Shown piece after piece: positions 1 to 64,000 of a stretch of DNA of 64,000 nt. The DNA comes from Prevotella sp. Lineage in GTDB: Bacteria > Bacteroidota > Bacteroidia > Bacteroidales > Bacteroidaceae. Where the stretch lies: NCBI GenBank assembly GCA_017554145.1, contig JAFZIZ010000005.1, positions 124,001-188,000 on the forward strand, in the 5' to 3' direction. The notes under the pieces are model-generated. The model worked only from the letters and a program-made list of their open reading frames with translations, was not told the DNA's origin and did not search any database. The translations under genes and the position numbers were made by a program. The stretch's first letter is position 1. Each line of letters begins with the position of its first letter.

Positions 1-1353
1 CAGATAGATACGGCGGATAAAAGCCGGTGAATTCAACTCCTCCTCGGCAATCTCCCCTCCCATTGATGCCTCACCTTGATTCAACATGTTGCGCAGGTTT
101 TCTGGAATACGGTCTATCACCTGTTGGAAAGCGATGATAAACGAATACTTGTCGCTATTGCAGAAAGGACCTATCGTCAGCATCTTCTCCATAAACTTGT
201 TGCCGTCCATCCTGCGGACGAAATGAGCGATGTCCGGATGTTGCATATAAAACGGCACTAGCCAGTTGCTGATATCATAGAAGAAGGGGAAACGCTTCAT
301 CTGCGAGAAACCACCGAAATAAATGTCCGACCCCTGCTTCTGCATGTCCATCATACGACCGAAGGTAGCCTCCATTTTCTCCATACGCTCTTCGGAAGCC
401 TCTGGATGCAGGATGTCCTCCATCGGGTCATCCTCCTTCTCTTCAATACTGAAAGGTCCTATCTTAAAGGAATTATTCTTCAGTAAGTCTGGCATGATTT
501 CCTGTTGGATAGTATGAGTGTCACGCTCTGCATTCACGCAGAATACCAATTGCATCTGCAACTCTGTAAGTTCCTCACATACTTTCTCCGACGAGAGAAG
601 TGACAACACTATCTGTTCCTGTTCGGGATAGACCTGTCGCACCTCTTCCTTGAGTGCTAATACCCAACCCACCAGCGCACGCTGGCGTACAGTCTCTTCC
701 TGTGCACGGCAATAGACGTTCACCAGTACACGAAACTTAACGATATCATATTGGTTCAGTAATGACAATGTAATGGCAGCGACCAGCAACTGTTGGTCTA
801 TACTGTCAATGGTCGGTGATATCAGTATCTCCTCGAAATCATTCCCCACTCCATCCGTCCACATACGGGAAGTCAGGACATATGAGAAAAGACTGCTCAT
901 CTGTGTCTGATGGTCCTTATAGAGTGCCTCACTTTTCTCCTGACGCTGCTGTTCCGGTTCCAGTTCCAGCATAGCTACATTGCTAACAAAGTCTTCCATC
1001 TCCTGACGGATTTCCGACAACGACCGGTCATGATGTTCCTGCCGTGCCCTGCTGTAGATACCTGCCAGCGTAGGAAAAGACTGCATGCGACTGAATGTTG
1101 CCACGTTCGCATAGAGTACATACACACGCTGCAAGATATGTTGATAGAGTTGGTCCATCTGCGGATCTGGCACGCCACGCCGCCAGTAGTCCACCATCAA
1201 TTCGTATTCCGCCTTGATACCATTCAATCGTTCTAAGGTCTGCTGTTGCGGATAGGCAGCGAGATAGGTTTCCATCTCAGCAATGGCAAGTCCTGCGTTA
1301 CCTGTATGCAACGCTACTGCCACTCTATCCAACTGCATTTGTGTTCCTGTCAT
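1..1353 (-). CDS. Hypothetical protein, 3' end outside window
   Basis: An open frame runs from an ATG at 1351-1353 to the window edge without a stop, giving at least 451 residues. I do not recognise a named family. The product is soluble-looking, with no signal peptide, and rich in helix-forming Glu, Gln, Met and Leu. The first 100 residues resemble TPR-like helical pairs, but no clean TPR consensus could be marked. It begins 5 nt after the stop of the upstream binding-lipoprotein gene, so the two are probably co-transcribed. Existence of the gene is fairly sure; function is unknown. Confidence 0.75.
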   Translation of the reverse strand, partial: MTGTQMQLDRVAVALHTGNAGLAIAEMETYLAAYPQQQTLERLNGIKAEYELMVDYWRRGVPDPQMDQLYQHILQRVYVLYANVATFSRMQSFPTLAGIYSRARQEHHDRSLSEIRQEMEDFVSNVAMLELEPEQQRQEKSEALYKDHQTQMSSLFSYVLTSRMWTDGVGNDFEEILISPTIDSIDQQLLVAAITLSLLNQYDIVKFRVLVNVYCRAQEETVRQRALVGWVLALKEEVRQVYPEQEQIVLSLLSSEKVCEELTELQMQLVFCVNAERDTHTIQQEIMPDLLKNNSFKIGPFSIEEKEDDPMEDILHPEASEERMEKMEATFGRMMDMQKQGSDIYFGGFSQMKRFPFFYDISNWLVPFYMQHPDIAHFVRRMDGNKFMEKMLTIGPFCNSDKYSFIIAFQQVIDRIPENLRNMLNQGEASMGGEIAEEELNSPAFIRRIYL

Positions 1354-1358
1354 CCTGT

Positions 1359-2279
1359 TTATTTCTTACTAAGCCAGTTCTGGGCACGCTCGATATCCTT
1401 CTGTCTGGGACCAATCGCGTGCTGATACTTGATATCCTTCGGAAGTGAATCGACCACTGCAGCCTCCACACCACAGTTCTTCACAATCAGGTCGCGATAG
1501 TGTCTGAAACCATATTTATTGATGGAGTCGCAAGCCGCATTATATGCCTTCACAAAGAGTTCTAATTGCTTGTGGCGTTCCGGTCGACGCATCTCTTTGT
1601 CACGGAAGGCAATCACACCCATCTGCATATCGGGTTTTCTGGTATCAAATACCACGATGTTCTTCCCCATCCGTGCTTTTGTTGCCCAAGGCTCTGGGAA
1701 GAAGAGTGCATCCATCTCGTTGTTCTGTAACATCTGCATACGGACACTCAGGTCGTTAATCTGAACGCGGAATACATGTTCCTCCCTCAGTTTCAGCGAG
1801 TCGACAATGAGGTCGCTCAACATGTCCGTCACCGAAAAACGTGCCATCGCAATCATCTTGTCGTCCAACTGTTTCAGTTGATGCACACGTGAATGGCGGT
1901 TGGTAATCAGTTGCCAGTATGTATTCGTCGCGGCCACATAGCGTAGGGGGATACCTCGCTTTGTCATCCGCAACGCCCTGACCAGATCGGTCACCGTTCC
2001 CTCCACACGATTGCGTTCCATCGCTGTGTCACAGTCTATCTGCGCCATGAAGTGTTTTAGACGCACCCCACCGTTCAGCGTATCGAACAGTTGATAATAC
2101 TCGGCCACGTACATTGGTAGACAATCCAGTGTAGGCATCACAGCCACCTTCAGCGCCGCCGAGTCTTTTCTTATTGCCTCTCGTCGCTGTTGACGGTTCT
2201 GTCGTTTCGTTTCCTCATACGACTGTCCACACGCCACAAGGAGCATCAATCCTATTATTGCAAAAACTATCTTCTTCAT
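1359..2279 (-). CDS. Orphan substrate-binding lipoprotein (SsuA/NMT1-like)
   Basis: 306 residues. The N-terminus is a lipoprotein signal with lipobox L-V-A-C-G, so the protein should be anchored in a membrane facing the periplasm or surface. The body looks like a type 2 periplasmic binding protein of the SsuA/NMT1/THI5 kind: an opening beta strand with A-V-M-P-T-L-D, a hinge region, and F-P-E-P-W-A. No ABC permease or ATPase gene lies next to it; its partner downstream is the helical hypothetical gene. The start at 2279 was chosen because it opens the lipoprotein signal and lies just behind a good -7 box; an in-frame extension upstream would cross the divergent radA promoter. Ligand unknown. 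Confidence 0.75.
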   Translation of the reverse strand: MKKIVFAIIGLMLLVACGQSYEETKRQNRQQRREAIRKDSAALKVAVMPTLDCLPMYVAEYYQLFDTLNGGVRLKHFMAQIDCDTAMERNRVEGTVTDLVRALRMTKRGIPLRYVAATNTYWQLITNRHSRVHQLKQLDDKMIAMARFSVTDMLSDLIVDSLKLREEHVFRVQINDLSVRMQMLQNNEMDALFFPEPWATKARMGKNIVVFDTRKPDMQMGVIAFRDKEMRRPERHKQLELFVKAYNAACDSINKYGFRHYRDLIVKNCGVEAAVVDSLPKDIKYQHAIGPRQKDIERAQNWLSKK

Positions 2280-2287
2280 TGCGGATG

Positions 2288-2319
2288 CAAAAATACTGAA
2301 AATCTTGCAGAAGTGCAAA
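2288..2319 (-). promoter_or_regulatory. Promoter of binding-lipoprotein gene
   Basis: On the minus strand a -33 TTTG (2316-2319) is followed after 20 nt by the -7 box TATTTTTG (2288-2295), the Bacteroidetes primary sigma pattern. The -7 box ends 8 nt before the ATG, so the transcript would have almost no leader. It overlaps the radA promoter. Confidence 0.6.
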
Positions 2320-2335
2320 TATTTTCGTATTTTTG
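2305..2335 (+). promoter_or_regulatory. Promoter of radA
   Basis: TTG (2305-2307), 20 nt spacer, then TATTTTTG (2328-2335). The ATG follows only 7 nt after the -7 box, implying a leader of a few nucleotides. It interleaves with the divergent promoter at 2288-2319. Confidence 0.6.
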
Positions 2336-2342
2336 CACCATT

Positions 2343-3746
2343 ATGGCAAAAGACAAGACAATGTTTGTTTGTTCCAACTGTGGACAGGAGTCGGCAAAGT
2401 GGATTGGCAAGTGCCCCGCTTGTGGACAGTGGAACACGTTTAAGGAAATAAAGGTAGCCGACACACGGCAGCAGGCTGCTACATCTGCAGCAGCTTCGGC
2501 AGGACATCAGTTGAGGAACAATAAGGTACTACGACTGAAAGACATCTCTGCCCACGACGACCCACGTATTGATATGCACGACGAGGAACTGAACCGTGTA
2601 CTGGGTGGCGGACTCGTGCCTGGCAGCATCGTGCTTCTAGGTGGCGAACCTGGCATCGGCAAGTCAACCCTCTCGCTTCAGACGATGCTCAACCTGCCAG
2701 AAAAGAAAGTGCTCTATGTCAGCGGTGAAGAGAGTGCCCATCAACTGAAAATGCGCGCAGAGAGATTGATTGCCAATGGCAAAAAGCCAATAGCTAACAG
2801 CCAAGATAATTTCCTCATCCTTTGCGAGAACTCCCTTGAGGCCATCTTCGAACATATCAAAGAGGTACAACCTGATCTCGTGGTAGTAGACTCTATCCAG
2901 ACCATCTCGACAGAAGACGTAGAGAGTTCGGCAGGAAGTATTGCGCAAGTACGCGAATGTGCCTCTGCCCTACTCCGTTTTGCCAAGACCTGTAGTGTAC
3001 CTGTCATCCTGATTGGTCATATCACAAAGGAAGGAACACTGGCTGGTCCGAAGATTCTGGAACATATCGTAGATACCGTTATTCAGTTTGAGGGCGACCA
3101 ACATTATATGTACCGTATCCTGCGCTCCATTAAGAATCGTTTCGGTTCCACGTCGGAACTGGGTATCTACGAGATGCAGCAGACTGGACTGCGACAAGTG
3201 AGCAATCCTTCTGAACTGTTGCTGACACAAGACCATGAGGGGCTTAGTGGCGTCGCTATCAGTAGTGCTATCGAGGGTGTCCGTCCGTTCCTTTTAGAGA
3301 CACAGGCGTTGGTCAGCAGTGCTGCCTATGGTACACCGCAACGCTCGGCTACAGGTTTCGACCAACGTCGACTGAACATGCTATTAGCAGTATTAGAGAA
3401 ACGCGTGGGTTTCAAACTGATGCAGAAGGACGTGTTCCTGAATATCGCTGGTGGTCTGCGTGTCACGGATATGGCAATGGACCTCAGTGTCATCGCTGCT
3501 GTCCTCTCGTCGAATGTTGATACGCCCATTGAGGAAGGCTGGTGCATGGCAGGTGAGGTAGGATTGAGTGGTGAGGTGCGTCCCGTTTCCCGCATCGAGC
3601 AACGTATCTCAGAAGCAGAGAAACTGGGCTTTCAGCATATCATCATCCCGAAATATAATCTCTCGGGACTGAACCGCAAGAAGTTCAACATCGAACTGGT
3701 GCCTGTCCGCAAAGTGGAAGAAGCGCTCCGTGCCCTATTTGGATAA
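2343..3746 (+). CDS. radA: DNA repair protein RadA
   Basis: 467 residues, close to the usual 455-465. RadA is a RecA-like ATPase that promotes branch migration of recombination intermediates in the cytoplasm. Visible in order: a C4 zinc finger (Cys10, 13, 24, 27), Walker A G-E-P-G-I-G-K-S-T at 101-109, the RadA-specific K-N-R-F-G motif near 263, and a C-terminal Lon-like domain. Start 2343 gives the standard N-terminus; a longer frame upstream runs through the promoter. Residues about 142-154 come from a heptanucleotide-repeat tract and look like an insertion relative to other RadA proteins. The 3' end overlaps the convergent DUF3667 gene by 12 bp. Confidence 0.97.
   Translation: MAKDKTMFVCSNCGQESAKWIGKCPACGQWNTFKEIKVADTRQQAATSAAASAGHQLRNNKVLRLKDISAHDDPRIDMHDEELNRVLGGGLVPGSIVLLGGEPGIGKSTLSLQTMLNLPEKKVLYVSGEESAHQLKMRAERLIANGKKPIANSQDNFLILCENSLEAIFEHIKEVQPDLVVVDSIQTISTEDVESSAGSIAQVRECASALLRFAKTCSVPVILIGHITKEGTLAGPKILEHIVDTVIQFEGDQHYMYRILRSIKNRFGSTSELGIYEMQQTGLRQVSNPSELLLTQDHEGLSGVAISSAIEGVRPFLLETQALVSSAAYGTPQRSATGFDQRRLNMLLAVLEKRVGFKLMQKDVFLNIAGGLRVTDMAMDLSVIAAVLSSNVDTPIEEGWCMAGEVGLSGEVRPVSRIEQRISEAEKLGFQHIIIPKYNLSGLNRKKFNIELVPVRKVEEALRALFG
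2768..2802. repeat. Degenerate heptanucleotide tract in radA
   Basis: Five 7-nt units: gattgcc, aatggca, aaaagcc, aatagct, aacagcc. They are translated in frame as part of RadA (around I-A-N-G-K-K-P-I-A-N-S-Q), between well conserved segments. Confidence 0.7.
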
Positions 3747-4595
3747 AATGCCTGTGGCAAACAGCACACCAACTGTCAGCGAACCGACAACGAGAATAAC
3801 GAGCCACAATAGTATGAAGGCTGCCACCATGCTCAAAATGGTGCGCAACCAACTGAATCCCGACAATTGTTTCAGTGGTATCACTGTCAGTGCCGACAGA
3901 CATGTAATCACCGTGGTACTAGCACCGAAGAATGCAAATACCGTCTCATAAATAGTCAGCATATTGACAACATAAATCATCGCTATCAGAAATTCTGAGA
4001 AGCGTAGATGGTCGACGGTCTTCGCCTTTCGGAAGAAGATATAATAGAAACTCGTTAGTAACAATACTGTCAACAGGGTGAAACTGTTCGGGAAACGCTC
4101 TTGTATCTCGAAAATCCAGTTGACATAGTTGTTAGCCATACCATTCACCACATCCGCCCCTTCACCTTGAGTTTGATGTACAGAGGATAATATCTCCTGC
4201 TGTTGGTCCTCCATCGTCTTTCCCTTGATATTCACTCCGTGCGCAACGATGAGACTTAGTGCCGTCAAGAGAAACAGCATCTTGAACGGTGGGAAGTAGG
4301 CCATCTGCATACCACTCAGATAGTCACGAATCATATAGCCCGGGCGTAGAAGAAGGTCACGCAACGTACGGAACATACCTCTATTACCCACTCCCCATAC
4401 GTCGAGGAAAAGGAGGAATGCCGCCTTGAAGGAATAACGACCGATTCGTGCCGACTGACCACAACGTGGACAGTAATTTCCTTGAAACTGGGTATGACAG
4501 GTGGGACATTCATGTTCCTCCGTTGCCATCGGGGCTACCTGATAAGGTGTCTCCTGCCACTTCCGAAAATGCTTGTATTTCTCTTTCCAATTCAT
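3735..4595 (-). CDS. DUF3667 zinc-ribbon membrane protein
   Basis: 286 residues. Near the N-terminus there is a zinc ribbon, C-P-T-C-H then C-P-R-C-G (residues about 30-46). It is followed by R-P-G-Y-M-I-R-D-Y-L and Y-F-P-P-F-K-M-L-F, which are characteristic of the DUF3667 family. Four to five hydrophobic segments follow, including several in the C-terminal half, so it should be an inner-membrane protein. Function in the family is unknown. It overlaps the radA tail by 12 bp in convergent orientation and diverges from the TonB receptor gene. Confidence 0.85.
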   Translation of the reverse strand: MNWKEKYKHFRKWQETPYQVAPMATEEHECPTCHTQFQGNYCPRCGQSARIGRYSFKAAFLLFLDVWGVGNRGMFRTLRDLLLRPGYMIRDYLSGMQMAYFPPFKMLFLLTALSLIVAHGVNIKGKTMEDQQQEILSSVHQTQGEGADVVNGMANNYVNWIFEIQERFPNSFTLLTVLLLTSFYYIFFRKAKTVDHLRFSEFLIAMIYVVNMLTIYETVFAFFGASTTVITCLSALTVIPLKQLSGFSWLRTILSMVAAFILLWLVILVVGSLTVGVLFATGILSK

Positions 4596-4617
4596 GATTC
4601 TTTCTCTCTATCGCCTG

Positions 4618-4625
4618 CAAAGATA
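4618..4625 (-). promoter_or_regulatory. -7 box for the DUF3667 gene
   Basis: Minus-strand TATCTTTG, 22 nt before the ATG. No clear -33 box was found. It shares an 84-bp intergenic region with the divergent TonB receptor promoter. Confidence 0.45.
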
Positions 4626-4647
4626 ATCATTTTTCAGAATAATTTCT

Positions 4648-4655
4648 TACCTTTG
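4648..4655 (+). promoter_or_regulatory. -7 box for the TonB receptor gene
   Basis: TACCTTTG followed by C, 24 nt before the ATG at 4680. No convincing TTTG at the -33 position. No cobalamin riboswitch fits in the short leader. Confidence 0.45.
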
Positions 4656-4679
4656 CACCGTTTTTCATCATTTATCATC

Positions 4680-6770
4680 ATGTACAAACCGATTTTCAAC
4701 CAGCGCAAGGCACTCCGCTTCCGTCAGTTCTCTCGGAAGAGATATGCCCTCTTTGCCTGTTTGGGACGGGTGGTCACCATTGGTGTGCTGAGCGTATCGA
4801 CACTACACGCAGCAGCCGTCACCACGACGAAATCCTTCTCCGTGGCTGGCGGTTCCGCCATCAACACCCCCGATGACCAAACAGACAAGGAAGCGACCCT
4901 CGATGATGTGGAAGTCACGGGGTCACGCGCACCGCTTGCATTAAGGCAAGCAGCGAGAATGGTCACTGTACTGAGCCGTGAGGATATTCAGGCGGCGCCA
5001 GTACAAAGTATTAACGATCTTTTGAAGTTAGCCGTAGGCGTTGACGTCCGTCAGCGTGGACCGATTGGTGCCCAGACGGATGTCAGTATCCGAGGTGGTA
5101 CCCAAGAGCAAATCACCATCTTGCTCAATGGCATCAATATCTGTGACCCACAGACGGGACACAACACCTTCGACTTCCCTTGCGACATCAGTGACATCGA
5201 GCGCATCGAAGTTCTCGAAGGTCCTGCCGGTCGTATCTACGGTACTTCATCTCTGGTGGGTGCGATTAATATCGTGACGAGGGAAGGAAGAGGGCTGAAA
5301 GAAGAAGGAAGAAGGATAAAGTTTGAAGGAAGAGTAGAAGGTGGTTCCTTCGGTTATCTGTCAGGGGCAGGACGCATTTCGCTCACCACTCACCACTCAC
5401 CTCTCAACTCTCAACTCTCAACGAACTACGCTCGCTCTGACGGCTATAGTCGTGCTAAATCAGGTGCCCTTAATGCTGACTACGAGGGTTTCAAAGCCTT
5501 CTACCAAGGCAACTATTCACCACTGACCACTGACCACTCACCATTAACCATTCATTGGTACGCAGGACTCAGCACGAAGGGCTTTGGCTCAAACACTTTT
5601 TATAGTGCGAAATTTGACGAGCAATACGAACGCACCACCAAACTCAATACGGCTCTTCAGGGAGAGATAACAACTGGAAAACTGCACTTCCGCCCTGCTA
5701 TCTACTGGAACCGCAGTTATGACCGCTTCGAACTGATTCGTGGTTCGGAAGAGAAAGTGCCGTTCAACTATCACCGCTCGGATGTCTTCGGCATCAACCT
5801 AAATAGTTGGTTTGATTGGCTGTTAGGACGTACTGCCTTGGGAGCCGAGTTTCGCAATGAGGATATCGTCAGCACCAACCTTGGAGAACCGCTCAATGAC
5901 CCGTTCAGTCATTATAAGGTAGGACTCAATCGTACAAATCTCAGTTTCCATCTGGAACATAACATCCTGTTGAAGCGCTTCACACTCTCCGCTGGTTTCA
6001 TTGCCACCTGGAGCACATGCCAAGAGCTAAAAGCCAAAAGCCAAAAGCTAAGAATTTACCCAGGCATTGACGCCAGTTATCGTATCAGTGACAACTGGAA
6101 AGTCTATGCCAGTTATAACTCTTCCCTGCGTATGCCATCGTTCACCGAACTATATTACAGTGTAGGAGGACACAAGGCAGACAAATACCTAAAGCCCGAA
6201 GAGTTGCATGCCGTAGAGGGTGGTATCAAATACTTCTCGCCTATCGTTACGGCACGGGTAAGCATCTTCCACCATCACGGAAGGAATATGATTGACTGGA
6301 TTATGGACACCACCGACCCCGATGCTGTCTGGCAAAGTGTGAATCATACGAAGATCAATACCACAGGCTTCGAAGTATCATCCAACTGTCAATTATCAAC
6401 TGTCAATTGTCAATTATCCTACTGCTACATGAACCAGCAGAAGGATGAGCAGCCGAACATCCAGTCGCAATACGCCTTGGAGTATCTGCGCCACAAACTG
6501 ACTGCCTCGCTGCGATGGCATCTTTGCCCGACACTCGACCTCACTGTCAACTACCGTTGGCAAGACCGTATGGGCAGTTATACCGACATCAACGGAAACG
6601 TCTGCGACTACCATCCCTATTCTGTGATTGATGTACGCATCGACTGGAACCAAGAGCACTATTCCATCTACCTTCAGGGCAACAACCTGACAGGACATCG
6701 CTATGTGGACTACGGCAATGTTCCACAACCCGGTTGTTGGATAACGGGAGGTTTGAAGATGATTTTGTAA
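4680..6770 (+). CDS. TonB-dependent outer-membrane receptor, BtuB-like
   Basis: 696 residues from the ATG at 4680, which opens a long Arg-rich signal peptide ending near A-A-A. The plug domain follows (T-L-D-D-V-E-V-T-G-S-R, then S-I-R-G-G, L-N-G-I, I-E-V-L-E-G-P-A, Y-G-T-S-S-L-V-G-A-I-N-I-V). A 22-strand barrel ends in a C-terminal strand with aromatic and hydrophobic residues. There is no N-terminal carboxypeptidase-like domain and no SusD partner, so import of a small cofactor or siderophore is more likely than glycan uptake. BtuB-type vitamin B12 transport is plausible, and the window encodes B12-dependent MutAB, but specificity cannot be read from sequence. Five heptanucleotide tracts interrupt the coding region. 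Confidence 0.85.
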   Translation: MYKPIFNQRKALRFRQFSRKRYALFACLGRVVTIGVLSVSTLHAAAVTTTKSFSVAGGSAINTPDDQTDKEATLDDVEVTGSRAPLALRQAARMVTVLSREDIQAAPVQSINDLLKLAVGVDVRQRGPIGAQTDVSIRGGTQEQITILLNGINICDPQTGHNTFDFPCDISDIERIEVLEGPAGRIYGTSSLVGAINIVTREGRGLKEEGRRIKFEGRVEGGSFGYLSGAGRISLTTHHSPLNSQLSTNYARSDGYSRAKSGALNADYEGFKAFYQGNYSPLTTDHSPLTIHWYAGLSTKGFGSNTFYSAKFDEQYERTTKLNTALQGEITTGKLHFRPAIYWNRSYDRFELIRGSEEKVPFNYHRSDVFGINLNSWFDWLLGRTALGAEFRNEDIVSTNLGEPLNDPFSHYKVGLNRTNLSFHLEHNILLKRFTLSAGFIATWSTCQELKAKSQKLRIYPGIDASYRISDNWKVYASYNSSLRMPSFTELYYSVGGHKADKYLKPEELHAVEGGIKYFSPIVTARVSIFHHHGRNMIDWIMDTTDPDAVWQSVNHTKINTTGFEVSSNCQLSTVNCQLSYCYMNQQKDEQPNIQSQYALEYLRHKLTASLRWHLCPTLDLTVNYRWQDRMGSYTDINGNVCDYHPYSVIDVRIDWNQEHYSIYLQGNNLTGHRYVDYGNVPQPGCWITGGLKMIL
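5283..5338. repeat. Heptanucleotide tract 1 in TonB receptor
   Basis: Eight 7-nt units based on gaaggaa (gagggct, gaaagaa, gaaggat and aaagttt variants), in frame right after the plug domain; encodes a charged E/G/R/K-rich loop. Confidence 0.65.
5382..5423. repeat. Heptanucleotide tract 2 in TonB receptor
   Basis: Six units: ctcacca twice, ctcacct, ctcaact twice, ctcaacg. Encodes a T/H/S/P/L/N-rich stretch between barrel strands. Confidence 0.8.
5518..5555. repeat. Heptanucleotide tract 3 in TonB receptor
   Basis: Units cactgac (twice), cactcac, cattaac, cattcat, in frame; encodes a second T/D/H/S/P-L-rich loop. Confidence 0.75.
6024..6051. repeat. Heptanucleotide tract 4 in TonB receptor
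   Basis: Units gagctaa, aagccaa twice, aagctaa, in frame; encodes E-L-K-A-K-S-Q-K-L. Confidence 0.75.
6383..6417. repeat. Heptanucleotide tract 5 in TonB receptor
   Basis: Units caactgt, caattat, caactgt, caattgt, caattat; encodes C-Q-L-S-T-V-N-C-Q-L-S, a seven-residue period produced by three 7-nt units. Confidence 0.8.
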
Positions 6771-6805
6771 ACTCTGCCTTACATTATTTTATATAGTACG
6801 CAAAA

Positions 6806-6826
6806 AAACATTAAACATTAAACATT
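6806..6826. repeat. Intergenic heptanucleotide tract before pgk
   Basis: Three perfect copies of aaacatt. They sit in the loop of an imperfect inverted repeat (a GTACG plus poly-A arm near 6797-6808, and a poly-T plus CGTAC arm at 6831-6842) that overlaps the pgk -7 box. Confidence 0.6.
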
Positions 6827-6839
6827 AGAGTTTTTTTCG

Positions 6840-6847
6840 TACCTTTG
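6840..6847 (+). promoter_or_regulatory. -7 box of pgk promoter
   Basis: TACCTTTG followed by CG, 47 nt before the pgk ATG, giving a leader of roughly 43 nt. No TTTG at the expected -33 position. Confidence 0.5.
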
Positions 6848-6894
6848 CGTCCTCAAAAAGTAGAAAGTATCACAATTCATAAATTTATAACATT

Positions 6895-8166
6895 ATGACA
6901 ATTAACGAATTCAACTTTGCCGGTAAGAAGGCAATCGTACGTGTAGATTTCAACGTACCCCTGGATGAGAACGGTAAGATTACTGACGACACCCGTATCC
7001 GTGGTGCTCTGCCCACTCTGAAGAAGATTCTTGCTGACGGTGGTGCTACCATCATCATGTCACACATGGGCAAACCCAAAGGAAAGGTAGATGCTAAGAA
7101 GTCACTCGGTCAGATCCGTGAGGCTGTAGAGAAGGCTCTCGGTGTTCCCGTTGCTTTTGCACCTGACTGTGCCAAGGCTGCTGATGCTGCCAAGGCTCTG
7201 AAGATGGGTGAGGCTCTGTTGCTCGAGAACCTCCGCTTCTATCCTGAGGAGGAAGGTAAGCCCGTAGGTATTGACAAGGAAGATCCCGCTTACGACGAGG
7301 CTAAGAAGGCTATGAAGGCTTCTCAGAAAGAGTTTGCTAAGACACTGGCTTCTTATGCTGACTGCTACGTGATGGATGCCTTCGGTACTGCTCACCGCAA
7401 GCACGCCTCTACTGCTGTTATCGCTGACTACTTTGATGCTGACAACAAGATGTTGGGTCTGCTGATGGAGAAGGAAGTACAGGCTGTTGACGCTGTCCTC
7501 TCTAACATCAAGCGTCCTTTCGTTGCCATCATGGGTGGTTCTAAGGTATCTTCTAAGATTGGTATCATTGAGAACCTGCTCGGTAAGGTTGATAAGCTGA
7601 TCCTCTGCGGTGGTATGACCTACACCTTCGCTAAGGCCCACAATGGTGAGATTGGTGATTCTATCGTTGAACTCGACAAACTCGATGTAGCACTGGGCGT
7701 TGAAGAACTGGCTAAGAAGAACGGCGTAGAACTCGTTCTCGGTTCTGACTGCACTGCAACCAATGGTCTCGACTTTGGTACAATGACTGTGAAGGAAGGT
7801 GCTGAGATTATCACCTGCCCTGCCAACAAGGTTCCTGCTGGTTTCGAGGGTGTTGATGCTGGTCCTGCTTCTCAGGAAGACTTCCGCAAGGCTATCAAGG
7901 GTGCCAAGACTATTCTGTGGAACGGTCCTGCAGGTGTCTTTGAGTGCGACAATTTCACTGCTGGTAGCCGTGCTATCGGTGAGGCTATTGCCGAGGCTAC
8001 TGCTGAGGGTGCCTTCTCACTGATTGGTGGTGGTGACTCTGTCGCATGTGTCAACAAGTTCGGTCTTGCCGACAAGGTATCTTATATCTCTACTGGTGGT
8101 GGTGCTCTGCTCGAGGCTATCGAGGGTAAGGTACTCCCAGGCGTAGCAGCCATCAAGGGCGAGTAA
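6895..8166 (+). CDS. pgk: Phosphoglycerate kinase
   Basis: 423 residues, the usual full length for the Bacteroidetes enzyme. It transfers phosphate from 1,3-bisphosphoglycerate to ADP in cytosolic glycolysis. The N-terminal signature R-V-D-F-N-V-P-L starts at residue 16; G-G-S-K-V-S-S-K is near 213 and the nucleotide-binding G-G-G-D-S-V-A near 377. Codon use is very uniform and biased, as expected for a highly expressed gene. It stands alone, with its own promoter and a strong terminator. Confidence 0.98.
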
Positions 8167-8193
8167 TCATAAAGTACTTGATTCATATACAGA

Positions 8194-8221
8194 AAAGAAG
8201 GAGGTCATGACCTCCTTCTTT
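8194..8221 (+). terminator. pgk terminator
   Basis: A perfect 28-bp palindrome (arms 8194-8207 and 8208-8221) followed by a T-rich run; typical rho-independent terminator 28 bp after the pgk stop. Confidence 0.9.
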
Positions 8222-8274
8222 GTTTTTGTTTCAAAACCATCTCATAGGGAGAACTAGAATTCTTTCCTCAAAAA

Positions 8275-8354
8275 GTCATATACTTAGCCATCAAAAGTTA
8301 TATATTAAGCAGGCCTAAACTATATGTTTAGCAAACCTAAGTCATATATTAAAG
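8275..8354. repeat. Degenerate tandem repeat of about 22 bp
   Basis: Three full units and a partial one: 8275-8296, 8297-8319, 8320-8340 and 8341-8354. Each starts like g-t-c/t-a-t-a-t and continues through t-t-a/t-a-g-c. The block fills the space between the pgk terminator and the EF-G2 terminator and has no open frame of note. Confidence 0.55.
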
Positions 8355-8381
8355 AAAGGGAGTCCATTTGGACTCCCTTTC
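8354..8381 (-). terminator. EF-G2 terminator
   Basis: 12-bp stem, 8354-8365 with 8370-8381, loop ATTT. On the minus strand it lies 25 bp after the stop of the EF-G paralogue and is followed by T-rich sequence. Confidence 0.8.
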
Positions 8382-8406
8382 ATAGTATTTAGCAGATGAG
8401 AGAGGA

Positions 8407-10566
8407 TTAATCCTCTTCCTTCATCTCTGCCTCATGCTGCTTGATCAACTCCTGCTGGATGTCGTTCGGAACGAGTTCGTAACTGGAGAAGGTAGTTGTG
8501 AATGAAGCACGTCCACCAGTCAGAGAACTCAGTGCGATACTGTAACTGCTGAGTTCCTTCAAAGGAATCTTGGCAGACAGTTTCTGATAACCAGCCTCGC
8601 TGTCCATACCCATGATGATGGCGCGACGACCTTGCAGGTCTGACATCACATCACCCATATAGTCAGCAGGAACAAGAACTTCCAGATCATAGATAGGCTC
8701 CAACACCTTTGGACCTGCCTCCTTGAAGGCTGCAGAGAAGGCGTTACGAGCTGCCAACATGAATGACAACTCGTTAGAGTCTACTGGGTGCATCTTACCA
8801 TCGTAAACGATGACGCGGACGTCACGGGCATAAGAACCTGTCAACGGTCCCTGCTCCATGCGCTCCATGATACCCTTCAGGATAGCAGGCATGAAGCGAG
8901 TATCGATAGCACCACCGACAACAGAGTTGATGAAGACGAGTTTACCACCCCACTCGAGGTCGACTTCTTCCTTACCCTTGATGTTCATCTTGAACTCCTG
9001 ACCGTTGATCTTGAATGATGTAGGATCAGGCATACCCTCTGTGTAAGGCTCCAGAATCAGGTGTACCTCACCAAACTGTCCGGCACCACCAGACTGTTTC
9101 TTATGACGATAGTCGGCACGAGCCATCTTCGTGATGGTCTCACGATATGGAATCTTCGGCTCAAGATACTCAATCTGAATCTTCTCATTGTTCTCCATGC
9201 GCCACTTCAACGTACGCAGGTGGAACTCACCCTGTCCGTGAACGATAATCTGACGCAACTCCTTAGACTGCTCAACAACCCATGTAGGATCCTCCTGACG
9301 CATCTTCTGCAGGGCAGCCATCATCTTCTCGGTCTCAGCCTCATTGACAGCCTTGATAGCACGAGAGAACTTAGAGTTAGGATATTTGATGAAGTCGAAC
9401 TTATAGTCAACATCCTTGCCATTCAAGGTGTTACCTGTCTTCACGTCCTTCAGTTTCACGGTACAACCGATATCACCAGCACGGAGTTCGTCAACCTGGA
9501 TACGGTTAGCACCAGCGCAAGCATAGAGTGTACCCATGCGCTCCTTCGAACCACGGTCGGCATTGGTCAGATCGTCGCCGCTCTTCACGACACCACTCAT
9601 CACCTTGAAATACTGTACCTCACCGATATGGGGCTCAACACCCGTCTTGAAGAAGTAGAGTGATGTGGGAGCACTGGCATCGGCAGGAACTTCCTTACCG
9701 GCAGCATTCTTAACAACAGGCATCTCGCTGACGAAAGGAACAACGTTGCCCAAGAACTCCATCAGACGACGAACACCCATATCACGACCTGCGCAAACGC
9801 AGAATACGGGGAAGATAGAACGTGTAACGAGTCCCTTACGGATACCCTCACGCATCTCGTCTTCGGTAAGGTCTTCGGTCTCGAAGAACTTCTCCATCAG
9901 TGTGTCATCACCAGCGGCAGCAGCCTCTACAAGGGCAGCCTTCATCTCCTTTGCCTTGTCCAACTGGTCGGCAGGAATATCCTCGATGATAGGAGCACCA
10001 CCTTCGGGCTTCCAAGAGTACTTCTTCATCAGCAGCACGTCGATAACGCTATTGAAGCCAGCACCAGTAGCGATAGGATACTGAACGGGAACACAGTTGT
10101 TACCGTAAACCTCCTTCAACTGATTCAGGATAGAATCAAAGTCGCAGTTGTCACGATCCAACTGGTTAACCAGGAAGATCACGGGCTTCTTCAGTTTCTC
10201 TGTGTTGCGGAACGCATTCATCGTACCCACCTCGGGACCATACTGTCCGTTGACGAGGATGACAGCCTGATCCGTAACGTTCAGAGCAGTGATGGCACCA
10301 CCCACGAAGTCATCAGAACCCGGACAGTCGATGATGTTGAGTTTCTTGTTGTTCCACTCTACATGAAAAACAGTTGAGAACACCGAGTAGCCATATTCCT
10401 GTTCAACAGGGAAATAATCGCTCATGGTGTTCTTACTCTCTACGCTACCGCGGCGCTTGATGATGCCTGCTTCGTAGACCATTGCTTCGGCAAGAGTCGT
10501 CTTGCCGCTACCCGCACTGCCAAGCAGTGCGATGTTTTTGATTTCGTTTGTTTGATATACTTTCAT
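8407..10566 (-). CDS. Elongation factor G paralogue, EF-G2 type
   Basis: 719 residues with EF-G layout: G domain, domain II, and domains III-V. Walker A is G-S-A-G-S-G-K-T (16-23) and N-Q-L-D gives the guanine-specificity motif. The switch II motif reads D-C-P-G-S-D-D-F (80-87). In canonical EF-G this is D-T-P-G-H-V-D-F, so the catalytic His is replaced by Ser84. That agrees with the known Bacteroides thetaiotaomicron EF-G2, a translocase reported to work without GTPase activity and needed in starvation and gut colonisation. The gene is monocistronic; upstream on the minus strand there is only a near-match -7 box, TACCTTTA (10606-10613). It is not the main fusA. Confidence 0.88.
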   Translation of the reverse strand: MKVYQTNEIKNIALLGSAGSGKTTLAEAMVYEAGIIKRRGSVESKNTMSDYFPVEQEYGYSVFSTVFHVEWNNKKLNIIDCPGSDDFVGGAITALNVTDQAVILVNGQYGPEVGTMNAFRNTEKLKKPVIFLVNQLDRDNCDFDSILNQLKEVYGNNCVPVQYPIATGAGFNSVIDVLLMKKYSWKPEGGAPIIEDIPADQLDKAKEMKAALVEAAAAGDDTLMEKFFETEDLTEDEMREGIRKGLVTRSIFPVFCVCAGRDMGVRRLMEFLGNVVPFVSEMPVVKNAAGKEVPADASAPTSLYFFKTGVEPHIGEVQYFKVMSGVVKSGDDLTNADRGSKERMGTLYACAGANRIQVDELRAGDIGCTVKLKDVKTGNTLNGKDVDYKFDFIKYPNSKFSRAIKAVNEAETEKMMAALQKMRQEDPTWVVEQSKELRQIIVHGQGEFHLRTLKWRMENNEKIQIEYLEPKIPYRETITKMARADYRHKKQSGGAGQFGEVHLILEPYTEGMPDPTSFKINGQEFKMNIKGKEEVDLEWGGKLVFINSVVGGAIDTRFMPAILKGIMERMEQGPLTGSYARDVRVIVYDGKMHPVDSNELSFMLAARNAFSAAFKEAGPKVLEPIYDLEVLVPADYMGDVMSDLQGRRAIIMGMDSEAGYQKLSAKIPLKELSSYSIALSSLTGGRASFTTTFSSYELVPNDIQQELIKQHEAEMKEED

Positions 10567-10666
10567 ATCTGTAATGTTTTAGGTGTACTTTTTTATAAGC
10601 GACGCTAAAGGTAGACATTTTCATGCGAAAAACCTAAAAAACCTTTTAAATATTAAACTTTATTAG

Positions 10667-10674
10667 TACTTTTG
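10667..10674 (+). promoter_or_regulatory. -7 box of hemW promoter
   Basis: TACTTTTG only 8 nt before the ATG at 10683, so the mRNA would be nearly leaderless. The -33 region is only T-rich. Confidence 0.5.
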
Positions 10675-10682
10675 TCAACGAA

Positions 10683-11804
10683 ATGGCAGGTATTTACATC
10701 CATATTCCCTTTTGTGCGAGCCGTTGTATCTATTGCGGATTCTACTCCACCACCATGCTGGAGTGGCGTCAAGGGTATGTAGATGCGGTGTGTAAGGAAT
10801 GGGGAATGAGGAATGAGGAATGTGGAATGACCATCGACACCATTTACTTAGGCGGTGGTACGCCCTCGCAATTAACAGGTGGGCAACTGCGGCAACTCTT
10901 CGAGGCTGTATATATATATAATAAGGTGGCTGAAAATGCAGAGGTGACCATTGAATGCAACCCTGATGATGTCACCGTTGAGTTTGCTGCGACTCTGTCG
11001 CAACTTCCCATCGACCGTGTCTCCATGGGGGCACAGACGTTTGATAACGAGCGACTCCGTTTCCTGCGTCGCCGCCATACAGCAGAACAAGTACCTCTTG
11101 CCGTCAAACGGCTGCGCGATGCTGGTATCCAGAATATCAGCGTCGACCTGATGTACGGTTTTCCCCATGAGACATTAAAAGACTGGGAATACGACATTGA
11201 GACTGCCCTCGCCCTCGACGTAGAGCATCTGTCTGCTTACTGCCTCTCCATAGAGGAAGGGACTCCACTCCATAAACAGATGTCTAAGGACAAAGGTCTA
11301 AGGTCCATGGATGAGGAACTAGAGCGACAGATGTATGAAATGCTCATTGACCGTCTTACTGCTGCTGGCTATGAGCATTACGAGATATCAAACTTCGCCA
11401 AGCCAGGTTTCCGTTCTCGCCATAACAGCAGTTATTGGCAAGACGTTCCCTATATCGGACTCGGTGCTGCCGCTCACTCGTATGACGGACAGAGCCGTTC
11501 ATGGAACGTCAGTGATATCCGCCAGTATATGGATGCTATCGAGAGGGGCGAGATTCCCTGTGAACGAGAAACACTTGATGACAATACGCACTATAACGAT
11601 CGCATCACCGTGGCACTACGTACTCGGGAAGGTCTCGACCTAAATACTTTCTCCTCCCAGTATCGAACCTATTGCAAGCGAGAGGCTCAGCGTTTCATCG
11701 ATGACGGACTGTTGGCACTCGACGGTTCCCATCTCCATCTTACGAGAAAGGGACTCTTCGTCAGCGACTATATCATGAGTTCACTCATCTACCTCGACAC
11801 CTAA
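10683..11804 (+). CDS. hemW: Radical SAM heme chaperone HemW (HemN-like)
   Basis: 373 residues, normal HemW length. The radical-SAM cluster is H-I-P-F-C-A-S-R-C-I-Y-C with Cys11, 15 and 18; G-G-G-T-P-S follows, then the HemW-type C-terminal region. HemW proteins bind heme and an Fe-S cluster and are thought to deliver heme; older annotations call them oxygen-independent coproporphyrinogen oxidase. Residues about 38-49 and 200-209 come from two heptanucleotide tracts and look like insertions. A Fur-family gene follows after 25 nt, probably in one operon. Confidence 0.93.
   Translation: MAGIYIHIPFCASRCIYCGFYSTTMLEWRQGYVDAVCKEWGMRNEECGMTIDTIYLGGGTPSQLTGGQLRQLFEAVYIYNKVAENAEVTIECNPDDVTVEFAATLSQLPIDRVSMGAQTFDNERLRFLRRRHTAEQVPLAVKRLRDAGIQNISVDLMYGFPHETLKDWEYDIETALALDVEHLSAYCLSIEEGTPLHKQMSKDKGLRSMDEELERQMYEMLIDRLTAAGYEHYEISNFAKPGFRSRHNSSYWQDVPYIGLGAAAHSYDGQSRSWNVSDIRQYMDAIERGEIPCERETLDDNTHYNDRITVALRTREGLDLNTFSSQYRTYCKREAQRFIDDGLLALDGSHLHLTRKGLFVSDYIMSSLIYLDT
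10796..10830. repeat. Heptanucleotide tract 1 in hemW
   Basis: Five units: ggaatgg, ggaatga, ggaatga, ggaatgt, ggaatga; in frame, encoding E-W-G-M-R-N-E-E-C-G-M. Confidence 0.85.
11282..11309. repeat. Heptanucleotide tract 2 in hemW
   Basis: Four units: gtctaag, gacaaag, gtctaag, gtccatg; encodes S-K-D-K-G-L-R-S-M. Confidence 0.65.
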
Positions 11805-11829
11805 GAAAAGACTAAAATAAAAACAATAG

Positions 11830-12276
11830 ATGACAATGCATTTGAATATTTCCGATGAACAAGTACTCGACAATGCGGGCATTCGCGTAACGGCAGTGCG
11901 ACTGATGATCTGGCGACAGATACGCCATGGTTTCAATGACGCCTTTAGTTTAGGCGACCTTGAAGCAAAGATGCCGACGGTAGATCGCTCAACCTTGTTC
12001 CGTACACTCACATTGCTGACTGATGCCCACCTGTTGCATGACATTGATGACGGCTCAGGTTCACAGAAATACTGTGTCTGCCACTTAGACGACACGCGTC
12101 AGTGTCAGGGACATGTTCATCTCACCTGTAGCGAATGCCATCGTACCTATTGTCTTACCGACGTACGCATTCCTGCCGTCCCCCTGCCTGCTGGTTTTAT
12201 ACAGGAAGAGACGGAATACATCGTCAAAGGCATCTGCCCCGTTTGTGCAGAGAAAAAGAAGATACGAAGATACTAA
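11830..12276 (+). CDS. Fur-family transcriptional regulator
   Basis: 148 residues. An N-terminal winged helix (A-G-I-R-V-T-A-V-R, then V-D-R-S-T-L-F-R-T-L) is followed by the dimerisation and metal domain with H-V-H-L-T-C-S-E-C and a C-terminal C-P-V-C. These are the metal-binding positions of Fur, Zur and PerR proteins; which metal or signal it senses cannot be told. It follows hemW by 25 nt, which suggests a link to heme or iron. The 3' end overlaps lpdA by 4 bp in convergent orientation. A start at 11836 is an alternative. Confidence 0.9.
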   Translation: MTMHLNISDEQVLDNAGIRVTAVRLMIWRQIRHGFNDAFSLGDLEAKMPTVDRSTLFRTLTLLTDAHLLHDIDDGSGSQKYCVCHLDDTRQCQGHVHLTCSECHRTYCLTDVRIPAVPLPAGFIQEETEYIVKGICPVCAEKKKIRRY

Positions 12277-13505
12277 ACGGATATCAGTATCTCGCCTAAC
12301 GTGGGATGGATATGCACCATGTCGCGTAACTCACTGAGCGTGGTATTCCTACACATCAGTACGCTGACTTCCTGTACGATATCGGCACTATGGGCACCAT
12401 AAGCATGGCAGCCGAGAATCAAACCCTCTGAATAAGTAAACAGTTTCAGCATTCCTTCCGTTGCACCCATCGCCTGCGCCTTACCGTTAGCACGCCAGAA
12501 AGACTTGTGGCACTCATAGGCAATGCCTTGCTCTTTCAACTGATCTTCCGTAGGACCCACACAAGCAGCCTCTGGCTCCGTGAAGATAGCAGCAGGCATG
12601 ATATCGAAACGAATACCATCCTTCTTACCCAAAATATGATTCACGGCTCGTACTGCCTGCATCTCTGCTGCATGGGCTAACATCTGTTTGCCGTTGACAT
12701 CACCGATGGCATAGATTCCTTTGACGGTAGTCTCGAAATTGGCATCGGCAGTGATACCCTTGCGTTCATCATACTCAAAGCCAGCATTTGCAAAGTCTGG
12801 CTGTACACGGGGCTTTCTACCCGTTGCCATCAGAATAACATCGGCATCAAGGTCGGCGACATTCTCTACGGCAGTCTTCATCTTAAAGGTAATGCCCTGC
12901 CTTTCGAGATATTTACGCAGACGCTTGGCAATATCACTATCGAGAGCAGGAAGACACTCCTTAAGATACTCGATGACAGTTACCTCTGAGCCAAAACGAT
13001 TGAACACCGAGGCAAACTCCATACCAATCACACCTGCACCAATGATAGCAAGACGCTTTGGAAGAGTCTCAAGGTTTAACAAGCCTGTAGAATCAACTAC
13101 ACGAGGGTCATCAATACCCTTGATGGGTAGCCACTTGGTTTCAGAGCCTGTAGCGATAATGATATTATTAGAGGTGAGGGGTGAGAGGTGAGAGGTGAGA
13201 GAACACACTGTGTGACTGTCAATAAACTTTGCCTTTTCGCGAACCAACGTGATATTAGGATGCGAAAGAATACTCTCTACCCCACTCCGTAATTGAGAGA
13301 CTACGGTTGCCATACGTTCGCGCGCCTCAGCAAAAGTGGCACTGTGGACATAGGTCTTTGTAGGGATACAACCTACATTCAGACAAGTACCACCTACCTC
13401 TGCGTCTTCGAAGATGACAACCTTCAAACCTTGCTGTGCAGCATATTCAGCAGCGCGATACCCACCAGGTCCCGCACCGATGATGATGAGATCAGTTTCT
13501 TTCAT
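12273..13505 (-). CDS. lpdA: Dihydrolipoyl dehydrogenase (glycine cleavage L-protein)
   Basis: 410 residues, shorter than the usual 450-475. It reoxidises the lipoyl arm of GcvH with NAD+. Seen: FAD motif G-A-G-P-G-G (10-15), redox disulfide Cys41/Cys46 in G-G-T-C-L-N-V-G-C, NAD motif G-A-G-V-I-G, and the catalytic His-Glu pair in H-I-H-P-T-L-G-E near 398-405. Residues about 102-112 (S-L-T-S-H-L-S-P-L-T-S) are an insertion from a heptanucleotide tract just before the conserved I-I-I-A-T-G-S. The start overlaps the gcvPB stop by 4 bp, so it is the last gene of the gcv operon. Confidence 0.95.
   Translation of the reverse strand: MKETDLIIIGAGPGGYRAAEYAAQQGLKVVIFEDAEVGGTCLNVGCIPTKTYVHSATFAEARERMATVVSQLRSGVESILSHPNITLVREKAKFIDSHTVCSLTSHLSPLTSNNIIIATGSETKWLPIKGIDDPRVVDSTGLLNLETLPKRLAIIGAGVIGMEFASVFNRFGSEVTVIEYLKECLPALDSDIAKRLRKYLERQGITFKMKTAVENVADLDADVILMATGRKPRVQPDFANAGFEYDERKGITADANFETTVKGIYAIGDVNGKQMLAHAAEMQAVRAVNHILGKKDGIRFDIMPAAIFTEPEAACVGPTEDQLKEQGIAYECHKSFWRANGKAQAMGATEGMLKLFTYSEGLILGCHAYGAHSADIVQEVSVLMCRNTTLSELRDMVHIHPTLGEILISV
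13171..13198. repeat. Heptanucleotide tract in lpdA
   Basis: Units gaggtga, ggggtga, gaggtga, gaggtga on the plus strand; in frame in lpdA on the minus strand. Confidence 0.85.
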
Positions 13506-14923
13506 TGGCTATTGGCTGTTAGCATTTGGCGATATGTCACAACGGGATGCTTGGCGGCGAGCACATCATCGACACGTCCGATAGGTGTCGTATGGGGTGC
13601 AGACTTCACTTCATCAGGATTGGTCTTAGCCTCTTCAGCAATCTTTCGCATCACAGCGATAAAACCGTCGAGCGTTTCCTTCGATTCGTTCTCCGTAGGC
13701 TCAATCATCAGACTCTCGTGGAAGAGTAACGGGAAATATATCGTGGGTGCATGATAGCCGTAGTCGAGCAACCGCTTTGCCACATCCATCGTGGTGACAC
13801 CCGCACTCTTATCCTTCAAGCCATCAAACACAAACTCATGACAACAGATGGTGTCGATGGGCAGTTCGTAGACATCCTTCAGACTCTCTTTGATATAGTT
13901 AGCGTTGAGCACAGCCAACGGACCTACCTCCTTGATATGCTCACGCCCCAATGAGAGGATATAGGCTAAGGCACGCATCATCACGGCGAAATTACCGTTA
14001 TAGGGAGATACGTCTTTTCGGAGATACAACTGTATGCCATCACGCACCCCCACAGGACCACTACCAGGACCACCACCACCATGCGGGGTAGAGAATGTCT
14101 TATGCAGATTGATGTGCATCACATCAAAGCCCATATCAGCAGGACGGCAAACCCCAAGCATCGGATTCAGGTTGGCTCCGTCGTAGTACATCAGACCACC
14201 ACAGTCATGGATGAGTTTAGTAATCACAGGGATTTGAGTCTCAAAAAGTCCAAGAGTATTAGGATTGGTCATCATCATGGCGGCGATATTTGGACCTTCT
14301 AAAGAAACTATACGTTTTAGATCCTCTATATCCACGAGACCATCAGCACCTGACTTCACCTCGATAATCTCAAAGCCACACATTGCCGCAGAAGCCGGAT
14401 TGGTACCATGAGCGCTATCGGGGACAATGACCTTCGTGCGACTTAACCCATTATGGCGAGGGTCTCGGTGATAATCTTTGATAATCATTAAACCGGTAAG
14501 TTCACCATGAGCACCAGCATAGGGCTTGAAGGTAAAAGCAGACATACCCGTTAGTTCTTTCAAATAGTTCTCCAGCATATCGACCAGAGCTTGGGCACCC
14601 ACTACAGTCTCTTGGGGTTGACTCGGATGCAGATTCTGGAATTGCGGTAAGGCAGCCATCTCCTCATTGATCTTGGGATTGTACTTCATCGTACATGAGC
14701 CCAAAGGATAGAAGCCTGTATCCACACCAAAGTTATTATTCGAAAGATTGGTATAATGACGTACCACTGTCAGTTCATCACATTCGGGTAACTGTGCATC
14801 CTCCTGACGACAAAGTTCCTGTGGTATCTCGTAAGTACCATAATTATTCCTCGGCAGACTATAGCCTTTACGTCCCTCTTTCGAGAGTTCGAAAATCAAA
14901 TTTCCATATAATCGATTATTCAT
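13502..14923 (-). CDS. gcvPB: Glycine dehydrogenase (decarboxylating) subunit 2
   Basis: 473 residues, the PLP-carrying half of a split P-protein. PLP lysine lies in H-I-N-L-H-K-T-F-S-T-P-H-G-G-G-G near residue 275. With GcvPA it decarboxylates glycine and passes the aminomethyl group to lipoyl-GcvH. It overlaps gcvPA and lpdA by 4 bp each, indicating translational coupling. The last residues (M-L-T-A-N-S-Q) are encoded by a heptanucleotide tract that also spans the lpdA start. Confidence 0.97.
   Translation of the reverse strand: MNNRLYGNLIFELSKEGRKGYSLPRNNYGTYEIPQELCRQEDAQLPECDELTVVRHYTNLSNNNFGVDTGFYPLGSCTMKYNPKINEEMAALPQFQNLHPSQPQETVVGAQALVDMLENYLKELTGMSAFTFKPYAGAHGELTGLMIIKDYHRDPRHNGLSRTKVIVPDSAHGTNPASAAMCGFEIIEVKSGADGLVDIEDLKRIVSLEGPNIAAMMMTNPNTLGLFETQIPVITKLIHDCGGLMYYDGANLNPMLGVCRPADMGFDVMHINLHKTFSTPHGGGGPGSGPVGVRDGIQLYLRKDVSPYNGNFAVMMRALAYILSLGREHIKEVGPLAVLNANYIKESLKDVYELPIDTICCHEFVFDGLKDKSAGVTTMDVAKRLLDYGYHAPTIYFPLLFHESLMIEPTENESKETLDGFIAVMRKIAEEAKTNPDEVKSAPHTTPIGRVDDVLAAKHPVVTYRQMLTANSQ
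13504..13531. repeat. Heptanucleotide tract at gcvPB/lpdA junction
   Basis: Units attggct, attggct, gttagca, tttggcg. The tract encodes the last residues of GcvPB and reaches into the lpdA start codon. Confidence 0.65.
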
Positions 14924-16245
14924 AGGGCAGCAATCTTTACGAGGTTATCAATTTCTTCTTTCGTACGTTTCTCAGTAACGGCAAACAGGATGTTGTTATC
15001 GAATCCAAGGGGGAAACCACCCAAAATACCATTATCGAGAAGTTTATAGTAGAGCATCATGGCATCACCGTCGTACTTCACGTAGAACTCATTAAAGAAA
15101 GGTTTGTCATAAACAAGATGGAACTTACCTGTCTTCAAGAGTTCGTCGCAAAGATAGTGGGCACCAGCGTAAGACAACTGGGCAGCCTCTTTTAGTCCTT
15201 GTTTACCCATCAACGAGCAATAGATGGTGACGAAGAGTGCCATCAACGACTGATTACTACAGATATTTGACGTAGCCTTCTGGCGACGGATATGCTGTTC
15301 ACGAGCCTGAAGCGTCAACACGAAGGCACGTTGGTCGCGATTATCCTTCGTCATTCCCACGATACGACCCGGCATCTTACGAATCAGTTTCTCCGTGCAA
15401 CACATATATCCCACATACGGACCACCCCATTGCATGGGAATACCCAACGACTGACCATCACCTACAGCGATATCAGCACCCCACTCACCTGGTGTTTTCA
15501 ATACGGCAAGGTCAGCAGCGATGCTGTCTATGATGAAGAGCGCCTTCTGTTCATGGCAAGCCTTAGCAAAACCGGTAAAGTCTTCTACGATTCCATAAAC
15601 ATTAGGCTGCTGCACGATAACACCAGCAACACCTTCGAGAGTTGACAGTTGAGAGTTGACAGTTGAGAGTTTAGTCACACCATCCTCTGTAGGAATTGTC
15701 ACCAGTTCGATACCATGATACAGGGCATAGGTATCAAGCACCTTCCTTGTGTTACTATTCAAGGTTTCTGATACCAGCACCTTGTTTTGTTTCTTACCAG
15801 CCGCAACAGCCATCATCATCGCCTCGGCACAAGCTGTCGTACCATCATACATTGAAGCATTAGAGACGTCCATGCCTGTGAGTTCTGCCATCATACTCTG
15901 ATACTCGAAGATATAATGTAGCGTACCCTGCGATATCTCTGCCTGATATGGGGTGTAGGAAGTCAGAAACTCTGAACGCTGTAACAGTTGCGGAATGACA
16001 GACGGCGTATAGTGGTCATAGACGCCATAACCTGCGAAGCAAGTGAGTTGTTTGTTTTGTGAGCCCAGTTTTGCAAAGACATCACGCACCTCCATCTCAC
16101 TCATTTCCAAAGGAATCTTGTAATCGCCACGGAAGCGGATGCTCTCAGGTATCTGAGCATAGAGGGCATCGATAGAATCGACACCCACAGTTTTTAGCAT
16201 CGCCTTCAGGTCATCCTGAGTATGCGGAAAATACTTGTAGTCCAT
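14920..16245 (-). CDS. gcvPA: Glycine dehydrogenase (decarboxylating) subunit 1
   Basis: 441 residues from the ATG at 16245, which gives the family N-terminus M-D-Y-K-Y-F-P-H-T and lies 1 nt after the gcvH stop; a longer in-frame start at 16302 inside gcvH is less likely. It is the non-PLP half of the split P-protein. A heptanucleotide tract at 15637-15671 adds an in-frame L-S-T-V-N-S-Q-L-S-T segment near residue 195. It overlaps gcvPB by 4 bp. Confidence 0.95.
   Translation of the reverse strand: MDYKYFPHTQDDLKAMLKTVGVDSIDALYAQIPESIRFRGDYKIPLEMSEMEVRDVFAKLGSQNKQLTCFAGYGVYDHYTPSVIPQLLQRSEFLTSYTPYQAEISQGTLHYIFEYQSMMAELTGMDVSNASMYDGTTACAEAMMMAVAAGKKQNKVLVSETLNSNTRKVLDTYALYHGIELVTIPTEDGVTKLSTVNSQLSTLEGVAGVIVQQPNVYGIVEDFTGFAKACHEQKALFIIDSIAADLAVLKTPGEWGADIAVGDGQSLGIPMQWGGPYVGYMCCTEKLIRKMPGRIVGMTKDNRDQRAFVLTLQAREQHIRRQKATSNICSNQSLMALFVTIYCSLMGKQGLKEAAQLSYAGAHYLCDELLKTGKFHLVYDKPFFNEFYVKYDGDAMMLYYKLLDNGILGGFPLGFDNNILFAVTEKRTKEEIDNLVKIAAL
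15637..15671. repeat. Heptanucleotide tract in gcvPA
   Basis: Five units alternating gagagtt and gacagtt; in frame, giving a seven-residue period (L-S-T-V-N-S-Q). Confidence 0.85.
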
Positions 16246-16246
16246 A

Positions 16247-16627
16247 TTATTTCTCGCAGAAGGCTGCGTAGGCTTTGGCATCCATAAGATTGTCGAGTTC
16301 ACTCTTGTCGCTCATCTCCACCTTGATAATCCAATTGGCGAAGGCATCTTGGTTAACCAATTCCGGTTGATCGTCAAGGGCATCATTTACTTCTACGATA
16401 GTACCACTGACAGGTGACATCAGGTCGCTGGCAGCCTTGACACTCTCCACAGCGCCAAACTCCTCACCAGCCGTTACTTCATCGTCTACCTCAGGCAGAT
16501 CAACATACACCACATTACCCAACGCATTCTGGGCATAATCTGTAATGCCGATGAAACCAAAATCACCTTCTACTCTCACATACTCATGCGACTCACTGTA
16601 ATAGAGTCCTTCAATCACTTTTGCCAT
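16247..16627 (-). CDS. gcvH: Glycine cleavage system H protein
   Basis: 126 residues, full length. It carries the lipoyl arm on Lys64 in the motif G-A-V-E-S-V-K-A-A-S-D, shuttling the aminomethyl group between P-, T- and L-proteins. It lies 14 nt after gcvT and 1 nt before gcvPA. Lipoylation is probably done by the LplA encoded upstream in the same run of genes. Confidence 0.98.
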   Translation of the reverse strand: MAKVIEGLYYSESHEYVRVEGDFGFIGITDYAQNALGNVVYVDLPEVDDEVTAGEEFGAVESVKAASDLMSPVSGTIVEVNDALDDQPELVNQDAFANWIIKVEMSDKSELDNLMDAKAYAAFCEK

Positions 16628-16641
16628 AATATTTAATAGTT

Positions 16642-17718
16642 TTATTTCTTGTATTTCTTGTTATAGAACTGTTTCTTGCAAACAAAACCAGGGAATATCT
16701 TCTTACGAATCTGAATCTGTACCTCAGTCAACAAATCACTATATTTCGTATCGATAAGAGCCATACACACACTCTTATCCGTAGAAATCGTATGATAACC
16801 TGTCGTCACTTCACCAATCACCTCTCCGTCTTTCAACACGGGATAGCCATGTCGGGGGATCGCCTTATCGCGCAGTTCAATACCTACCAGTTTCTTTGCA
16901 GGTCCCTTTGCTTTCTGCTCAGCCAATGCCTCTTTACCAATAAACTCTTCTTTATCAAGTTTGACAAAGGCACCCAGTCCTGCCATCAACGGTGTAATCT
17001 GATCAGATAGTTCATCACCATAAAGAGGCAGTCCCACTTCGAAACGCAACGTATCACGACAACCAAGTCCACAGGGTTTTACACCTGCCGCTATCAGTTT
17101 GTCCCAGCAAGCATTGATATAGTCGGCTGAAGCATAAATCTCAAAACCGTCCTCACCCGTATAACCTGTCCTTGACACAATCACATCCCCGATAGTCTTA
17201 AACGTGTAAAACGTTAGTTCATTACAAGGAATGGATAATACCTGCTCCATCATTTTTTCAGACTCAGGACCTTGGACGGCAATCTCACCATATTGGTCAC
17301 TCTGATTTTCTAAAGTCACATCAAAGTCTAATGCCTGTTGCTGAATCCACGCCCAGTCCTTGTCAATGTTCGAAGCATTGATCACGAGGAAGAAACGATC
17401 ATCAGCCATCTTGTAAACTAAAAGATCGTCCACTACGCCACCGTCCTCATAACACATCATGCCATAAAGGATCTTACCAACAGGGATACCTCGCACATCA
17501 TTCGTGAAAATATGGTTCACATAGCGTTCAGCATCCTTACCTGTGATGAGTACTTCGCCCATGTGACTGACATCGAAAACGCCACAATAATACCGTACTG
17601 CAAGATGTTCGTCTACAATGTCCGTATAATATATAGGCATATCAAAACCGCCAAAAGGAGAGATAAAGGCTCCCAAGGCTACGTGTTTGTCATAAAGACA
17701 AGTCTTTTTAATTTCCAT
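16642..17718 (-). CDS. gcvT: Aminomethyltransferase (T-protein)
   Basis: 358 residues, typical for GcvT. It moves the methylene group from aminomethyl-lipoyl-GcvH to tetrahydrofolate, releasing ammonia. Family features include the N-terminal P-F-G-G-F-D-M-P-I-Y-Y, F-D-V-S-H-M-G-E, S-R-T-G-Y-T-G-E-D-G-F-E and a C-terminal barrel. It starts 9 nt after lplA. Confidence 0.97.
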   Translation of the reverse strand: MEIKKTCLYDKHVALGAFISPFGGFDMPIYYTDIVDEHLAVRYYCGVFDVSHMGEVLITGKDAERYVNHIFTNDVRGIPVGKILYGMMCYEDGGVVDDLLVYKMADDRFFLVINASNIDKDWAWIQQQALDFDVTLENQSDQYGEIAVQGPESEKMMEQVLSIPCNELTFYTFKTIGDVIVSRTGYTGEDGFEIYASADYINACWDKLIAAGVKPCGLGCRDTLRFEVGLPLYGDELSDQITPLMAGLGAFVKLDKEEFIGKEALAEQKAKGPAKKLVGIELRDKAIPRHGYPVLKDGEVIGEVTTGYHTISTDKSVCMALIDTKYSDLLTEVQIQIRKKIFPGFVCKKQFYNKKYKK

Positions 17719-17727
17719 ATAGTTTGC

Positions 17728-18699
17728 TTATTCTGTCAGTAAATCAATAAAATCCGCTTTCATAAGGTTCATGATGATATCATCAATTCGGTCGGGCAGG
17801 ATACGATTGAGAGCGCCTACTTCCAAAGGAACATCCTTCAGTTTATCGAGCAGACCTTTATCAAGATCGCCTATCAAGAAAAAGTCACCCATCAAATTGA
17901 TATTTTTGATGATACCGTTTTTCTGTTCTATATGTGCTTCAAACTCCCCCACACCCTCAATGCGGCGCTTCTTGACAAGCGTAGAACGGGGATTTTTACC
18001 ATAAATAAACTCATCGGAAAGGTATCCTTTCTCTATCTGTTCTATCTCCTGAATATCTTTCTCGCCAAGCATATAATCCTCGTCACAAAGTTGACGATGA
18101 ACAAAGTCCATGAATTCTGGTAGGCTAAGATTAATATAGTTCTTCAAGAAGTCCACATGCTGATGGATGCTTTTTACTCCTTTCGAAATCAGTTTGGTAG
18201 TCGGTGGCGTAATGGATCCTGCCATATTCAGCATATCCGTATCATAAAGCATAGTACCATGTACGATGCTGCGACCAGGAATTTTATAGAAAGCATTACC
18301 CGATACTTTTTTATTGCCGATCATCACATCATTACGTCCGGATGCCGATGCATCGACTCCCAGTTTATGCAATACCAGTACTACCATATTAATATAGCGA
18401 TTAAAGGTGAATCCCACCTGTTCTTCGCTGGTAATATAAGAGAACATTACATTGTTCATGTCTGCATACACGCAACCGCCCCCGCTCTTCCGTCGATAAG
18501 TCTGAATATGATGCTTACGACAGAAATCAAGATTCACCTCGTTCTCGATGAGTTGGTTACGCCCAAAGATAACGCTGGGTTCCACCTGCCACATGAAGAA
18601 GCATTCATCTTCTTTCACGTGTCTCGCCACGTATTCCTCCATGGCTAAATAGAAAGAGAGTCGTCTGACTTGTTTGTCGGGCAGTGTAATGTATAGCAT
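17728..18699 (-). CDS. lplA: Lipoate-protein ligase A
   Basis: 323 residues from the ATG at 18699, which gives the usual M-L-Y-I-T-L-P-D start; an in-frame ATG at 18729 is possible. It activates lipoate with ATP and attaches it to the lysine of GcvH. Recognisable are E-P-S-V-I-F-G-R-N-Q, the lipoate-site R-R-K-S-G-G-G-C-V-Y and K-K-V-S-G-N-A. Its place directly before gcvT and gcvH points to the glycine cleavage H protein as its main substrate. Confidence 0.95.
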   Translation of the reverse strand: MLYITLPDKQVRRLSFYLAMEEYVARHVKEDECFFMWQVEPSVIFGRNQLIENEVNLDFCRKHHIQTYRRKSGGGCVYADMNNVMFSYITSEEQVGFTFNRYINMVVLVLHKLGVDASASGRNDVMIGNKKVSGNAFYKIPGRSIVHGTMLYDTDMLNMAGSITPPTTKLISKGVKSIHQHVDFLKNYINLSLPEFMDFVHRQLCDEDYMLGEKDIQEIEQIEKGYLSDEFIYGKNPRSTLVKKRRIEGVGEFEAHIEQKNGIIKNINLMGDFFLIGDLDKGLLDKLKDVPLEVGALNRILPDRIDDIIMNLMKADFIDLLTE

Positions 18700-18771
18700 A
18701 TATTGGTTTTTAGAATCATCGTCCCCCACACCGCTATCGATGCAAGGGACGATGCCAGTTATATCATACTA

Positions 18772-20934
18772 CTATTCGTCAAGCAGTATCTTCATCATCT
18801 CACAGGCTGCTTTTGCCACACTGGTACCAGGACCGAAGATGGCAGCCACACCAGCCTTGTAAAGGAAGTCGTAGTCTTGGGCGGGGATGACACCGCCAGC
18901 GATGACCATAATATCCTCACGACCGAGTTTCTTCAACTCTTCGATGAGTTGTGGAATCAGCGTCTTGTGACCAGCAGCGAGACTGGAGGCACCGACGATA
19001 TGCACGTCATTCTCCACAGCCTCACGTGCTGCCTCGGCAGGAGTCTGGAACAGCGGTCCCATATCCACGTCGAAACCGCAGTCAGCATAACCTGTTGCTA
19101 CGACCTTTGCACCACGGTCATGACCATCCTGACCCATCTTCGCTACGAAGATACGCGGACGACGACCCTCACGTTTAGCAAACTCTTCTGTCAACGCACA
19201 GGCTTTCTCAAAGTCTGTGTCGTTCTTACTTTCTGATGAATACACGCCTGAAATTGTTCTGATTACTGCTTTATAACGACCTACGATTTCCTCGCAGGCA
19301 TCTGATATCTCACCCAACGTACAACGCAACTGAGCAGCCTTCACGGCAAGGTCGAGTAAGTTATTCTCGCTCTTCTTACCCTCGTTGAAGTCACGTACAC
19401 AATCTGTGATTGCTTTAAGTGCTGCCTGACAAGCAGCCTCATCGCGTTTGCTACGAACTTCCTTCAGACTCTCCTCCTGCTGCTTACGTACAGCAGTGTT
19501 GTCGACCTCGAGGATATCGATAGGATCCTCGTGTTCCAGACGATACTTGTTGGTACCGACAATGGTCTGAACGCCTGAGTCGATACGAGCCTGAGTACGT
19601 GCTGCAGCCTCCTCGATACGCATCTTTGGAAGACCCGTCTCGATAGCCTTAGCCATACCGCCCAGTTTCTCAATCTCCTGGATATGCTCCCAAGCCTTGT
19701 GTACCAGCTCATTGGTCAGAGTCTCAACATAGTAGCTACCAGCCCATGGGTCGATTTGCTTGCAGACCTTCGTCTCATTCTGGATATAAATCTGGGTGTT
19801 ACGAGCGATACGAGCCGAGAAGTCGGTAGGCAGAGCGATAGCCTCATCAAGCGCATTGGTATGCAGCGACTGGGTGTGACCCAATACAGCAGCCATGGCC
19901 TCGATACAAGTACGACCTACATTGTTGAATGGATCCTGCTCGGTGAGCGACCAACCAGAGGTCTGAGAGTGGGTACGCAGAGCCAGCGACTTAGGATTCT
20001 TAGCGCCAAAACTCTTCACAATCTTAGCCCAAAGCAGACGACCAGCACGCATCTTGGCAATCTCCATGAAGTGGTTCATACCAATCGCCCAGAAGAAAGA
20101 CAGACGAGGAGCAAAAGCATCCACATCAATGCCAGCATTAACACCAGTACGCAGGTAGTCCATACCATCGGCGAGGGTGTAAGCCAACTCAATATCAGCC
20201 GTAGCACCAGCCTCCTGCATGTGGTAACCCGAAATAGAGATACTGTTGAACTTCGGCATCTTCTGAGAGGTGTACTCGAAGATATCGGCGATGATCTTCA
20301 TGGAGAATGCAGGTGGATAGATATAGGTATTACGCACCATGAACTCCTTCAGAATATCGTTCTGGATAGTACCAGCCATCTCCTCCAACTGAGCACCCTG
20401 CTCCAGACCTGCTACAATGTAGAAAGCAAGGATAGGCAATACTGCACCGTTCATGGTCATTGATACAGACATCTTGTTCAAGGGAATACCAGAGAAGAGC
20501 ACCTTCATATTCTCCTCGTTACAGATAGACACACCTGCCTTACCTACATCACCCACCACACGGGCGTTGTCAGGGTCATAACCACGGTGTGTCGGCAGGT
20601 CGAAGGCTACAGAAAGACCTTTCTGACCAGAAGCGAGGTTACGACGATAGAATGCATTCGATTCCTCAGCCGTAGAGAATCCAGCATACTGACGGATTGT
20701 CCATGGACGGAAGGGATACATCATGGAATACGGACCACGGAGATAAGGAGGAATACCAGCAGTATAATCGAGGTGCTCCATACCTTCGAGGTCTTCTTTT
20801 GTATAAACAGGACGAACCTCAATATGCTCGGGGGTCTTCCAGTTTTCTACGATTCCATTGTCTTTAATCCACTTGGCACCATCTTGAGCCTTGATGCCTG
20901 CATAGATATCAATATCTTTAAATTGTTTACGCAT
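18772..20934 (-). CDS. mutB: Methylmalonyl-CoA mutase large subunit
   Basis: 720 residues. It interconverts succinyl-CoA and (R)-methylmalonyl-CoA using adenosylcobalamin, the key step of the succinate-propionate pathway. The N-terminal barrel contains [10 protein letters not shown] and [10 protein letters not shown]. The C-terminal B12 domain shows D-G-H-D-R-G-A-K-V near residue 603, whose His ligates cobalt. It follows mutA by 19 nt. Confidence 0.98.
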
Positions 20935-20953
20935 AATTCAAGTCTCCTATTCT

Positions 20954-22807
20954 TTAAATACCAAGTTTCTGATTATATTCTTTCAAAGTCTCAAGTACGT
21001 TACACTTCACGTGAACAAAGTTCTCGATGCCAGCAGCCTTCAGATCCTCCATACAAGCAGGTGCACCAGCGACAACGAACATCGCACGACCATTCAAATA
21101 CTTGAAGGCAGGGATGGCATACTCCGCATACTCGTCGTCGGAAGAGCAGATGACTACGATATCGGCCTTAGCCTCGAGTGCTGCATCAACACCCTCCTCG
21201 ACGGTCTTGAAGCCGAGGTTATCAATCACCTTGTATCCAGCGCAAGCCAGGAAGTTGCAAGAGAACTGCGCACGAGCCTGACGCATGGCGAGATTACCAA
21301 TGGTCAGCATGAAGGCAGTAGGCACCTTCGTCTCTTCGGTATGAATGCGCAAATCTTCAAAGTCAGCAGCGAGGCGAGTGGTCTCGAGCTTCTTGAAGGG
21401 AGCCGTTTCGTTTGTTGCTGTGCCACAGCAACAAGCACAACTTACAGCGCGCTTGCCTTCACTCTTCTCAGTGAAGTTGGGGAACTGGTTGGTGCCTAGC
21501 AGAAACTCCTTGCGCTTGGCAGCATCACCATGACGCTTCACATTCGTAGCATTGATGTCGTCCTGAACAGTACCAGCCTTGACAGCAGCGAGGAAACCGC
21601 CCTCCTCTTCTATCTTGAGGAAGAGTTTCCAGCCTTCCTGAGCTAGTGCATCCGTCAGGTGTTCAATATAATAAGAACCTGCTGATGGGTCAACGATACG
21701 GTCGAAATGGCTCTCTTCCTTAATCAACAACTGTTGGTTACGGGCAATACGCTCACTGAAGTCAGTAGCTTTCTCGTATGGAGCATCAAATGGTGTTACC
21801 ACCATCGAATGAACACCACCAAGGGCTGCACTCATCGCTTCCGTCTGAGAGCGTAGCAGATTTACATAAGAGTCAAATAATGTTTGATTATACGTTGACG
21901 TGCTGGCATTGATCACCATCTTACAGGCACAGTCACACTTTGGTTCATACTGTTTCACAATCTGTGCCCAAAGCAGACGAGCAGCACGGAACTTCGCAAT
22001 CTCCATGAAATAATTCTCCGAAATACCCATATAGAACTTGATGCTCTTAGCAGCAAGGTCGACATCCACACCTGCATCAACGAGTTGTTGCAGATACTCA
22101 TTACCCCAAGCAAGAGCGTAACCCAGTTCCTGTACGATGTACGCACCACTGTTGTTCAATGTGTCGGAATGCACCATCACACAACGCAGGTTGGGATAGT
22201 CCTTCAGTGTCTCAACAATCTTGGGCAGATCAGCCAACAAAGCGCCAGCGTCCTTGCCCTTCTGAAGCATGGCGTCAATAGGGTCAAAACCCACACCACC
22301 GACAATCTTCTCCTTGTCGTAACCCTGCTTCTCAAAATACTTAACCAGCAATTCTGCCAATTCGACAGCATGCTTCGGACAAGTGCGATAACTTACCTCC
22401 ACAATATCGAGGCGGATATCCTTGAGCAGTGTCTCAATAAACTCAGCACTTACCTTGTCACCACCAAAACGGAAGCCCAGTGAGTCAACACCCTTGTTCA
22501 GAATATCGAGTGCCTTCTTGTTTGCCTCAGCAGGGTCGTCAACCTTGATGTTCTGACGAACATACCACTCATTAGAGTCTTTTTTGTTACCACGCACAAA
22601 GGGGAACTCGCCCGGCAATGCATCTGGGGTTTTCAGGTTCGCCAAATCTTCTCGGCGATAGAAAGGCTGTACATTGAAGCCTTCATTGGTTCTCCACACG
22701 AGTCGTTTCTGGAAGTCGGCACCTTTCAGGTCCACTTCAATCTTGTCCAACCATTCCTGAGTGGTTGGCGCTTGGAACTCGGCGAAGAGTTTTTCTTTGT
22801 TTGCCAT
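20954..22807 (-). CDS. mutA: Methylmalonyl-CoA mutase small subunit
   Basis: 617 residues, homologous to MutB but with a degenerate B12 domain that lacks the D-x-H-x-x-G signature, as expected for the structural subunit of the heterodimer. It heads the minus-strand run mutA-mutB-lplA-gcv-lpdA and has its own promoter. Confidence 0.96.
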   Translation of the reverse strand: MANKEKLFAEFQAPTTQEWLDKIEVDLKGADFQKRLVWRTNEGFNVQPFYRREDLANLKTPDALPGEFPFVRGNKKDSNEWYVRQNIKVDDPAEANKKALDILNKGVDSLGFRFGGDKVSAEFIETLLKDIRLDIVEVSYRTCPKHAVELAELLVKYFEKQGYDKEKIVGGVGFDPIDAMLQKGKDAGALLADLPKIVETLKDYPNLRCVMVHSDTLNNSGAYIVQELGYALAWGNEYLQQLVDAGVDVDLAAKSIKFYMGISENYFMEIAKFRAARLLWAQIVKQYEPKCDCACKMVINASTSTYNQTLFDSYVNLLRSQTEAMSAALGGVHSMVVTPFDAPYEKATDFSERIARNQQLLIKEESHFDRIVDPSAGSYYIEHLTDALAQEGWKLFLKIEEEGGFLAAVKAGTVQDDINATNVKRHGDAAKRKEFLLGTNQFPNFTEKSEGKRAVSCACCCGTATNETAPFKKLETTRLAADFEDLRIHTEETKVPTAFMLTIGNLAMRQARAQFSCNFLACAGYKVIDNLGFKTVEEGVDAALEAKADIVVICSSDDEYAEYAIPAFKYLNGRAMFVVAGAPACMEDLKAAGIENFVHVKCNVLETLKEYNQKLGI

Positions 22808-22877
22808 AAATGATGTTTTATTATATAAGTTGTTTTAAGTTCACGTCTTACATTGGGACACGCCCCGTTACAGCCTA

Positions 22878-22908
22878 CAAAGATAACAATATTTTCTCAA
22901 CTACCGAA
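22878..22908 (-). promoter_or_regulatory. Promoter of mutA operon
   Basis: Minus-strand TTCG (22905-22908), 19 nt, then TATCTTTG (22878-22885). The leader to the mutA ATG is about 65 nt, too short for a cobalamin riboswitch. Confidence 0.55.
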
Positions 22909-22961
22909 GATTTTAATAATATTTTCATATTTATGAAAAATAGTTGCACAAAAATTATTTT

Positions 22962-22971
22962 ATTGCGCAAT
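22962..22971. promoter_or_regulatory. Palindrome in AspT-type gene promoter
   Basis: Perfect palindrome attgcgcaat just upstream of the -7 box at 22979. Its position between the -33 and -7 regions suggests an operator, but no regulator can be named. Confidence 0.3.
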
Positions 22972-22978
22972 TTTTGAC

Positions 22979-22986
22979 TAACTTTG
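22979..22986 (+). promoter_or_regulatory. -7 box for the transporter-decarboxylase operon
   Basis: TAACTTTG followed by C, 25 nt before the ATG at 23012. The -33 element is not clear. Confidence 0.5.
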
Positions 22987-23011
22987 CAAGCCGTAAAGAG
23001 AAAAGTATGTT

Positions 23012-24703
23012 ATGGAATCGCTTCAATGGCTAAAAGACTTGTTTCTAACAACTGACTCCGTAGCGCATATCACATTGCTCTACGCCATAGTCATTGCCGT
23101 AGGAGTCTACTTAGGAAAACTGAAGATAGGAGGCATCTCGCTGGGTGTCACCTTTGTGTTGTTTGCTGGAATCGTGGCAGGACACATCGGTTTTACGGCA
23201 CCTCTCCCTATTCTGACCTTTATTCAAGACTTCGGACTGATACTCTTCGTGTTTATGATTGGTATGCAGGTCGGACCTGGTTTCTTCGAGAGTTTCGGTA
23301 CAGCAGGCATCAAACTCAACGGGCTTGCCGCTATCATCGTCCTGCTGAACATCTTGGTGATGTTTGCCTGCTACTTTATTTTCTTCGACACTTCTGACGT
23401 CACCAGTCTTCCAATGATGGTGGGTACTTTGTACGGTGCCGTCACCAATACGCCAGGTCTTGGTGCTGCCAACGAGGCATTAGGTTCCGTGTTTAGTTGT
23501 AATCCTCCCCAAATTGCCTCTGCATACGCCTGTGCCTATCCGCTCGGTGTGTTAGGTATCATCGGTGCTACTATATTAATAAGGTATCTCTGTAACATCA
23601 AACTGGAAAGAGAGGAAGCAAGGCTGAAAGCCATGGAAGAGACTTCCGCCGACAAAAAACCGTACAAGATGCACTTAGAGGTCACGAACAAATACTTGGA
23701 AGGCAAGACACTATTACAGGTGCACGACTTCCTGAACCGTGATTTCGTCGTATCCCGCATCGTACATGACGGTGAGTTGTCGATTCCCAACCGCGACACA
23801 ATTTTCCATTTAGGTGACCAAATGCTCATCGTATGTGCTGAGGCAGACCAAGAGGCAATTACCGCCTTCATTGGTCCTAAACTTGATATCGACTTTGAGC
23901 AACAGGATCAGCCATTGGTATCGAAACGTATCTTAGTCACCAATCCGAACATCAACGGTAAGACATTGGCATCCATGCACTTCTCCAGTGTTCATGGAGT
24001 CAACGTAACGCGTGTGACTCGTCATGGTATGGACCTCTTTGCTACAGCAAGTCTTCCCCTGCAAGTAGGTGACAGAATCATGGTAGTAGGTCCTGAGGAT
24101 GCCGTAGACCGTGTTGCTAACAAGATGGGCAACTCCATACGTCGTCTGGATGCCCCTAATATCGCTACGATTTTCGTGGGTATTATCATCGGTATCATCT
24201 TCGGTTCCCTGCCCATTGCCATTCCTGGCATGCCTGTTCCTTTGAAACTGGGTATCGCAGGCGGTCCCCTCATCATCGCCATCCTCATTGGACGTTACGG
24301 ATATAAGATACACCTCGTGACCTACACAACTACCTCCGCCAATATGATGCTGCGTGAAATCGGACTGGTACTCTTCCTCGCATCAGTAGGCATTAAGGCG
24401 GGAGCCTCGTTCTTCTCGACGGTGGTAGACGGCGGAGGACTGCTTTACGTGCTGACAGGATTCCTTATCACGATTATCCCCATCCTGATTGTAGGTCCCA
24501 TTGCACGTATCAGATACAAACTCAATTACTTCACGATGATGGGTATGATAGCAGGTACCTATACCGATCCGCCAGCACTCGCCTATGCCAATAGTGTTTG
24601 CTCCAAGGAAGCACCTGCCGTAGGCTATTCGACGGTCTATCCGTTGTCTATGTTCCTCCGTATCTTTACGGCACAACTTGTTGTGCTCTTCTTCTGTGGA
24701 TAA
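23012..24703 (+). CDS. AspT/YidE-type transporter with two RCK_C domains
   Basis: 563 residues. Two blocks of five to six membrane segments (residues about 15-200 and 385-563) flank a soluble middle with two TrkA-C (RCK_C) domains. This is the layout of the aspartate:alanine exchanger family (AAE). Family members exchange dicarboxylates or amino acids across the inner membrane; AspT itself swaps aspartate for alanine. The substrate here is unknown. It precedes decarboxylase subunit genes by 41 nt, so a decarboxylation-linked exchange role is possible. Confidence 0.85.
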
Positions 24704-24744
24704 TAAGACATAAAAACAAACATAATACACGTACAGTTAGATTT

Positions 24745-25782
24745 ATGAACAAATTCGGATTACTGTTAGGCGTCACACTACTGACTGGCACCTCTACGAT
24801 GCGAGCACAAATGGATGCAAGCATCAAACTGAACGAGGTGATGACCAATAACGACGCCAGCCTGCAGGACGAATACGGACAACACAAGGCGTGGATAGAG
24901 ATTGAGAATATCTCTCACTCTACGTACAATATCCGTGGGATGTATATCACCACCGACCGTTCCGTTCTCGACAAATCGATGAGTGTACCCGAACGCATCA
25001 AACGTATGAGCATCATCCCTAATGGTGATGCACGTACAAACCTGAGTGGACGGCAGCATCTCGTTCTTTTCTGCAATAGCCAACCCAACCTGGGTGCATT
25101 GCATCTCTCCGTTCCCGTTGACCCCGCAAAGCCTGTATGGGTAGCTCTCTACAATGGCAACGCTACTCAACTCATTGATTCCGTTACCATCCCCGTTTTG
25201 GCTGCCAACCAATCATTTGCACGTATTGCCAACAACGGCAACACAAAAGACTGGGAAGTAAAGTCTGGCGACCGTGTAACCCCTGGTATTGCCAATGTGA
25301 CTACCGTCAGCGAATCGAAGATTGATAAGTTTAAGCGTGAGGACCCACATGGTTTCGCAATGGCCATCATGGCGATGGGTATCGTCTTCCTTTGCCTTGC
25401 CTTGTTATGGATTTTCTTTACGATCTTCGGCATGATTATGCGCCATCGTGAAACAGCAAAGAAAGTCATCAATACCCAACCTATCAAGCCGATTACCAAG
25501 ACGGTAGAGAAGACGATGGAGGTTGGACATAAGACTGGTGTGATGCTGAAAGAAGGTCTTAACACAAAAGGTATCGACAAAGAGGTATATATGGCTGTCA
25601 TCGGTATGGCACTCAAACAGTATGAGGATGATGTCCACGACGTGGAGAGTGGCGTTATCACCATCAAGTCAAAAGATACGGGTTGGGACGATGAGTATTC
25701 TCAGATGACCCAGTTCCACGACCCTGTCGTACCGACCACACACACTGCTCCTAATATCCCTACAGGACCTGAGTTAAAATAA
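24745..25782 (+). CDS. OadG-like decarboxylase subunit with lamin-tail domain
   Basis: 345 residues from the ATG at 24745, which opens a signal peptide. A lamin-tail-like domain (L-N-E-V-M, then W-I-E-I-E-N) covers about residues 30-180 and should lie in the periplasm. A single membrane helix (about 209-235) and a charged cytoplasmic tail follow, as in OadG (gamma/delta) subunits of Na+-transporting decarboxylases. The lamin-tail form is known from Bacteroidetes methylmalonyl-CoA decarboxylase clusters. It is followed by the biotin carrier and beta-subunit genes. Confidence 0.8.
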   Translation: MNKFGLLLGVTLLTGTSTMRAQMDASIKLNEVMTNNDASLQDEYGQHKAWIEIENISHSTYNIRGMYITTDRSVLDKSMSVPERIKRMSIIPNGDARTNLSGRQHLVLFCNSQPNLGALHLSVPVDPAKPVWVALYNGNATQLIDSVTIPVLAANQSFARIANNGNTKDWEVKSGDRVTPGIANVTTVSESKIDKFKREDPHGFAMAIMAMGIVFLCLALLWIFFTIFGMIMRHRETAKKVINTQPIKPITKTVEKTMEVGHKTGVMLKEGLNTKGIDKEVYMAVIGMALKQYEDDVHDVESGVITIKSKDTGWDDEYSQMTQFHDPVVPTTHTAPNIPTGPELK

Positions 25783-25783
25783 A

Positions 25784-25811
25784 GTTTAGAGTATAGAGAT
25801 TAAAGTTTAGA
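25784..25811. repeat. Heptanucleotide tract before biotin carrier gene
   Basis: Units gtttaga, gtataga, gattaaa, gtttaga (then gatatga) fill the 32-bp gap between two operon genes and run into the ATG at 25815. Confidence 0.6.
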
Positions 25812-25814
25812 GAT

Positions 25815-26270
25815 ATGAACAAGTATCAATATAAAGTACAAGGTGTTGACTACGAAGTAGAAATCGAGGAAGTAGAAGGCAACATCGCCAAAGTGAATGT
25901 CAATGGTATCCCATTTGAGGTAGAACTGCAACAGCCCATCAATGCGGCAAAGCATCCCAATATTGTCAAGCCCAAGGTTGAGGCTCCGAAACCTGCTCCC
26001 GCAGCAAGCGCACCCGTTGCAGCAGCTGCACCTGCTCCAGCTGCCCCTGCAGGTGCTGGAAATGCACAGAAAGCACCGCTGCCTGGAACAATTACGAGTA
26101 TCAACGTAAAGGTCGGTGACACCGTTGCCGTCGGCGATGTGGTCATTGTATTGGAGGCCATGAAGATGCAGAACAACATCGAGGCAGAATACGCTGGAAC
26201 TATCACCTCTATCACTGTCAATGTCGGTGACTCCGTCATGGAAGGAGCTGTTATGTTAACGATAGGATAA
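25815..26270 (+). CDS. Biotin carboxyl carrier subunit of decarboxylase
   Basis: 151 residues: an N-terminal domain, an Ala/Pro-rich linker (about 53-85) and a biotinyl domain with E-A-M-K-M, where Lys117 carries biotin. It moves CO2 from the carboxyltransferase to the membrane beta subunit. It lies between the OadG-like and OadB-like genes and matches the gamma subunit of methylmalonyl-CoA decarboxylase. Confidence 0.93.
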   Translation: MNKYQYKVQGVDYEVEIEEVEGNIAKVNVNGIPFEVELQQPINAAKHPNIVKPKVEAPKPAPAASAPVAAAAPAPAAPAGAGNAQKAPLPGTITSINVKVGDTVAVGDVVIVLEAMKMQNNIEAEYAGTITSITVNVGDSVMEGAVMLTIG

Positions 26271-26279
26271 TTGACTATT

Positions 26280-27437
26280 ATGGGATTTACGAATTTTATC
26301 ATCGAAAATTTCAATGAGTTCCTGACATACACAGGCTTTGCCAATGCCACAGCAGGAAACCTCATTATGATAGCGGTTGGTGCGCTCTTCATCTGGCTTG
26401 CCATCAAGAAAGACTTTGAGCCACTGCTACTTGTCCCCATAGGCTTAGGTATCATTCTGGGAAACATTCCCTTCCGTGCCGATGCCGGTCTGGAAATAGG
26501 TCTTTATGAAGACAATTCAGTACTAAACATCTTCTATCAGGGTGTTCGTCAAGGATGGTATCCTCCTCTGATTTTCTTAGGAATCGGAGCCATGACAGAC
26601 TTCTCGGCTCTGCTTGCTAATCCGAAGTTGATGCTGATTGGTGCAGCAGCCCAGTTCGGTATCTTCGGTGCCTATATGTTTGCACTTGCCCTTGGTTTTG
26701 AACCTAATCAGGCAGCAGGTATTGCCATCATCGGAGGTGCCGATGGTCCTACTGCTATCTTCCTGAGCAGTAAGCTCTCTCCCAACCTAATGGGAGCGAT
26801 TGCCGTCTGTGCCTATTCATATATGGCACTGGTACCATTGATTCAACCACCATTGATGCGCCTGTTGACCACCAAGAAAGAACGCGTCATCAAGATGAAA
26901 CCTGCCCGTGAGGTATCACAGACAGAACGTATCTTGTTCCCGATTATCGGACTGTTGCTGACAACCTTCATCGTTCCTTCTGGTCTGCCTTTGCTGGGTA
27001 TGTTGTTCTTTGGTAATCTGTTGAAGGAGTCAGGTAAGACAACCCGTCTTGCCAAGACTGCTGGTGCTGCCCTGAATGATATCGTGGTTATGCTGCTTGG
27101 ATTGACAGTAGGCTGTTCCACACAGGCATCAGAGTTCCTGACGATTAACACAATCTATATCTTTGCTATCGGTGCAGGTGCCTTCATCATTGCCACCATG
27201 AGTGGAGTATGTTTCGTGAAGGTGATGAACCTCTTCCTGCCGAAAGACAAGAAACTCAATCCGCTGATTGGTAACGCCGGTGTAAGTGCCGTTCCTATGG
27301 CAGCCCGTATCTCCAACAACCTCGGTTTGGAATACGATCGCCATAACTTCCTGCTGATGCATGCGATGGGACCGAATGTGGCTGGTGTCATCGGCTCTGC
27401 AGTAGCAGCTGGTGCTCTGCTCGGCTTCCTATCATAA
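26280..27437 (+). CDS. Na+-transporting decarboxylase beta subunit
   Basis: 385 residues from the ATG at 26280; a TTG at 26271 is in frame but less likely. It is a multi-pass membrane protein of the OadB/MmdB family with G-G-A-D-G-P-T-A-I-F and G-N-A-G-V-S-A-V-P-M-A-A-R near the C-terminus. Using Na+ transport, it decarboxylates carboxybiotin and pumps Na+ outwards. With MutAB nearby, the complex is more likely methylmalonyl-CoA decarboxylase than oxaloacetate decarboxylase, but the alpha subunit that would decide this is not in the window. Confidence 0.93.
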   Translation: MGFTNFIIENFNEFLTYTGFANATAGNLIMIAVGALFIWLAIKKDFEPLLLVPIGLGIILGNIPFRADAGLEIGLYEDNSVLNIFYQGVRQGWYPPLIFLGIGAMTDFSALLANPKLMLIGAAAQFGIFGAYMFALALGFEPNQAAGIAIIGGADGPTAIFLSSKLSPNLMGAIAVCAYSYMALVPLIQPPLMRLLTTKKERVIKMKPAREVSQTERILFPIIGLLLTTFIVPSGLPLLGMLFFGNLLKESGKTTRLAKTAGAALNDIVVMLLGLTVGCSTQASEFLTINTIYIFAIGAGAFIIATMSGVCFVKVMNLFLPKDKKLNPLIGNAGVSAVPMAARISNNLGLEYDRHNFLLMHAMGPNVAGVIGSAVAAGALLGFLS

Positions 27438-27450
27438 AAGCAACCAATAT

Positions 27451-27490
27451 AAAAAAAATGGCAATCTTTTAACGGATTGCCATTTTTTTT
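27451..27490 (+). terminator. Terminator of decarboxylase operon
   Basis: Stem 27451-27466 with 27475-27490, loop of 8 nt, ending in eight T. Its T run abuts the promoter of the next gene. Confidence 0.85.
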
Positions 27491-27491
27491 G

Positions 27492-27499
27492 TATCTTTG
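27492..27499 (+). promoter_or_regulatory. -7 box for the signalling operon
   Basis: TATCTTTG followed by C, 23 nt before the ATG at 27523. The -33 position (TTTT at 27467-27470) lies in the loop of the preceding terminator hairpin. Confidence 0.55.
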
Positions 27500-27522
27500 C
27501 AGGGTTATTTAAAGGAAAAAGC

Positions 27523-29925
27523 ATGAAACTGCCTCACATTTTCAGACATAACAGTTCCATTGCTGATAGGCTGACATGGCGTGTCATCCTATCTATGACT
27601 GTTATATTTACTATCATCCTGGCTTTTATCCTCTTTATCATTTGGGCAGTGGCTTTCTATATTCTCTTGGGACTGAACAGTACCGCTATGGAAGTCTCCA
27701 ACGAGAAAATCAACAATGTCTTCGTTACTGTCGAGACAGCCGTTTCTAATAATATTCCAGAAGTTGAGGAGAATATCGGTAACGACCATCGTCTGTATTT
27801 CGCTCAAGAGAATCTGTTAAAACTGAATCCCAATATCGTGGGAGCTGCAGTAGCTTATAATCCTGACTATGAACCAAAGAAAGGAGAACTATTCTCACCT
27901 TATGCTTATCGCGATAGCACAGGCATCCACACTAAACAATTGAACGACCAGTCATACGACTATCTCCATCAGGAATGGTATCTGCAACCTATCGAACAAG
28001 GAAAGGGTGTCTGGTCTGAGCCTTATATTGATAAGGGTGGCGGAGAAATCCCAATGATTACCTATTCATTACCACTCACTAACAGCAAAGGAGAGATATA
28101 CGCCGTCCAGACAGCAGATATCTCATTAGACTGGCTGACAGACCTTACCCAGAAAATGGACAGTGCCTTCAATGAGGATTTCAATCTGTCTTTGGATGAA
28201 GACCTTGTCAACAATGCCTATAGTTTCATTGTTTCTCGTAAAGGTACCTTTGTGGTACATCCTGACAAGGATATGGTACTCAAAGAGAGTCTCTACACCT
28301 TCTTCAAGAAAAACACCAACAAAAATGACAGCATCGTTCACGCTGTACTGAATTCAAAAGAAGATAGTGTATTTTCCTTTTCTGACAAGAACGGCCGTTT
28401 ATACACATTGTTCTATGCACCTATCGAACATACTGGATGGACCATGGGAATTATCGTTCCTACAAGGAACATCATGAAGCCTATCCTCTATTTCTTAGGC
28501 GTTCTTATCTTATTGATGGTGGTAGGACTTTTCATCATTGCACTCATCTGTCGGAAAGTCATCCGTAATATTACCAAGCCAATACAACGCTTTGCAGTAT
28601 CAGCCGACGAGATAGCCAAAGGAAACTTTGATGCACCGTTGCCTGTCATCAGAAGCAAGGACGAAATGCGTCGCCTGCATGACTCATTCAAACTTATGCA
28701 GTTCTCACTGGTTGAGCGTATCGAAGAACTGAAGACGGTCAATGAAGAAAAAGGTCGTATTGAGGGAGAACTCACCATTGCCCGTAATATTCAGATGGCA
28801 ATGCTGCCAAAGGTCTATCCTCCCTACCCCGACCGTAATGATATTGATATCTATGGACAGCTGACTCCTGCTAAGGAAGTCGGTGGAGACCTCTATGATT
28901 TCTTTATCCGTGACGAGAAACTGTTTTTCTGTATCGGTGACGTGAGTGGAAAGGGCGTTCCCGCCTCGTTGGTCATGGCGATGACACGTGCCATGTTCCG
29001 TACAATCTCCGCACATGAGAATCGTCCTTCTAAGATATTAAATATCATCAACGATGCCATGTCGGATAACAACGACTCCAGTATGTTTGTTACGTTCTTT
29101 GTCGGAGTACTTGACCTACCCACAGGACGACTCAGATATTGTAATGGCGGACATAACGCTCCTATTACCATCTATCAAGATCGCATCCGTTTCTTTGATG
29201 TGATTCCCAACCTGCCGATTGGCATTGTCAAGTCTTTCGACTTTAAAGAGCAAGAGACCATCATGCCTCAGGGAGCCTCTATCTTCCTCTATACCGACGG
29301 ACTTAACGAAGCAGAGAATAGAGAACATGAGCAACTGGGCGATGATAAGGTTTTGGAGGTTGCCCAACAAATGGCATCACTCTCTGCAGAGGAACAAACC
29401 AATCTAATGACGAAGGCGGTAGAGGAACATATCAACGGTGCAGAACAAAGTGACGACCTGACGATGTTGAGCATCAAGTATCTCCATCAACAAGATGAAG
29501 ATGCCAAAACGCGCCGTCTCACGTTGAAGAACGATGTGGAAGAACTCACGAAACTTCCTGAGTTTGTCGATACCGTCTGCGAAGAGGCTGGTGTTGACAT
29601 GGCATTGATTGCCAGTCTGAACCTCGCTTTGGAAGAAGCTGTTACCAATGTTGTACTCTACGCCTATGAAGGTGGAGAGGGAACCGTGGATATCGATGCT
29701 GTCTACACAAATAAGTATCTGAGATTCATCATCACAGATAGCGGTATCGCCTTCGACCCGACCAAGAAGGAAGAGGCTGATACGACTTTGAGTGCGGAAG
29801 AACGCCCGATTGGCGGCCTGGGCATCCATCTTGTCAGACAAATCATGGATTCTGTCAACTACGAGAGGATCGACGGCAAGAACGTGCTGACACTCATTAA
29901 GAAACTGAAACCAACTAAAAAATAA
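27523..29925 (+). CDS. Sensor SpoIIE-type phosphatase fused to RsbW-like kinase (1)
   Basis: 800 residues from the ATG at 27523. Order: membrane helix (about 21-51), periplasmic dCache-like sensor (about 52-315), membrane helix (about 316-345), HAMP (about 345-400), PP2C/SpoIIE phosphatase (about 416-655, with E-V-G-G-D-L-Y-D-F and G-D-V-S-G-K-G-V-P-A), and a C-terminal GHKL ATPase like RsbW (about 669-800, with E-E-A-V-T-N-V-V, D-S-G-I-A-F-D-P and G-G-L-G-I-H-L). In partner switching these two activities normally remove and add phosphate on a STAS protein. Having both in one chain, with two STAS genes downstream, suggests a bifunctional switch. It is paralogous to the gene at 30875. Confidence 0.93.
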   Translation: MKLPHIFRHNSSIADRLTWRVILSMTVIFTIILAFILFIIWAVAFYILLGLNSTAMEVSNEKINNVFVTVETAVSNNIPEVEENIGNDHRLYFAQENLLKLNPNIVGAAVAYNPDYEPKKGELFSPYAYRDSTGIHTKQLNDQSYDYLHQEWYLQPIEQGKGVWSEPYIDKGGGEIPMITYSLPLTNSKGEIYAVQTADISLDWLTDLTQKMDSAFNEDFNLSLDEDLVNNAYSFIVSRKGTFVVHPDKDMVLKESLYTFFKKNTNKNDSIVHAVLNSKEDSVFSFSDKNGRLYTLFYAPIEHTGWTMGIIVPTRNIMKPILYFLGVLILLMVVGLFIIALICRKVIRNITKPIQRFAVSADEIAKGNFDAPLPVIRSKDEMRRLHDSFKLMQFSLVERIEELKTVNEEKGRIEGELTIARNIQMAMLPKVYPPYPDRNDIDIYGQLTPAKEVGGDLYDFFIRDEKLFFCIGDVSGKGVPASLVMAMTRAMFRTISAHENRPSKILNIINDAMSDNNDSSMFVTFFVGVLDLPTGRLRYCNGGHNAPITIYQDRIRFFDVIPNLPIGIVKSFDFKEQETIMPQGASIFLYTDGLNEAENREHEQLGDDKVLEVAQQMASLSAEEQTNLMTKAVEEHINGAEQSDDLTMLSIKYLHQQDEDAKTRRLTLKNDVEELTKLPEFVDTVCEEAGVDMALIASLNLALEEAVTNVVLYAYEGGEGTVDIDAVYTNKYLRFIITDSGIAFDPTKKEEADTTLSAEERPIGGLGIHLVRQIMDSVNYERIDGKNVLTLIKKLKPTKK

Positions 29926-29934
29926 AACTATCAT

Positions 29935-30870
29935 ATGAAACGCATCTTGACATATTTGTTGTTTCTCTCCTGTACAATAGCCTATGCACAGGACAAACTG
30001 ATTTTCACGCCGCAATGGACGGCACAAGCTCAGTTTGCCGGTTATTATGTGGCACAGGAAAAAGGCTTCTACAAGGAAGCAGGGATTAATGTGGAAATTG
30101 TCCATCCGTCTGTCACCCAGTCTGCCATGGGACGTATCCGCAATAACGAGAGTCACGCAACCACTTTGCAGTTGGTTCAAGCAATGGACATCATTGACAA
30201 TGGCATTCCTCTGGTTAACATTCTGCAAACCTCTATGAATAATGCCTTGGTCATTGTATCGCGCCGCAACAAAAACCCCTTAACGCAGAAAGGGGCAAAG
30301 GTTGGTATTTGGAATGCTGGATTCGGACAACTCGCCATCTGTATGAGCATCAAAGAAGGACTCGAATATGAATGGATACCCTATGCCAGCAACATCAACC
30401 TTTTTGTATCAGGTGCTATCGACGCTACCTTGGCCATGAGTTATAATGAGTACTACCAATTGAAGCAAACAGGAATCAATTTGACGAAAGACAATGTGTA
30501 CCGCTTCTGTGATCATGGTTATAATGTTCAAGAAGACGGTGTATATATGACGCGTGATTACTACAATAAGCACAAAGATCAGGCACGCCGCTTTGCCGCT
30601 GCGAGCAAAAAAGGATGGGAATGGGCTGCCGCTCATCCAGAAGAGACATTGGAAATCGTCATGCAATATGTACAAAAGGAACGTATCGCCACCAACCGCA
30701 TCCTGCAGAAACTGATGCTTGAAGATATTCTTAGACTACAAATAGATCGTGAGTCCAAGAAACGTGAATTCCGTCTGCGCCCAGATATGGTGAAGCAAGC
30801 CAGCAAACTGATGGTAGAACATATGATGTTGGGACGTGAAATAACTTATCAGGAAATTATAGCGAAATAA
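29935..30870 (+). CDS. Periplasmic binding protein, THI5/NMT1-like
   Basis: 311 residues with a cleavable signal peptide (about 1-18, A-Y-A then Q-D). The mature part begins like THI5/SsuA binding proteins (F-T-P-Q-W-T-A-Q-A-Q-F-A-G-Y-Y-V-A) and keeps the two-lobe length. No ABC permease or ATPase gene is present. It sits 9 nt after the first sensor phosphatase and 4 nt before the second, so it may hand its ligand to their sensor domains rather than to a transporter. Ligand unknown; pyrimidine-like or sulfonate ligands are typical of the family. Confidence 0.85.
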   Translation: MKRILTYLLFLSCTIAYAQDKLIFTPQWTAQAQFAGYYVAQEKGFYKEAGINVEIVHPSVTQSAMGRIRNNESHATTLQLVQAMDIIDNGIPLVNILQTSMNNALVIVSRRNKNPLTQKGAKVGIWNAGFGQLAICMSIKEGLEYEWIPYASNINLFVSGAIDATLAMSYNEYYQLKQTGINLTKDNVYRFCDHGYNVQEDGVYMTRDYYNKHKDQARRFAAASKKGWEWAAAHPEETLEIVMQYVQKERIATNRILQKLMLEDILRLQIDRESKKREFRLRPDMVKQASKLMVEHMMLGREITYQEIIAK

Positions 30871-30874
30871 TGAT

Positions 30875-33226
30875 ATGATGAATCTGACAAAACATATCCG
30901 GAACTCACTATCCACCAGGCTCAGCCTATGGATCGTTATATTTGCAGCCCTCATCTTCCTCATTGCTATGGGTTTCTTGTTCTATGAGTCACGTGAAGCG
31001 ATACGCAAGGAAGCCATCAATCATGCTACCCAGATATTGGACAATACTGCAGAGCGCGTAAATACTATTCTCACAAAAGTAGAAGTAGCAACGAACAATA
31101 CCGACTGGCTCGCTGCACGTCATCTGGATGCCCCTGACTCTATGTTTGTCTACACCAAGCGCATCCTGAAGAACAATCCCGACCTGAATGGTTGCTCTAT
31201 TGCTTTTGAACCTTATTTCTTCAAAGACCGTGGGCGTTATTTCTCTGCCTACTCTCTGAACGATCACGGTGAAATCAAGACGATACAGGAAGGTAATGAG
31301 CACTACGAATATTTCTCCTTTGACTGGTATCAATTGCCGAAACTGTTGGATCGCCCTTGTTGGACGGAGCCCTTCAGTGACTACAATCCAGAAGGTATCT
31401 ATTCTGCCGATAGGATTATCTCCTATTGTAAGCCGTTGAAAGACGGTCAGGGAAAGTATGTCGGCACCATCTCCGTCGACCTTTCGTTAGACTGGCTTTC
31501 AAATACTATTTCGGCCGTGAAGCCCTACCCCAATTCCTATAGTATCATGATTGGACAAAGTGGTACATTCTTCGTGCATCCTGACACGACGAAACTATTC
31601 TATCAGACTATCTTTACCGAGACATTGGAAAAGCCTGATACCGCTATGACCAACCTCGGACATGCGATGCAGGCTGGCGAGGAAGGTATGCGTCAGATGG
31701 TGATGGATGGCAAAGACTGTTACGTATTCTACAAACCATTGGGAACTACGGGATGGAGCGTTGCCATCGTTTGTACAGAGAGTGATATCTTCGGAGGTTA
31801 CCACCGATTGGTGAACATCGTTATTGCCATTATCGTCATCGGACTAGGTATCATGCTCTATGTATGCAGTCGTGTGATTACCAAAGAACTGAATCCACTC
31901 CAACAACTGGCACATGAGGCAGAAGCCATTGCTTCAGGACAATTTAACGAAACACTCCCACCGACCAATAGGACTGATGAGATAGGAAAGCTTAGTCAAT
32001 CCTTCAGTAACATGCAGCAGTCACTGAATAATTATATAGAGGAACTGAAAGAGACCACAGCATCAAAGGCGTTGATAGAAGGAGAGTTGCAGATTGCAAG
32101 CAATATCCAGATGTCGATGTTACCTAAGATATTCCCTCCCTACCCTGACCGTAATGATATTGACATCTTCGGACAACTGACTCCTGCCAAGGAAGTCGGT
32201 GGCGACCTCTATGATTTCTATATCCGCGATGAAAAGCTGTTCTTCTGTATCGGTGACGTAAGTGGCAAGGGCGTTCCTGCCTCGTTGGTGATGGCGATGA
32301 CACGTGCGATGTTCCGTACCGTTTCCGCTCATGAGAACCAACCTGCAAAGATTGTCAATGCTATCAATGGAGCCATGTCGGAGAGCAACGACTCCAATAT
32401 GTTTGTCACGTTCTTTGTCGGAGTGCTCGATTTGCCTACAGGACGACTGAGATATTGTAATGCAGGACATAATGCTCCCATTGCCATCACGCATGAGAAT
32501 GCACATTTCCTTGATATCATCCCCAACCTGCCCTTGGGTATTTTGGCTGATTTCCATTTTGAGGAACAGGAGGTACAGATACCTCATGGAGCCTCTATCT
32601 TCCTCTATACAGATGGACTCAACGAGGCAGAGGATATTAATCACGCACAATTGGGTGATGAGAAAATTTTAGAAGTCGCCCAACAAATGACTACCCTTTC
32701 TTCCAGAGAACAGATTAGTCTCATGGCTAAAGTCGTGACAGAGCATGCCAACGGTGCTGAGCAAAGTGATGATTTAACCATATTGAGCATCAGGTATCTC
32801 CATCAGCAAGACGAAGATGCAAAGTCTCGCCGTCTCACTTTGAAAAACAATGTTGAAGAACTCACGAAACTACCTGAGTTCATCGATACTGTCTGCGAAG
32901 AGGCTGGTGTTGACATGGCACTGATTGCCAGTCTAAATCTTGCTGTAGAAGAGGCCGTCACCAATGTCGTACTCTATGCCTATGAAGGTGGAGAGGGAAC
33001 CGTGGATATCGATGCTGTCATCACCGACAAACAACTCAGATTCATCCTCACAGACAGTGGTATTGCCTTCGACCCGACCAAGAAGGAAGAGGCAGATACG
33101 ACTCTGAGTGCGGAAGAACGTCCGATTGGCGGACTGGGCATCCATCTCGTCAGACAGATTATGGACTCTGTCAACTACGAGAGAATTGACGGCAAGAATA
33201 TTCTAACCCTCATCAAGAAACTATAG
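30875..33226 (+). CDS. Sensor SpoIIE-type phosphatase fused to RsbW-like kinase (2)
   Basis: 783 residues (the second Met at 30878 is equally possible). Same layout as the gene at 27523: membrane helix, periplasmic sensor, membrane helix, HAMP, SpoIIE phosphatase, RsbW-like ATPase. The cytoplasmic half is nearly identical to its paralogue, while the sensor half is clearly diverged, so the pair may read different signals into the same output. It starts 4 nt after the binding-protein stop. Confidence 0.93.
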   Translation: MMNLTKHIRNSLSTRLSLWIVIFAALIFLIAMGFLFYESREAIRKEAINHATQILDNTAERVNTILTKVEVATNNTDWLAARHLDAPDSMFVYTKRILKNNPDLNGCSIAFEPYFFKDRGRYFSAYSLNDHGEIKTIQEGNEHYEYFSFDWYQLPKLLDRPCWTEPFSDYNPEGIYSADRIISYCKPLKDGQGKYVGTISVDLSLDWLSNTISAVKPYPNSYSIMIGQSGTFFVHPDTTKLFYQTIFTETLEKPDTAMTNLGHAMQAGEEGMRQMVMDGKDCYVFYKPLGTTGWSVAIVCTESDIFGGYHRLVNIVIAIIVIGLGIMLYVCSRVITKELNPLQQLAHEAEAIASGQFNETLPPTNRTDEIGKLSQSFSNMQQSLNNYIEELKETTASKALIEGELQIASNIQMSMLPKIFPPYPDRNDIDIFGQLTPAKEVGGDLYDFYIRDEKLFFCIGDVSGKGVPASLVMAMTRAMFRTVSAHENQPAKIVNAINGAMSESNDSNMFVTFFVGVLDLPTGRLRYCNAGHNAPIAITHENAHFLDIIPNLPLGILADFHFEEQEVQIPHGASIFLYTDGLNEAEDINHAQLGDEKILEVAQQMTTLSSREQISLMAKVVTEHANGAEQSDDLTILSIRYLHQQDEDAKSRRLTLKNNVEELTKLPEFIDTVCEEAGVDMALIASLNLAVEEAVTNVVLYAYEGGEGTVDIDAVITDKQLRFILTDSGIAFDPTKKEEADTTLSAEERPIGGLGIHLVRQIMDSVNYERIDGKNILTLIKKL

Positions 33227-33240
33227 TTTAGAATAAGAAA

Positions 33241-35031
33241 ATGGATCAGATCTTTTTCATAGGAATCAGCCTGCAGGGATGGATAACCCTCGTTACGGTG
33301 ATGAGCATCTTCATCGTGATGGCGCGTACCCGTATTCCTGCCGTAGTGGCATTCCTTGGTGCCCTGACAGTTCTGTTAGTTACAGGTATCGTCACTGAGG
33401 CAGAAGGTCTGGCAGGATTCGGCAGTGAGCCAGTTGTCGTACATGCTGCCTTCTTCGTCGTCATGGCGGGACTGATGCAGACAGGTGTGCTCTACTGGTT
33501 AACCAAGCATTTGTTAGGCACCCCCAAGAACTACCAACAGGCCATCGTCAAGCTGATGGTACCTATCGCGTCGTTAGCAGCCTTCCTGAATTCCGTCAAT
33601 GTCGTGGCATTGTTCATCGACGTAGTGAAGATATGGGCCCGTAAACTCAGTACACAGCCCTCGCGCCTGCTGATACCCTTGAGCTATGCTGCCACTTTGG
33701 GTGGTACGTGTACGTTGCTGGGTAACTCTTCCAATCTGGTGATTTCCGGCTTGTATGCCGACCAGACGGGAAAAGCATTGAATTTCTTTGACCCATTGAT
33801 TCCCGGTCTGTTCTGTACCATCGTCGGAACCATTCTCGTCATTCTGTTCCGTAATATGATACCACGCAGAGAGTCACCCGAAACCTCCTTCGAATCGACC
33901 AGTGATTATACCGTCGAACTATTGGTACCCACCGAGAACGAAGCCGTAGGACTGACTACTGACGAGGCAGGGCTGCGTAACGTACGAGGCGGATCACTCA
34001 TTGAAATTGTCCGTTTCGATAAGGAAATTATCGCACCCGTTCCCAAAGATGAGTTCATTCTTGGAGGTGACCGCCTCATCTATTCCGGACAGATCAATGA
34101 GATTCTGGAACTGAAGCGCACGCATGGACTGGTGGCTGCCGACCATCATGTCTACAGTATCAGCGAGATAGACAACAACCGCAAGATGCGTACTGCCTAT
34201 GTGGGCTTTGGCAGCGACCTGATTGGTTCACGCATGAGTAGCAATGAGTTTGAGCGTCGCACGGATATCACGCTGGTAGCCGTTGCCCGTCAGGGAAAGC
34301 GTGTTGACGAACAACCTCGTGAAGTAGAGTTGGAGGCCGGTGATACGTTGCTGTTGGAATGTCCGCCTAAGGACGACACAGAGATTGCCCAGATGACGAA
34401 AGGCAGTCTGACCTTCTTCGATTCCCACTTCATTCCGCAGTTGGGCAAGAAGACCATCTATTCCTCTGTCATCCTCATCGTGATGTTCCTCCTATCGATG
34501 TTACATATCCTGCCGCTGATGGCTACTACGATGCTAGCTGCTGGTGCGATGCTAATCCTCAAATGCTGTCGTGCACAGAACGTGACGCGATATATTGAAT
34601 GGGACCTCCTCTTGATACTCGGTGCAACGGTGGTATTCAGTACCGCCATCACCAAGACGGGTATCGCGGCTGTCATTGCTACGGGTGTCTTGGATATCTG
34701 CGGCCATCATCCGCTACTAATTATGGCGGTGTTGTGTATCCTCGCTTCATTGGTCAGTGAATTGGTCAGCGATGTCGGTGCGAGTGGTGTGTTCTTCCCT
34801 ATTGCTTATCAGGCAGCGATAGACCTGGGGTGCAACCCGATGCCGTTTGTCATCTCACTGATGCTTGCCGTAACGACGAGTTTCGCCTCGCCCATCGGTT
34901 CCAGTACCCACATGCTCATCTACGGTCCTGGTGGTTTTAAATTCACTGACTTCATGAAGATCGGTCTATGGATGCACCTCTTCCTGTTGGCCGCCAACCT
35001 GCTGATAGTAAACATTGTTTATCCATTGTAA
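33241..35031 (+). CDS. SLC13-type transporter with two RCK_C domains
   Basis: 596 residues. Membrane segments occupy both ends, and two TrkA-C (RCK_C) domains fill about residues 217-390. Family features include N-S-V-N-V-V-A-L-F and S-S-T-H-M-L-I-Y-G-P-G-G near the C-terminus. SLC13/DASS carriers move dicarboxylates, sulfate or similar anions with Na+. It is a paralogue of the gene at 60352. Its location between the sensors (14 nt upstream) and the STAS genes (24 nt downstream) suggests that its substrate relates to the sensed signal. Confidence 0.88.
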   Translation: MDQIFFIGISLQGWITLVTVMSIFIVMARTRIPAVVAFLGALTVLLVTGIVTEAEGLAGFGSEPVVVHAAFFVVMAGLMQTGVLYWLTKHLLGTPKNYQQAIVKLMVPIASLAAFLNSVNVVALFIDVVKIWARKLSTQPSRLLIPLSYAATLGGTCTLLGNSSNLVISGLYADQTGKALNFFDPLIPGLFCTIVGTILVILFRNMIPRRESPETSFESTSDYTVELLVPTENEAVGLTTDEAGLRNVRGGSLIEIVRFDKEIIAPVPKDEFILGGDRLIYSGQINEILELKRTHGLVAADHHVYSISEIDNNRKMRTAYVGFGSDLIGSRMSSNEFERRTDITLVAVARQGKRVDEQPREVELEAGDTLLLECPPKDDTEIAQMTKGSLTFFDSHFIPQLGKKTIYSSVILIVMFLLSMLHILPLMATTMLAAGAMLILKCCRAQNVTRYIEWDLLLILGATVVFSTAITKTGIAAVIATGVLDICGHHPLLIMAVLCILASLVSELVSDVGASGVFFPIAYQAAIDLGCNPMPFVISLMLAVTTSFASPIGSSTHMLIYGPGGFKFTDFMKIGLWMHLFLLAANLLIVNIVYPL

Positions 35032-35055
35032 TCATATAAACAAAATAACAGGCTT

Positions 35056-35364
35056 ATGAAAACTACATTCCGTGAGGAGAACGGCAAATACATTGCCACA
35101 TTGGAGGGGCGACTGGATACAGTTGCCTCCGAGCAGACCGCAAAAGAGTTGTCAGTACTTGATGACTGTATGGGTCACGACATCGTGATCGATTGTACCA
35201 AACTTGAATATATCAGCAGTTCTGGTTTGCGTATTCTGCTGAACATACGCAAGAATGCCGCTGCCAATCACAGCAAGGTTACTCTCATGAACATCAACGA
35301 CGAAATTAGAAAAGTATTCCAGTTGACTGGATTCATTTCATTATTTGATATTAAAAACCAATAA
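35056..35364 (+). CDS. STAS-domain anti-sigma factor antagonist (1)
   Basis: 102 residues, a single STAS domain. The phosphorylation site Y-I-S-S-S-G-L-R (Ser54-56) is intact, preceded by D-C-T-K-L-E. It is the expected substrate of the kinase and phosphatase domains of the two sensor proteins upstream. An almost twin gene follows 11 nt later. Confidence 0.93.
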   Translation: MKTTFREENGKYIATLEGRLDTVASEQTAKELSVLDDCMGHDIVIDCTKLEYISSSGLRILLNIRKNAAANHSKVTLMNINDEIRKVFQLTGFISLFDIKNQ

Positions 35365-35375
35365 TATTTAGCATT

Positions 35376-35678
35376 ATGACAATTGAAATTAAAGAACAGA
35401 ATGGCGGTCTCATCGCTTTGATGGATGGTCGTCTCGACACTCCTGCTTCCGTACAGGCAGCAAAGGACATGCAACCCTTGATGGACAATGCAGACAAGGA
35501 AATCACTCTCGACTGCACCAAGTTGGAATATATCAGCAGTTCCGGTCTCCGTCTCTTCCTGAGTCTCCGCAAAGAGACTTCCGCTAAGGGTGGTAAAGTT
35601 ATCATTGAGAACATCAATGATGAAATCAAGAAGGTCTTCATGATGACCGGTTTCTACAATCTCTTTGAGATTAAGTAA
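35376..35678 (+). CDS. STAS-domain anti-sigma factor antagonist (2)
   Basis: 100 residues, a single STAS domain with the same D-C-T-K-L-E-Y-I-S-S-S-G-L-R core as its neighbour (Ser54-56) but diverged flanks. Two antagonists beside two bifunctional sensors suggest a paired circuit. It is 3 nt before the (p)ppGpp synthetase-like gene, implying coupled expression. Confidence 0.93.
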   Translation: MTIEIKEQNGGLIALMDGRLDTPASVQAAKDMQPLMDNADKEITLDCTKLEYISSSGLRLFLSLRKETSAKGGKVIIENINDEIKKVFMMTGFYNLFEIK

Positions 35679-35681
35679 ACG

Positions 35682-36776
35682 ATGGAAGACTACGGACTGG
35701 ATATGCACTGCACACTGCTGATAGAAGACTATCGGGAGAAACTTCCCGTATATCGTCTTCTTCAGCAGGTTGTGATGAAGAAGCTTGCCGAATTGGTTAA
35801 GCAGGCCGGTATTGAACTGAACTCCATGGAGTCACGCATCAAGGGCGAGGCTTCGTTGGCTGGTAAACTGGAGCGGAAGGGTTCCAAGTATCAGTCCATC
35901 ATGGATATCACCGATATCTTCGGGGCTCGCATCATTACGTTCTATAACGAAGATGTAGACCGTATAGCTTCGCTGGCCGAGAACCTTTTCGATGTTGACT
36001 GGCCTAACTCCATCGACAAGCGCAAGATGCACCAGTTCGACAGTTTCGGCTATAACTCGTTGCACTACATCTGCCGCCTGCCCAAATCACTATATTACGA
36101 TGAAAAGCATCCTGAGCTCAACGAGATAGCCTTCGAGTTGCAGATGCGTACAGCATTGCAGCATGTATGGTCTGCTATCCAACACGACATCGGCTACAAG
36201 AGCGAGATTGAGACTCCAATGGAGTATCACCGCGACCTCAGTCGTCTGGCTGGTATGTTGGAACTCGCCGACAATGAGTTCAGCCGTATCCGTGCTGACA
36301 TCAGCGACTATCGACGACGCATACAGAGTCTGGTACAGGACGGTAAGTTAGAGGAAGTATCGCTCGACGGTGACACATTCCGTTCCTACATCGACATGCA
36401 ACCCTTCGACAAGTTGAACCGCCAGATAGCTGCCATCACGCAGGCCGAATTGCATCAAACCTCGCCGATGCCCTATCTACCGCTTCTCCGTTCGCTTGGT
36501 ATGAATACGTTAGGTGACGTAGAACGCATGATGGATGAGAACTACGATGACGCTTATCAGTTGGCGCTCTTCCAGTTGGGATCTACCGACATTGACATTC
36601 TCTCCTCCAACATTGGTTTACAGAACCTATGTATCGTCCGTATTTTAAAAGCTGGTGAAGGAATGCTAGGACTACGCAAGATGTTTGACATCATCAATGG
36701 TGCTTCAGAACAGAATGCTATTATGGCGGAGATGGTGATGCAACAGGCAGCGAAACTCTCCTTCATGAACCAATAA
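35682..36776 (+). CDS. RelA/SpoT-type synthetase-domain protein
   Basis: 364 residues. The N-terminal half matches the (p)ppGpp synthetase fold: R-I-K-G-E-A-S (52-58), K-L-E-R-K-G (62-67), D-I-T-D-I-F-G-A-R-I (75-84, with the metal-binding Asp78), G-Y-N-S-L-H (123-128) and F-E-L-Q-M-R-T (151-157, with Glu152), then H-x-W near 161. These are the residues needed for synthesis, so it may be active. There is no HD hydrolase, TGS or ACT domain. The last 150 residues are an unrecognised helical region. It lies in the STAS operon, suggesting that STAS proteins control it or act beside it. Confidence 0.85.
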   Translation: MEDYGLDMHCTLLIEDYREKLPVYRLLQQVVMKKLAELVKQAGIELNSMESRIKGEASLAGKLERKGSKYQSIMDITDIFGARIITFYNEDVDRIASLAENLFDVDWPNSIDKRKMHQFDSFGYNSLHYICRLPKSLYYDEKHPELNEIAFELQMRTALQHVWSAIQHDIGYKSEIETPMEYHRDLSRLAGMLELADNEFSRIRADISDYRRRIQSLVQDGKLEEVSLDGDTFRSYIDMQPFDKLNRQIAAITQAELHQTSPMPYLPLLRSLGMNTLGDVERMMDENYDDAYQLALFQLGSTDIDILSSNIGLQNLCIVRILKAGEGMLGLRKMFDIINGASEQNAIMAEMVMQQAAKLSFMNQ

Positions 36777-36782
36777 TTGCCC

Positions 36783-37388
36783 ATGGAGCAGAAGCCACAA
36801 CATCGCCCCAAAATCGCTATCGTCGATGCTAACACCTTAGCGGTGTTGGGACTTAGGCAGTTATTGCAGAACGTCATGCCCATTATGACAGTAGACACCT
36901 ACGGCTCTTTCGCTGAACTATCGGCGAATCATCCCGACTGTTATTTCCACTACTTTGTCTCCATGAACATTGTACTGCAAAATCGCCAGTTCTTCCAAGA
37001 GCGACAACGCAAGACCATTGTGCTGACACTGCAATTAGAAGATACGGCACAACTACCCGACTTCCATAGCCTTTGCATCAACCAACCTGAATCACAACTC
37101 ATCCGTCAACTATTGGGGCTTGCCCAATACGCACACGGAGAAGGTAAACACCTGCCACCGATGCCACAAGTACTCCAGCAGAAAATACTGACCAATCGCG
37201 AGATAGAGGTCATGTCGCTCATCGTACAGGGGTTTATCAATAAAGAAATTGCCGACCAGCTGAACATCGGACTTGCCACTGTTATCACCCATCGCAAGAA
37301 TATCATGGATAAACTCGGTTTGAAGAGCGTTTCCGCCCTCACCATCTATGCCGTGATGCACGGTTACGTGGACATCAACAAGATATAG
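36783..37388 (+). CDS. LuxR-type regulator with degenerate receiver
   Basis: 201 residues from the ATG at 36783; a TTG at 36777 is in frame but less likely. The N-terminal part resembles a receiver (I-A-I-V-D-A-N-T-L-A), but the expected phospho-acceptor segment reads H-Y-F-V-S-M-N with no Asp, so phosphorylation is unlikely. The C-terminal HTH is typical LuxR/FixJ (L-T-N-R-E-I-E-V, then N-K-E-I-A-D-Q-L and V-I-T-H-R-K-N-I). It starts 6 nt after the synthetase gene and ends the operon, so it is a candidate output of the pathway. Confidence 0.88.
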   Translation: MEQKPQHRPKIAIVDANTLAVLGLRQLLQNVMPIMTVDTYGSFAELSANHPDCYFHYFVSMNIVLQNRQFFQERQRKTIVLTLQLEDTAQLPDFHSLCINQPESQLIRQLLGLAQYAHGEGKHLPPMPQVLQQKILTNREIEVMSLIVQGFINKEIADQLNIGLATVITHRKNIMDKLGLKSVSALTIYAVMHGYVDINKI

Positions 37389-37417
37389 TTCGTGAAGATA
37401 CTTCGTCTCGGCAAAAA

Positions 37418-37435
37418 AAAGAAACAAGTTTCTTT
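37418..37435. repeat. Inverted repeat at end of signalling operon
   Basis: AAAGAAAC, AA, GTTTCTTT followed by GTTTT, 30 bp after the LuxR-type gene. It could be a weak terminator or an operator, since it overlaps the -33 box of the next promoter. Confidence 0.45.
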
Positions 37436-37463
37436 GTTTTGCGCTCGACTTTTCGTATCTTTG
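37433..37463 (+). promoter_or_regulatory. Promoter of Rid/chorismatase-like gene
   Basis: TTTG (37433-37436), 19 nt, TATCTTTG (37456-37463) then C. This is the best match to the Bacteroidetes consensus in the window. The ATG follows at 37482. Confidence 0.7.
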
Positions 37464-37481
37464 CACCCAAATTTAAAGATT

Positions 37482-38627
37482 ATGAACCTTCAATTGAAAA
37501 CATTACCCTTTGAAAACGCCCGTGCTGAAGTCTCTTGTTTCGACAACGGCACAGAGGTGAAAGAGTATCATGTGATGATTCATGTGGATGACGCCACACT
37601 GACCTTTTCGGAACAATTAGACGCTATCATCAAGACATACAATGCTCTTCTGGACGGAGAACTGAAAGGAGCACGTAGCGTCTTCAAACGCTATTTCCTC
37701 AGCGATGCTGCCAATCAGGCAGACGAGATTATCGTGAACGATGTCACCGACTGCGCCAAGAGCATCATCCAGCAGGCACCGCTCGACGGTACAAAGGTGG
37801 CTCTCTGGGTCTATCTGATGACCAATGTACAGACCCGTCTTGGTAAGAGTGGACTCTATGAGGTGAGCCACGGCGACTTCCGCCACTTGTGGAACGGCAG
37901 TGCCCATAATATGGCTGCCAACTCAGAATATCAGATGCGTTTGCTCTTCAATGAATATAGTATGCAACTGTTGGAAGAGGAATGCACATTGAAGGACAAC
38001 TGCATCCGCACTTGGATTTTCGTGAACGACGTCGATTTGAACTATGGTGGTGTGGTGCGTGCCCGCAACCAGTTCTTCTTCACTCAGGGATTGACCGTCA
38101 ATACCCACTTCATCGCCTCAACGGGCATCGGTGGCAGACAAGCCGACCCCAACGTGCTGTCGCAGATGGACAACTACGCTATCGCAGGTATCCAACAGGA
38201 GCAGATACACTATCTCTATGCACCCACCCACCTCAACCGCACCAGTGACTATGGTGTGAGTTTTGAGCGTGGCACGTATATCGACTATGCCGACCGCCGT
38301 CAGGTGTATATCTCCGGTACAGCCAGCATCAACAACAAGGGTGAGATCATGTATCCGAAAGACATTCGCAAGCAGACCCAACGTATGTGGGAGAATGTCG
38401 AGACACTGTTAGCAGAAGCCGACTGCAGCTACGAGGATGTTGGTTATATGATAGTCTATCTGCGTGACTTGGCAGACTATCAGGTAGTCCGTCAGCTCTT
38501 TGAGGAGCGCTTCCCAGGCTATCCCTACGTCATTGTCCACGCCCCTGTCTGCCGTTCTGGTTGGCTCGTAGAAATGGAATGTATGGCTGTTCGCAAAATA
38601 CAGAATCCCTCTTTAAAGGCATTTTAG
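37482..38627 (+). CDS. Rid-family / chorismatase-like protein
   Basis: 381 residues. The C-terminal part resembles YjgF/Rid domains, ending in C-R-S-G-W-L-V-E-M-E-C with the Arg and Glu that bind carboxylated substrates. The N-terminal 200 residues are similar in layout to FkbO/Hyg5 chorismatases, which fuse such a domain to a Rid-like half. Chorismate cleavage or hydrolysis of an imine or enamine is possible; the substrate cannot be assigned. It has its own promoter and a shared terminator. Confidence 0.7.
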   Translation: MNLQLKTLPFENARAEVSCFDNGTEVKEYHVMIHVDDATLTFSEQLDAIIKTYNALLDGELKGARSVFKRYFLSDAANQADEIIVNDVTDCAKSIIQQAPLDGTKVALWVYLMTNVQTRLGKSGLYEVSHGDFRHLWNGSAHNMAANSEYQMRLLFNEYSMQLLEEECTLKDNCIRTWIFVNDVDLNYGGVVRARNQFFFTQGLTVNTHFIASTGIGGRQADPNVLSQMDNYAIAGIQQEQIHYLYAPTHLNRTSDYGVSFERGTYIDYADRRQVYISGTASINNKGEIMYPKDIRKQTQRMWENVETLLAEADCSYEDVGYMIVYLRDLADYQVVRQLFEERFPGYPYVIVHAPVCRSGWLVEMECMAVRKIQNPSLKAF

Positions 38628-38645
38628 ACTACGTGGTATTATAGC

Positions 38646-38687
38646 AGCGAGTGCAGAATTCAAATTTTCTTGATTTCTGCACTCGCT
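38646..38687. terminator. Bidirectional terminator
   Basis: Perfect 13-bp stem (38646-38658 with 38675-38687), 16-nt loop, T-rich on the plus side, between two convergent genes. Confidence 0.8.
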
Positions 38688-38693
38688 ATTATT

Positions 38694-39491
38694 TTAGTTG
38701 AGTTTCACTGCATTGGGGATGGTATATAAGACACCTTTTGCAGCATCATAGTACTTCAGCGTAATCGACTCCCCTGCGCTACGACCATAGATGGTAAGTG
38801 ACGTACCGCCAGACGCTGAGAGCGTCGCCGTGCCACGGCACTCTTCATCTACGAAGGCACCTGCCAAGCCGGTCTGTCCAGCCGTGATACCCACCTTTGT
38901 CAGGATACTCTCCACACCCACAGTTTTCACCACGGGATACTTGGCAGAGCCGAGTGTGAACTCCGGGATGAAGTCCTCTTCAATGCCGGTCGTCTCGTCC
39001 GAGTTCAACACGATGTCATCAGACAGCGTGAAGATATGCTTCAACTTCTGGTTGTAGTATCTCAGCGAAACATTCACCTTTTCCGTGCCCGTCTCATTGC
39101 CCCAGGCCTTCATCAGGAACTGGGTGTTACCCGACTGCTCACCATCAACGATGACGGCTGGACTTGCCAAGCCGCGCAACTCGTCGTTCACAAACAGTGC
39201 CAGCAGGTCGTCCTCGGAAGCATAGGGTTGCAGCGTCTCCTCAATCTGAACCATCAGCGTGGTCCAGTTCTCATAGAGCGATCCGTCTGGCTCCGACCAG
39301 TTCGGACGCTCCTGGTTGTTGGTCCAGTCTATCTGCCACACGGGAGCCTCACTGACTTCGGTCTCCGTATAGGTAGCTCCGCCACCATTGCCGCCATTGC
39401 CGCCGTTGTTGTCATCGTCGCTGCTGCAAGCCCCCAGGAAGAGGCTTGCCAGCAAAACGAACATTAACTTTGTCTTATTCATAATCTTCAT
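38694..39491 (-). CDS. Surface lipoprotein with duplicated beta domain
   Basis: 265 residues (an ATG at 39482 is equally possible). A lipoprotein signal ends L-G-A-C, followed by S-S-D-D-D-N-N, an acidic motif typical of surface-exposed Bacteroidetes lipoproteins. A Gly/Asn-rich linker built on a G-G-N repeat follows. Two copies of a domain of about 80-100 residues come next, each with V-D/N-D/E-E-x-R-G followed by L-x-Y-Y and a terminal L-N. The same pattern occurs near the end of the giant protein encoded just upstream, so the two likely work together. Function unknown. Confidence 0.85.
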   Translation of the reverse strand: MKIMNKTKLMFVLLASLFLGACSSDDDNNGGNGGNGGGATYTETEVSEAPVWQIDWTNNQERPNWSEPDGSLYENWTTLMVQIEETLQPYASEDDLLALFVNDELRGLASPAVIVDGEQSGNTQFLMKAWGNETGTEKVNVSLRYYNQKLKHIFTLSDDIVLNSDETTGIEEDFIPEFTLGSAKYPVVKTVGVESILTKVGITAGQTGLAGAFVDEECRGTATLSASGGTSLTIYGRSAGESITLKYYDAAKGVLYTIPNAVKLN

Positions 39492-39498
39492 ATATTTT

Positions 39499-39530
39499 CG
39501 TTATGACGTTATTCCGTTATCACGTTATTA
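39499..39530. repeat. Octanucleotide tandem repeat
   Basis: Four 8-nt units, cgttatga, cgttattc, cgttatca, cgttatta, in the 43-bp gap between the giant gene and the lipoprotein gene. Confidence 0.75.
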
Positions 39531-39534
39531 CAAG

Positions 39535-42500
39535 TTACTTAACAACTACCTTGCGGCCGTTGAAGATATACAGACCCTTCTTCGTCGGCTTCTGCTGTAG
39601 CTGGATACCGCCGATGGTGTACCACTTACCGTCCTCGTAGGCAGTGCGTGAGAAGTTGATGGTCGTCGGATTGTCAGGACTACCGACAACGGCATTCTTC
39701 TTGAAGGTCATGATCTCACCGGTAATAGCCACCATCTCACCATCACGCTCGATAGCGAAACAGATGGGCTGTTCGGTCTCACCGGCGATGCTCAGGTAGA
39801 AGATGCTCTCCTCGTCGGCAGGAGTGAGGCTCTCACCCATTACCTCTCCGTCGACGTAAGCCACCAGCAGGTCGCCCTCCTCAGGCTCGAAGCCTTCCAC
39901 GATAGCGCTCACGGACATCGTGCTGCGCGACTCTGCGGCGCCACGGTTCGTGCTTTGTGTCTCGTCCTCACTGAAGTTGCTACCCAACTCGTAGTACGGA
40001 TAGGTGAACGACGCCGTGTCGGCCTTGCACAACATCATGTAACCCTCACCAGGTTTCATGTACTGTAAGCTACCGCGCCAGCGTCCAGTATTACCCGACT
40101 TGGTGAAGTAGGCAAACTCGGTGTGACTCTTGATGACGTCACCCTCCTCAGCCTGATCGAAGTAGTCGCTCAGGGCAGTCTCCACGGTCAGGTTCGTCAT
40201 CGGTGTGTAGCCGATGGCGTTCCAGCCCTTCTTCAGTTCGATGGTGCGTGCCTCTTCCTTCTTGATGACGGTGCCACCGATGGGGAATGTGCAATCCTTC
40301 TGCACCTTGATGGCATACGAATTCTTCGGTGAGATGACCACGTTCTTCGTGTTGCCTGATGCCAGCCACTTCTTGTTCTTATAGGTCAGCGTCAGGTTGC
40401 TGCCCAGGTCGGTCAGCATGTCGCCTTCCTTCCATGGCATGTTACTGAGTAGTTTGTTCACGTCACTCAGTTCCTCGCTCTGTACGTTGAACGATACCCA
40501 GTTCCATCCCTTCTTCAGACTGAAGTTCTGTACGAAACTGTCACCGCCGTCGAAGCGTACCGGTTTGTCTGTACCCAGGACAGCCGACTTATCGAACTTG
40601 ATTTTTTGATTTGGTGTCAGCACAATCTCACGTCCTGTGCTATACTGCCACAGGCGGAAGTTTAATTCGCGACCGCTGGTCTGACTGTCGTAGACGGTCA
40701 GGTACAGACCTGTCTCGCCCGTCTGAGCATTGTGACTGATGTTAGCATAGCCATGACATAAGTTCGCGTTGTCGAAGACACCCACGATGTCACGGGAATC
40801 GGTGTCAAGCTCGTCATACAGATAAACCAGACCGGAGATACTCATCGAGTTCTTCAAGAGGTCGCCACTAATAGTATTTGCCCAGTCGGGCTGCTCGCCC
40901 TCTACCGTCAGGTTCAGGTAGAACGGCTCCACGATGCCCTCCTCATCGGTCAGATAGATAATCTCATTATATGTACCGATGTTCAGGTCCTTGCTGACCG
41001 TCGCATTGACATAATCCATCGACTGCGGTGCCACCACATCGGTGTACTTGTTGAGCGTCAGCCAGCGCGGGCAATTCTCAATCGTGTAGGTATGGCTCGA
41101 AGCACCGTTGTTGTAGAACGGCAGTTCACAGCTCTCGCCGCTACCATACTTGATTGTAACGTCCAGTTTGTTCACTAACCACTGCAGGCTGCTGTTGGTC
41201 ACATAGTAGCAGGCCGTCTGCGGCGATGCCATCGTATTACCATTCCTGTCCTCCACGTCACGCAGCGTCACATAGATGTTGCGGTGGTTCAATTTGGCAG
41301 CAGGCTCGTCGAGCTCTACCATGATCTGGTTGTCCCTGCCGATGAACGAGAAGTTCAGGTTCGTCACTTCCTCATACGGCACTACGGGAGCAGCCATAGT
41401 GGCATCGATGTGCGACAGGATTTCGTCAACGGAATTGACGAACACATAGTCGCGTGCAGGAATGTTCGTAGGTTCATGCGTCACGGGATCTTCCTGATAG
41501 CGCATATTGCCGTCGGCGTCTAAGTATATCTTCTTGCTGTAGGCGTATGGCGTCATGACAATCTCGTTCTTATCATTGCGCTCCTGGTGGTCGAAGCCTA
41601 AGTAGGTAATCAGACCCTTCTCATCACCGTTAGGACTCTTCGTCGCATAGGTGTTGATGAGCGTCTGCGGCAGTGCCTGACCGAAGAGAATCAGTTCGTC
41701 GATGTTACCCTTCAGTGGTGTGTTGCCACCTTCTGTTGCACCGATGAACGAGTTGCCGCTCATGCCGCCAAGGCTGTCGACCTCGAAGGTCGTCACCTGT
41801 TCCTTATCCAAATAGATGTTTGCCACGTTACGGGCACGGTTCATCGTCATGGCGAAGTGGTGCCACTGTCCGTCGCTCCAGTCGCCGGCCACCTCGGTCT
41901 CGAAGCCATTCGAGCGGTACAGCAGCTTATCGCCATCGAATCCGATGTTGAACCGGTTCTTGGAATCGCTGTCCTCCTTCAGACCGTTGCCGTTGCTCAG
42001 CAGCGTGCCGCGACCGTCGGCATCCGTCTTGAACCAGAACATCAGTGTGTAGTCCTGCTCGGCGGTGCGGTTCAGGGCATCCTGCGTCAGTTCCAGACCC
42101 TTGTCGGCCTTCTCCAAATGCAGGGACATACCGTGTGGCATAGCCCACGAAGCACCCATCAGCTTGGCGTTGGCACCTTGGGTATGGTCGGTAGCATAGT
42201 CACCCGAGCCTTCATTCATCGGGTAGTAGTCCACGAGGTCCTTCTCGTAGCCTGTCAGTCGGTGCAGGCCATAGGTACTGAAGAGTCCTACATCCAAAGC
42301 GCGATACCACAGACGAGCCTCCATCATGCGGCCCTCGTAGTACTGGCTCTCGTTGCGGTCGACTTCGTTGGTGCGACCGAAGATAAGCGGACCAGTACCC
42401 GTATATAGGGCTTTGAGTTTGTAGCCCTTGCCGATAACCTCACCGTCGCAGTAGAACATCAGTGTGCTGTCCTTCTGATTGATGCTGACAGCCACCTGAC

Positions 42501-45500
42501 GGAAGGCGCCTGGCTTAATGGCCTTCGTTGACGTGAAGGCCTGATCGTTGATAACAGCCTTTAGATACATATCAGAGGTCAGCCACAGCTGCAGCTCCTG
42601 TCCGTTGGTGCCGTGCGAGAACAGCGGCATATCGCGTCCCGTCTCGGCAGGCTTTATTCTCAGGTCGATAGTCAGGTCCTTACCGCTGAAGTTACGCTTA
42701 GCCTCGCTTTCCACGCTGGCCTTGCCTTCAAACTGCAGGCTCACCATTTCGGAGAGTTCGTTGTTATTCACCTCGCCCTTCACCTCGAAGTTGCTGATGG
42801 CAGAGAGGTTATTGTATTCAATGTCCTCCGAGAAGTTGAACACGATGTCGTCGCCCGAGGTTAGTAGGCCGCTCTTCGGTTCGGGTGTACCGAACAGTTG
42901 CGGACGGCGCGTATCTTTGATACCGCTAATGACCTTCGACGGTGAGGTAAGGAACGTGCCACCGTTGCGGCAGAAGAGCACGGCCCTCAGGTCGTAGCTG
43001 CGCTCTATCGTCCAGCCTTCACCGTAGAACTCGGTGATGATGTTGCCGTTCTCAGGAATCATCTCACATACACCATTGGCATTCGCCATCAGCAGTGAGT
43101 CGGTATAGTACGAACAGAGGTTCGTCCAAGCGTCGTCGCCACGCTGCGATTCCTTGTATTGGAACTCGATGTGGTCGAAGTTATGCTGGTGACGGTCGAA
43201 GTCGCTGATGGTAACAGGGATGTACCAGCCGCGCTTCGGGTCTTGCTGGGCATTGGTGTTCAGCACCCACTTGTCGGATGGAACCGAGATATTCACCGCT
43301 CCAGCCTCACGCAGGAAGTGCACGTCGAACGTAGTGGTTGCGATGGCGTGTTCAGCGTCACCAGGCGACATCAGACCGATGGTCAGACCTTCATAGTCGA
43401 AGCCCTTGCCAGCACGCACCTCCATTTCCAACTGGGTTGTCACACCCGGCACGAGGCTCACGGTCATGCCGGCGGTGGTCAGCGTCTGTCCGTTCACACT
43501 GATCTTCGCACCGTTCGGATTCGCCTGGTCGGCAGCAAACAGCTGCATGGCGCTCAAGCCAAGCGTAGCCTCAGGCTTCTCGCTCTCGTTGGCGAGGAAT
43601 ATCGTGAAGCGGGCGGGGTCGTTGATGGATACACCGCTTACGCTATGCTTGTCGAGGCTGATCGTCGGGTTGTCAATCTTCAGCGTACGCTCGTCAAGCA
43701 GTGAGCCGGCATTGTAGAAGTGCGTCTTGCGCTCGTCCTCCCAAGGATTGGAGGTATAACCGCCACGGGTGCGGAACACGAAGCTGCAAGGTTCACCATG
43801 ATCAGGAAGGTTACTCTCCTTCTTCAGATAGTGCAGTGTCGTGTCGTTCAGCTGCTGGAAATTGTAGTTGCTGAACACATCCTCTGGGTCGTACTTGCCT
43901 TTGCCATTGGTGGCATCTGCCATCGGCACACGATAGACGTCCACAGCCAGGCGGCTTGTCGGCGCAGCGGCGATAGTGAATGCTATCGAACGGTTGTACT
44001 CGTTGGCAATGCTGTTGGTGCCGATGGTCGTCGAGGTAAGCACGGGGGTCAGAGACCACCTGAAGTATGTACCGCTAAATTTGAGGGACGATTCTTGATT
44101 CTTCACTCCACCTTTAACCGTCGGGTCGAGTTTCTTCAGGGATTCCAGATAGCCAAAGATGCCACCGCCAACATAGTTGACAACAAGAGCGGCTACCGTA
44201 GTACCGACGCCACTGCCCCTACTGAAGTAGTCGGGCTGTACGCCATAGGGGAAGTACATCGACGTAGCGTTAGAGTAGCTGCTGCTGAACGTCTCGCTAT
44301 AGTTCACGCCTGCAGCGCCGGCAATGTCGAAGCTGTTCACCAGGTCGGTGGCGTTCAGTTTCTCGCGTTCATTCTGCGTGATCATCTTTGACCATGCATA
44401 TATAATCTCGCTCTTTTCAGCGATCTCGTCAGGACAGTCGGCCGGCGTCTTTCCGTCTGGCAGCACGATGACATAATGGGTATATTCGTCGGCCGTCATT
44501 TTTTCCGTATTATATTCCTTGTTCTTATAACCGAACTTCGAGTCGGAAGGCTCGCGCAGCGAGCGATAGATGGCCTTACCCGATGAGTTGGCAGCCCGCT
44601 TGGCTTCTTCCTGCGTACCTAAGAACATCAGGTCCATAATCTGCTTCGCCAATCCGGGGATAATCTCCTCGAGTATCTGCTTCTGCGAGTAGATGAACTG
44701 CTGCTTCAGCTTCGGACCGTAGCCTATCGAGATGTCGCGTACCAGATGATATATCTTACCATCGGCACCCACACCCGCGGCAATATGTGCCATCGTGCCG
44801 TATTTAGCATATTGGGTCACATCACCAGTCGTGTTGAGCTGACCAATACCGCCTGCTGCCATTCGGGCTTTATATACACTGTCGGGAATCACGCAGATAG
44901 ATGATAACGGCTTTATCTGCACGTTCTGCACCATACCGATATAGAGGTCGGCATCGGCACCCACCATGGATGGGTCGCCACTGGTGCTGACAGCGTTAGA
45001 GAGCACCATCGTATGCGACCATGCCTTGCTACCGTTATAGTTGAATACCAGGTCTGTGTATGAGATATCTACCTTCTCTGCAGCATGCTCGACACCGTCG
45101 AATATGCCATCAAATGTGTCGGTCAGGAATTGAGTATCGCCATCTACATAGCCTTGGAACCAGGTGAGCTTGTCGGCCAGCGAGAAGTTGAACATCACAC
45201 CGCCTGACATCGACAGGTTCATGGCGTAGCTGTTGTTGAGCGTAGCACCCTTGGCAAGTGTCGATGAGCTGTAGGCTCCAGGCGGGTCGCGCAGGATGTC
45301 AAACAACAGCGGCTGACCATCGGTCAGCAGATCCTTACCCTTACCGATGGGGTACATGTTGAGTATGTAGCCATGCAGAGGCGCTGCCTCGAAGTGGGTA
45401 CCGTCCTGCTCTACGCTGAAGGTCACCGTCCTAAGCGCGTTCTCAATGCCTACCGGTTGTGCAACCTGGTCGGCTTGCAGCATGAAGGTGCACTGTCCGT

Positions 45501-48500
45501 TAGCGTCTAAGCTCAGCGTATCCTTCACCACACCGTTCTTAAAGCCGTTGTGCATGGTGGCGAGTCCGCCGCCAACTTTCACATAGTCAATCTTCTCGGA
45601 TGACAAGTCATTGTTGTACGGATAGCGCTCTGCTACCTGCAACTGGATATAGTACTTACGTTCCAGACTGAATACAGGGAAGCCGAAGGTGTAGGTGGCT
45701 GTTGTTGGGTTTTCAGGGTTCTTGTAAGCCAACGGCAACTGCACCTTGTCGCCACTCATCGTGGTGGAGTTGTAGTTCTTGTCGCCTAAGTAGTCGAACG
45801 AGTCGTAACTCAGCTGCTTATAGGTCAGCTCCACGGGGTTGTGATAGATGCGGTTATAGACAGCATTGTAGTTTGCTGTGGGCTTATAAATGGTATTGCC
45901 GTCTACATCCATGAAGCTGCCTTCGTAGGTGGTGTCCTTCGGGGCGAGGCAGTCGGTCAGGTCGATGACCTCACTCGCCTGTCCCTCCTGGAACAGGGTG
46001 GGATAACCCTGGCAATATACTTGTTCCACCTTCCAACGCACGGGCGGCAGTTTCAGCACATACTCACCGGTAGCTGGGTCGGGTGTCACCTCCATACGCT
46101 TGCGCAGGGTCTTCACCTTTGTCTGGTGACCGCCGTCGCCGGCATGCTGATACGACTCCTCGCGCTCGGTGCGCTCCTTATTCAGGTTGTCATACACCAG
46201 CCACGACTTGTCGTCGCCCTCCAAGGCGAGCACCATCTGCAGGTTGTCACCCAGATTGTTCTTCGACAGGTTGTTGCCCAATGGCAGGTTGCCCTGATCG
46301 TTACCGCCGACGATGCGGCCTATCAGCTTCACCTTCGTATCGTCGTAGAAGTAGATACCTGCCACATCGCCGGTGAAATGCTTCGAGTACGAGCCGCCGT
46401 TCACGAACTGGTGACCGTCCATGACCACCTGGATGGTGTTGTCGTCGGGCAGCACACGGAACGAGAATTGACCTTCCTCGTCGGTCTCCACGTATTTGCC
46501 TGTAGCATTGTGCAGTTTCTTACCGTTCAGGAGGAAGTTGGCACCCTTCACGGGGATGCTCGTGCCTTCGTACATCACGTAGCCCGAGAAGCGCTTGCCG
46601 TTGATGGCAGTGAACTCATGCACCGTCACGTCGTTGGTCTTGGCATCAAAAGTCACAGCATACTGCTGTACCTCGGCTTCTACCTTGCTTCCGGCAGTCA
46701 CCTCGTATGTGATGCTCGTCTTTCCCTGGTAGGACAGCTCGTCGGCGACGTAATGACCGCTCTCGTCGGTGGTTGCACTGGTCTGTATGCTTCCACCTAC
46801 GATGTTCACCGTTACGCCGGGAATACCTGTACCGTCATTGAAACGCACATAGCCCTCCAGACGACCTGTATTCTTACATGCACCAGCCTTCACGTCAGTC
46901 TCAGTATAATACTTACCTTCGCAGTCGGAAGTCGCGCGTACCTTATATTCATATTGCTTCAGAGGCGACACCGTCTTGTCCTCGTAGGTCATTTGGTCGA
47001 TGTTGGTAGCCACCTGCTCCCAAGCGTCATCGCCCTGACCCACTTCGCGGCGCAGCACGGTGAAGTAGTCGATGGGGTTGCCATCGGTATCCCATGTCAG
47101 CACGACGCTGCTCTGATGGGTCTCCGTGATCAGGGTCTTGTCAATCTTACCCGTGCTCGTATGGTAGAAGTCGGGCAGAGTGGGTGTATTGATGGTCACT
47201 GTGGTTTCGGTAACCGTCGTGGTGGTGGGAACGACAGTGTCGCCATCCTTGGTCCAAGTGCCAAGGTTAGCCAGCACGTCGCCATCTGAGGTTGCCGCCG
47301 ATGCAGTCCGCATCTTGGGAACGGCCTTGCCGTCAACGACCTCCCAGTAGTCTTTGCCCAGGAGGCTGACCATCTCGCTGGCCGACATGGTAGCCCAAGG
47401 ATTTGCGGGAATCGTGGTCACAGACATCTTGGGAACAGCAATTCCGCCGGAAACCTCCCAGTTGTCGCTGCCCAGTTTCTTTACCAATTGCGCTAATGAC
47501 AGACTGGCGGTGCTGGTGGCTCCTGACATGCCTTTATAACTCCAGTTGTTTTTTGTCCATTCGTTCTCGCCATTACCCCACCATGTCCATGGCTTGATGT
47601 TGAAACCAAGATTTTCAATGTTGGAATAACTTCCTTGTTCCAGACAGTTTTGTACTGCGCAGGCAACGTCGCCATCTACGAAACCATAGAAAGCTCCTAT
47701 ATAGCCAGCATATCGTGGGGTCTTGAGGGAGCCGTCGAAGCGGCAGTTCACGATATCGGCCCCATTTCCGCGTCCTACGAAACCACCTGTAAGATTACCG
47801 ACACTCTCGATATTGGCCGAAACACGGCAGTTCAAGATTTTACTGCTTCCGTTCCAGTCATCGGCTTGACCGATGAGACCTGCCACGTGGGCACCGCCCT
47901 TGATTTTGCCAGTTAGGTGCAGATTCTTGATCGTGCAACCTTTCGTATATTTGAACAGAGCAAAAGGTGAAACATCAGCACCAGCCTCATTGAGATTGGC
48001 ATTCAGCGTATGGCCGTTGCCGTCGAAGATGCCACGGAAGGTACCCTCGCCATTCCAAGCGACACATTCGGTAACCGTAAAGTCGGCAGCCATGATGGCG
48101 TTGGTATAGTCGTTGGTCTTCAGGGCTTCCTTGAACCTCATCCAGTCAGCATTGCTGCGCAACACCATGAAGGTCTTGCCATCGATGGTCCTGATATCGC
48201 ACGTACCATACTCTCTGGTGGCATGACAGTTGGTTACCGTCACTGTGCCTCTACTATCCTTGCGTGCCCACGTTTCACATTTATCAAGCTTGGTGTTGAT
48301 AGCCGTTGGCGCAAAGAGACAGTTCTCAATGGTTGCCTTGCTCTCTTCATCAACCCAGCTGATGAAGCCACCGTTGCCGATACTATTGGCACCCTCAAAG
48401 CTTCCGTCGAACTTACAGTTGCGTATCGTGACATTGGATTTGGATACGCGTCCAACGATACCGGCGAGAGTACCTTCGCCATTCATAGTACCTTTCAGGG

Positions 48501-51129
48501 TGACCGACGATTGGCAGTTCTCAATGGTTGCCGTACCATCTTTGACTTGTGCAGCGATACCAGCAGGATACATTTTACCGGACGTAACGGTACCGGCCAC
48601 GTGCAAGTTCTTGATAGTGGCATTGCCTACATGTCGGAAGAGAGCAATGAACCTCTCGTTTGATGTCCAGTTCTTGTTGAAAGTTATCGTATGGCCATTG
48701 CCATTGAAGGTGCCACGATACATGGCTCCTTCGGTTACACCCACGTGCTCACTGGTCGTGATGTCGGCTTCAAGGACGGCGTTCACGTCGTACTTGTTCA
48801 CGGCTTCATTCACCATCACAGCGAACTTGTGCCAGTCGTCGGCAGTGCGGATGGTGAGAGCTGACGAATACTCCATCGTGGCATAGCTGTTCATCACCGT
48901 TAACATGATGTTTGCGTCTTCCGACTTGTCCACACGTGCCCATGTTTCACATCCTATACCCTTGGTAGTGATGTGGTCGGGGGCGAAGAGGCAGTTATCG
49001 ATGACGACCTTGCTGTCCTTGGCTACCCAACCGATGAAACCGCCGTTTTCGTAGCTATTTTCTCCCTCAAAGTTGCCGTCGAACTTACAGTTACGGATCA
49101 AGAGTTTGGAATTATCGCCCAAACGGGAGACGATACCACCGTTAGTAAGGTTCGTCGAATTGATGGTCACCGATGACCGGCAGTTCTCAATAGTGACATC
49201 GCTGCCATTGATTATATAGGCTATCAGACCACTCGCATATTGTTCTTCGGTTTTGATGTTGCCAGCCGTGTGCAGGTTCTTGATAGTAGCATTGCCCACA
49301 TAACAGAATGGTGCCGAATATTTCTCATCGGCATGAGGAGATTTGTAGGTCAACGTATGACCGTTACCATCGAACATGCCTCGGAAAGGAAATGATTCAT
49401 AGCCGATTGACTTATAGGTCTCAATGTCGGTATAAAGGCGGGCATTTACATCGTACTCACCCTTTGCTGCTTCCACTTTGTTGGCGAACGACACCCAGTC
49501 GTCGTACGTGCGGATGGAGAAGTAGTAGTCCTTCATCTTTTCCGCGTCATAGAGGTTGAGGGGCGACTTGTCGCGATCCACGTATAGTTTGATGTCATAC
49601 TTCAGACAAGGACGGCTGAGGTTGATCACCTTATAGCACAGTTCGCGATCTTCCTTGTTTAGTTCGACATCTTTCTCCTCCACCACCTCACCGGCTGCGT
49701 TCATCGAAGTGATATGTATCTTCATCTTGGCGCGGTCGTCCCATACGCCATTAGGTTCGTCGGCATACTGCCATGACACGCGGACGTTATAGGCATCGTC
49801 CTCCAACTTGGCAGAGTAGTCGGCAATACGCAGCAGGTGCAAGTTGTCCAACACGCACTTGGCAGTGCTGGCACAGGGGTTGTCCAAACCCCATCCCCAA
49901 GCCTGCGTCATGGTGCGGCGCACGCGGTAGGTCAGGTTCTCTAAGTTATAACCATCCGCCAGCATAGGCTCGGCGATGGCATCCACAAAGGTGCTGTCAA
50001 CGAAGGTATAGACCGTCTTGGCGGTACTGCCGATACGGGCGAATGGTACCTGACCGATGGCGACGAAGTCTTCTTCCTTACCCGTCAGCGAGCGCTGAAT
50101 CTCGAAGAAGTCAATCTCTGAAATATCCTCATCGGTGGTGCTGCCGATGTTCCACTTTACCTCCACCTTCGAATTGGCGCCACCCAAGGGAGTGACGGTG
50201 AGTCCGTGGGGCGCGTGTATCATGGTCAAGTCTTGCAGCTCTGACGCAGCGTCCTTGATAAGATACTCTCCTACGGTCTGTGCCTCATAGTAATCGGCAA
50301 TGATGCGGAAGTTACGGTGAGGCTCGTAGGCGTTGAGTTTGATAGAGCCGCTGTTCGCGGTGGTTGGCATATCCACGCTGACAAGTTTGTTGTTAGCGTC
50401 GGTATATTCATAGCGGAGCTTGCTGATCTTCTCCGGAATCATGGTCCAGGGCACTTCGATCTTACCCTTGCTGTCGTTGCTCGGTGTGGCAAGGCTGACG
50501 AAGGGCGGTGTCACTGCATTTGCCTCTGGCAGGGTGATTGGGTCGGGGTTCTTGAGACCACCAACTTCGTCCAAATATACCTTTTTACGGCCTGTACCGT
50601 TGCGCAGCACGCGCCATCTCAGCTTGATGGTCTTTCCCAGCAGCTCTTGTGGAAACACCCAAATGACATTGGCATTGAAAGTGCAGCCATCAGCGTTGCG
50701 AACGATGTTGTATTTTTGAAAACCGGTATTAGGCTTCACTGTGTAATATGAGGTCGTATTGGTGCCTGAGGATATCTGTAAGTGACCCGGCACTTCCGAT
50801 AAGAATTTGACAGGGCAGGAACTCTGGTCATTACTGATACTGGATTCGCCGACTCCCCAAGATAAGAGAATCTTCTCTGATTGGCCTTCCCATGAGGCAT
50901 AGAGGACAGCGTCTTGAATCCACGCGTCGGCACCCTCCTGGTCGTAGCAGGGCACGGTAATCGTGACGGTGTTCGTTCCGCTCACAAAGACGTTGTACAA
51001 ATACGACTGGTCAACGAATGTCTCGAAGCCGTCGTCAGCCGCCGCCGTCCGTGGCAGTAGCCATGCGAAGAGCGCCAGTAGCATCATGAGCCACGGCCGC
51101 CCTCGATAGATGTTAGTAGTTTGTTTCAT
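39535..51129 (-). CDS. Giant secreted multidomain protein
   Basis: 3864 residues with a signal peptide (W-L-L-P-R-T-A-A-A then D-D). Approximate order: N-terminal beta domains and fibronectin-like segments (to about 560); three right-handed repeat blocks of GLUG type, each opening F-x-G-x-F-x-G-N-G-H-T (about 580, 803, 1030); Fn3-like (about 1330-1410); two carboxypeptidase-regulatory-like domains (about 1420-1475, 1510-1567); long beta-rich region; two LamG/concanavalin-like domains (about 2795-2943, 3000-3153); K-K-G-W-N-W-V-S-F and K-K-G-W-N-A-I-G-Y repeats (about 3500-3620); and a C-terminal G-L-Y-I-F-N-G-R-K-V-V-V-K like type IX or Prevotella sorting tails. An adhesin or surface-structure role is likely. 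It is co-directional with a small membrane protein gene and the lipoprotein gene. Confidence 0.9.
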   Translation of the reverse strand: MKQTTNIYRGRPWLMMLLALFAWLLPRTAAADDGFETFVDQSYLYNVFVSGTNTVTITVPCYDQEGADAWIQDAVLYASWEGQSEKILLSWGVGESSISNDQSSCPVKFLSEVPGHLQISSGTNTTSYYTVKPNTGFQKYNIVRNADGCTFNANVIWVFPQELLGKTIKLRWRVLRNGTGRKKVYLDEVGGLKNPDPITLPEANAVTPPFVSLATPSNDSKGKIEVPWTMIPEKISKLRYEYTDANNKLVSVDMPTTANSGSIKLNAYEPHRNFRIIADYYEAQTVGEYLIKDAASELQDLTMIHAPHGLTVTPLGGANSKVEVKWNIGSTTDEDISEIDFFEIQRSLTGKEEDFVAIGQVPFARIGSTAKTVYTFVDSTFVDAIAEPMLADGYNLENLTYRVRRTMTQAWGWGLDNPCASTAKCVLDNLHLLRIADYSAKLEDDAYNVRVSWQYADEPNGVWDDRAKMKIHITSMNAAGEVVEEKDVELNKEDRELCYKVINLSRPCLKYDIKLYVDRDKSPLNLYDAEKMKDYYFSIRTYDDWVSFANKVEAAKGEYDVNARLYTDIETYKSIGYESFPFRGMFDGNGHTLTYKSPHADEKYSAPFCYVGNATIKNLHTAGNIKTEEQYASGLIAYIINGSDVTIENCRSSVTINSTNLTNGGIVSRLGDNSKLLIRNCKFDGNFEGENSYENGGFIGWVAKDSKVVIDNCLFAPDHITTKGIGCETWARVDKSEDANIMLTVMNSYATMEYSSALTIRTADDWHKFAVMVNEAVNKYDVNAVLEADITTSEHVGVTEGAMYRGTFNGNGHTITFNKNWTSNERFIALFRHVGNATIKNLHVAGTVTSGKMYPAGIAAQVKDGTATIENCQSSVTLKGTMNGEGTLAGIVGRVSKSNVTIRNCKFDGSFEGANSIGNGGFISWVDEESKATIENCLFAPTAINTKLDKCETWARKDSRGTVTVTNCHATREYGTCDIRTIDGKTFMVLRSNADWMRFKEALKTNDYTNAIMAADFTVTECVAWNGEGTFRGIFDGNGHTLNANLNEAGADVSPFALFKYTKGCTIKNLHLTGKIKGGAHVAGLIGQADDWNGSSKILNCRVSANIESVGNLTGGFVGRGNGADIVNCRFDGSLKTPRYAGYIGAFYGFVDGDVACAVQNCLEQGSYSNIENLGFNIKPWTWWGNGENEWTKNNWSYKGMSGATSTASLSLAQLVKKLGSDNWEVSGGIAVPKMSVTTIPANPWATMSASEMVSLLGKDYWEVVDGKAVPKMRTASAATSDGDVLANLGTWTKDGDTVVPTTTTVTETTVTINTPTLPDFYHTSTGKIDKTLITETHQSSVVLTWDTDGNPIDYFTVLRREVGQGDDAWEQVATNIDQMTYEDKTVSPLKQYEYKVRATSDCEGKYYTETDVKAGACKNTGRLEGYVRFNDGTGIPGVTVNIVGGSIQTSATTDESGHYVADELSYQGKTSITYEVTAGSKVEAEVQQYAVTFDAKTNDVTVHEFTAINGKRFSGYVMYEGTSIPVKGANFLLNGKKLHNATGKYVETDEEGQFSFRVLPDDNTIQVVMDGHQFVNGGSYSKHFTGDVAGIYFYDDTKVKLIGRIVGGNDQGNLPLGNNLSKNNLGDNLQMVLALEGDDKSWLVYDNLNKERTEREESYQHAGDGGHQTKVKTLRKRMEVTPDPATGEYVLKLPPVRWKVEQVYCQGYPTLFQEGQASEVIDLTDCLAPKDTTYEGSFMDVDGNTIYKPTANYNAVYNRIYHNPVELTYKQLSYDSFDYLGDKNYNSTTMSGDKVQLPLAYKNPENPTTATYTFGFPVFSLERKYYIQLQVAERYPYNNDLSSEKIDYVKVGGGLATMHNGFKNGVVKDTLSLDANGQCTFMLQADQVAQPVGIENALRTVTFSVEQDGTHFEAAPLHGYILNMYPIGKGKDLLTDGQPLLFDILRDPPGAYSSSTLAKGATLNNSYAMNLSMSGGVMFNFSLADKLTWFQGYVDGDTQFLTDTFDGIFDGVEHAAEKVDISYTDLVFNYNGSKAWSHTMVLSNAVSTSGDPSMVGADADLYIGMVQNVQIKPLSSICVIPDSVYKARMAAGGIGQLNTTGDVTQYAKYGTMAHIAAGVGADGKIYHLVRDISIGYGPKLKQQFIYSQKQILEEIIPGLAKQIMDLMFLGTQEEAKRAANSSGKAIYRSLREPSDSKFGYKNKEYNTEKMTADEYTHYVIVLPDGKTPADCPDEIAEKSEIIYAWSKMITQNEREKLNATDLVNSFDIAGAAGVNYSETFSSSYSNATSMYFPYGVQPDYFSRGSGVGTTVAALVVNYVGGGIFGYLESLKKLDPTVKGGVKNQESSLKFSGTYFRWSLTPVLTSTTIGTNSIANEYNRSIAFTIAAAPTSRLAVDVYRVPMADATNGKGKYDPEDVFSNYNFQQLNDTTLHYLKKESNLPDHGEPCSFVFRTRGGYTSNPWEDERKTHFYNAGSLLDERTLKIDNPTISLDKHSVSGVSINDPARFTIFLANESEKPEATLGLSAMQLFAADQANPNGAKISVNGQTLTTAGMTVSLVPGVTTQLEMEVRAGKGFDYEGLTIGLMSPGDAEHAIATTTFDVHFLREAGAVNISVPSDKWVLNTNAQQDPKRGWYIPVTISDFDRHQHNFDHIEFQYKESQRGDDAWTNLCSYYTDSLLMANANGVCEMIPENGNIITEFYGEGWTIERSYDLRAVLFCRNGGTFLTSPSKVISGIKDTRRPQLFGTPEPKSGLLTSGDDIVFNFSEDIEYNNLSAISNFEVKGEVNNNELSEMVSLQFEGKASVESEAKRNFSGKDLTIDLRIKPAETGRDMPLFSHGTNGQELQLWLTSDMYLKAVINDQAFTSTKAIKPGAFRQVAVSINQKDSTLMFYCDGEVIGKGYKLKALYTGTGPLIFGRTNEVDRNESQYYEGRMMEARLWYRALDVGLFSTYGLHRLTGYEKDLVDYYPMNEGSGDYATDHTQGANAKLMGASWAMPHGMSLHLEKADKGLELTQDALNRTAEQDYTLMFWFKTDADGRGTLLSNGNGLKEDSDSKNRFNIGFDGDKLLYRSNGFETEVAGDWSDGQWHHFAMTMNRARNVANIYLDKEQVTTFEVDSLGGMSGNSFIGATEGGNTPLKGNIDELILFGQALPQTLINTYATKSPNGDEKGLITYLGFDHQERNDKNEIVMTPYAYSKKIYLDADGNMRYQEDPVTHEPTNIPARDYVFVNSVDEILSHIDATMAAPVVPYEEVTNLNFSFIGRDNQIMVELDEPAAKLNHRNIYVTLRDVEDRNGNTMASPQTACYYVTNSSLQWLVNKLDVTIKYGSGESCELPFYNNGASSHTYTIENCPRWLTLNKYTDVVAPQSMDYVNATVSKDLNIGTYNEIIYLTDEEGIVEPFYLNLTVEGEQPDWANTISGDLLKNSMSISGLVYLYDELDTDSRDIVGVFDNANLCHGYANISHNAQTGETGLYLTVYDSQTSGRELNFRLWQYSTGREIVLTPNQKIKFDKSAVLGTDKPVRFDGGDSFVQNFSLKKGWNWVSFNVQSEELSDVNKLLSNMPWKEGDMLTDLGSNLTLTYKNKKWLASGNTKNVVISPKNSYAIKVQKDCTFPIGGTVIKKEEARTIELKKGWNAIGYTPMTNLTVETALSDYFDQAEEGDVIKSHTEFAYFTKSGNTGRWRGSLQYMKPGEGYMMLCKADTASFTYPYYELGSNFSEDETQSTNRGAAESRSTMSVSAIVEGFEPEEGDLLVAYVDGEVMGESLTPADEESIFYLSIAGETEQPICFAIERDGEMVAITGEIMTFKKNAVVGSPDNPTTINFSRTAYEDGKWYTIGGIQLQQKPTKKGLYIFNGRKVVVK

Positions 51130-51174
51130 ATTGATTAGTTTTTATTTATAATTTTAGTAACTTTCAGTTTATTG

Positions 51175-51732
51175 CTATGCCTTCTCCGATTCTGTCACGA
51201 AACACGCCACCAGACCGTAGGTGATGGTGGGACGAATCCATATCTCGGTAAGCATGTAGTTGGTGTACTCGCTGTCGGGCTGCAGGAAGATGGCCCAGTT
51301 GTAGAGCGCGGCAATAAGCATGTCGATGATGCAGATCAACCACAGGTTACGCTTGGTGTAACTCTTCCAGTTCTTGCGCGCATAGAAATAGGTGAGCATA
51401 CAGAGCAGCAGCACCGCGAGGGTGAGACACGACAGGTGGAGTGCATAAAAGGGCAACTGCGGAGGGAAAAGAATGTCGCGCAGCAACACCGTGATACCCA
51501 CTGAGATAGAACACCAGTAGTTGAACCGGTGAGTGTCAAGTCGGTTGAAGAAGTACATCCAGATCATCACCAGACAAGCGATATAGAACAAATTAAGCAC
51601 TAGTTCGGGCCAAGCCTCTTTCAATCCGAAATAGGCGATGCCATAGAGCATGACACCAACCGACACCATCGCTGCCACGGCAGTGATGACAATATCAAAA
51701 ATCTTAGCGTTTTTCTTAAATCTTGTTTGCAT
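51175..51732 (-). CDS. Small multi-pass membrane protein, unknown
   Basis: 185 residues with about five hydrophobic helices. No family recognised. It starts the operon that continues 45 nt later with the giant secreted protein, so it may help in its export or sensing. Its promoter is one of the two duplicated promoter blocks in the window. Confidence 0.75.
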   Translation of the reverse strand: MQTRFKKNAKIFDIVITAVAAMVSVGVMLYGIAYFGLKEAWPELVLNLFYIACLVMIWMYFFNRLDTHRFNYWCSISVGITVLLRDILFPPQLPFYALHLSCLTLAVLLLCMLTYFYARKNWKSYTKRNLWLICIIDMLIAALYNWAIFLQPDSEYTNYMLTEIWIRPTITYGLVACFVTESEKA

Positions 51733-51773
51733 AGGTTACAAATATTTTTTTAGGTTTCATCTATTTATGAAAA

Positions 51774-51804
51774 CAAAGATAAAACAAAATCTCAAAAAAA
51801 ACAA
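51774..51804 (-). promoter_or_regulatory. Promoter of the giant-protein operon (copy A)
   Basis: Minus strand: TTG of TATTG (51802-51804), 20 nt, TATCTTTG (51774-51781). Part of a block of about 95 bp repeated at 57721-57820. Confidence 0.6.
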
Positions 51805-51875
51805 TAGCAAAATACCCCCTACATGCAGATTTTGCATATTTTGAAACAATTATTGCATATTTTGAAAGTCGAGGG
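51780..51875. repeat. Duplicated promoter/operator block, copy A
   Basis: Nearly identical in sequence and orientation to 57728-57820. It contains ttgcatattttg at 51832-51843 and 51853-51864, direct repeats exactly 21 bp apart, 27 bp upstream of the -33 box. The 385-bp gap 51733-52117 holds this block, a hairpin segment and a tandem repeat, and no gene I would support. Confidence 0.85.
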
Positions 51876-51884
51876 TAAGCGAAC

Positions 51885-51911
51885 GCAGACGAAAACTCGT
51901 TTTCAGTCTGC
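51885..51911. repeat. Hairpin between two short direct repeats
   Basis: Stem 51885-51896 with 51899-51911 (one bulge). It lies between two copies of aaagtcgaggg (51865-51875 and 51942-51952), as if a segment of about 77 bp had been inserted or duplicated there. Copy B lacks it. Confidence 0.5.
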
Positions 51912-51992
51912 TAAGCGAGAGCGACTTCGCAAGAAAATTGCAAAGTCGAGGGGGGAAAAAGGTTGCGCCTGGGGTTACACGTTGGAGTATTT

Positions 51993-52059
51993 CCTAGTAC
52001 ACGTAGGAAAAATTACTAGTACACGTAGGAGAAATTACTAGTACACGTACCCGTAAATT
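51993..52059. repeat. 22-bp tandem repeat, three units
   Basis: Units at 51993-52014, 52015-52036 and 52037-52059 share ctagtacacgta; the third diverges at its end. Located in the intergenic gap downstream of the phytase-like gene. Confidence 0.85.
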
Positions 52060-52117
52060 TGTCATCAAAGACAATGCAAACGCGTTAGCGGGAATCAGTT
52101 CCCCTATGAGGCATTAT

Positions 52118-53176
52118 TCATTTGAATTGCGTCTTCCACTGCGCCCAGGACATCCGAAAACCCTTGGGTTGGTTTTCCTGGATGTATTTGTAGACGAGCG
52201 GAATCATCTCGGCTTTCTCCTTAGCGAGGGACACCTTGAAGGGATCCTCATTGGGTTTATCGCCCTGATAGTACATGAAGTTGCCACCCAGTTTGTAATG
52301 GCGGTAAATGACATCCTTCTCCGATACGTCAGGGTTACGCATAAAATCGAAGAACACCAGATACATTGTTGTTCGACCCCTACCCGCCAGGCAGTGGAAG
52401 TGCAGCCAGGTGTCGGCGGGCAATTGCTGGACAAAGGCGATAAAATCGTCAAGGCTGCGAGGGTCGGTGAAACAGTGGTCAAGTACTGTCAGTCGCACAT
52501 AGCCCAAACCGCGTTTAGCACAGGCTTCGGCCTCGGTTTCGGCCGTCGTAACGTCAATTTTGATGGAATCAGAGGACTGGTAGCCGTTGGCACTGCCTAG
52601 GATGACTGTTGATAGCTGCTGTCCCAGGGTGTTGTGAATCTGTTCAGCCTCCTCGGCAATGATTGTCTCATGGCTCAGACCGATGTTGGCCCAGTTCTGC
52701 TTGCCATAGATCGACACATGATTGCCGTTTATCAGGCCATGCGTCTCATTGCGGAGGTCAACGATGGTTATCGGGCCGGAGTGCAGTTTCCTGATTTCTT
52801 TGACGAGTGTGTCCAGCTGAAGAGCGCTGAAGTCGGAACTGGCACTGGTTTTCAACTTGTCCAACCCTTTTCTCGAAGGCTCATAATCAGGGTCGTATCC
52901 GTTCAGCAAATCCCGCTCCACGAACTCGCTCATTGAGGTTCTCCAGTTGAGGGGCATCCCCGTCTTGTTCTCAAATTCCAGCCGCCAGGCATAGGGGGCA
53001 TATTCTTCCCGTTGCTCCTTGGTGACATTCTCACGTTCCTCAGCAGCATATAGGTATTTGTAATGCTGCTGGTTGTCCGCTGCTTTTTCAACGTCACTCG
53101 ACGAACATGCTGTGAATACATTTACACCGCAGGTTGTCAGGATGGCGAGCATCCAAAAGAAAATCTTCTTTTGCAT
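52118..53176 (-). CDS. PTP-like phytase family lipoprotein
   Basis: 352 residues. A lipoprotein signal has its lipid Cys at residue 24 (F-T-A-C-S-S-S). The active-site loop H-C-L-A-G-R-G-R-T near residue 260 is the C-x5-R signature of cysteine phosphatases. D-L-R-N-E-T-H-G-L-I-N-G and N-W-A-N-I-G match the PTP-like inositol polyphosphatases such as the Selenomonas phytase. It could release phosphate from inositol phosphates or other phosphorylated ligands outside the cytoplasm. It is the last gene of the amidohydrolase-GpmI operon, 11 nt after the phosphotransferase gene. Confidence 0.85.
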   Translation of the reverse strand: MQKKIFFWMLAILTTCGVNVFTACSSSDVEKAADNQQHYKYLYAAEERENVTKEQREEYAPYAWRLEFENKTGMPLNWRTSMSEFVERDLLNGYDPDYEPSRKGLDKLKTSASSDFSALQLDTLVKEIRKLHSGPITIVDLRNETHGLINGNHVSIYGKQNWANIGLSHETIIAEEAEQIHNTLGQQLSTVILGSANGYQSSDSIKIDVTTAETEAEACAKRGLGYVRLTVLDHCFTDPRSLDDFIAFVQQLPADTWLHFHCLAGRGRTTMYLVFFDFMRNPDVSEKDVIYRHYKLGGNFMYYQGDKPNEDPFKVSLAKEKAEMIPLVYKYIQENQPKGFRMSWAQWKTQFK

Positions 53177-53187
53177 ATCTTATACGT

Positions 53188-54036
53188 TTATCCGATGACC
53201 TTCGGCAGTTGCTGGAGCGCTTCTTCGGGGAGGCGGCCCTGAACCTGCATGTCTACCATATAGGGCAGTCTGACGGCATAGTAGGCCATGAGTCGTCTGG
53301 TGTAATCGCCAATCGCCGCTTTGTCGTCCGTTCCCAAGTAGGCAGCGAGGAAGATGTTCCAGTGGGCTTTGAGCGTCTCGGGGGTGACATGGAGGATGAA
53401 GTCGGTCCGTTTGCCGTCCATCCGGTTGCAGATAGTCCACATCCACCCCAAGTCCCACTCTGGCTCACCATAACTGAACTGCCCCAGGTCAATCCAGAGG
53501 TTGCGCTGTCCGTCGGTGATGACGTTGCCGATATGCAGGTCGCCGTGCAGACAGGTGTCAGCATCGGGCGTCTTGTCGATGAAGTTCAACGCACGCTCCT
53601 TGTACTCTTCCGTCACCTTGTCGCCTTTCTCCTGATAGAAGCGGCGGAGCGTCTCCTTGATGGACGTGAAACGCAAGGTATTTGCCTTGATGTCGTGCAG
53701 TTCCCGCGCCATGCGGGCGAAAGCCAGCGAAATCTCCTCCAGTCTTTCCGGTTCTTGCGAGATGATGCGCGTAAACGAGCGCTTGTTCCTAATCAGTTCG
53801 TATTCTACTCCTTGGCGCTGACCGTCGGTTACTAACTGGAGAGGTTCAGGCGTTGGTATGCCCATCTCGAAGACAGCGCGGGCGGTCAGGAATTCCTTTT
53901 TTGCCAACTCAGCCTCGTTACCAGGATTGAAGAGTTTGGCCATCGTGGGGCGCGTCTTGTGTGTGTAGGTAAGGGCTGTTCCACCCTCGCCTGTCTGAAC
54001 ATAGTCGTTCAAATCAATGGTTTCGTAAGTCTTCAT
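53188..54036 (-). CDS. Aminoglycoside-phosphotransferase-like kinase, TIGR02172 type
   Basis: 282 residues from the ATG at 54036; an in-frame ATG at 54066 would overlap the upstream gene. The protein-kinase-like catalytic loop H-G-D-L-H-I-G-N and metal-binding W-I-D-L-G-Q-F are intact. It resembles the TIGR02172 family of predicted phosphotransferases, found mostly in Bacteroidetes and Fibrobacter and of unknown substrate. Being cytosolic, between two lipoprotein genes, it might phosphorylate an imported product of their action. Confidence 0.85.
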   Translation of the reverse strand: MKTYETIDLNDYVQTGEGGTALTYTHKTRPTMAKLFNPGNEAELAKKEFLTARAVFEMGIPTPEPLQLVTDGQRQGVEYELIRNKRSFTRIISQEPERLEEISLAFARMARELHDIKANTLRFTSIKETLRRFYQEKGDKVTEEYKERALNFIDKTPDADTCLHGDLHIGNVITDGQRNLWIDLGQFSYGEPEWDLGWMWTICNRMDGKRTDFILHVTPETLKAHWNIFLAAYLGTDDKAAIGDYTRRLMAYYAVRLPYMVDMQVQGRLPEEALQQLPKVIG

Positions 54037-54047
54037 AATATATTGTT

Positions 54048-55685
54048 TTATTCGTTTATGAGGCACTGGCCGGTCATTTCCTTGGGCTGTTGCAGGCCCA
54101 TGATGTGGAGGATGGAAGGAGCCACGTCGGCCAGGATGCCGCTGCGCACCGTCGCGTTCTTGTTCGCGGTCACGTAGATGAAAGGGACGGGGTTGACGGA
54201 GTGTGCCGTGTTGGGCGAACCGTCGGCATTGATGGCATGGTCGGCGTTGCCGTGGTCGGCGGTGATGATGGTCTCATAGCCCATCGCCTTGGCCGTTTCC
54301 ACGACCTCGTTCAGGCATTGGTCGATCACTATCACGGCCTGTTCGATGGCGGTATAGACGCCCGTGTGACCCACCATGTCGGCGTTGGCGAAATTCACCA
54401 CGATCCAGTCGTACTTGTCGGTTTTGAGCGCCTCGATGAGCTTGTCCTTCACCTCGTAGGCCGACATCTCGGGCTTCAGGTCGTAGGTGGCCACCTTGGG
54501 CGAGGCAACCAGGATGCGGTCCTCGCCCGAGAACGGCTCCTCAAGGCCGCCATTGATGAAGGAGGTGACGTGGGCATATTTCTCCGTCTCGGCGATGTGT
54601 AACTGCTTCAGACCCTTGCTGGCGATGTATTCGCCGAGGGTATTTTCCAGGTTATCCTTGGGGAAGATGATGTGTACGCCCGTGAAAGTGTCGTCGTAGG
54701 GCGTCATGCAGTAGTACTGCAGGTTGGGGATGGTCGTCATGCCCTGCTCCGGCATGTCCTGCTGCGTGAGCACGATGGTCAGTTCCTTGGCGCGGTCGCT
54801 GCGGAAGTTGAAGAAGATGACCACGTCGCCCTCCTTGATGCGACCATCGACCGTGCTATTGACCAGCGGCTCCATGAACTCGTCGGTGTTCTTGTGCTCC
54901 TCGGTATGGCTGTCGTAGCAAGACTGTACGCCCGCCACCATGTCGGTCACCTCGCGCCCCTTGCCGCCGACAAGCAGGTCGTAGGCCAGCTTGATACGGT
55001 CCCAGTTCTTGTCGCGGTCCATGGCGTAGAAGCGTCCGATGACAGAGGCAATGGCACCTGTGCCCACCTTGTCGATGTGCTGCTGCACGTCAGCAATAAA
55101 GCCCTTGCCCGCTCTTGGGTCGGTGTCACGGCCGTCCATGAAGCAGTGTACGTAGCAGTTCTGGATGTCGTACATCTTGGCGATGTCAATGAGCTTCAAC
55201 AGGTGGTCAAGCGAGGAGTGGACGCCGCCCGTGGAGGTCAGGCCCATCAGGTGCAGGCTCTTGCCGCTGGTCTTGGCATAGCTGTAAGCCGCCTTAATCT
55301 CTGGATTCTCCAAGATGGAGTTGTCGGCACAGGCATGGTTGATCTTCACCAGGTCCTGATAGACGATGCGCCCGGCACCGATATTCAGGTGGCCTGTCTC
55401 CGAGTTGCCCATCTGTCCGTCGGGCAGCCCCACGTACTCGCCCGAGGCCTGCAACTCGGTGTGCGGATAGTTCGTTTTCAGGTAGTCTATGTAAGGCGTG
55501 GCTGTCTGTGCTATCACATCCCCCTGACCCTTGTCCCCGATGCCCCAGCCGTCGAGAATAATCAGCAGCGCCTTCTTGGCATGGCCATCGTCCTTCGTCC
55601 CGCCGTTATCCTCGTTCGACGTACACGCCGTTAACGCAATTGCACTGCAAACGATGGCGGCGAACAGCCATTGGCTTATTTTCAT
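54048..55685 (-). CDS. gpmI: Lipoprotein form of cofactor-independent phosphoglycerate mutase
   Basis: 545 residues. Residues 1-21 form a lipoprotein signal ending A-L-T-A-C, then [12 protein letters not shown], an acidic stretch like surface-export signals. A full iPGM follows from about residue 36 ([13 protein letters not shown]). The catalytic set is present: Asp45, nucleophile Ser95 in M-G-N-S-E-T-G-H, His156, [32 protein letters not shown] and N-T-A-H-S. The cytosolic enzyme interconverts 3- and 2-phosphoglycerate in glycolysis using Mn2+. Here it should lie outside the inner membrane, so its substrate there may be a scavenged phosphoglycerate or another phosphoester. It is in an operon with an amidohydrolase and a phytase-like lipoprotein. 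Confidence 0.93.
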
Positions 55686-55715
55686 CGTTAGCTATGTTTT
55701 AAGTTATTTCTTTTT
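55686..55715 (-). repeat. Shared leader motif before gpmI
   Basis: On the minus strand the 20 nt before the ATG read almost as those before the genes at 55994 and 57657, around a-a-c-t-t-a-a-a-a-c-a-t. Confidence 0.6.
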
Positions 55716-55994
55716 GTATAATCGACGTTTCCCGTAAAGGCAGAAAAGTAACAGGGCTACAAAGAGGACTGCGAGGCATACCTTTTTGAGAATAGGGAAA
55801 TGACGCACAGCATCGTCCATTACCTTTACCCGTGATGCTTCAGTAATGCCATCAATACCCCGTGCTGAGTTTTCCAACTCAGCAATCCATAGATAGATGC
55901 CTTGCAGCCAATCAGTACCGCCCCATAGTAGCAGAAGAACGGCTACGACAACTAGAGAAAGAATGATGAAAAAAGAATAAATCTTCTTTTTCAT
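55704..55994 (-). CDS. Small two-helix membrane protein, unknown
   Basis: 96 residues with two hydrophobic helices (about 7-27 and 70-89) around a short soluble loop. Lys-rich ends. No family recognised. It sits 25 nt after the amidohydrolase gene and 18 nt before gpmI, sharing their leader motif, so it is almost surely translated with them. Confidence 0.7.
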   Translation of the reverse strand: MKKKIYSFFIILSLVVVAVLLLLWGGTDWLQGIYLWIAELENSARGIDGITEASRVKVMDDAVRHFPILKKVCLAVLFVALLLFCLYGKRRLYKKK

Positions 55995-56022
55995 TATTAG
56001 TTATGTTTTAAGTTGTTTCTTA
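55995..56022 (-). repeat. Shared leader motif before small membrane protein gene
   Basis: Second copy of the a-a-c-t-t-a-a-a-a-c-a-t leader found before gpmI and before the amidohydrolase gene. Confidence 0.6.
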
Positions 56023-57657
56023 CGCTTTATAAACCTCTTTGCCATCAACGATGGTGGCAACGATATTGGCCTGGGCAACCTTCTCGATGTCGTCGTGCAG
56101 GAAGTCGCAATCAAACACCGTCATATTGGCAATCTTACCGAACTCGATGGAACCAATGCGATGCTCCTGATGCCACTGACGAGCCACATTGATGGTCATC
56201 GCACGCAACGACTGTTCGCGGGTAATGGCCTCCTTGACATTACGCGGTTGGCACAGATCGCCATACAAATCCTTTGGAGTCGTGCGTTTTTCTGCCATGT
56301 AAATGCTGTATTTGACATTCATCATCGGGGAAACGGGGAAGTCGGAATGGAACACCACGTTGGCACCTGCATCATAGAACGACTTGATGGGATAGGCCTG
56401 ATCTGTCAGTTCCTTACCAACGTAAGAAACTTCCTGTTCGTAAGGACCTCCAGAAATCTTCGCAGTCCAAAGTGGTGCAACCGCCGGAACGGAGCCTGTC
56501 GCTCCCATACGGCGGATATCCTCATCGGTGACGAAGTGCAGGTGCGCCAGCACGTTGCGCTGGTCCTTGTCGCCGGTAATCTTTTCAGCATCCTCGATGC
56601 AGCCTAGCATGAAATGGGTAGCGCCGCCTCCTTCAGAGTGGACATGGACAGCGAGTCCCTCCTTGTCGGCCTCAACAATCAGTTGAACCATCTTATCGTG
56701 GTCGTTAAAGCGCTCCACACCATGATAACCGGGCTGGTCGAGATAGTCCTGATTCTGCCAACCTGTATGTGCCTCGGTCACACCGTCGAGGAATGCCTTC
56801 AGGCCGACAATCTGGAAATATTCACCGTTATACTCGGCACGCTCTGCGGCAACACGGGCCACCTCTGCCTTCGGGTCGGCAACATTGTCGGGCACCAGCA
56901 TATAGGCATAGGTGCGCATTTTCAACTTGCCTTCCTTTTCCAACTCATGGTACGCTTTGCCACAATCCTTGAAGAAAATCTCCACACCGGCGTCAGCGAC
57001 TCCGGTAAAGCCGCTGCTGAGGGCAAAATCCTGCCATGCCAGCAGATAGTTTTTGGCATACTCCAATGAAGTGGGAAGCTTGGGCATGATTTCCATCACC
57101 GGATTTTCACAGATATAGCCGTCAGGTTCGCCATTGGCATCAACGTGTACCATGTCATAGCCGATTCTCTTGGCGTATGCCGCATCGATACCTGCCCATT
57201 CCAGTGCCTTGGTGTTGAGTAGCATGGAGTGTCCGCCGCCTGTTTGCATGAGGAGTGGCTTATCAGAGCATATCTCATCCAAATACGCCTTGGTGACGTA
57301 TTCCTCACTTTCCACCCATCCTGCTGCAAGGTAGAGCTCGCGCTGTGGGTTGTTAGCAATGAATTCCTTGATGATTTTGCGGTATTTGGCGTAGTCGGTC
57401 AAGCCCACCTGCATGAGGTTTGCCTGTCCGATAAAGCGATCACCGGCAAAATAGCCGTGACAATGGGACTCGAGGAAACCAGGATAGATGAAGTTCTCAC
57501 CGTAATCCAGCACCTGCGCATCCGTGCCTGCAAGCTTCTTCGCTTCTTCTACACTGCCGATATAGGCAAATACACCGTTCTTCACTAATGCGGCCTTGGC
57601 AAAGGGTCGCTTTTCATCCATCGTGATGATGTTGCCAAGAATAATCGCTTGTTTCAT
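56020..57657 (-). CDS. Amidohydrolase, YtcJ-like
   Basis: 545 residues, no signal peptide, so cytosolic. Metal-dependent amidohydrolase of the Amidohydro_3/YtcJ group. It has the N-terminal beta domain, G-F-L-E-S-H-C-H-G (metal His65 and His67), H-V-H-S-E-G, H-L-H-F-V, H-S-D-F-P-V-S-P, and the C-terminal I-G-S-I-E-F-G-K-I-A-N-M-T-V-F. Likely hydrolyses an amide or ester of an imported small molecule; substrate unknown. It heads the operon that continues with the small membrane protein and gpmI. Confidence 0.9.
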   Translation of the reverse strand: MKQAIILGNIITMDEKRPFAKAALVKNGVFAYIGSVEEAKKLAGTDAQVLDYGENFIYPGFLESHCHGYFAGDRFIGQANLMQVGLTDYAKYRKIIKEFIANNPQRELYLAAGWVESEEYVTKAYLDEICSDKPLLMQTGGGHSMLLNTKALEWAGIDAAYAKRIGYDMVHVDANGEPDGYICENPVMEIMPKLPTSLEYAKNYLLAWQDFALSSGFTGVADAGVEIFFKDCGKAYHELEKEGKLKMRTYAYMLVPDNVADPKAEVARVAAERAEYNGEYFQIVGLKAFLDGVTEAHTGWQNQDYLDQPGYHGVERFNDHDKMVQLIVEADKEGLAVHVHSEGGGATHFMLGCIEDAEKITGDKDQRNVLAHLHFVTDEDIRRMGATGSVPAVAPLWTAKISGGPYEQEVSYVGKELTDQAYPIKSFYDAGANVVFHSDFPVSPMMNVKYSIYMAEKRTTPKDLYGDLCQPRNVKEAITREQSLRAMTINVARQWHQEHRIGSIEFGKIANMTVFDCDFLHDDIEKVAQANIVATIVDGKEVYKA

Positions 57658-57688
57658 CGTTAGTTATCGTTTTAAGTTATTTCTTTTT
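57658..57688 (-). repeat. Shared leader motif before amidohydrolase gene
   Basis: Third copy of the leader motif, here in the 5' UTR of the first gene of the operon rather than between genes. Confidence 0.6.
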
Positions 57689-57720
57689 GCTAGGTTTTCG
57701 CAGCTTTGTTGCTTTAGTTG

Positions 57721-57750
57721 CAAATATAAAACAAAATCTCCAAAAAACAA
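57721..57750 (-). promoter_or_regulatory. Promoter of the amidohydrolase-gpmI operon (copy B)
   Basis: Minus strand: TTG of TATTG (57748-57750), 19 nt, TATATTTG (57721-57728). The leader is about 60 nt. Confidence 0.6.
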
Positions 57751-57820
57751 TAGCAAAACCTGCACTACATGCAGATTTTGCATATTTTGAAACAATTATT
57801 GCATATTTTGCAAGTCGAGG
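57728..57820. repeat. Duplicated promoter/operator block, copy B
   Basis: Matches 51780-51875. Direct repeats of ttgcatattttg at 57778-57789 and 57799-57810, 21 bp apart and 27 bp upstream of the -33 box as in copy A. It ends exactly at the stop codon of the nucleoside-hydrolase-like gene. Confidence 0.85.
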
Positions 57821-58666
57821 TTATTTATCAAGGAGAGAGGAGTAAATTTTGTTTGCTCTGCGTATCTTCTCCAGCATTTGCGCTGCCCACTCTTTGGTGC
57901 CGGGCAGTTGGTAGCGGCAATTACCTGTGACTGAGGGTGCGAAGATCGTCTGGGCCTTGTCAGTGAAGGTTACCGTGCCACGTCCGGAGAGAGAGAACAG
58001 GGCATCGCCCTCCACGGCCTGTACGACGGGCATCACATCCCACATGCGCTGTCCCGTGTTGCAGTCGCACTGCATATAAACCTGCTTGATAGGATGTGCA
58101 TCGGTCCACGAGACGTCGGCAATGACCTGCTCAGGCGTATATTCCACATCCTGTCCTGCCTCCATCGGTGAGAACACCATATCGACCTCCTGCGGCCAGT
58201 TCTGGAAGAAGGTCTTGGCGAACGTGATGCCTTGGGCAAAGTTGAAATCAGGCTCCTCGGCCTCACCGAACACGCCGCCCTGCAGATAGATACATTTCAC
58301 CTTGCGGCGCACTAGTTCCACGCCTGAAAGCGATGAATACTCGTCGGCCCCGGATGCCAGCAACTGTGCCAGACAAGTGACGAAGCCCTCGCTCACGATG
58401 CTCACTGAGTGGTCGGGCTGTGTGACCAGCAGACGGCAACGCCCCTCATCCTCGTAGCGATAGAGCATCTCCAAGGCAAAGAGGTCATCGGTCGATGACC
58501 CGATGTCGGTGTCGTATATGATGAGCGGCACACCCGTATACTCCTGCGGTTCCAACGCATTATCGTCGTTGGAGCAGGAGCTAAGCACGCTTGCACCACA
58601 AAAGACAATAGTGAGTACTAATTGTCCGAGGATGGCTGCGAGCACCCTTTTCATCATCTTTTGCAT
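57821..58666 (-). CDS. Nucleoside-hydrolase-like lipoprotein
   Basis: 281 residues (a start at Met4 or Met5 is possible). Lipoprotein signal with lipid Cys31 (L-S-S-C-S-N-D-D-N), acidic as in surface lipoproteins. The body begins like inosine-uridine nucleoside hydrolases: Y-D-T-D-I-G-S-S-T-D-D (51-61), in which the Asp cluster binds Ca2+. The C-terminal part is divergent, so nucleoside cleavage is inferred, not sure. It follows the cupin gene by 19 nt in the operon led by the SLC13 transporter. Confidence 0.8.
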   Translation of the reverse strand: MQKMMKRVLAAILGQLVLTIVFCGASVLSSCSNDDNALEPQEYTGVPLIIYDTDIGSSTDDLFALEMLYRYEDEGRCRLLVTQPDHSVSIVSEGFVTCLAQLLASGADEYSSLSGVELVRRKVKCIYLQGGVFGEAEEPDFNFAQGITFAKTFFQNWPQEVDMVFSPMEAGQDVEYTPEQVIADVSWTDAHPIKQVYMQCDCNTGQRMWDVMPVVQAVEGDALFSLSGRGTVTFTDKAQTIFAPSVTGNCRYQLPGTKEWAAQMLEKIRRANKIYSSLLDK

Positions 58667-58685
58667 AATGTTTTTTTTCGTTGTT

Positions 58686-59144
58686 TTACTCCAACGGAAT
58701 CTCTGGATGCTGCACGGCCAGTGGCATGTCCTTCTGCGAGAGGTAGAACATGTAGAGGATGACGGGTACGGAGCCAGTGTTCTCGCCGTGGTGGATGGTG
58801 TTCACCATCTCGACGACGGGCTCGCCCTCATGCACCACCTTCTTCTTGCCATCCTGTCCGATGATGGTCAGCTCGCCCTGCATCAGCACGCCGTAATTCA
58901 TTACCGGGTGGTGGTGCCAGCCCAGCTTCTGGCCCACGGGGAACACATATTTCACGGCCACCAGCTCGGGGCGTCCCTGCAGGTAGTCGGGCAGTTCCAC
59001 GCCGTCCCAGCTCTTGTCGGTACGTATCAGTTCTGTGCTTTGCACCGACTTAATGTCGTCACCAAGCGTTTTTGTTGTTTTGCAGGCCGTCATGCCGCAA
59101 ATTAAGGTGGCGGTTATCACCCAATAGAAAATCTTCTTTTTCAT
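58686..59144 (-). CDS. Cupin-domain lipoprotein
   Basis: 152 residues from the ATG at 59144, which opens a lipoprotein signal ending M-T-A-C (lipid Cys21); an upstream in-frame ATG at 59177 lacks support. One cupin domain with G-W-H-H-H-P (His77-79) and a later H-H-G-E-N, consistent with a metal site. Function unknown: possibly a small-molecule isomerase, dioxygenase or binding protein outside the cytoplasm. Confidence 0.85.
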   Translation of the reverse strand: MKKKIFYWVITATLICGMTACKTTKTLGDDIKSVQSTELIRTDKSWDGVELPDYLQGRPELVAVKYVFPVGQKLGWHHHPVMNYGVLMQGELTIIGQDGKKKVVHEGEPVVEMVNTIHHGENTGSVPVILYMFYLSQKDMPLAVQHPEIPLE

Positions 59145-59184
59145 CGTTGTTTGTCGTTTTATTATGTATCCCTGCATTATAGCC

Positions 59185-59201
59185 GCCCCTTATCAAGGGG
59201 C
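59185..59201. promoter_or_regulatory. Intercistronic hairpin between AraC and cupin genes
   Basis: gcccctt, 3-nt loop, aaggggc, perfect 7-bp stem in the 72-bp gap, without a T run. It may stabilise or process the mRNA rather than terminate it. Confidence 0.4.
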
Positions 59202-59216
59202 TCTAAATGTTTTAAG

Positions 59217-60332
59217 TTACTTTTCCACACTGCGCATCCAAGCCGTTACGGACTGACCCATGCGCTGCTTGAAGGCGAGGCTGAAGGTGCTATAACTGCG
59301 ATAGCCGCTTTCACTCGCCAGTCGCTGGGCGACGACGGTCTGTCCAGTAGATGCGACCTCTTGGTAGAGGTTGATGAAGTGGTTGATGCGCAAATTATTA
59401 ATATAAGTATTGTAAGTGATGCTCTGACGGGAGAAATACTGGCTGAGATAGAAACGGTTGGTACCAATGGTTTGTGCCAGTTGCTGAAGGGTTAGGTCAT
59501 GCTGCAGGTAAAGCTGCGTGTCCTGGCAACGCTCTTTCAACAGTTGTTCAATTTGGATAAGGTCGATATTGGAAATGATCGGTGTGGGATTAGAGTCCTC
59601 TGGCTCAGATGATGTATCCGTTTGCTCCAAGACGTTTTTCTCCGCCAACAGCGGTAGTGTCTCCACACGCCACAACAGCAGAACGACAAGCACAAGCTCG
59701 AAGATATGGATGAGCCAGATAAAGACCATGTCAGTAGCGAGTGCATAAATCATGAACAGTAGCATGCAGATGAGCGAGACTGCCTGACACAGCCATACCT
59801 TCTTGTTCTCCAGATCGGCATAGTTGTCGTTCAGCCACCGTTCGTACCGTCTGATGGAAAATATCATATATCCGGTAAAGATCAAGCCGAGCAACACAAT
59901 GTAAGCAGCGGCGATATGATCGAGCTGACTATTAGGATAGGCCATGTACGCTCCCACAAGCAAAACGAACGGTATCATGGCCACCAGGGCAGGCCACACG
60001 GGGCGGCGACGATCCTGCAACATGGCAAACAGCATGCCGGAAAAGGTGACGAACAGCAACACGTAGTCAAGCATGGCAAGCACCAAATAGCTTACGGAAT
60101 GCAGGTCGCCGGAGTAGATGTAGAACAGCAGCCACCACACGTGCGCCAATGACACGACGGCAAAGAACGCCGCCGTCCAGCGGCGCAACCGCACCGGCGG
60201 TGTAACGCCTGGCGCAATAGCATTGCCTCGGCGCAGCAGCAGGTAAACGGCAGCAATGAGTGGCACCACTCCTGTTATGCCATAGAGGATGAAAAACAGT
60301 ATAACCTCAGATGATATTTGTTCGAGAAACAT
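59217..60332 (-). CDS. Membrane-bound AraC-family regulator
   Basis: 371 residues. Seven or so hydrophobic helices fill residues 1-240; a linker follows, then a C-terminal AraC double HTH (about 265-371, with L-T-L-Q-Q-L-A-Q-T-I-G-T-N-R-F-Y-L-S and R-L-A-S-E-S-G-Y-R-S-Y-S-T-F-S-L-A-F-K). This 7-TM plus AraC layout is common in Bacteroidetes. AraC-family proteins bind direct repeats; the 21-bp repeats upstream of the two neighbouring operons are candidate sites. It starts 19 nt after the SLC13 gene. Confidence 0.92.
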   Translation of the reverse strand: MFLEQISSEVILFFILYGITGVVPLIAAVYLLLRRGNAIAPGVTPPVRLRRWTAAFFAVVSLAHVWWLLFYIYSGDLHSVSYLVLAMLDYVLLFVTFSGMLFAMLQDRRRPVWPALVAMIPFVLLVGAYMAYPNSQLDHIAAAYIVLLGLIFTGYMIFSIRRYERWLNDNYADLENKKVWLCQAVSLICMLLFMIYALATDMVFIWLIHIFELVLVVLLLWRVETLPLLAEKNVLEQTDTSSEPEDSNPTPIISNIDLIQIEQLLKERCQDTQLYLQHDLTLQQLAQTIGTNRFYLSQYFSRQSITYNTYINNLRINHFINLYQEVASTGQTVVAQRLASESGYRSYSTFSLAFKQRMGQSVTAWMRSVEK

Positions 60333-60351
60333 GGATTCTAAAAATTTAGTT

Positions 60352-61866
60352 TCATTGCAATGGTGTTAATGGATACACGATATTGACGATGAAGATGTTA
60401 GCGGCAAGGATGATGAGATTCATCAGCAGACCGATGCGCATGAAGTCGCTGAAGCGGTAGCCACCAGGACCATAGACCAACATGTGGGTGGGTGAGCCAA
60501 TAGGTGTGGCAAAACTGCTGCTGACGCTGATCATCAGGGCGATGAGGAAGGGATAAGGCTCATAGCCCAGTTTCTCAGCAGCATCGTACATGATGGGGAA
60601 GAACATGGCACCCGCCGCCGTATTCGAGATGAACTCGGTGATAAACGTGCCGACAAAGCAGATGGCAGTCATCACCACAATGGGATTACTGCCACAGACA
60701 TCAAGGATACCAAATGCCAATCGCTCGGCAATGCCCGTCTTCTGGATGGCGAGTCCCAGCACAACCGAGCCGGCAAATACCATGAGGATATCCCAGTTGA
60801 TGGCTTTCATAGCCTGATTCGGACTACAGCAACGGAACAGCAGCATGGCGGCAGCGGCGATGAAAGCACACTGCAACAGCGGCATCACATTGAGTGCCGA
60901 CAGCACTACCATCGCTATCATGATGATGGTGGATATCAGCGTCTTACTGCCTACATTGATGACCTCTTCGCCTTTTACCAGTCCGTGAGTGTTCTGCAGT
61001 TCCAGGATATCCTTGATACTTCCTGCAAACACCAGATGGTCGCCACCCATGATGAACTCGCCTTCGTTGATGGGTACTGGCACATTGTCGAAGTGGTGCA
61101 TCTTGATGAGTCTGCCACCTTTGACATCAAGCAGTCCGGCATAACCGAGTGTCTCACCGATATACTTGTTGTTTGACGGCACTAGCATTTCAACGGTATA
61201 CTCTACCGTGTCCTCGAAATTGGATTCAGGAGCCTTACGGTCGGGCAAGAGTCGGCGCATGGCGATGATACTCAGCACACCAATAGCCAGACAGAACAAA
61301 CCCGGTATCGTCGTTGCCAGCACGTTCATCGCTGTACCCGTATGGTCGGCATAGAGTCCCGAGATAATCAGGTTCGGTGGCGTACCGATCAGCGTACAGA
61401 CACCTCCCATGCCCGAGGCATAACTCAACGGTATCAGCAGTTTGGAAGGGGATACACCCAGTTTCTTGGACCACATCTTGACGATGCCTACGAAAAGTGC
61501 CACTACCGTCGTGTTGCTGAGAAACGAACTGAGACCTGCCACTGGCAACATCAGGCGGGCAACGGCCTTGGCGTACGTCTTCGGCTGACCCAGCAGGTTT
61601 TTCACAATCCACTGTAAAACACCCGTATGCGTCAGACCAGCCACAACCACGAACAGCACACCTATCACGATGACGGAGGTACTGCTGAAGCCCGAGAAAG
61701 CTTCTTTGGCATCCAATACTCCTGTCACATAGAGGATACCGATGGCACCCAGAAACACCAAGTCAGCGCGCAGCTTCGTAAACAACAGCACGGTGAACAT
61801 TGTGAACACCGTAACAATAGTAATCCAAGCGTACAGGCTAAAGCCTAAAAATTCAATTGTTTCCAT
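60352..61866 (-). CDS. SLC13-type transporter
   Basis: 504 residues from the ATG at 61866, aligned with the start of its paralogue at 33241; an upstream ATG at 61881 adds five residues. Membrane helices at both ends and one RCK_C domain in the middle (residues about 215-305). This region is shorter than in the paralogue. It has N-T-T-V-V-A-L-F and S-P-T-H-M-L-V-Y-G-P-G-G-Y motifs. Probable Na+-coupled uptake of a dicarboxylate or related anion. It leads the operon with AraC, cupin and nucleoside-hydrolase-like genes. Confidence 0.9.
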   Translation of the reverse strand: METIEFLGFSLYAWITIVTVFTMFTVLLFTKLRADLVFLGAIGILYVTGVLDAKEAFSGFSSTSVIVIGVLFVVVAGLTHTGVLQWIVKNLLGQPKTYAKAVARLMLPVAGLSSFLSNTTVVALFVGIVKMWSKKLGVSPSKLLIPLSYASGMGGVCTLIGTPPNLIISGLYADHTGTAMNVLATTIPGLFCLAIGVLSIIAMRRLLPDRKAPESNFEDTVEYTVEMLVPSNNKYIGETLGYAGLLDVKGGRLIKMHHFDNVPVPINEGEFIMGGDHLVFAGSIKDILELQNTHGLVKGEEVINVGSKTLISTIIMIAMVVLSALNVMPLLQCAFIAAAAMLLFRCCSPNQAMKAINWDILMVFAGSVVLGLAIQKTGIAERLAFGILDVCGSNPIVVMTAICFVGTFITEFISNTAAGAMFFPIMYDAAEKLGYEPYPFLIALMISVSSSFATPIGSPTHMLVYGPGGYRFSDFMRIGLLMNLIILAANIFIVNIVYPLTPLQ

Positions 61867-61936
61867 ATATTGCTCTGTCAACAGTTCTTCGAAAACATGG
61901 ATTCAAAAAAAATAAAATTACGTCTTTTGGACAATG

Positions 61937-61969
61937 CAAAGATACCAATAAGCGGACGAAATACCAAAA
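61937..61969 (-). promoter_or_regulatory. Promoter of the SLC13-AraC operon
   Basis: Minus strand: TTTTG (61965-61969), 20 nt, TATCTTTG (61937-61944). The 5' UTR is about 65 nt and contains a mini-frame of six codons that resembles the 5' end of the AraC gene. Confidence 0.65.
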
Positions 61970-62020
61970 GAATCTGTAAAAAAATAGGAACCAAACAACT
62001 CCTTTTTCATTTTTTATTTG

Positions 62021-62028
62021 TATCTTCG
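62021..62028 (+). promoter_or_regulatory. -7 box of the Gfo/Idh/MocA gene
   Basis: TATCTTCG then C (one mismatch to TAnnTTTG), 44 nt before the ATG at 62073. Confidence 0.4.
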
Positions 62029-62072
62029 CAGCAGAATAACAACATAACGAACTAACAAACAACACTAAAACT

Positions 62073-63062
62073 ATGGAACAAACAGATTTAAGAGTAGGCA
62101 TCATTGCCACAGGATGGATTGCCGAAAAGGCTGCGTATACCCTACAACGACTGGAGGGCGTGACTTGTCGGGCGGTAGCGTCACGTTCGTTAGAGCGCGC
62201 GGAGGCTTTCGCTAAGCAGTGGGACATCCCTTGCGCCTATGGCTCCTACGCCGAACTGATTGCAGCAGAGGATATCGACCTGATTTATGTGGGTACACCC
62301 CACTCTCACCATTTCGACGTGACGATGGAAGCGATACAGCACGGGAAGCCCTGTCTGGTAGAGAAGGCTTTCATGGCGAACTATGAGCAGAGCATTGCTA
62401 TCGTCAATGCAGCACGGGAAAAGAAGGTCTTCTTAGCAGAAGCGATATGGACGCGCTATCAACCCATCGTACAGACCATCCGTAACATCATCAAGGAGGG
62501 ACGACTGGGTGAGTTACGCCTGCTGACGGCAAGTATCGGCTACAGCATGGGCGACAAGCCGCGTATCATGCGGGCTGACCTTTGCGGTGGTGCCCTGTTG
62601 GACCTCGGCGTCTATGGCATTAATTTCGTCAGGATGTTCTGTGATGCGGAGATTGAGCATATCGAGTCACAATGTATGAAGTCCGAAACAGGTATGGATC
62701 TCACCAACACCATTTCCTTTAATATGAAAGGTGGTATCATGGCGAATATCCAGTCGTCCGCCTGCTGCGTGAACGACAACCAAGGAACCATCTGCGGCAC
62801 AGAGGGCTATCTCATCGTGGACAATATCAACAATCCACAGACGGTCAAGGTGTATAAGCGCGACCGTATCTTCGTGGAGGAAATCAAGGTACCTCAGCAG
62901 ATTACAGGTTATGAATACCAGTTCTTGGCTTGTAAGGAAGCCATCAACAACGGATGGACGGAAGCACCTGCAATGCCACTGGACGAGACGCTGTATATCA
63001 TGAAGATGATGGACGACCTGCGTTATTCATGGGGCGTCTATTATCCGATGGACAAAAGATAA
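62073..63062 (+). CDS. Gfo/Idh/MocA family oxidoreductase
   Basis: 329 residues. N-terminal NAD(P) fold with a G-I-I-A-T-G-W-I-A turn (9-17), G-T-P-H-S-H-H-F (74-81) and V-E-K-A-F (96-100), the family E-K-P position with Ala in place of Pro. A C-terminal substrate domain follows with G-G-A-L-L-D-L-G-V-Y. Likely a dehydrogenase acting on a sugar or cyclitol; substrate unknown. It is monocistronic, divergent from the SLC13 operon. Confidence 0.92.
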   Translation: MEQTDLRVGIIATGWIAEKAAYTLQRLEGVTCRAVASRSLERAEAFAKQWDIPCAYGSYAELIAAEDIDLIYVGTPHSHHFDVTMEAIQHGKPCLVEKAFMANYEQSIAIVNAAREKKVFLAEAIWTRYQPIVQTIRNIIKEGRLGELRLLTASIGYSMGDKPRIMRADLCGGALLDLGVYGINFVRMFCDAEIEHIESQCMKSETGMDLTNTISFNMKGGIMANIQSSACCVNDNQGTICGTEGYLIVDNINNPQTVKVYKRDRIFVEEIKVPQQITGYEYQFLACKEAINNGWTEAPAMPLDETLYIMKMMDDLRYSWGVYYPMDKR

Positions 63063-63072
63063 ATGGAAAGGA

Positions 63073-63100
63073 AAAAGGCTTGGAAAAATCCAAGCCTTTT
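63073..63100. terminator. Bidirectional terminator
   Basis: 11-bp stem (63073-63083 with 63090-63100), 6-nt loop, A-rich before and T-rich after; serves the oxidoreductase gene and rny, which converge here. Confidence 0.85.
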
Positions 63101-63104
63101 CTTT

Positions 63105-64000
63105 TTATTTTGCATAAGCCACAGAGCGCGTCTCTCGAATGACGGTGATCTTCACCTGTCCAGGATACGTCATCTCGTTCTGAATCTTCGTAGCTATCTC
63201 ACCGCTCAAAGCCTCGGTCTCGGCATCATCCATCTTGTCAGCTCCCACAATCACACGGAGTTCACGACCAGCCTGGATAGCATAGGTTTTGGTGACACCT
63301 GGATAACTCATGGCAATAGCTTCCAAATCGTTCAGACGCTTGATATAAGCCTCAACAATCTCACGACGGGCACCAGGACGGGCACCACTGATAGCATCAC
63401 AAATCTGTACGATAGGAGCCAGCAGCGTCTGCATCTCCATCTCGTCGTGGTGAGCACCAATGGCATTACAGATATCAGGTTTCTCCTTAAACTTCTCGGC
63501 GATCTTGGCACCGTAGAGTGCGTGTGGATCCTCCGTGTCCTCATCGGGCACCTTACCAATATCATGCAACAGTCCGGCACGCTTAGCCTTCTTCGGGTTC
63601 AATCCCAACTCAGCAGCCATCACTGCACAAAGATTGGCAGTCTCACGAGCATGCTGCAACAGATTCTGACCGTAAGAAGAACGGTATTTCATCTTACCGA
63701 TGATACGAATCAGTTCAGGATGCAAGCCATGAATACCGAGGTCGATAGCCGTACGCTTACCCGTCTCAATGACCTCGTTCTCCAACTGCTTCTTTACCTT
63801 AGCTACCACTTCCTCAATACGGGCAGGGTGGATACGGCCATCAGCTACCAACTGGTGAAGGGCAAGACGGCAGGTCTCACGACGGATAGGATCAAAGGCG
63901 GAGATAACAATGGCCTCAGGGGTATCGTCAACGACAATCTCCACACCGCAGGCAGCCTCCAAAGCACGAATGTTACGACCCTCACGACCGATGATACGAC
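63105..64000 (-). CDS. rny: Ribonuclease Y, 5' part outside window
   Basis: C-terminal 298 codons; the frame stays open to the window edge and the codons there read [16 protein letters not shown], the KH domain of RNase Y. An HD domain follows with G-L-L-H-D-I-G-K and A-H-H-D-E, and the C-terminal [14 protein letters not shown] membrane-anchored endoribonuclease starting mRNA decay. Its N-terminal anchor and start are not in the window. Confidence 0.96.

Follow-up and report, generated by a model that had tools for sequence, protein, structure and literature searches.

The literature usually treats small alarmone synthetases as enzymes under transcriptional or allosteric control. Partner-switching systems such as RsbU-RsbV-RsbW and SpoIIE-SpoIIAA-SpoIIAB combine a PP2C phosphatase, a STAS antagonist and a HATPase kinase. 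In the SiaABCD system of Pseudomonas aeruginosa, the sensor phosphatase SiaA, the kinase SiaB, the small phosphorylatable partner SiaC, a DUF1987 protein (PMC8457831), and a second-messenger synthase, the diguanylate cyclase SiaD, are clustered. Control of a diguanylate cyclase by the phosphorylation state of a STAS protein is described for HsbA-HsbD of P. aeruginosa and for BgrV-BgrR of Sinorhizobium meliloti (PMC8457831), while (p)ppGpp signalling in Bacteroidetes has been described as little known (PMC6994654). Among the titles and abstract starts listed in a search, with supplements, preprints and most subscription journals outside its scope, none described a link between partner switching and an alarmone synthetase. 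Here we describe a locus from a Prevotella sp. that probably is a partner-switching cassette with a small (p)ppGpp-type synthetase as its output.

All eight genes that the first-pass annotation had grouped into one cluster are present on the + strand at 27523-37388 of the window, by which we mean the whole 64,000-nucleotide stretch of DNA analyzed, and they are separated by intergenic gaps of 9, 4, 14, 24, 11, 3 and 0 nt. A PP2C phosphatase, a HATPase kinase and STAS proteins, the components expected of a partner-switching system, occur together in the cluster according to Pfam. The gene on the left flank is presumably OadB-like, a name that we assigned without a family call.

Table. Genes of the cluster and its left flank, with positions in the window.
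Feature	Position	Strand	Description
OadB-like decarboxylase beta subunit (presumed)	26283..27437	+	left flank of the cassette
Sensor 1	27523..29925	+	800 aa; Cache/PDC-HAMP-PP2C (SpoIIE) phosphatase-RsbW-type HATPase kinase (Pfam)
NMT1/THI5-like periplasmic binding protein, orphan	29935..30870	+	311 aa; optional member (Pfam)
Sensor 2	30875..33226	+	783 aa; architecture as sensor 1 (Pfam)
CitMHS/TrkA_C transporter	33241..35031	+	596 aa; optional member (Pfam)
STAS1, anti-anti-sigma-like STAS protein	35056..35364	+	TIGR00377 above cut-off
STAS2, anti-anti-sigma-like STAS protein	35376..35678	+	TIGR00377 above cut-off; directly 5' of the synthetase gene
Predicted small alarmone synthetase (SAS)	35682..36776	+	364 aa; RelA_SpoT domain (Pfam)
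LuxR/NarL-type regulator	36777..37388	+	receiver-like N-terminus; GerE (Pfam)

Phosphatase and kinase indeed share one chain in the two sensors, both of which show the Pfam architecture PDC/Cache-HAMP-SpoIIE(PP2C)-HATPase_c_2, with dCache_1 scoring above its cut-off in sensor 2 and not in sensor 1. Identity between the two proteins rises from 28% over residues 1-345 of sensor 1, the sensor part, to 76% over the PP2C region (residues 400-655) and 94% over residues 656-800, the kinase domain; the pair represents two inputs with near-identical output halves. The NCBIfam model that best matches either sensor is that of SiaA, with scores of 75.7 and 97.3 bits that fall far short of the cut-off of 700 bits. 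As in SiaABCD, a sensor phosphatase, a kinase, a small phosphorylatable partner and a second-messenger synthase are clustered. However, a STAS protein takes the place of the DUF1987 protein SiaC, a RelA_SpoT enzyme that of SiaD, and phosphatase and kinase are fused; as the DUF1987 protein and the diguanylate cyclase that define SiaABCD membership are absent, any likeness would be one of function. The domains shared with the RsbU-RsbV-RsbW and SpoIIE-SpoIIAA-SpoIIAB systems were recognized by Pfam and NCBIfam models but, unlike in those systems, no sigma factor was noticed nearby and the synthetase stands in the place of the output.

The predicted periplasmic binding protein matches the NMT1/THI5-like family. 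The transporter carries CitMHS and one TrkA_C stretch that scored above the cut-off, whereas the first-pass annotation had named RCK_C domains in the plural. Genes for an NMT1 protein or for a CitMHS/TrkA_C transporter each occur near 12 of 64 loci in which a STAS gene directly precedes the synthetase gene (STAS-SAS loci, see below), the NMT1 gene in each case with a PP2C-bearing sensor. Both are optional members of the cassette.

STAS1 and STAS2 scored 64.0 and 66.6 bits with TIGR00377 (cut-off 53.45) and 55.8 and 58 bits with PF01740 (cut-off 22.6), and both carry the motif YISSSGLR, in agreement with the description of two antagonists with intact serine. When 65 synthetase-adjacent STAS sequences, including that of the window, were aligned, Ser55 was invariant, while at position 56 58 sequences had S, five had A and two had Q; which serine of the SSSGLR motif is phosphorylated is our assumption. 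At loci L044 and L108 the STAS protein adjoining the synthetase is STAS1-like, with 73 and 68% identity to STAS1 and 51 and 52% to STAS2, respectively.

The RelA/SpoT-type synthetase is borne out by its Pfam match (RelA_SpoT, 8.5e-16; 58.7 bits versus a cut-off of 27). With a RelA_SpoT domain at about residues 51-175, no HD domain and no other Pfam family, this short protein has the features of a small alarmone synthetase, and its predicted product is (p)ppGpp, the signal of starvation. Within the catalytic region, 20 of 21 checked positions were identical in all 92 sequences compared (R52, K54, K62, D78, Y124, E152 and 14 others), and H117 was kept in 87 of 92; the catalytic roles are those that we take these residues to have. 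Over residues of about 38-212, the family profile matched the structures of GTP pyrophosphokinases, among them the RelP/RelQ small alarmone synthetases YwaC and YjbM. In contrast to RelP/RelQ, the protein has a C-terminal part of about 150 extra residues without a Pfam family, and its family is linked to STAS and small alarmone hydrolase (SAH) genes.

In relatives, a STAS gene lies directly 5' of the synthetase gene in 64 of 91 distinct loci. The gap could be measured in 61 of the 64 and ranged from -14 to +45 nt in 60 cases, with one of +166 nt; 14 gaps were negative, at least some of them due to the choice of the first start codon by the script. These pairs sit in otherwise varying neighbourhoods of many Prevotella genomes, mostly ruminant-derived, in two synthetase clades with different flanks, as well as in a second family within the order (L050, L052). 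Given that genomes with a synthetase hold between 1 and 15 STAS matches, chance adjacency in 64 of 91 loci is not credible, even though the genomes are related. On a quick tree of the synthetases, the label for an adjoining STAS gene required 11 changes, at least nine of them on starred branches, and the pairing was thus not inherited as one frozen block. Within six genes upstream of the STAS-SAS pairs, an RsbW-type kinase domain was encoded in 53 of 64 loci and a PP2C domain in 30; both were found in 30 loci, the kinase only in 23 and neither in 11, some of the latter being short stretches.

Strong STAS matches (E <= 1e-15) were obtained in 68 of 68 genomes with a synthetase versus 52 of 132 without (Fisher 1.3e-20, which is not a true probability since the genomes are related). 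The co-conservation proposed for the eight genes thus held for STAS, kinase and synthetase and mostly failed for the LuxR-type regulator, whose gene is among the next two downstream at 23 of 64 loci. The conserved unit, a kinase (with or without phosphatase) followed by STAS and synthetase, is narrower than eight genes. No STAS gene adjoins the synthetase at 27 of 91 loci, one of which (L133) shows just 413 nt of upstream sequence. Among 19 synthetase-bearing genomes without a linked pair, 15 hold a high-scoring STAS elsewhere, and in seven of these 15 it precedes a LuxR gene. The value of the synthetase-type STAS as a specific marker is weakened by matches of at least 145 bits in 17 of 132 genomes without a synthetase. 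Outside the genus, neither STAS nor SAH genes were seen beside the synthetase at 20 examined loci of 27 found (12 of 16 and 8 of 11 from two match sets, leaving out six weak matches of another type inside the genus). No STAS-SAS fusion protein was seen, a weak test given that the model spanned just the 364 synthetase positions.

The last gene of the cluster does encode a GerE/LuxR-type regulator, and the STAS proteins might switch this pseudo-receiver protein, with the synthetase carried along in the operon as a passenger or as an independent second output. In 11 genomes a STAS gene immediately precedes the LuxR gene (<=198 nt) with no synthetase gene between, and loci L214-L217, L220 and L221 contain an oadB-kinase-STAS-LuxR unit; therefore, we retain the regulator as a rival partner. 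Furthermore, its receiver-like N-terminus seems, as judged by eye from an alignment, to lack the phosphoacceptor Asp, so control by protein contact is possible. However, nine of the 11 genomes hold a synthetase elsewhere, and in 41 of 64 STAS-SAS loci the next two downstream genes include no LuxR gene, although a contig end truncates a few of these loci. Members of the LuxR family occur in 161 of 200 genomes of the genus whether or not a synthetase does, and 34 of the 150 LuxR genes listed follow oadB without an insert, 24 of them in genomes lacking the synthetase. The cassette sits between oadB and LuxR, and the uninterrupted oadB-LuxR arrangement looks like an empty insertion site. As this arrangement is common and the LuxR family is independent of the synthetase, the adjacency of the regulator can be attributed to the insertion site; most probably it is a long-standing neighbour of oadB that belongs to the resident flank, and we no longer count it as a core member of the module. 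We regard the LuxR-type regulator as an unlikely target of the switch.

Alternatively, STAS1 and STAS2 could act on an undetected distant partner, such as an ECF sigma factor or some other regulator, with the synthetase merely co-regulated in the operon. STAS proteins are common in the genus (TIGR00377 matches in 149 of 200 genomes) and their switches also adjoin various other genes, which suggests that one STAS protein may have several partners. Several described systems have STAS outputs that are unknown (PMC8256260). On the other hand, no sigma factor was noticed among the genes read in the neighbourhood of STAS, and a distant partner would leave the tight, repeated adjacency of STAS and synthetase amid changing neighbours unexplained. 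This possibility seems to us rather improbable, and the synthetase remains the preferred output.

In some relatives a gene for an HD_4 hydrolase (SAH), which matches solved hydrolases including MESH1, lies beside the synthetase gene. SAH was detected in 25 of 68 genomes with a synthetase versus 2 of 132 without, and near 21 of 91 synthetase genes, including some loci that lack STAS (L048, L051, L128). No member of this subfamily was found in the genome of the window, where the best HD match (1.6e-15) is in the range of long Rel proteins. Such neighbours would also suit a toxSAS-like enzyme making (p)ppApp or pyrophosphorylated tRNA, restrained in antitoxin-like manner by SAH and/or STAS and serving defence or growth arrest. 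ToxSAS enzymes are known to pair with neutralizing partners (PMC11782079). The synthetase also matches the PADLOC candidate model PDC-S33 (49.9 bits, residues 24-164). Against this stand the missing SAH of this subfamily in the window genome and the Cache sensors and transporter alongside, which fit signalling; moreover, the curated model that matches best is that of the YjbM synthetase, at 60.9 bits far short of the cut-off of 320 bits, and among solved structures GTP pyrophosphokinases come closest. STAS is not known as an antitoxin fold. Altogether, we consider a toxSAS-like role very improbable.

If the synthetase is the output, outside signals would reach two membrane sensors that differ in their periplasmic Cache domains, with the orphan NMT1 protein probably serving one of them, and their PP2C phosphatase and RsbW-type kinase would set the phosphorylation of STAS1 and STAS2. 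Unphosphorylated STAS would bind the synthetase and alter its activity, by activation if the analogy with SiaC-SiaD may serve as a guess, and the kinase would release the synthetase by phosphorylating or capturing STAS. In HsbA-HsbD and BgrV-BgrR, a STAS protein governs a diguanylate cyclase through its phosphorylation state, and by this analogy we propose contact of STAS with an alarmone synthetase here. From genomes, we infer this contact, its sign, the product and the ligand. An outside ligand would thus set the alarmone level without involvement of the ribosome or amino-acid starvation. The loci that lack an adjoining STAS gene or a nearby kinase, the replacements of Ser56, the STAS switches beside other genes and the lack of a subfamily SAH in the window genome count against this reading. 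We give about even chances to the fuller reading, in which a phospho-STAS switch directly gates the synthetase, extracytoplasmic signals read by Cache domains, for which binding protein and transporter are optional front ends, set the alarmone independently of the ribosome, SAH is the off-enzyme in many relatives and the cassette is mobile between chromosomal sites. If true, gating by STAS would add alarmones to c-di-GMP as second messengers under partner switching and would provide abundant gut and rumen bacteria with a ligand-driven route to growth control.

In the window, the eight tightly spaced genes of the first-pass annotation (sensor 1, NMT1, sensor 2, CitMHS transporter, STAS1, STAS2, small alarmone synthetase and LuxR) were recovered on one strand of a genome of 2.8 Mb (83.5% complete, 5.1% contaminated). 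Pfam and NCBIfam upheld the gene names, except that the transporter has only one TrkA_C stretch over the cut-off, and the serine described as intact is indeed kept, within an SSSG motif, in STAS1 and STAS2. The two sensors are 28% identical in their sensor parts, 76% in PP2C and 94% in the kinase; since the sensor parts have diverged and the PP2C and kinase regions are alike, the pair is, judging from the sequences, a set of two inputs with one kind of output.

The synthetase was present on 25 genome contigs of close relatives, labelled Prevotella, Prevotellaceae, Bacteroidales or Bacteroidetes and many of them ruminant-derived. A match was obtained in 74 of 200 genus genomes, 68 being counted as the same family and 6 as weak and of another type, and in 15 of 198 genomes of an order-wide sample, namely the window genome, three at 53-54% identity (G081, G185 and G101) and 11 distant ones. 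The 100 loci taken (25 from the close-relative contigs, plus sets of 3 and 72), labelled by profiles made from the window proteins, gave 91 distinct synthetases, a set that excludes the window itself and G210, a genus genome with the gene cut at a contig end, where STAS and synthetase adjoin as judged by coordinates. In the catalytic region, 20 of 21 checked positions are identical in all 92 sequences and H117 is found in 87. A search with the family profile hit eight GTP pyrophosphokinases of solved structure, including YjbM and YwaC, mostly over residues 38-212.

The gene directly upstream of the synthetase encodes a STAS protein in 64 of the 91 distinct loci, including three (L047, L152 and L157) where an overlapping frame had hidden STAS and which were assigned manually following a second search with relaxed settings; one locus counted as unpaired (L133) shows only 413 nt upstream of the synthetase. 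Gaps, measured at 61 of these loci, span -14 to +166 nt, with 60 reaching at most +45, and some of the 14 negative values are artefacts of the script choosing the first start codon. When the STAS label is mapped onto a quick tree of the 92 synthetases, 11 changes are required, of which starred branches force no fewer than 9; shuffled labels require 23.4 on average. Outside the genus, neither STAS nor a small alarmone hydrolase (SAH) accompanied the synthetase at any of 20 distant loci examined (12 via the phylum search, 8 via the order search) of 27 matches.

The co-conservation first proposed as a test for all eight genes held for STAS with the synthetase and for a kinase domain, present up to six genes upstream in 53 of the 64 pairs, and mostly failed for LuxR. 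Over the same span, PP2C was found in 30 pairs, a kinase without PP2C in 23 and neither in 11. NMT1 lay near 12 of 64 paired loci, each of which has a PP2C sensor, and near none of the 27 unpaired loci, CitMHS near 12 versus 1, LuxR up to two genes downstream in 23 versus 1 and SAH near 10 versus 11, all neighbour counts being lower bounds as stretch lengths vary and some stop at contig ends. From these counts, therefore, the STAS-synthetase pair is the repeated element, to which front end and LuxR are optional.

Across the 200 genus genomes, a strong STAS match (E <= 1e-15) occurred in 68 of 68 synthetase-positive versus 52 of 132 synthetase-negative genomes. A STAS of at least 145 bits against the profile of synthetase-adjacent STAS was found in 47 of 49 genomes with a linked pair, 15 of the 19 synthetase-positive genomes lacking one and 17 of 132 synthetase-negative genomes. 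One small HD_4 hydrolase subfamily (E <= 1e-30), whose members match solved alarmone hydrolases, MESH1 among them, occurred in 27 genomes, 25 of them synthetase-positive. The 27 include two fragments, each from a synthetase-positive genome, and the window genome has no member at this threshold. The Fisher values of the co-occurrence tests (1.3e-20, 7.3e-9 and 1.2e-11) overstate independence because the genomes are related.

The LuxR N-terminal family is found in 161 of 200 genus genomes. Among the matches listed, the OadB-like gene oadB lies less than 400 nt upstream for 34 of 150 LuxR genes, 24 of them from genomes without the synthetase, and is missing from the same contig and strand for 93. 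In 13 genomes, all synthetase-positive, 4.1-9.3 kb separates oadB from LuxR (9342 nt in the window); the synthetase directly precedes LuxR in 10 and STAS does so in the other three (G204, G280 and G252), with no synthetase at that site. Six loci (L214-L217, L220 and L221) hold a shorter form at this site, with only kinase and STAS. The simplest reading is insertion of cassettes between oadB and LuxR, with loss as the alternative. Gaps at this site were also seen in G262 (478 nt), G251 and G318. In total, 11 STAS genes immediately precede LuxR with no synthetase there; synthetase-positive genomes account for 9 of these, and two of the nine genomes (G280 and G396) carry a linked pair at another locus as well. 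STAS may thus be connected to LuxR, and one STAS could also act on both outputs.

Features of the window and of related loci
Feature	Position	Strand	Remark
oadB	window 26283-27437	+	left flank; with LuxR bounds a site of kinase-STAS inserts, spacing about 0.75 to 9.3 kb
Eight-gene cluster	window 27523-37388	+	
Synthetase	window 35682-36776	+	364 aa
LuxR	window 36777-37388	+	
Rid/FkbO-type chorismatase-like protein	window 37482-38627		downstream of LuxR; distance varies in relatives
3864-aa ORF	window 39535-51129	-	repeated stretches, signal-peptide-like start (by eye)
963-aa ABC-2 exporter and 265-aa lipoprotein-like ORF (by eye)	L025 5952-9684 and similar		separates kinase from STAS in many relatives, where the window has the transporter and STAS1
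Hemerythrin-LuxR fusion gene (identified at L029)	L029 11714-12733 and similar		faces LuxR gene; related-HTH genes at this position in many relatives
Synthetase-adjacent STAS with Q or A at Ser56	L050, L052, L137, L141, L144, L151, L152		

Ser55 is invariant among 65 synthetase-adjacent STAS proteins (window included); at position 56, 58 of them have S, 5 have A and 2 have Q, variants that are not decisive because the phosphorylated serine may differ between model proteins. At two loci (L044 and L108) the synthetase has a STAS1-type protein beside it, an indication that the two window STAS proteins could both act on this enzyme. Another 17 adjacent STAS proteins resemble STAS1 a little more than STAS2, the difference being 1 to 8 points. 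By eye, other sensor-PP2C-kinase and STAS sets (L162, L170, L174 and L177) lie near condensation-type/NRPS- or phosphopantetheinyl-transferase-like ORFs. STAS-kinase sets at L159, in the window's own genome, and L164 adjoin an ORF of about 300-310 aa, which in L164 resembles a histidine kinase (by eye).

Partner switching onto a second-messenger synthase, the diguanylate cyclase, is known from SiaC-SiaD, HsbA-HsbD and BgrV-BgrR (PMC8457831), and STAS proteins with unknown targets are on record (PMC8256260). The 2011 RSH survey gives long Rel and RshB for its eight sampled Bacteroidia genomes, and its text mentions neither Prevotella nor STAS (PMC3153485). Thus the partner switch is known, and an alarmone-synthetase output is not described among the literature matches listed. 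For the present family we infer a STAS-synthetase contact, its sign and the product, and the C-terminal part of the synthetase, which matched no Pfam family, could be the docking place for a partner.
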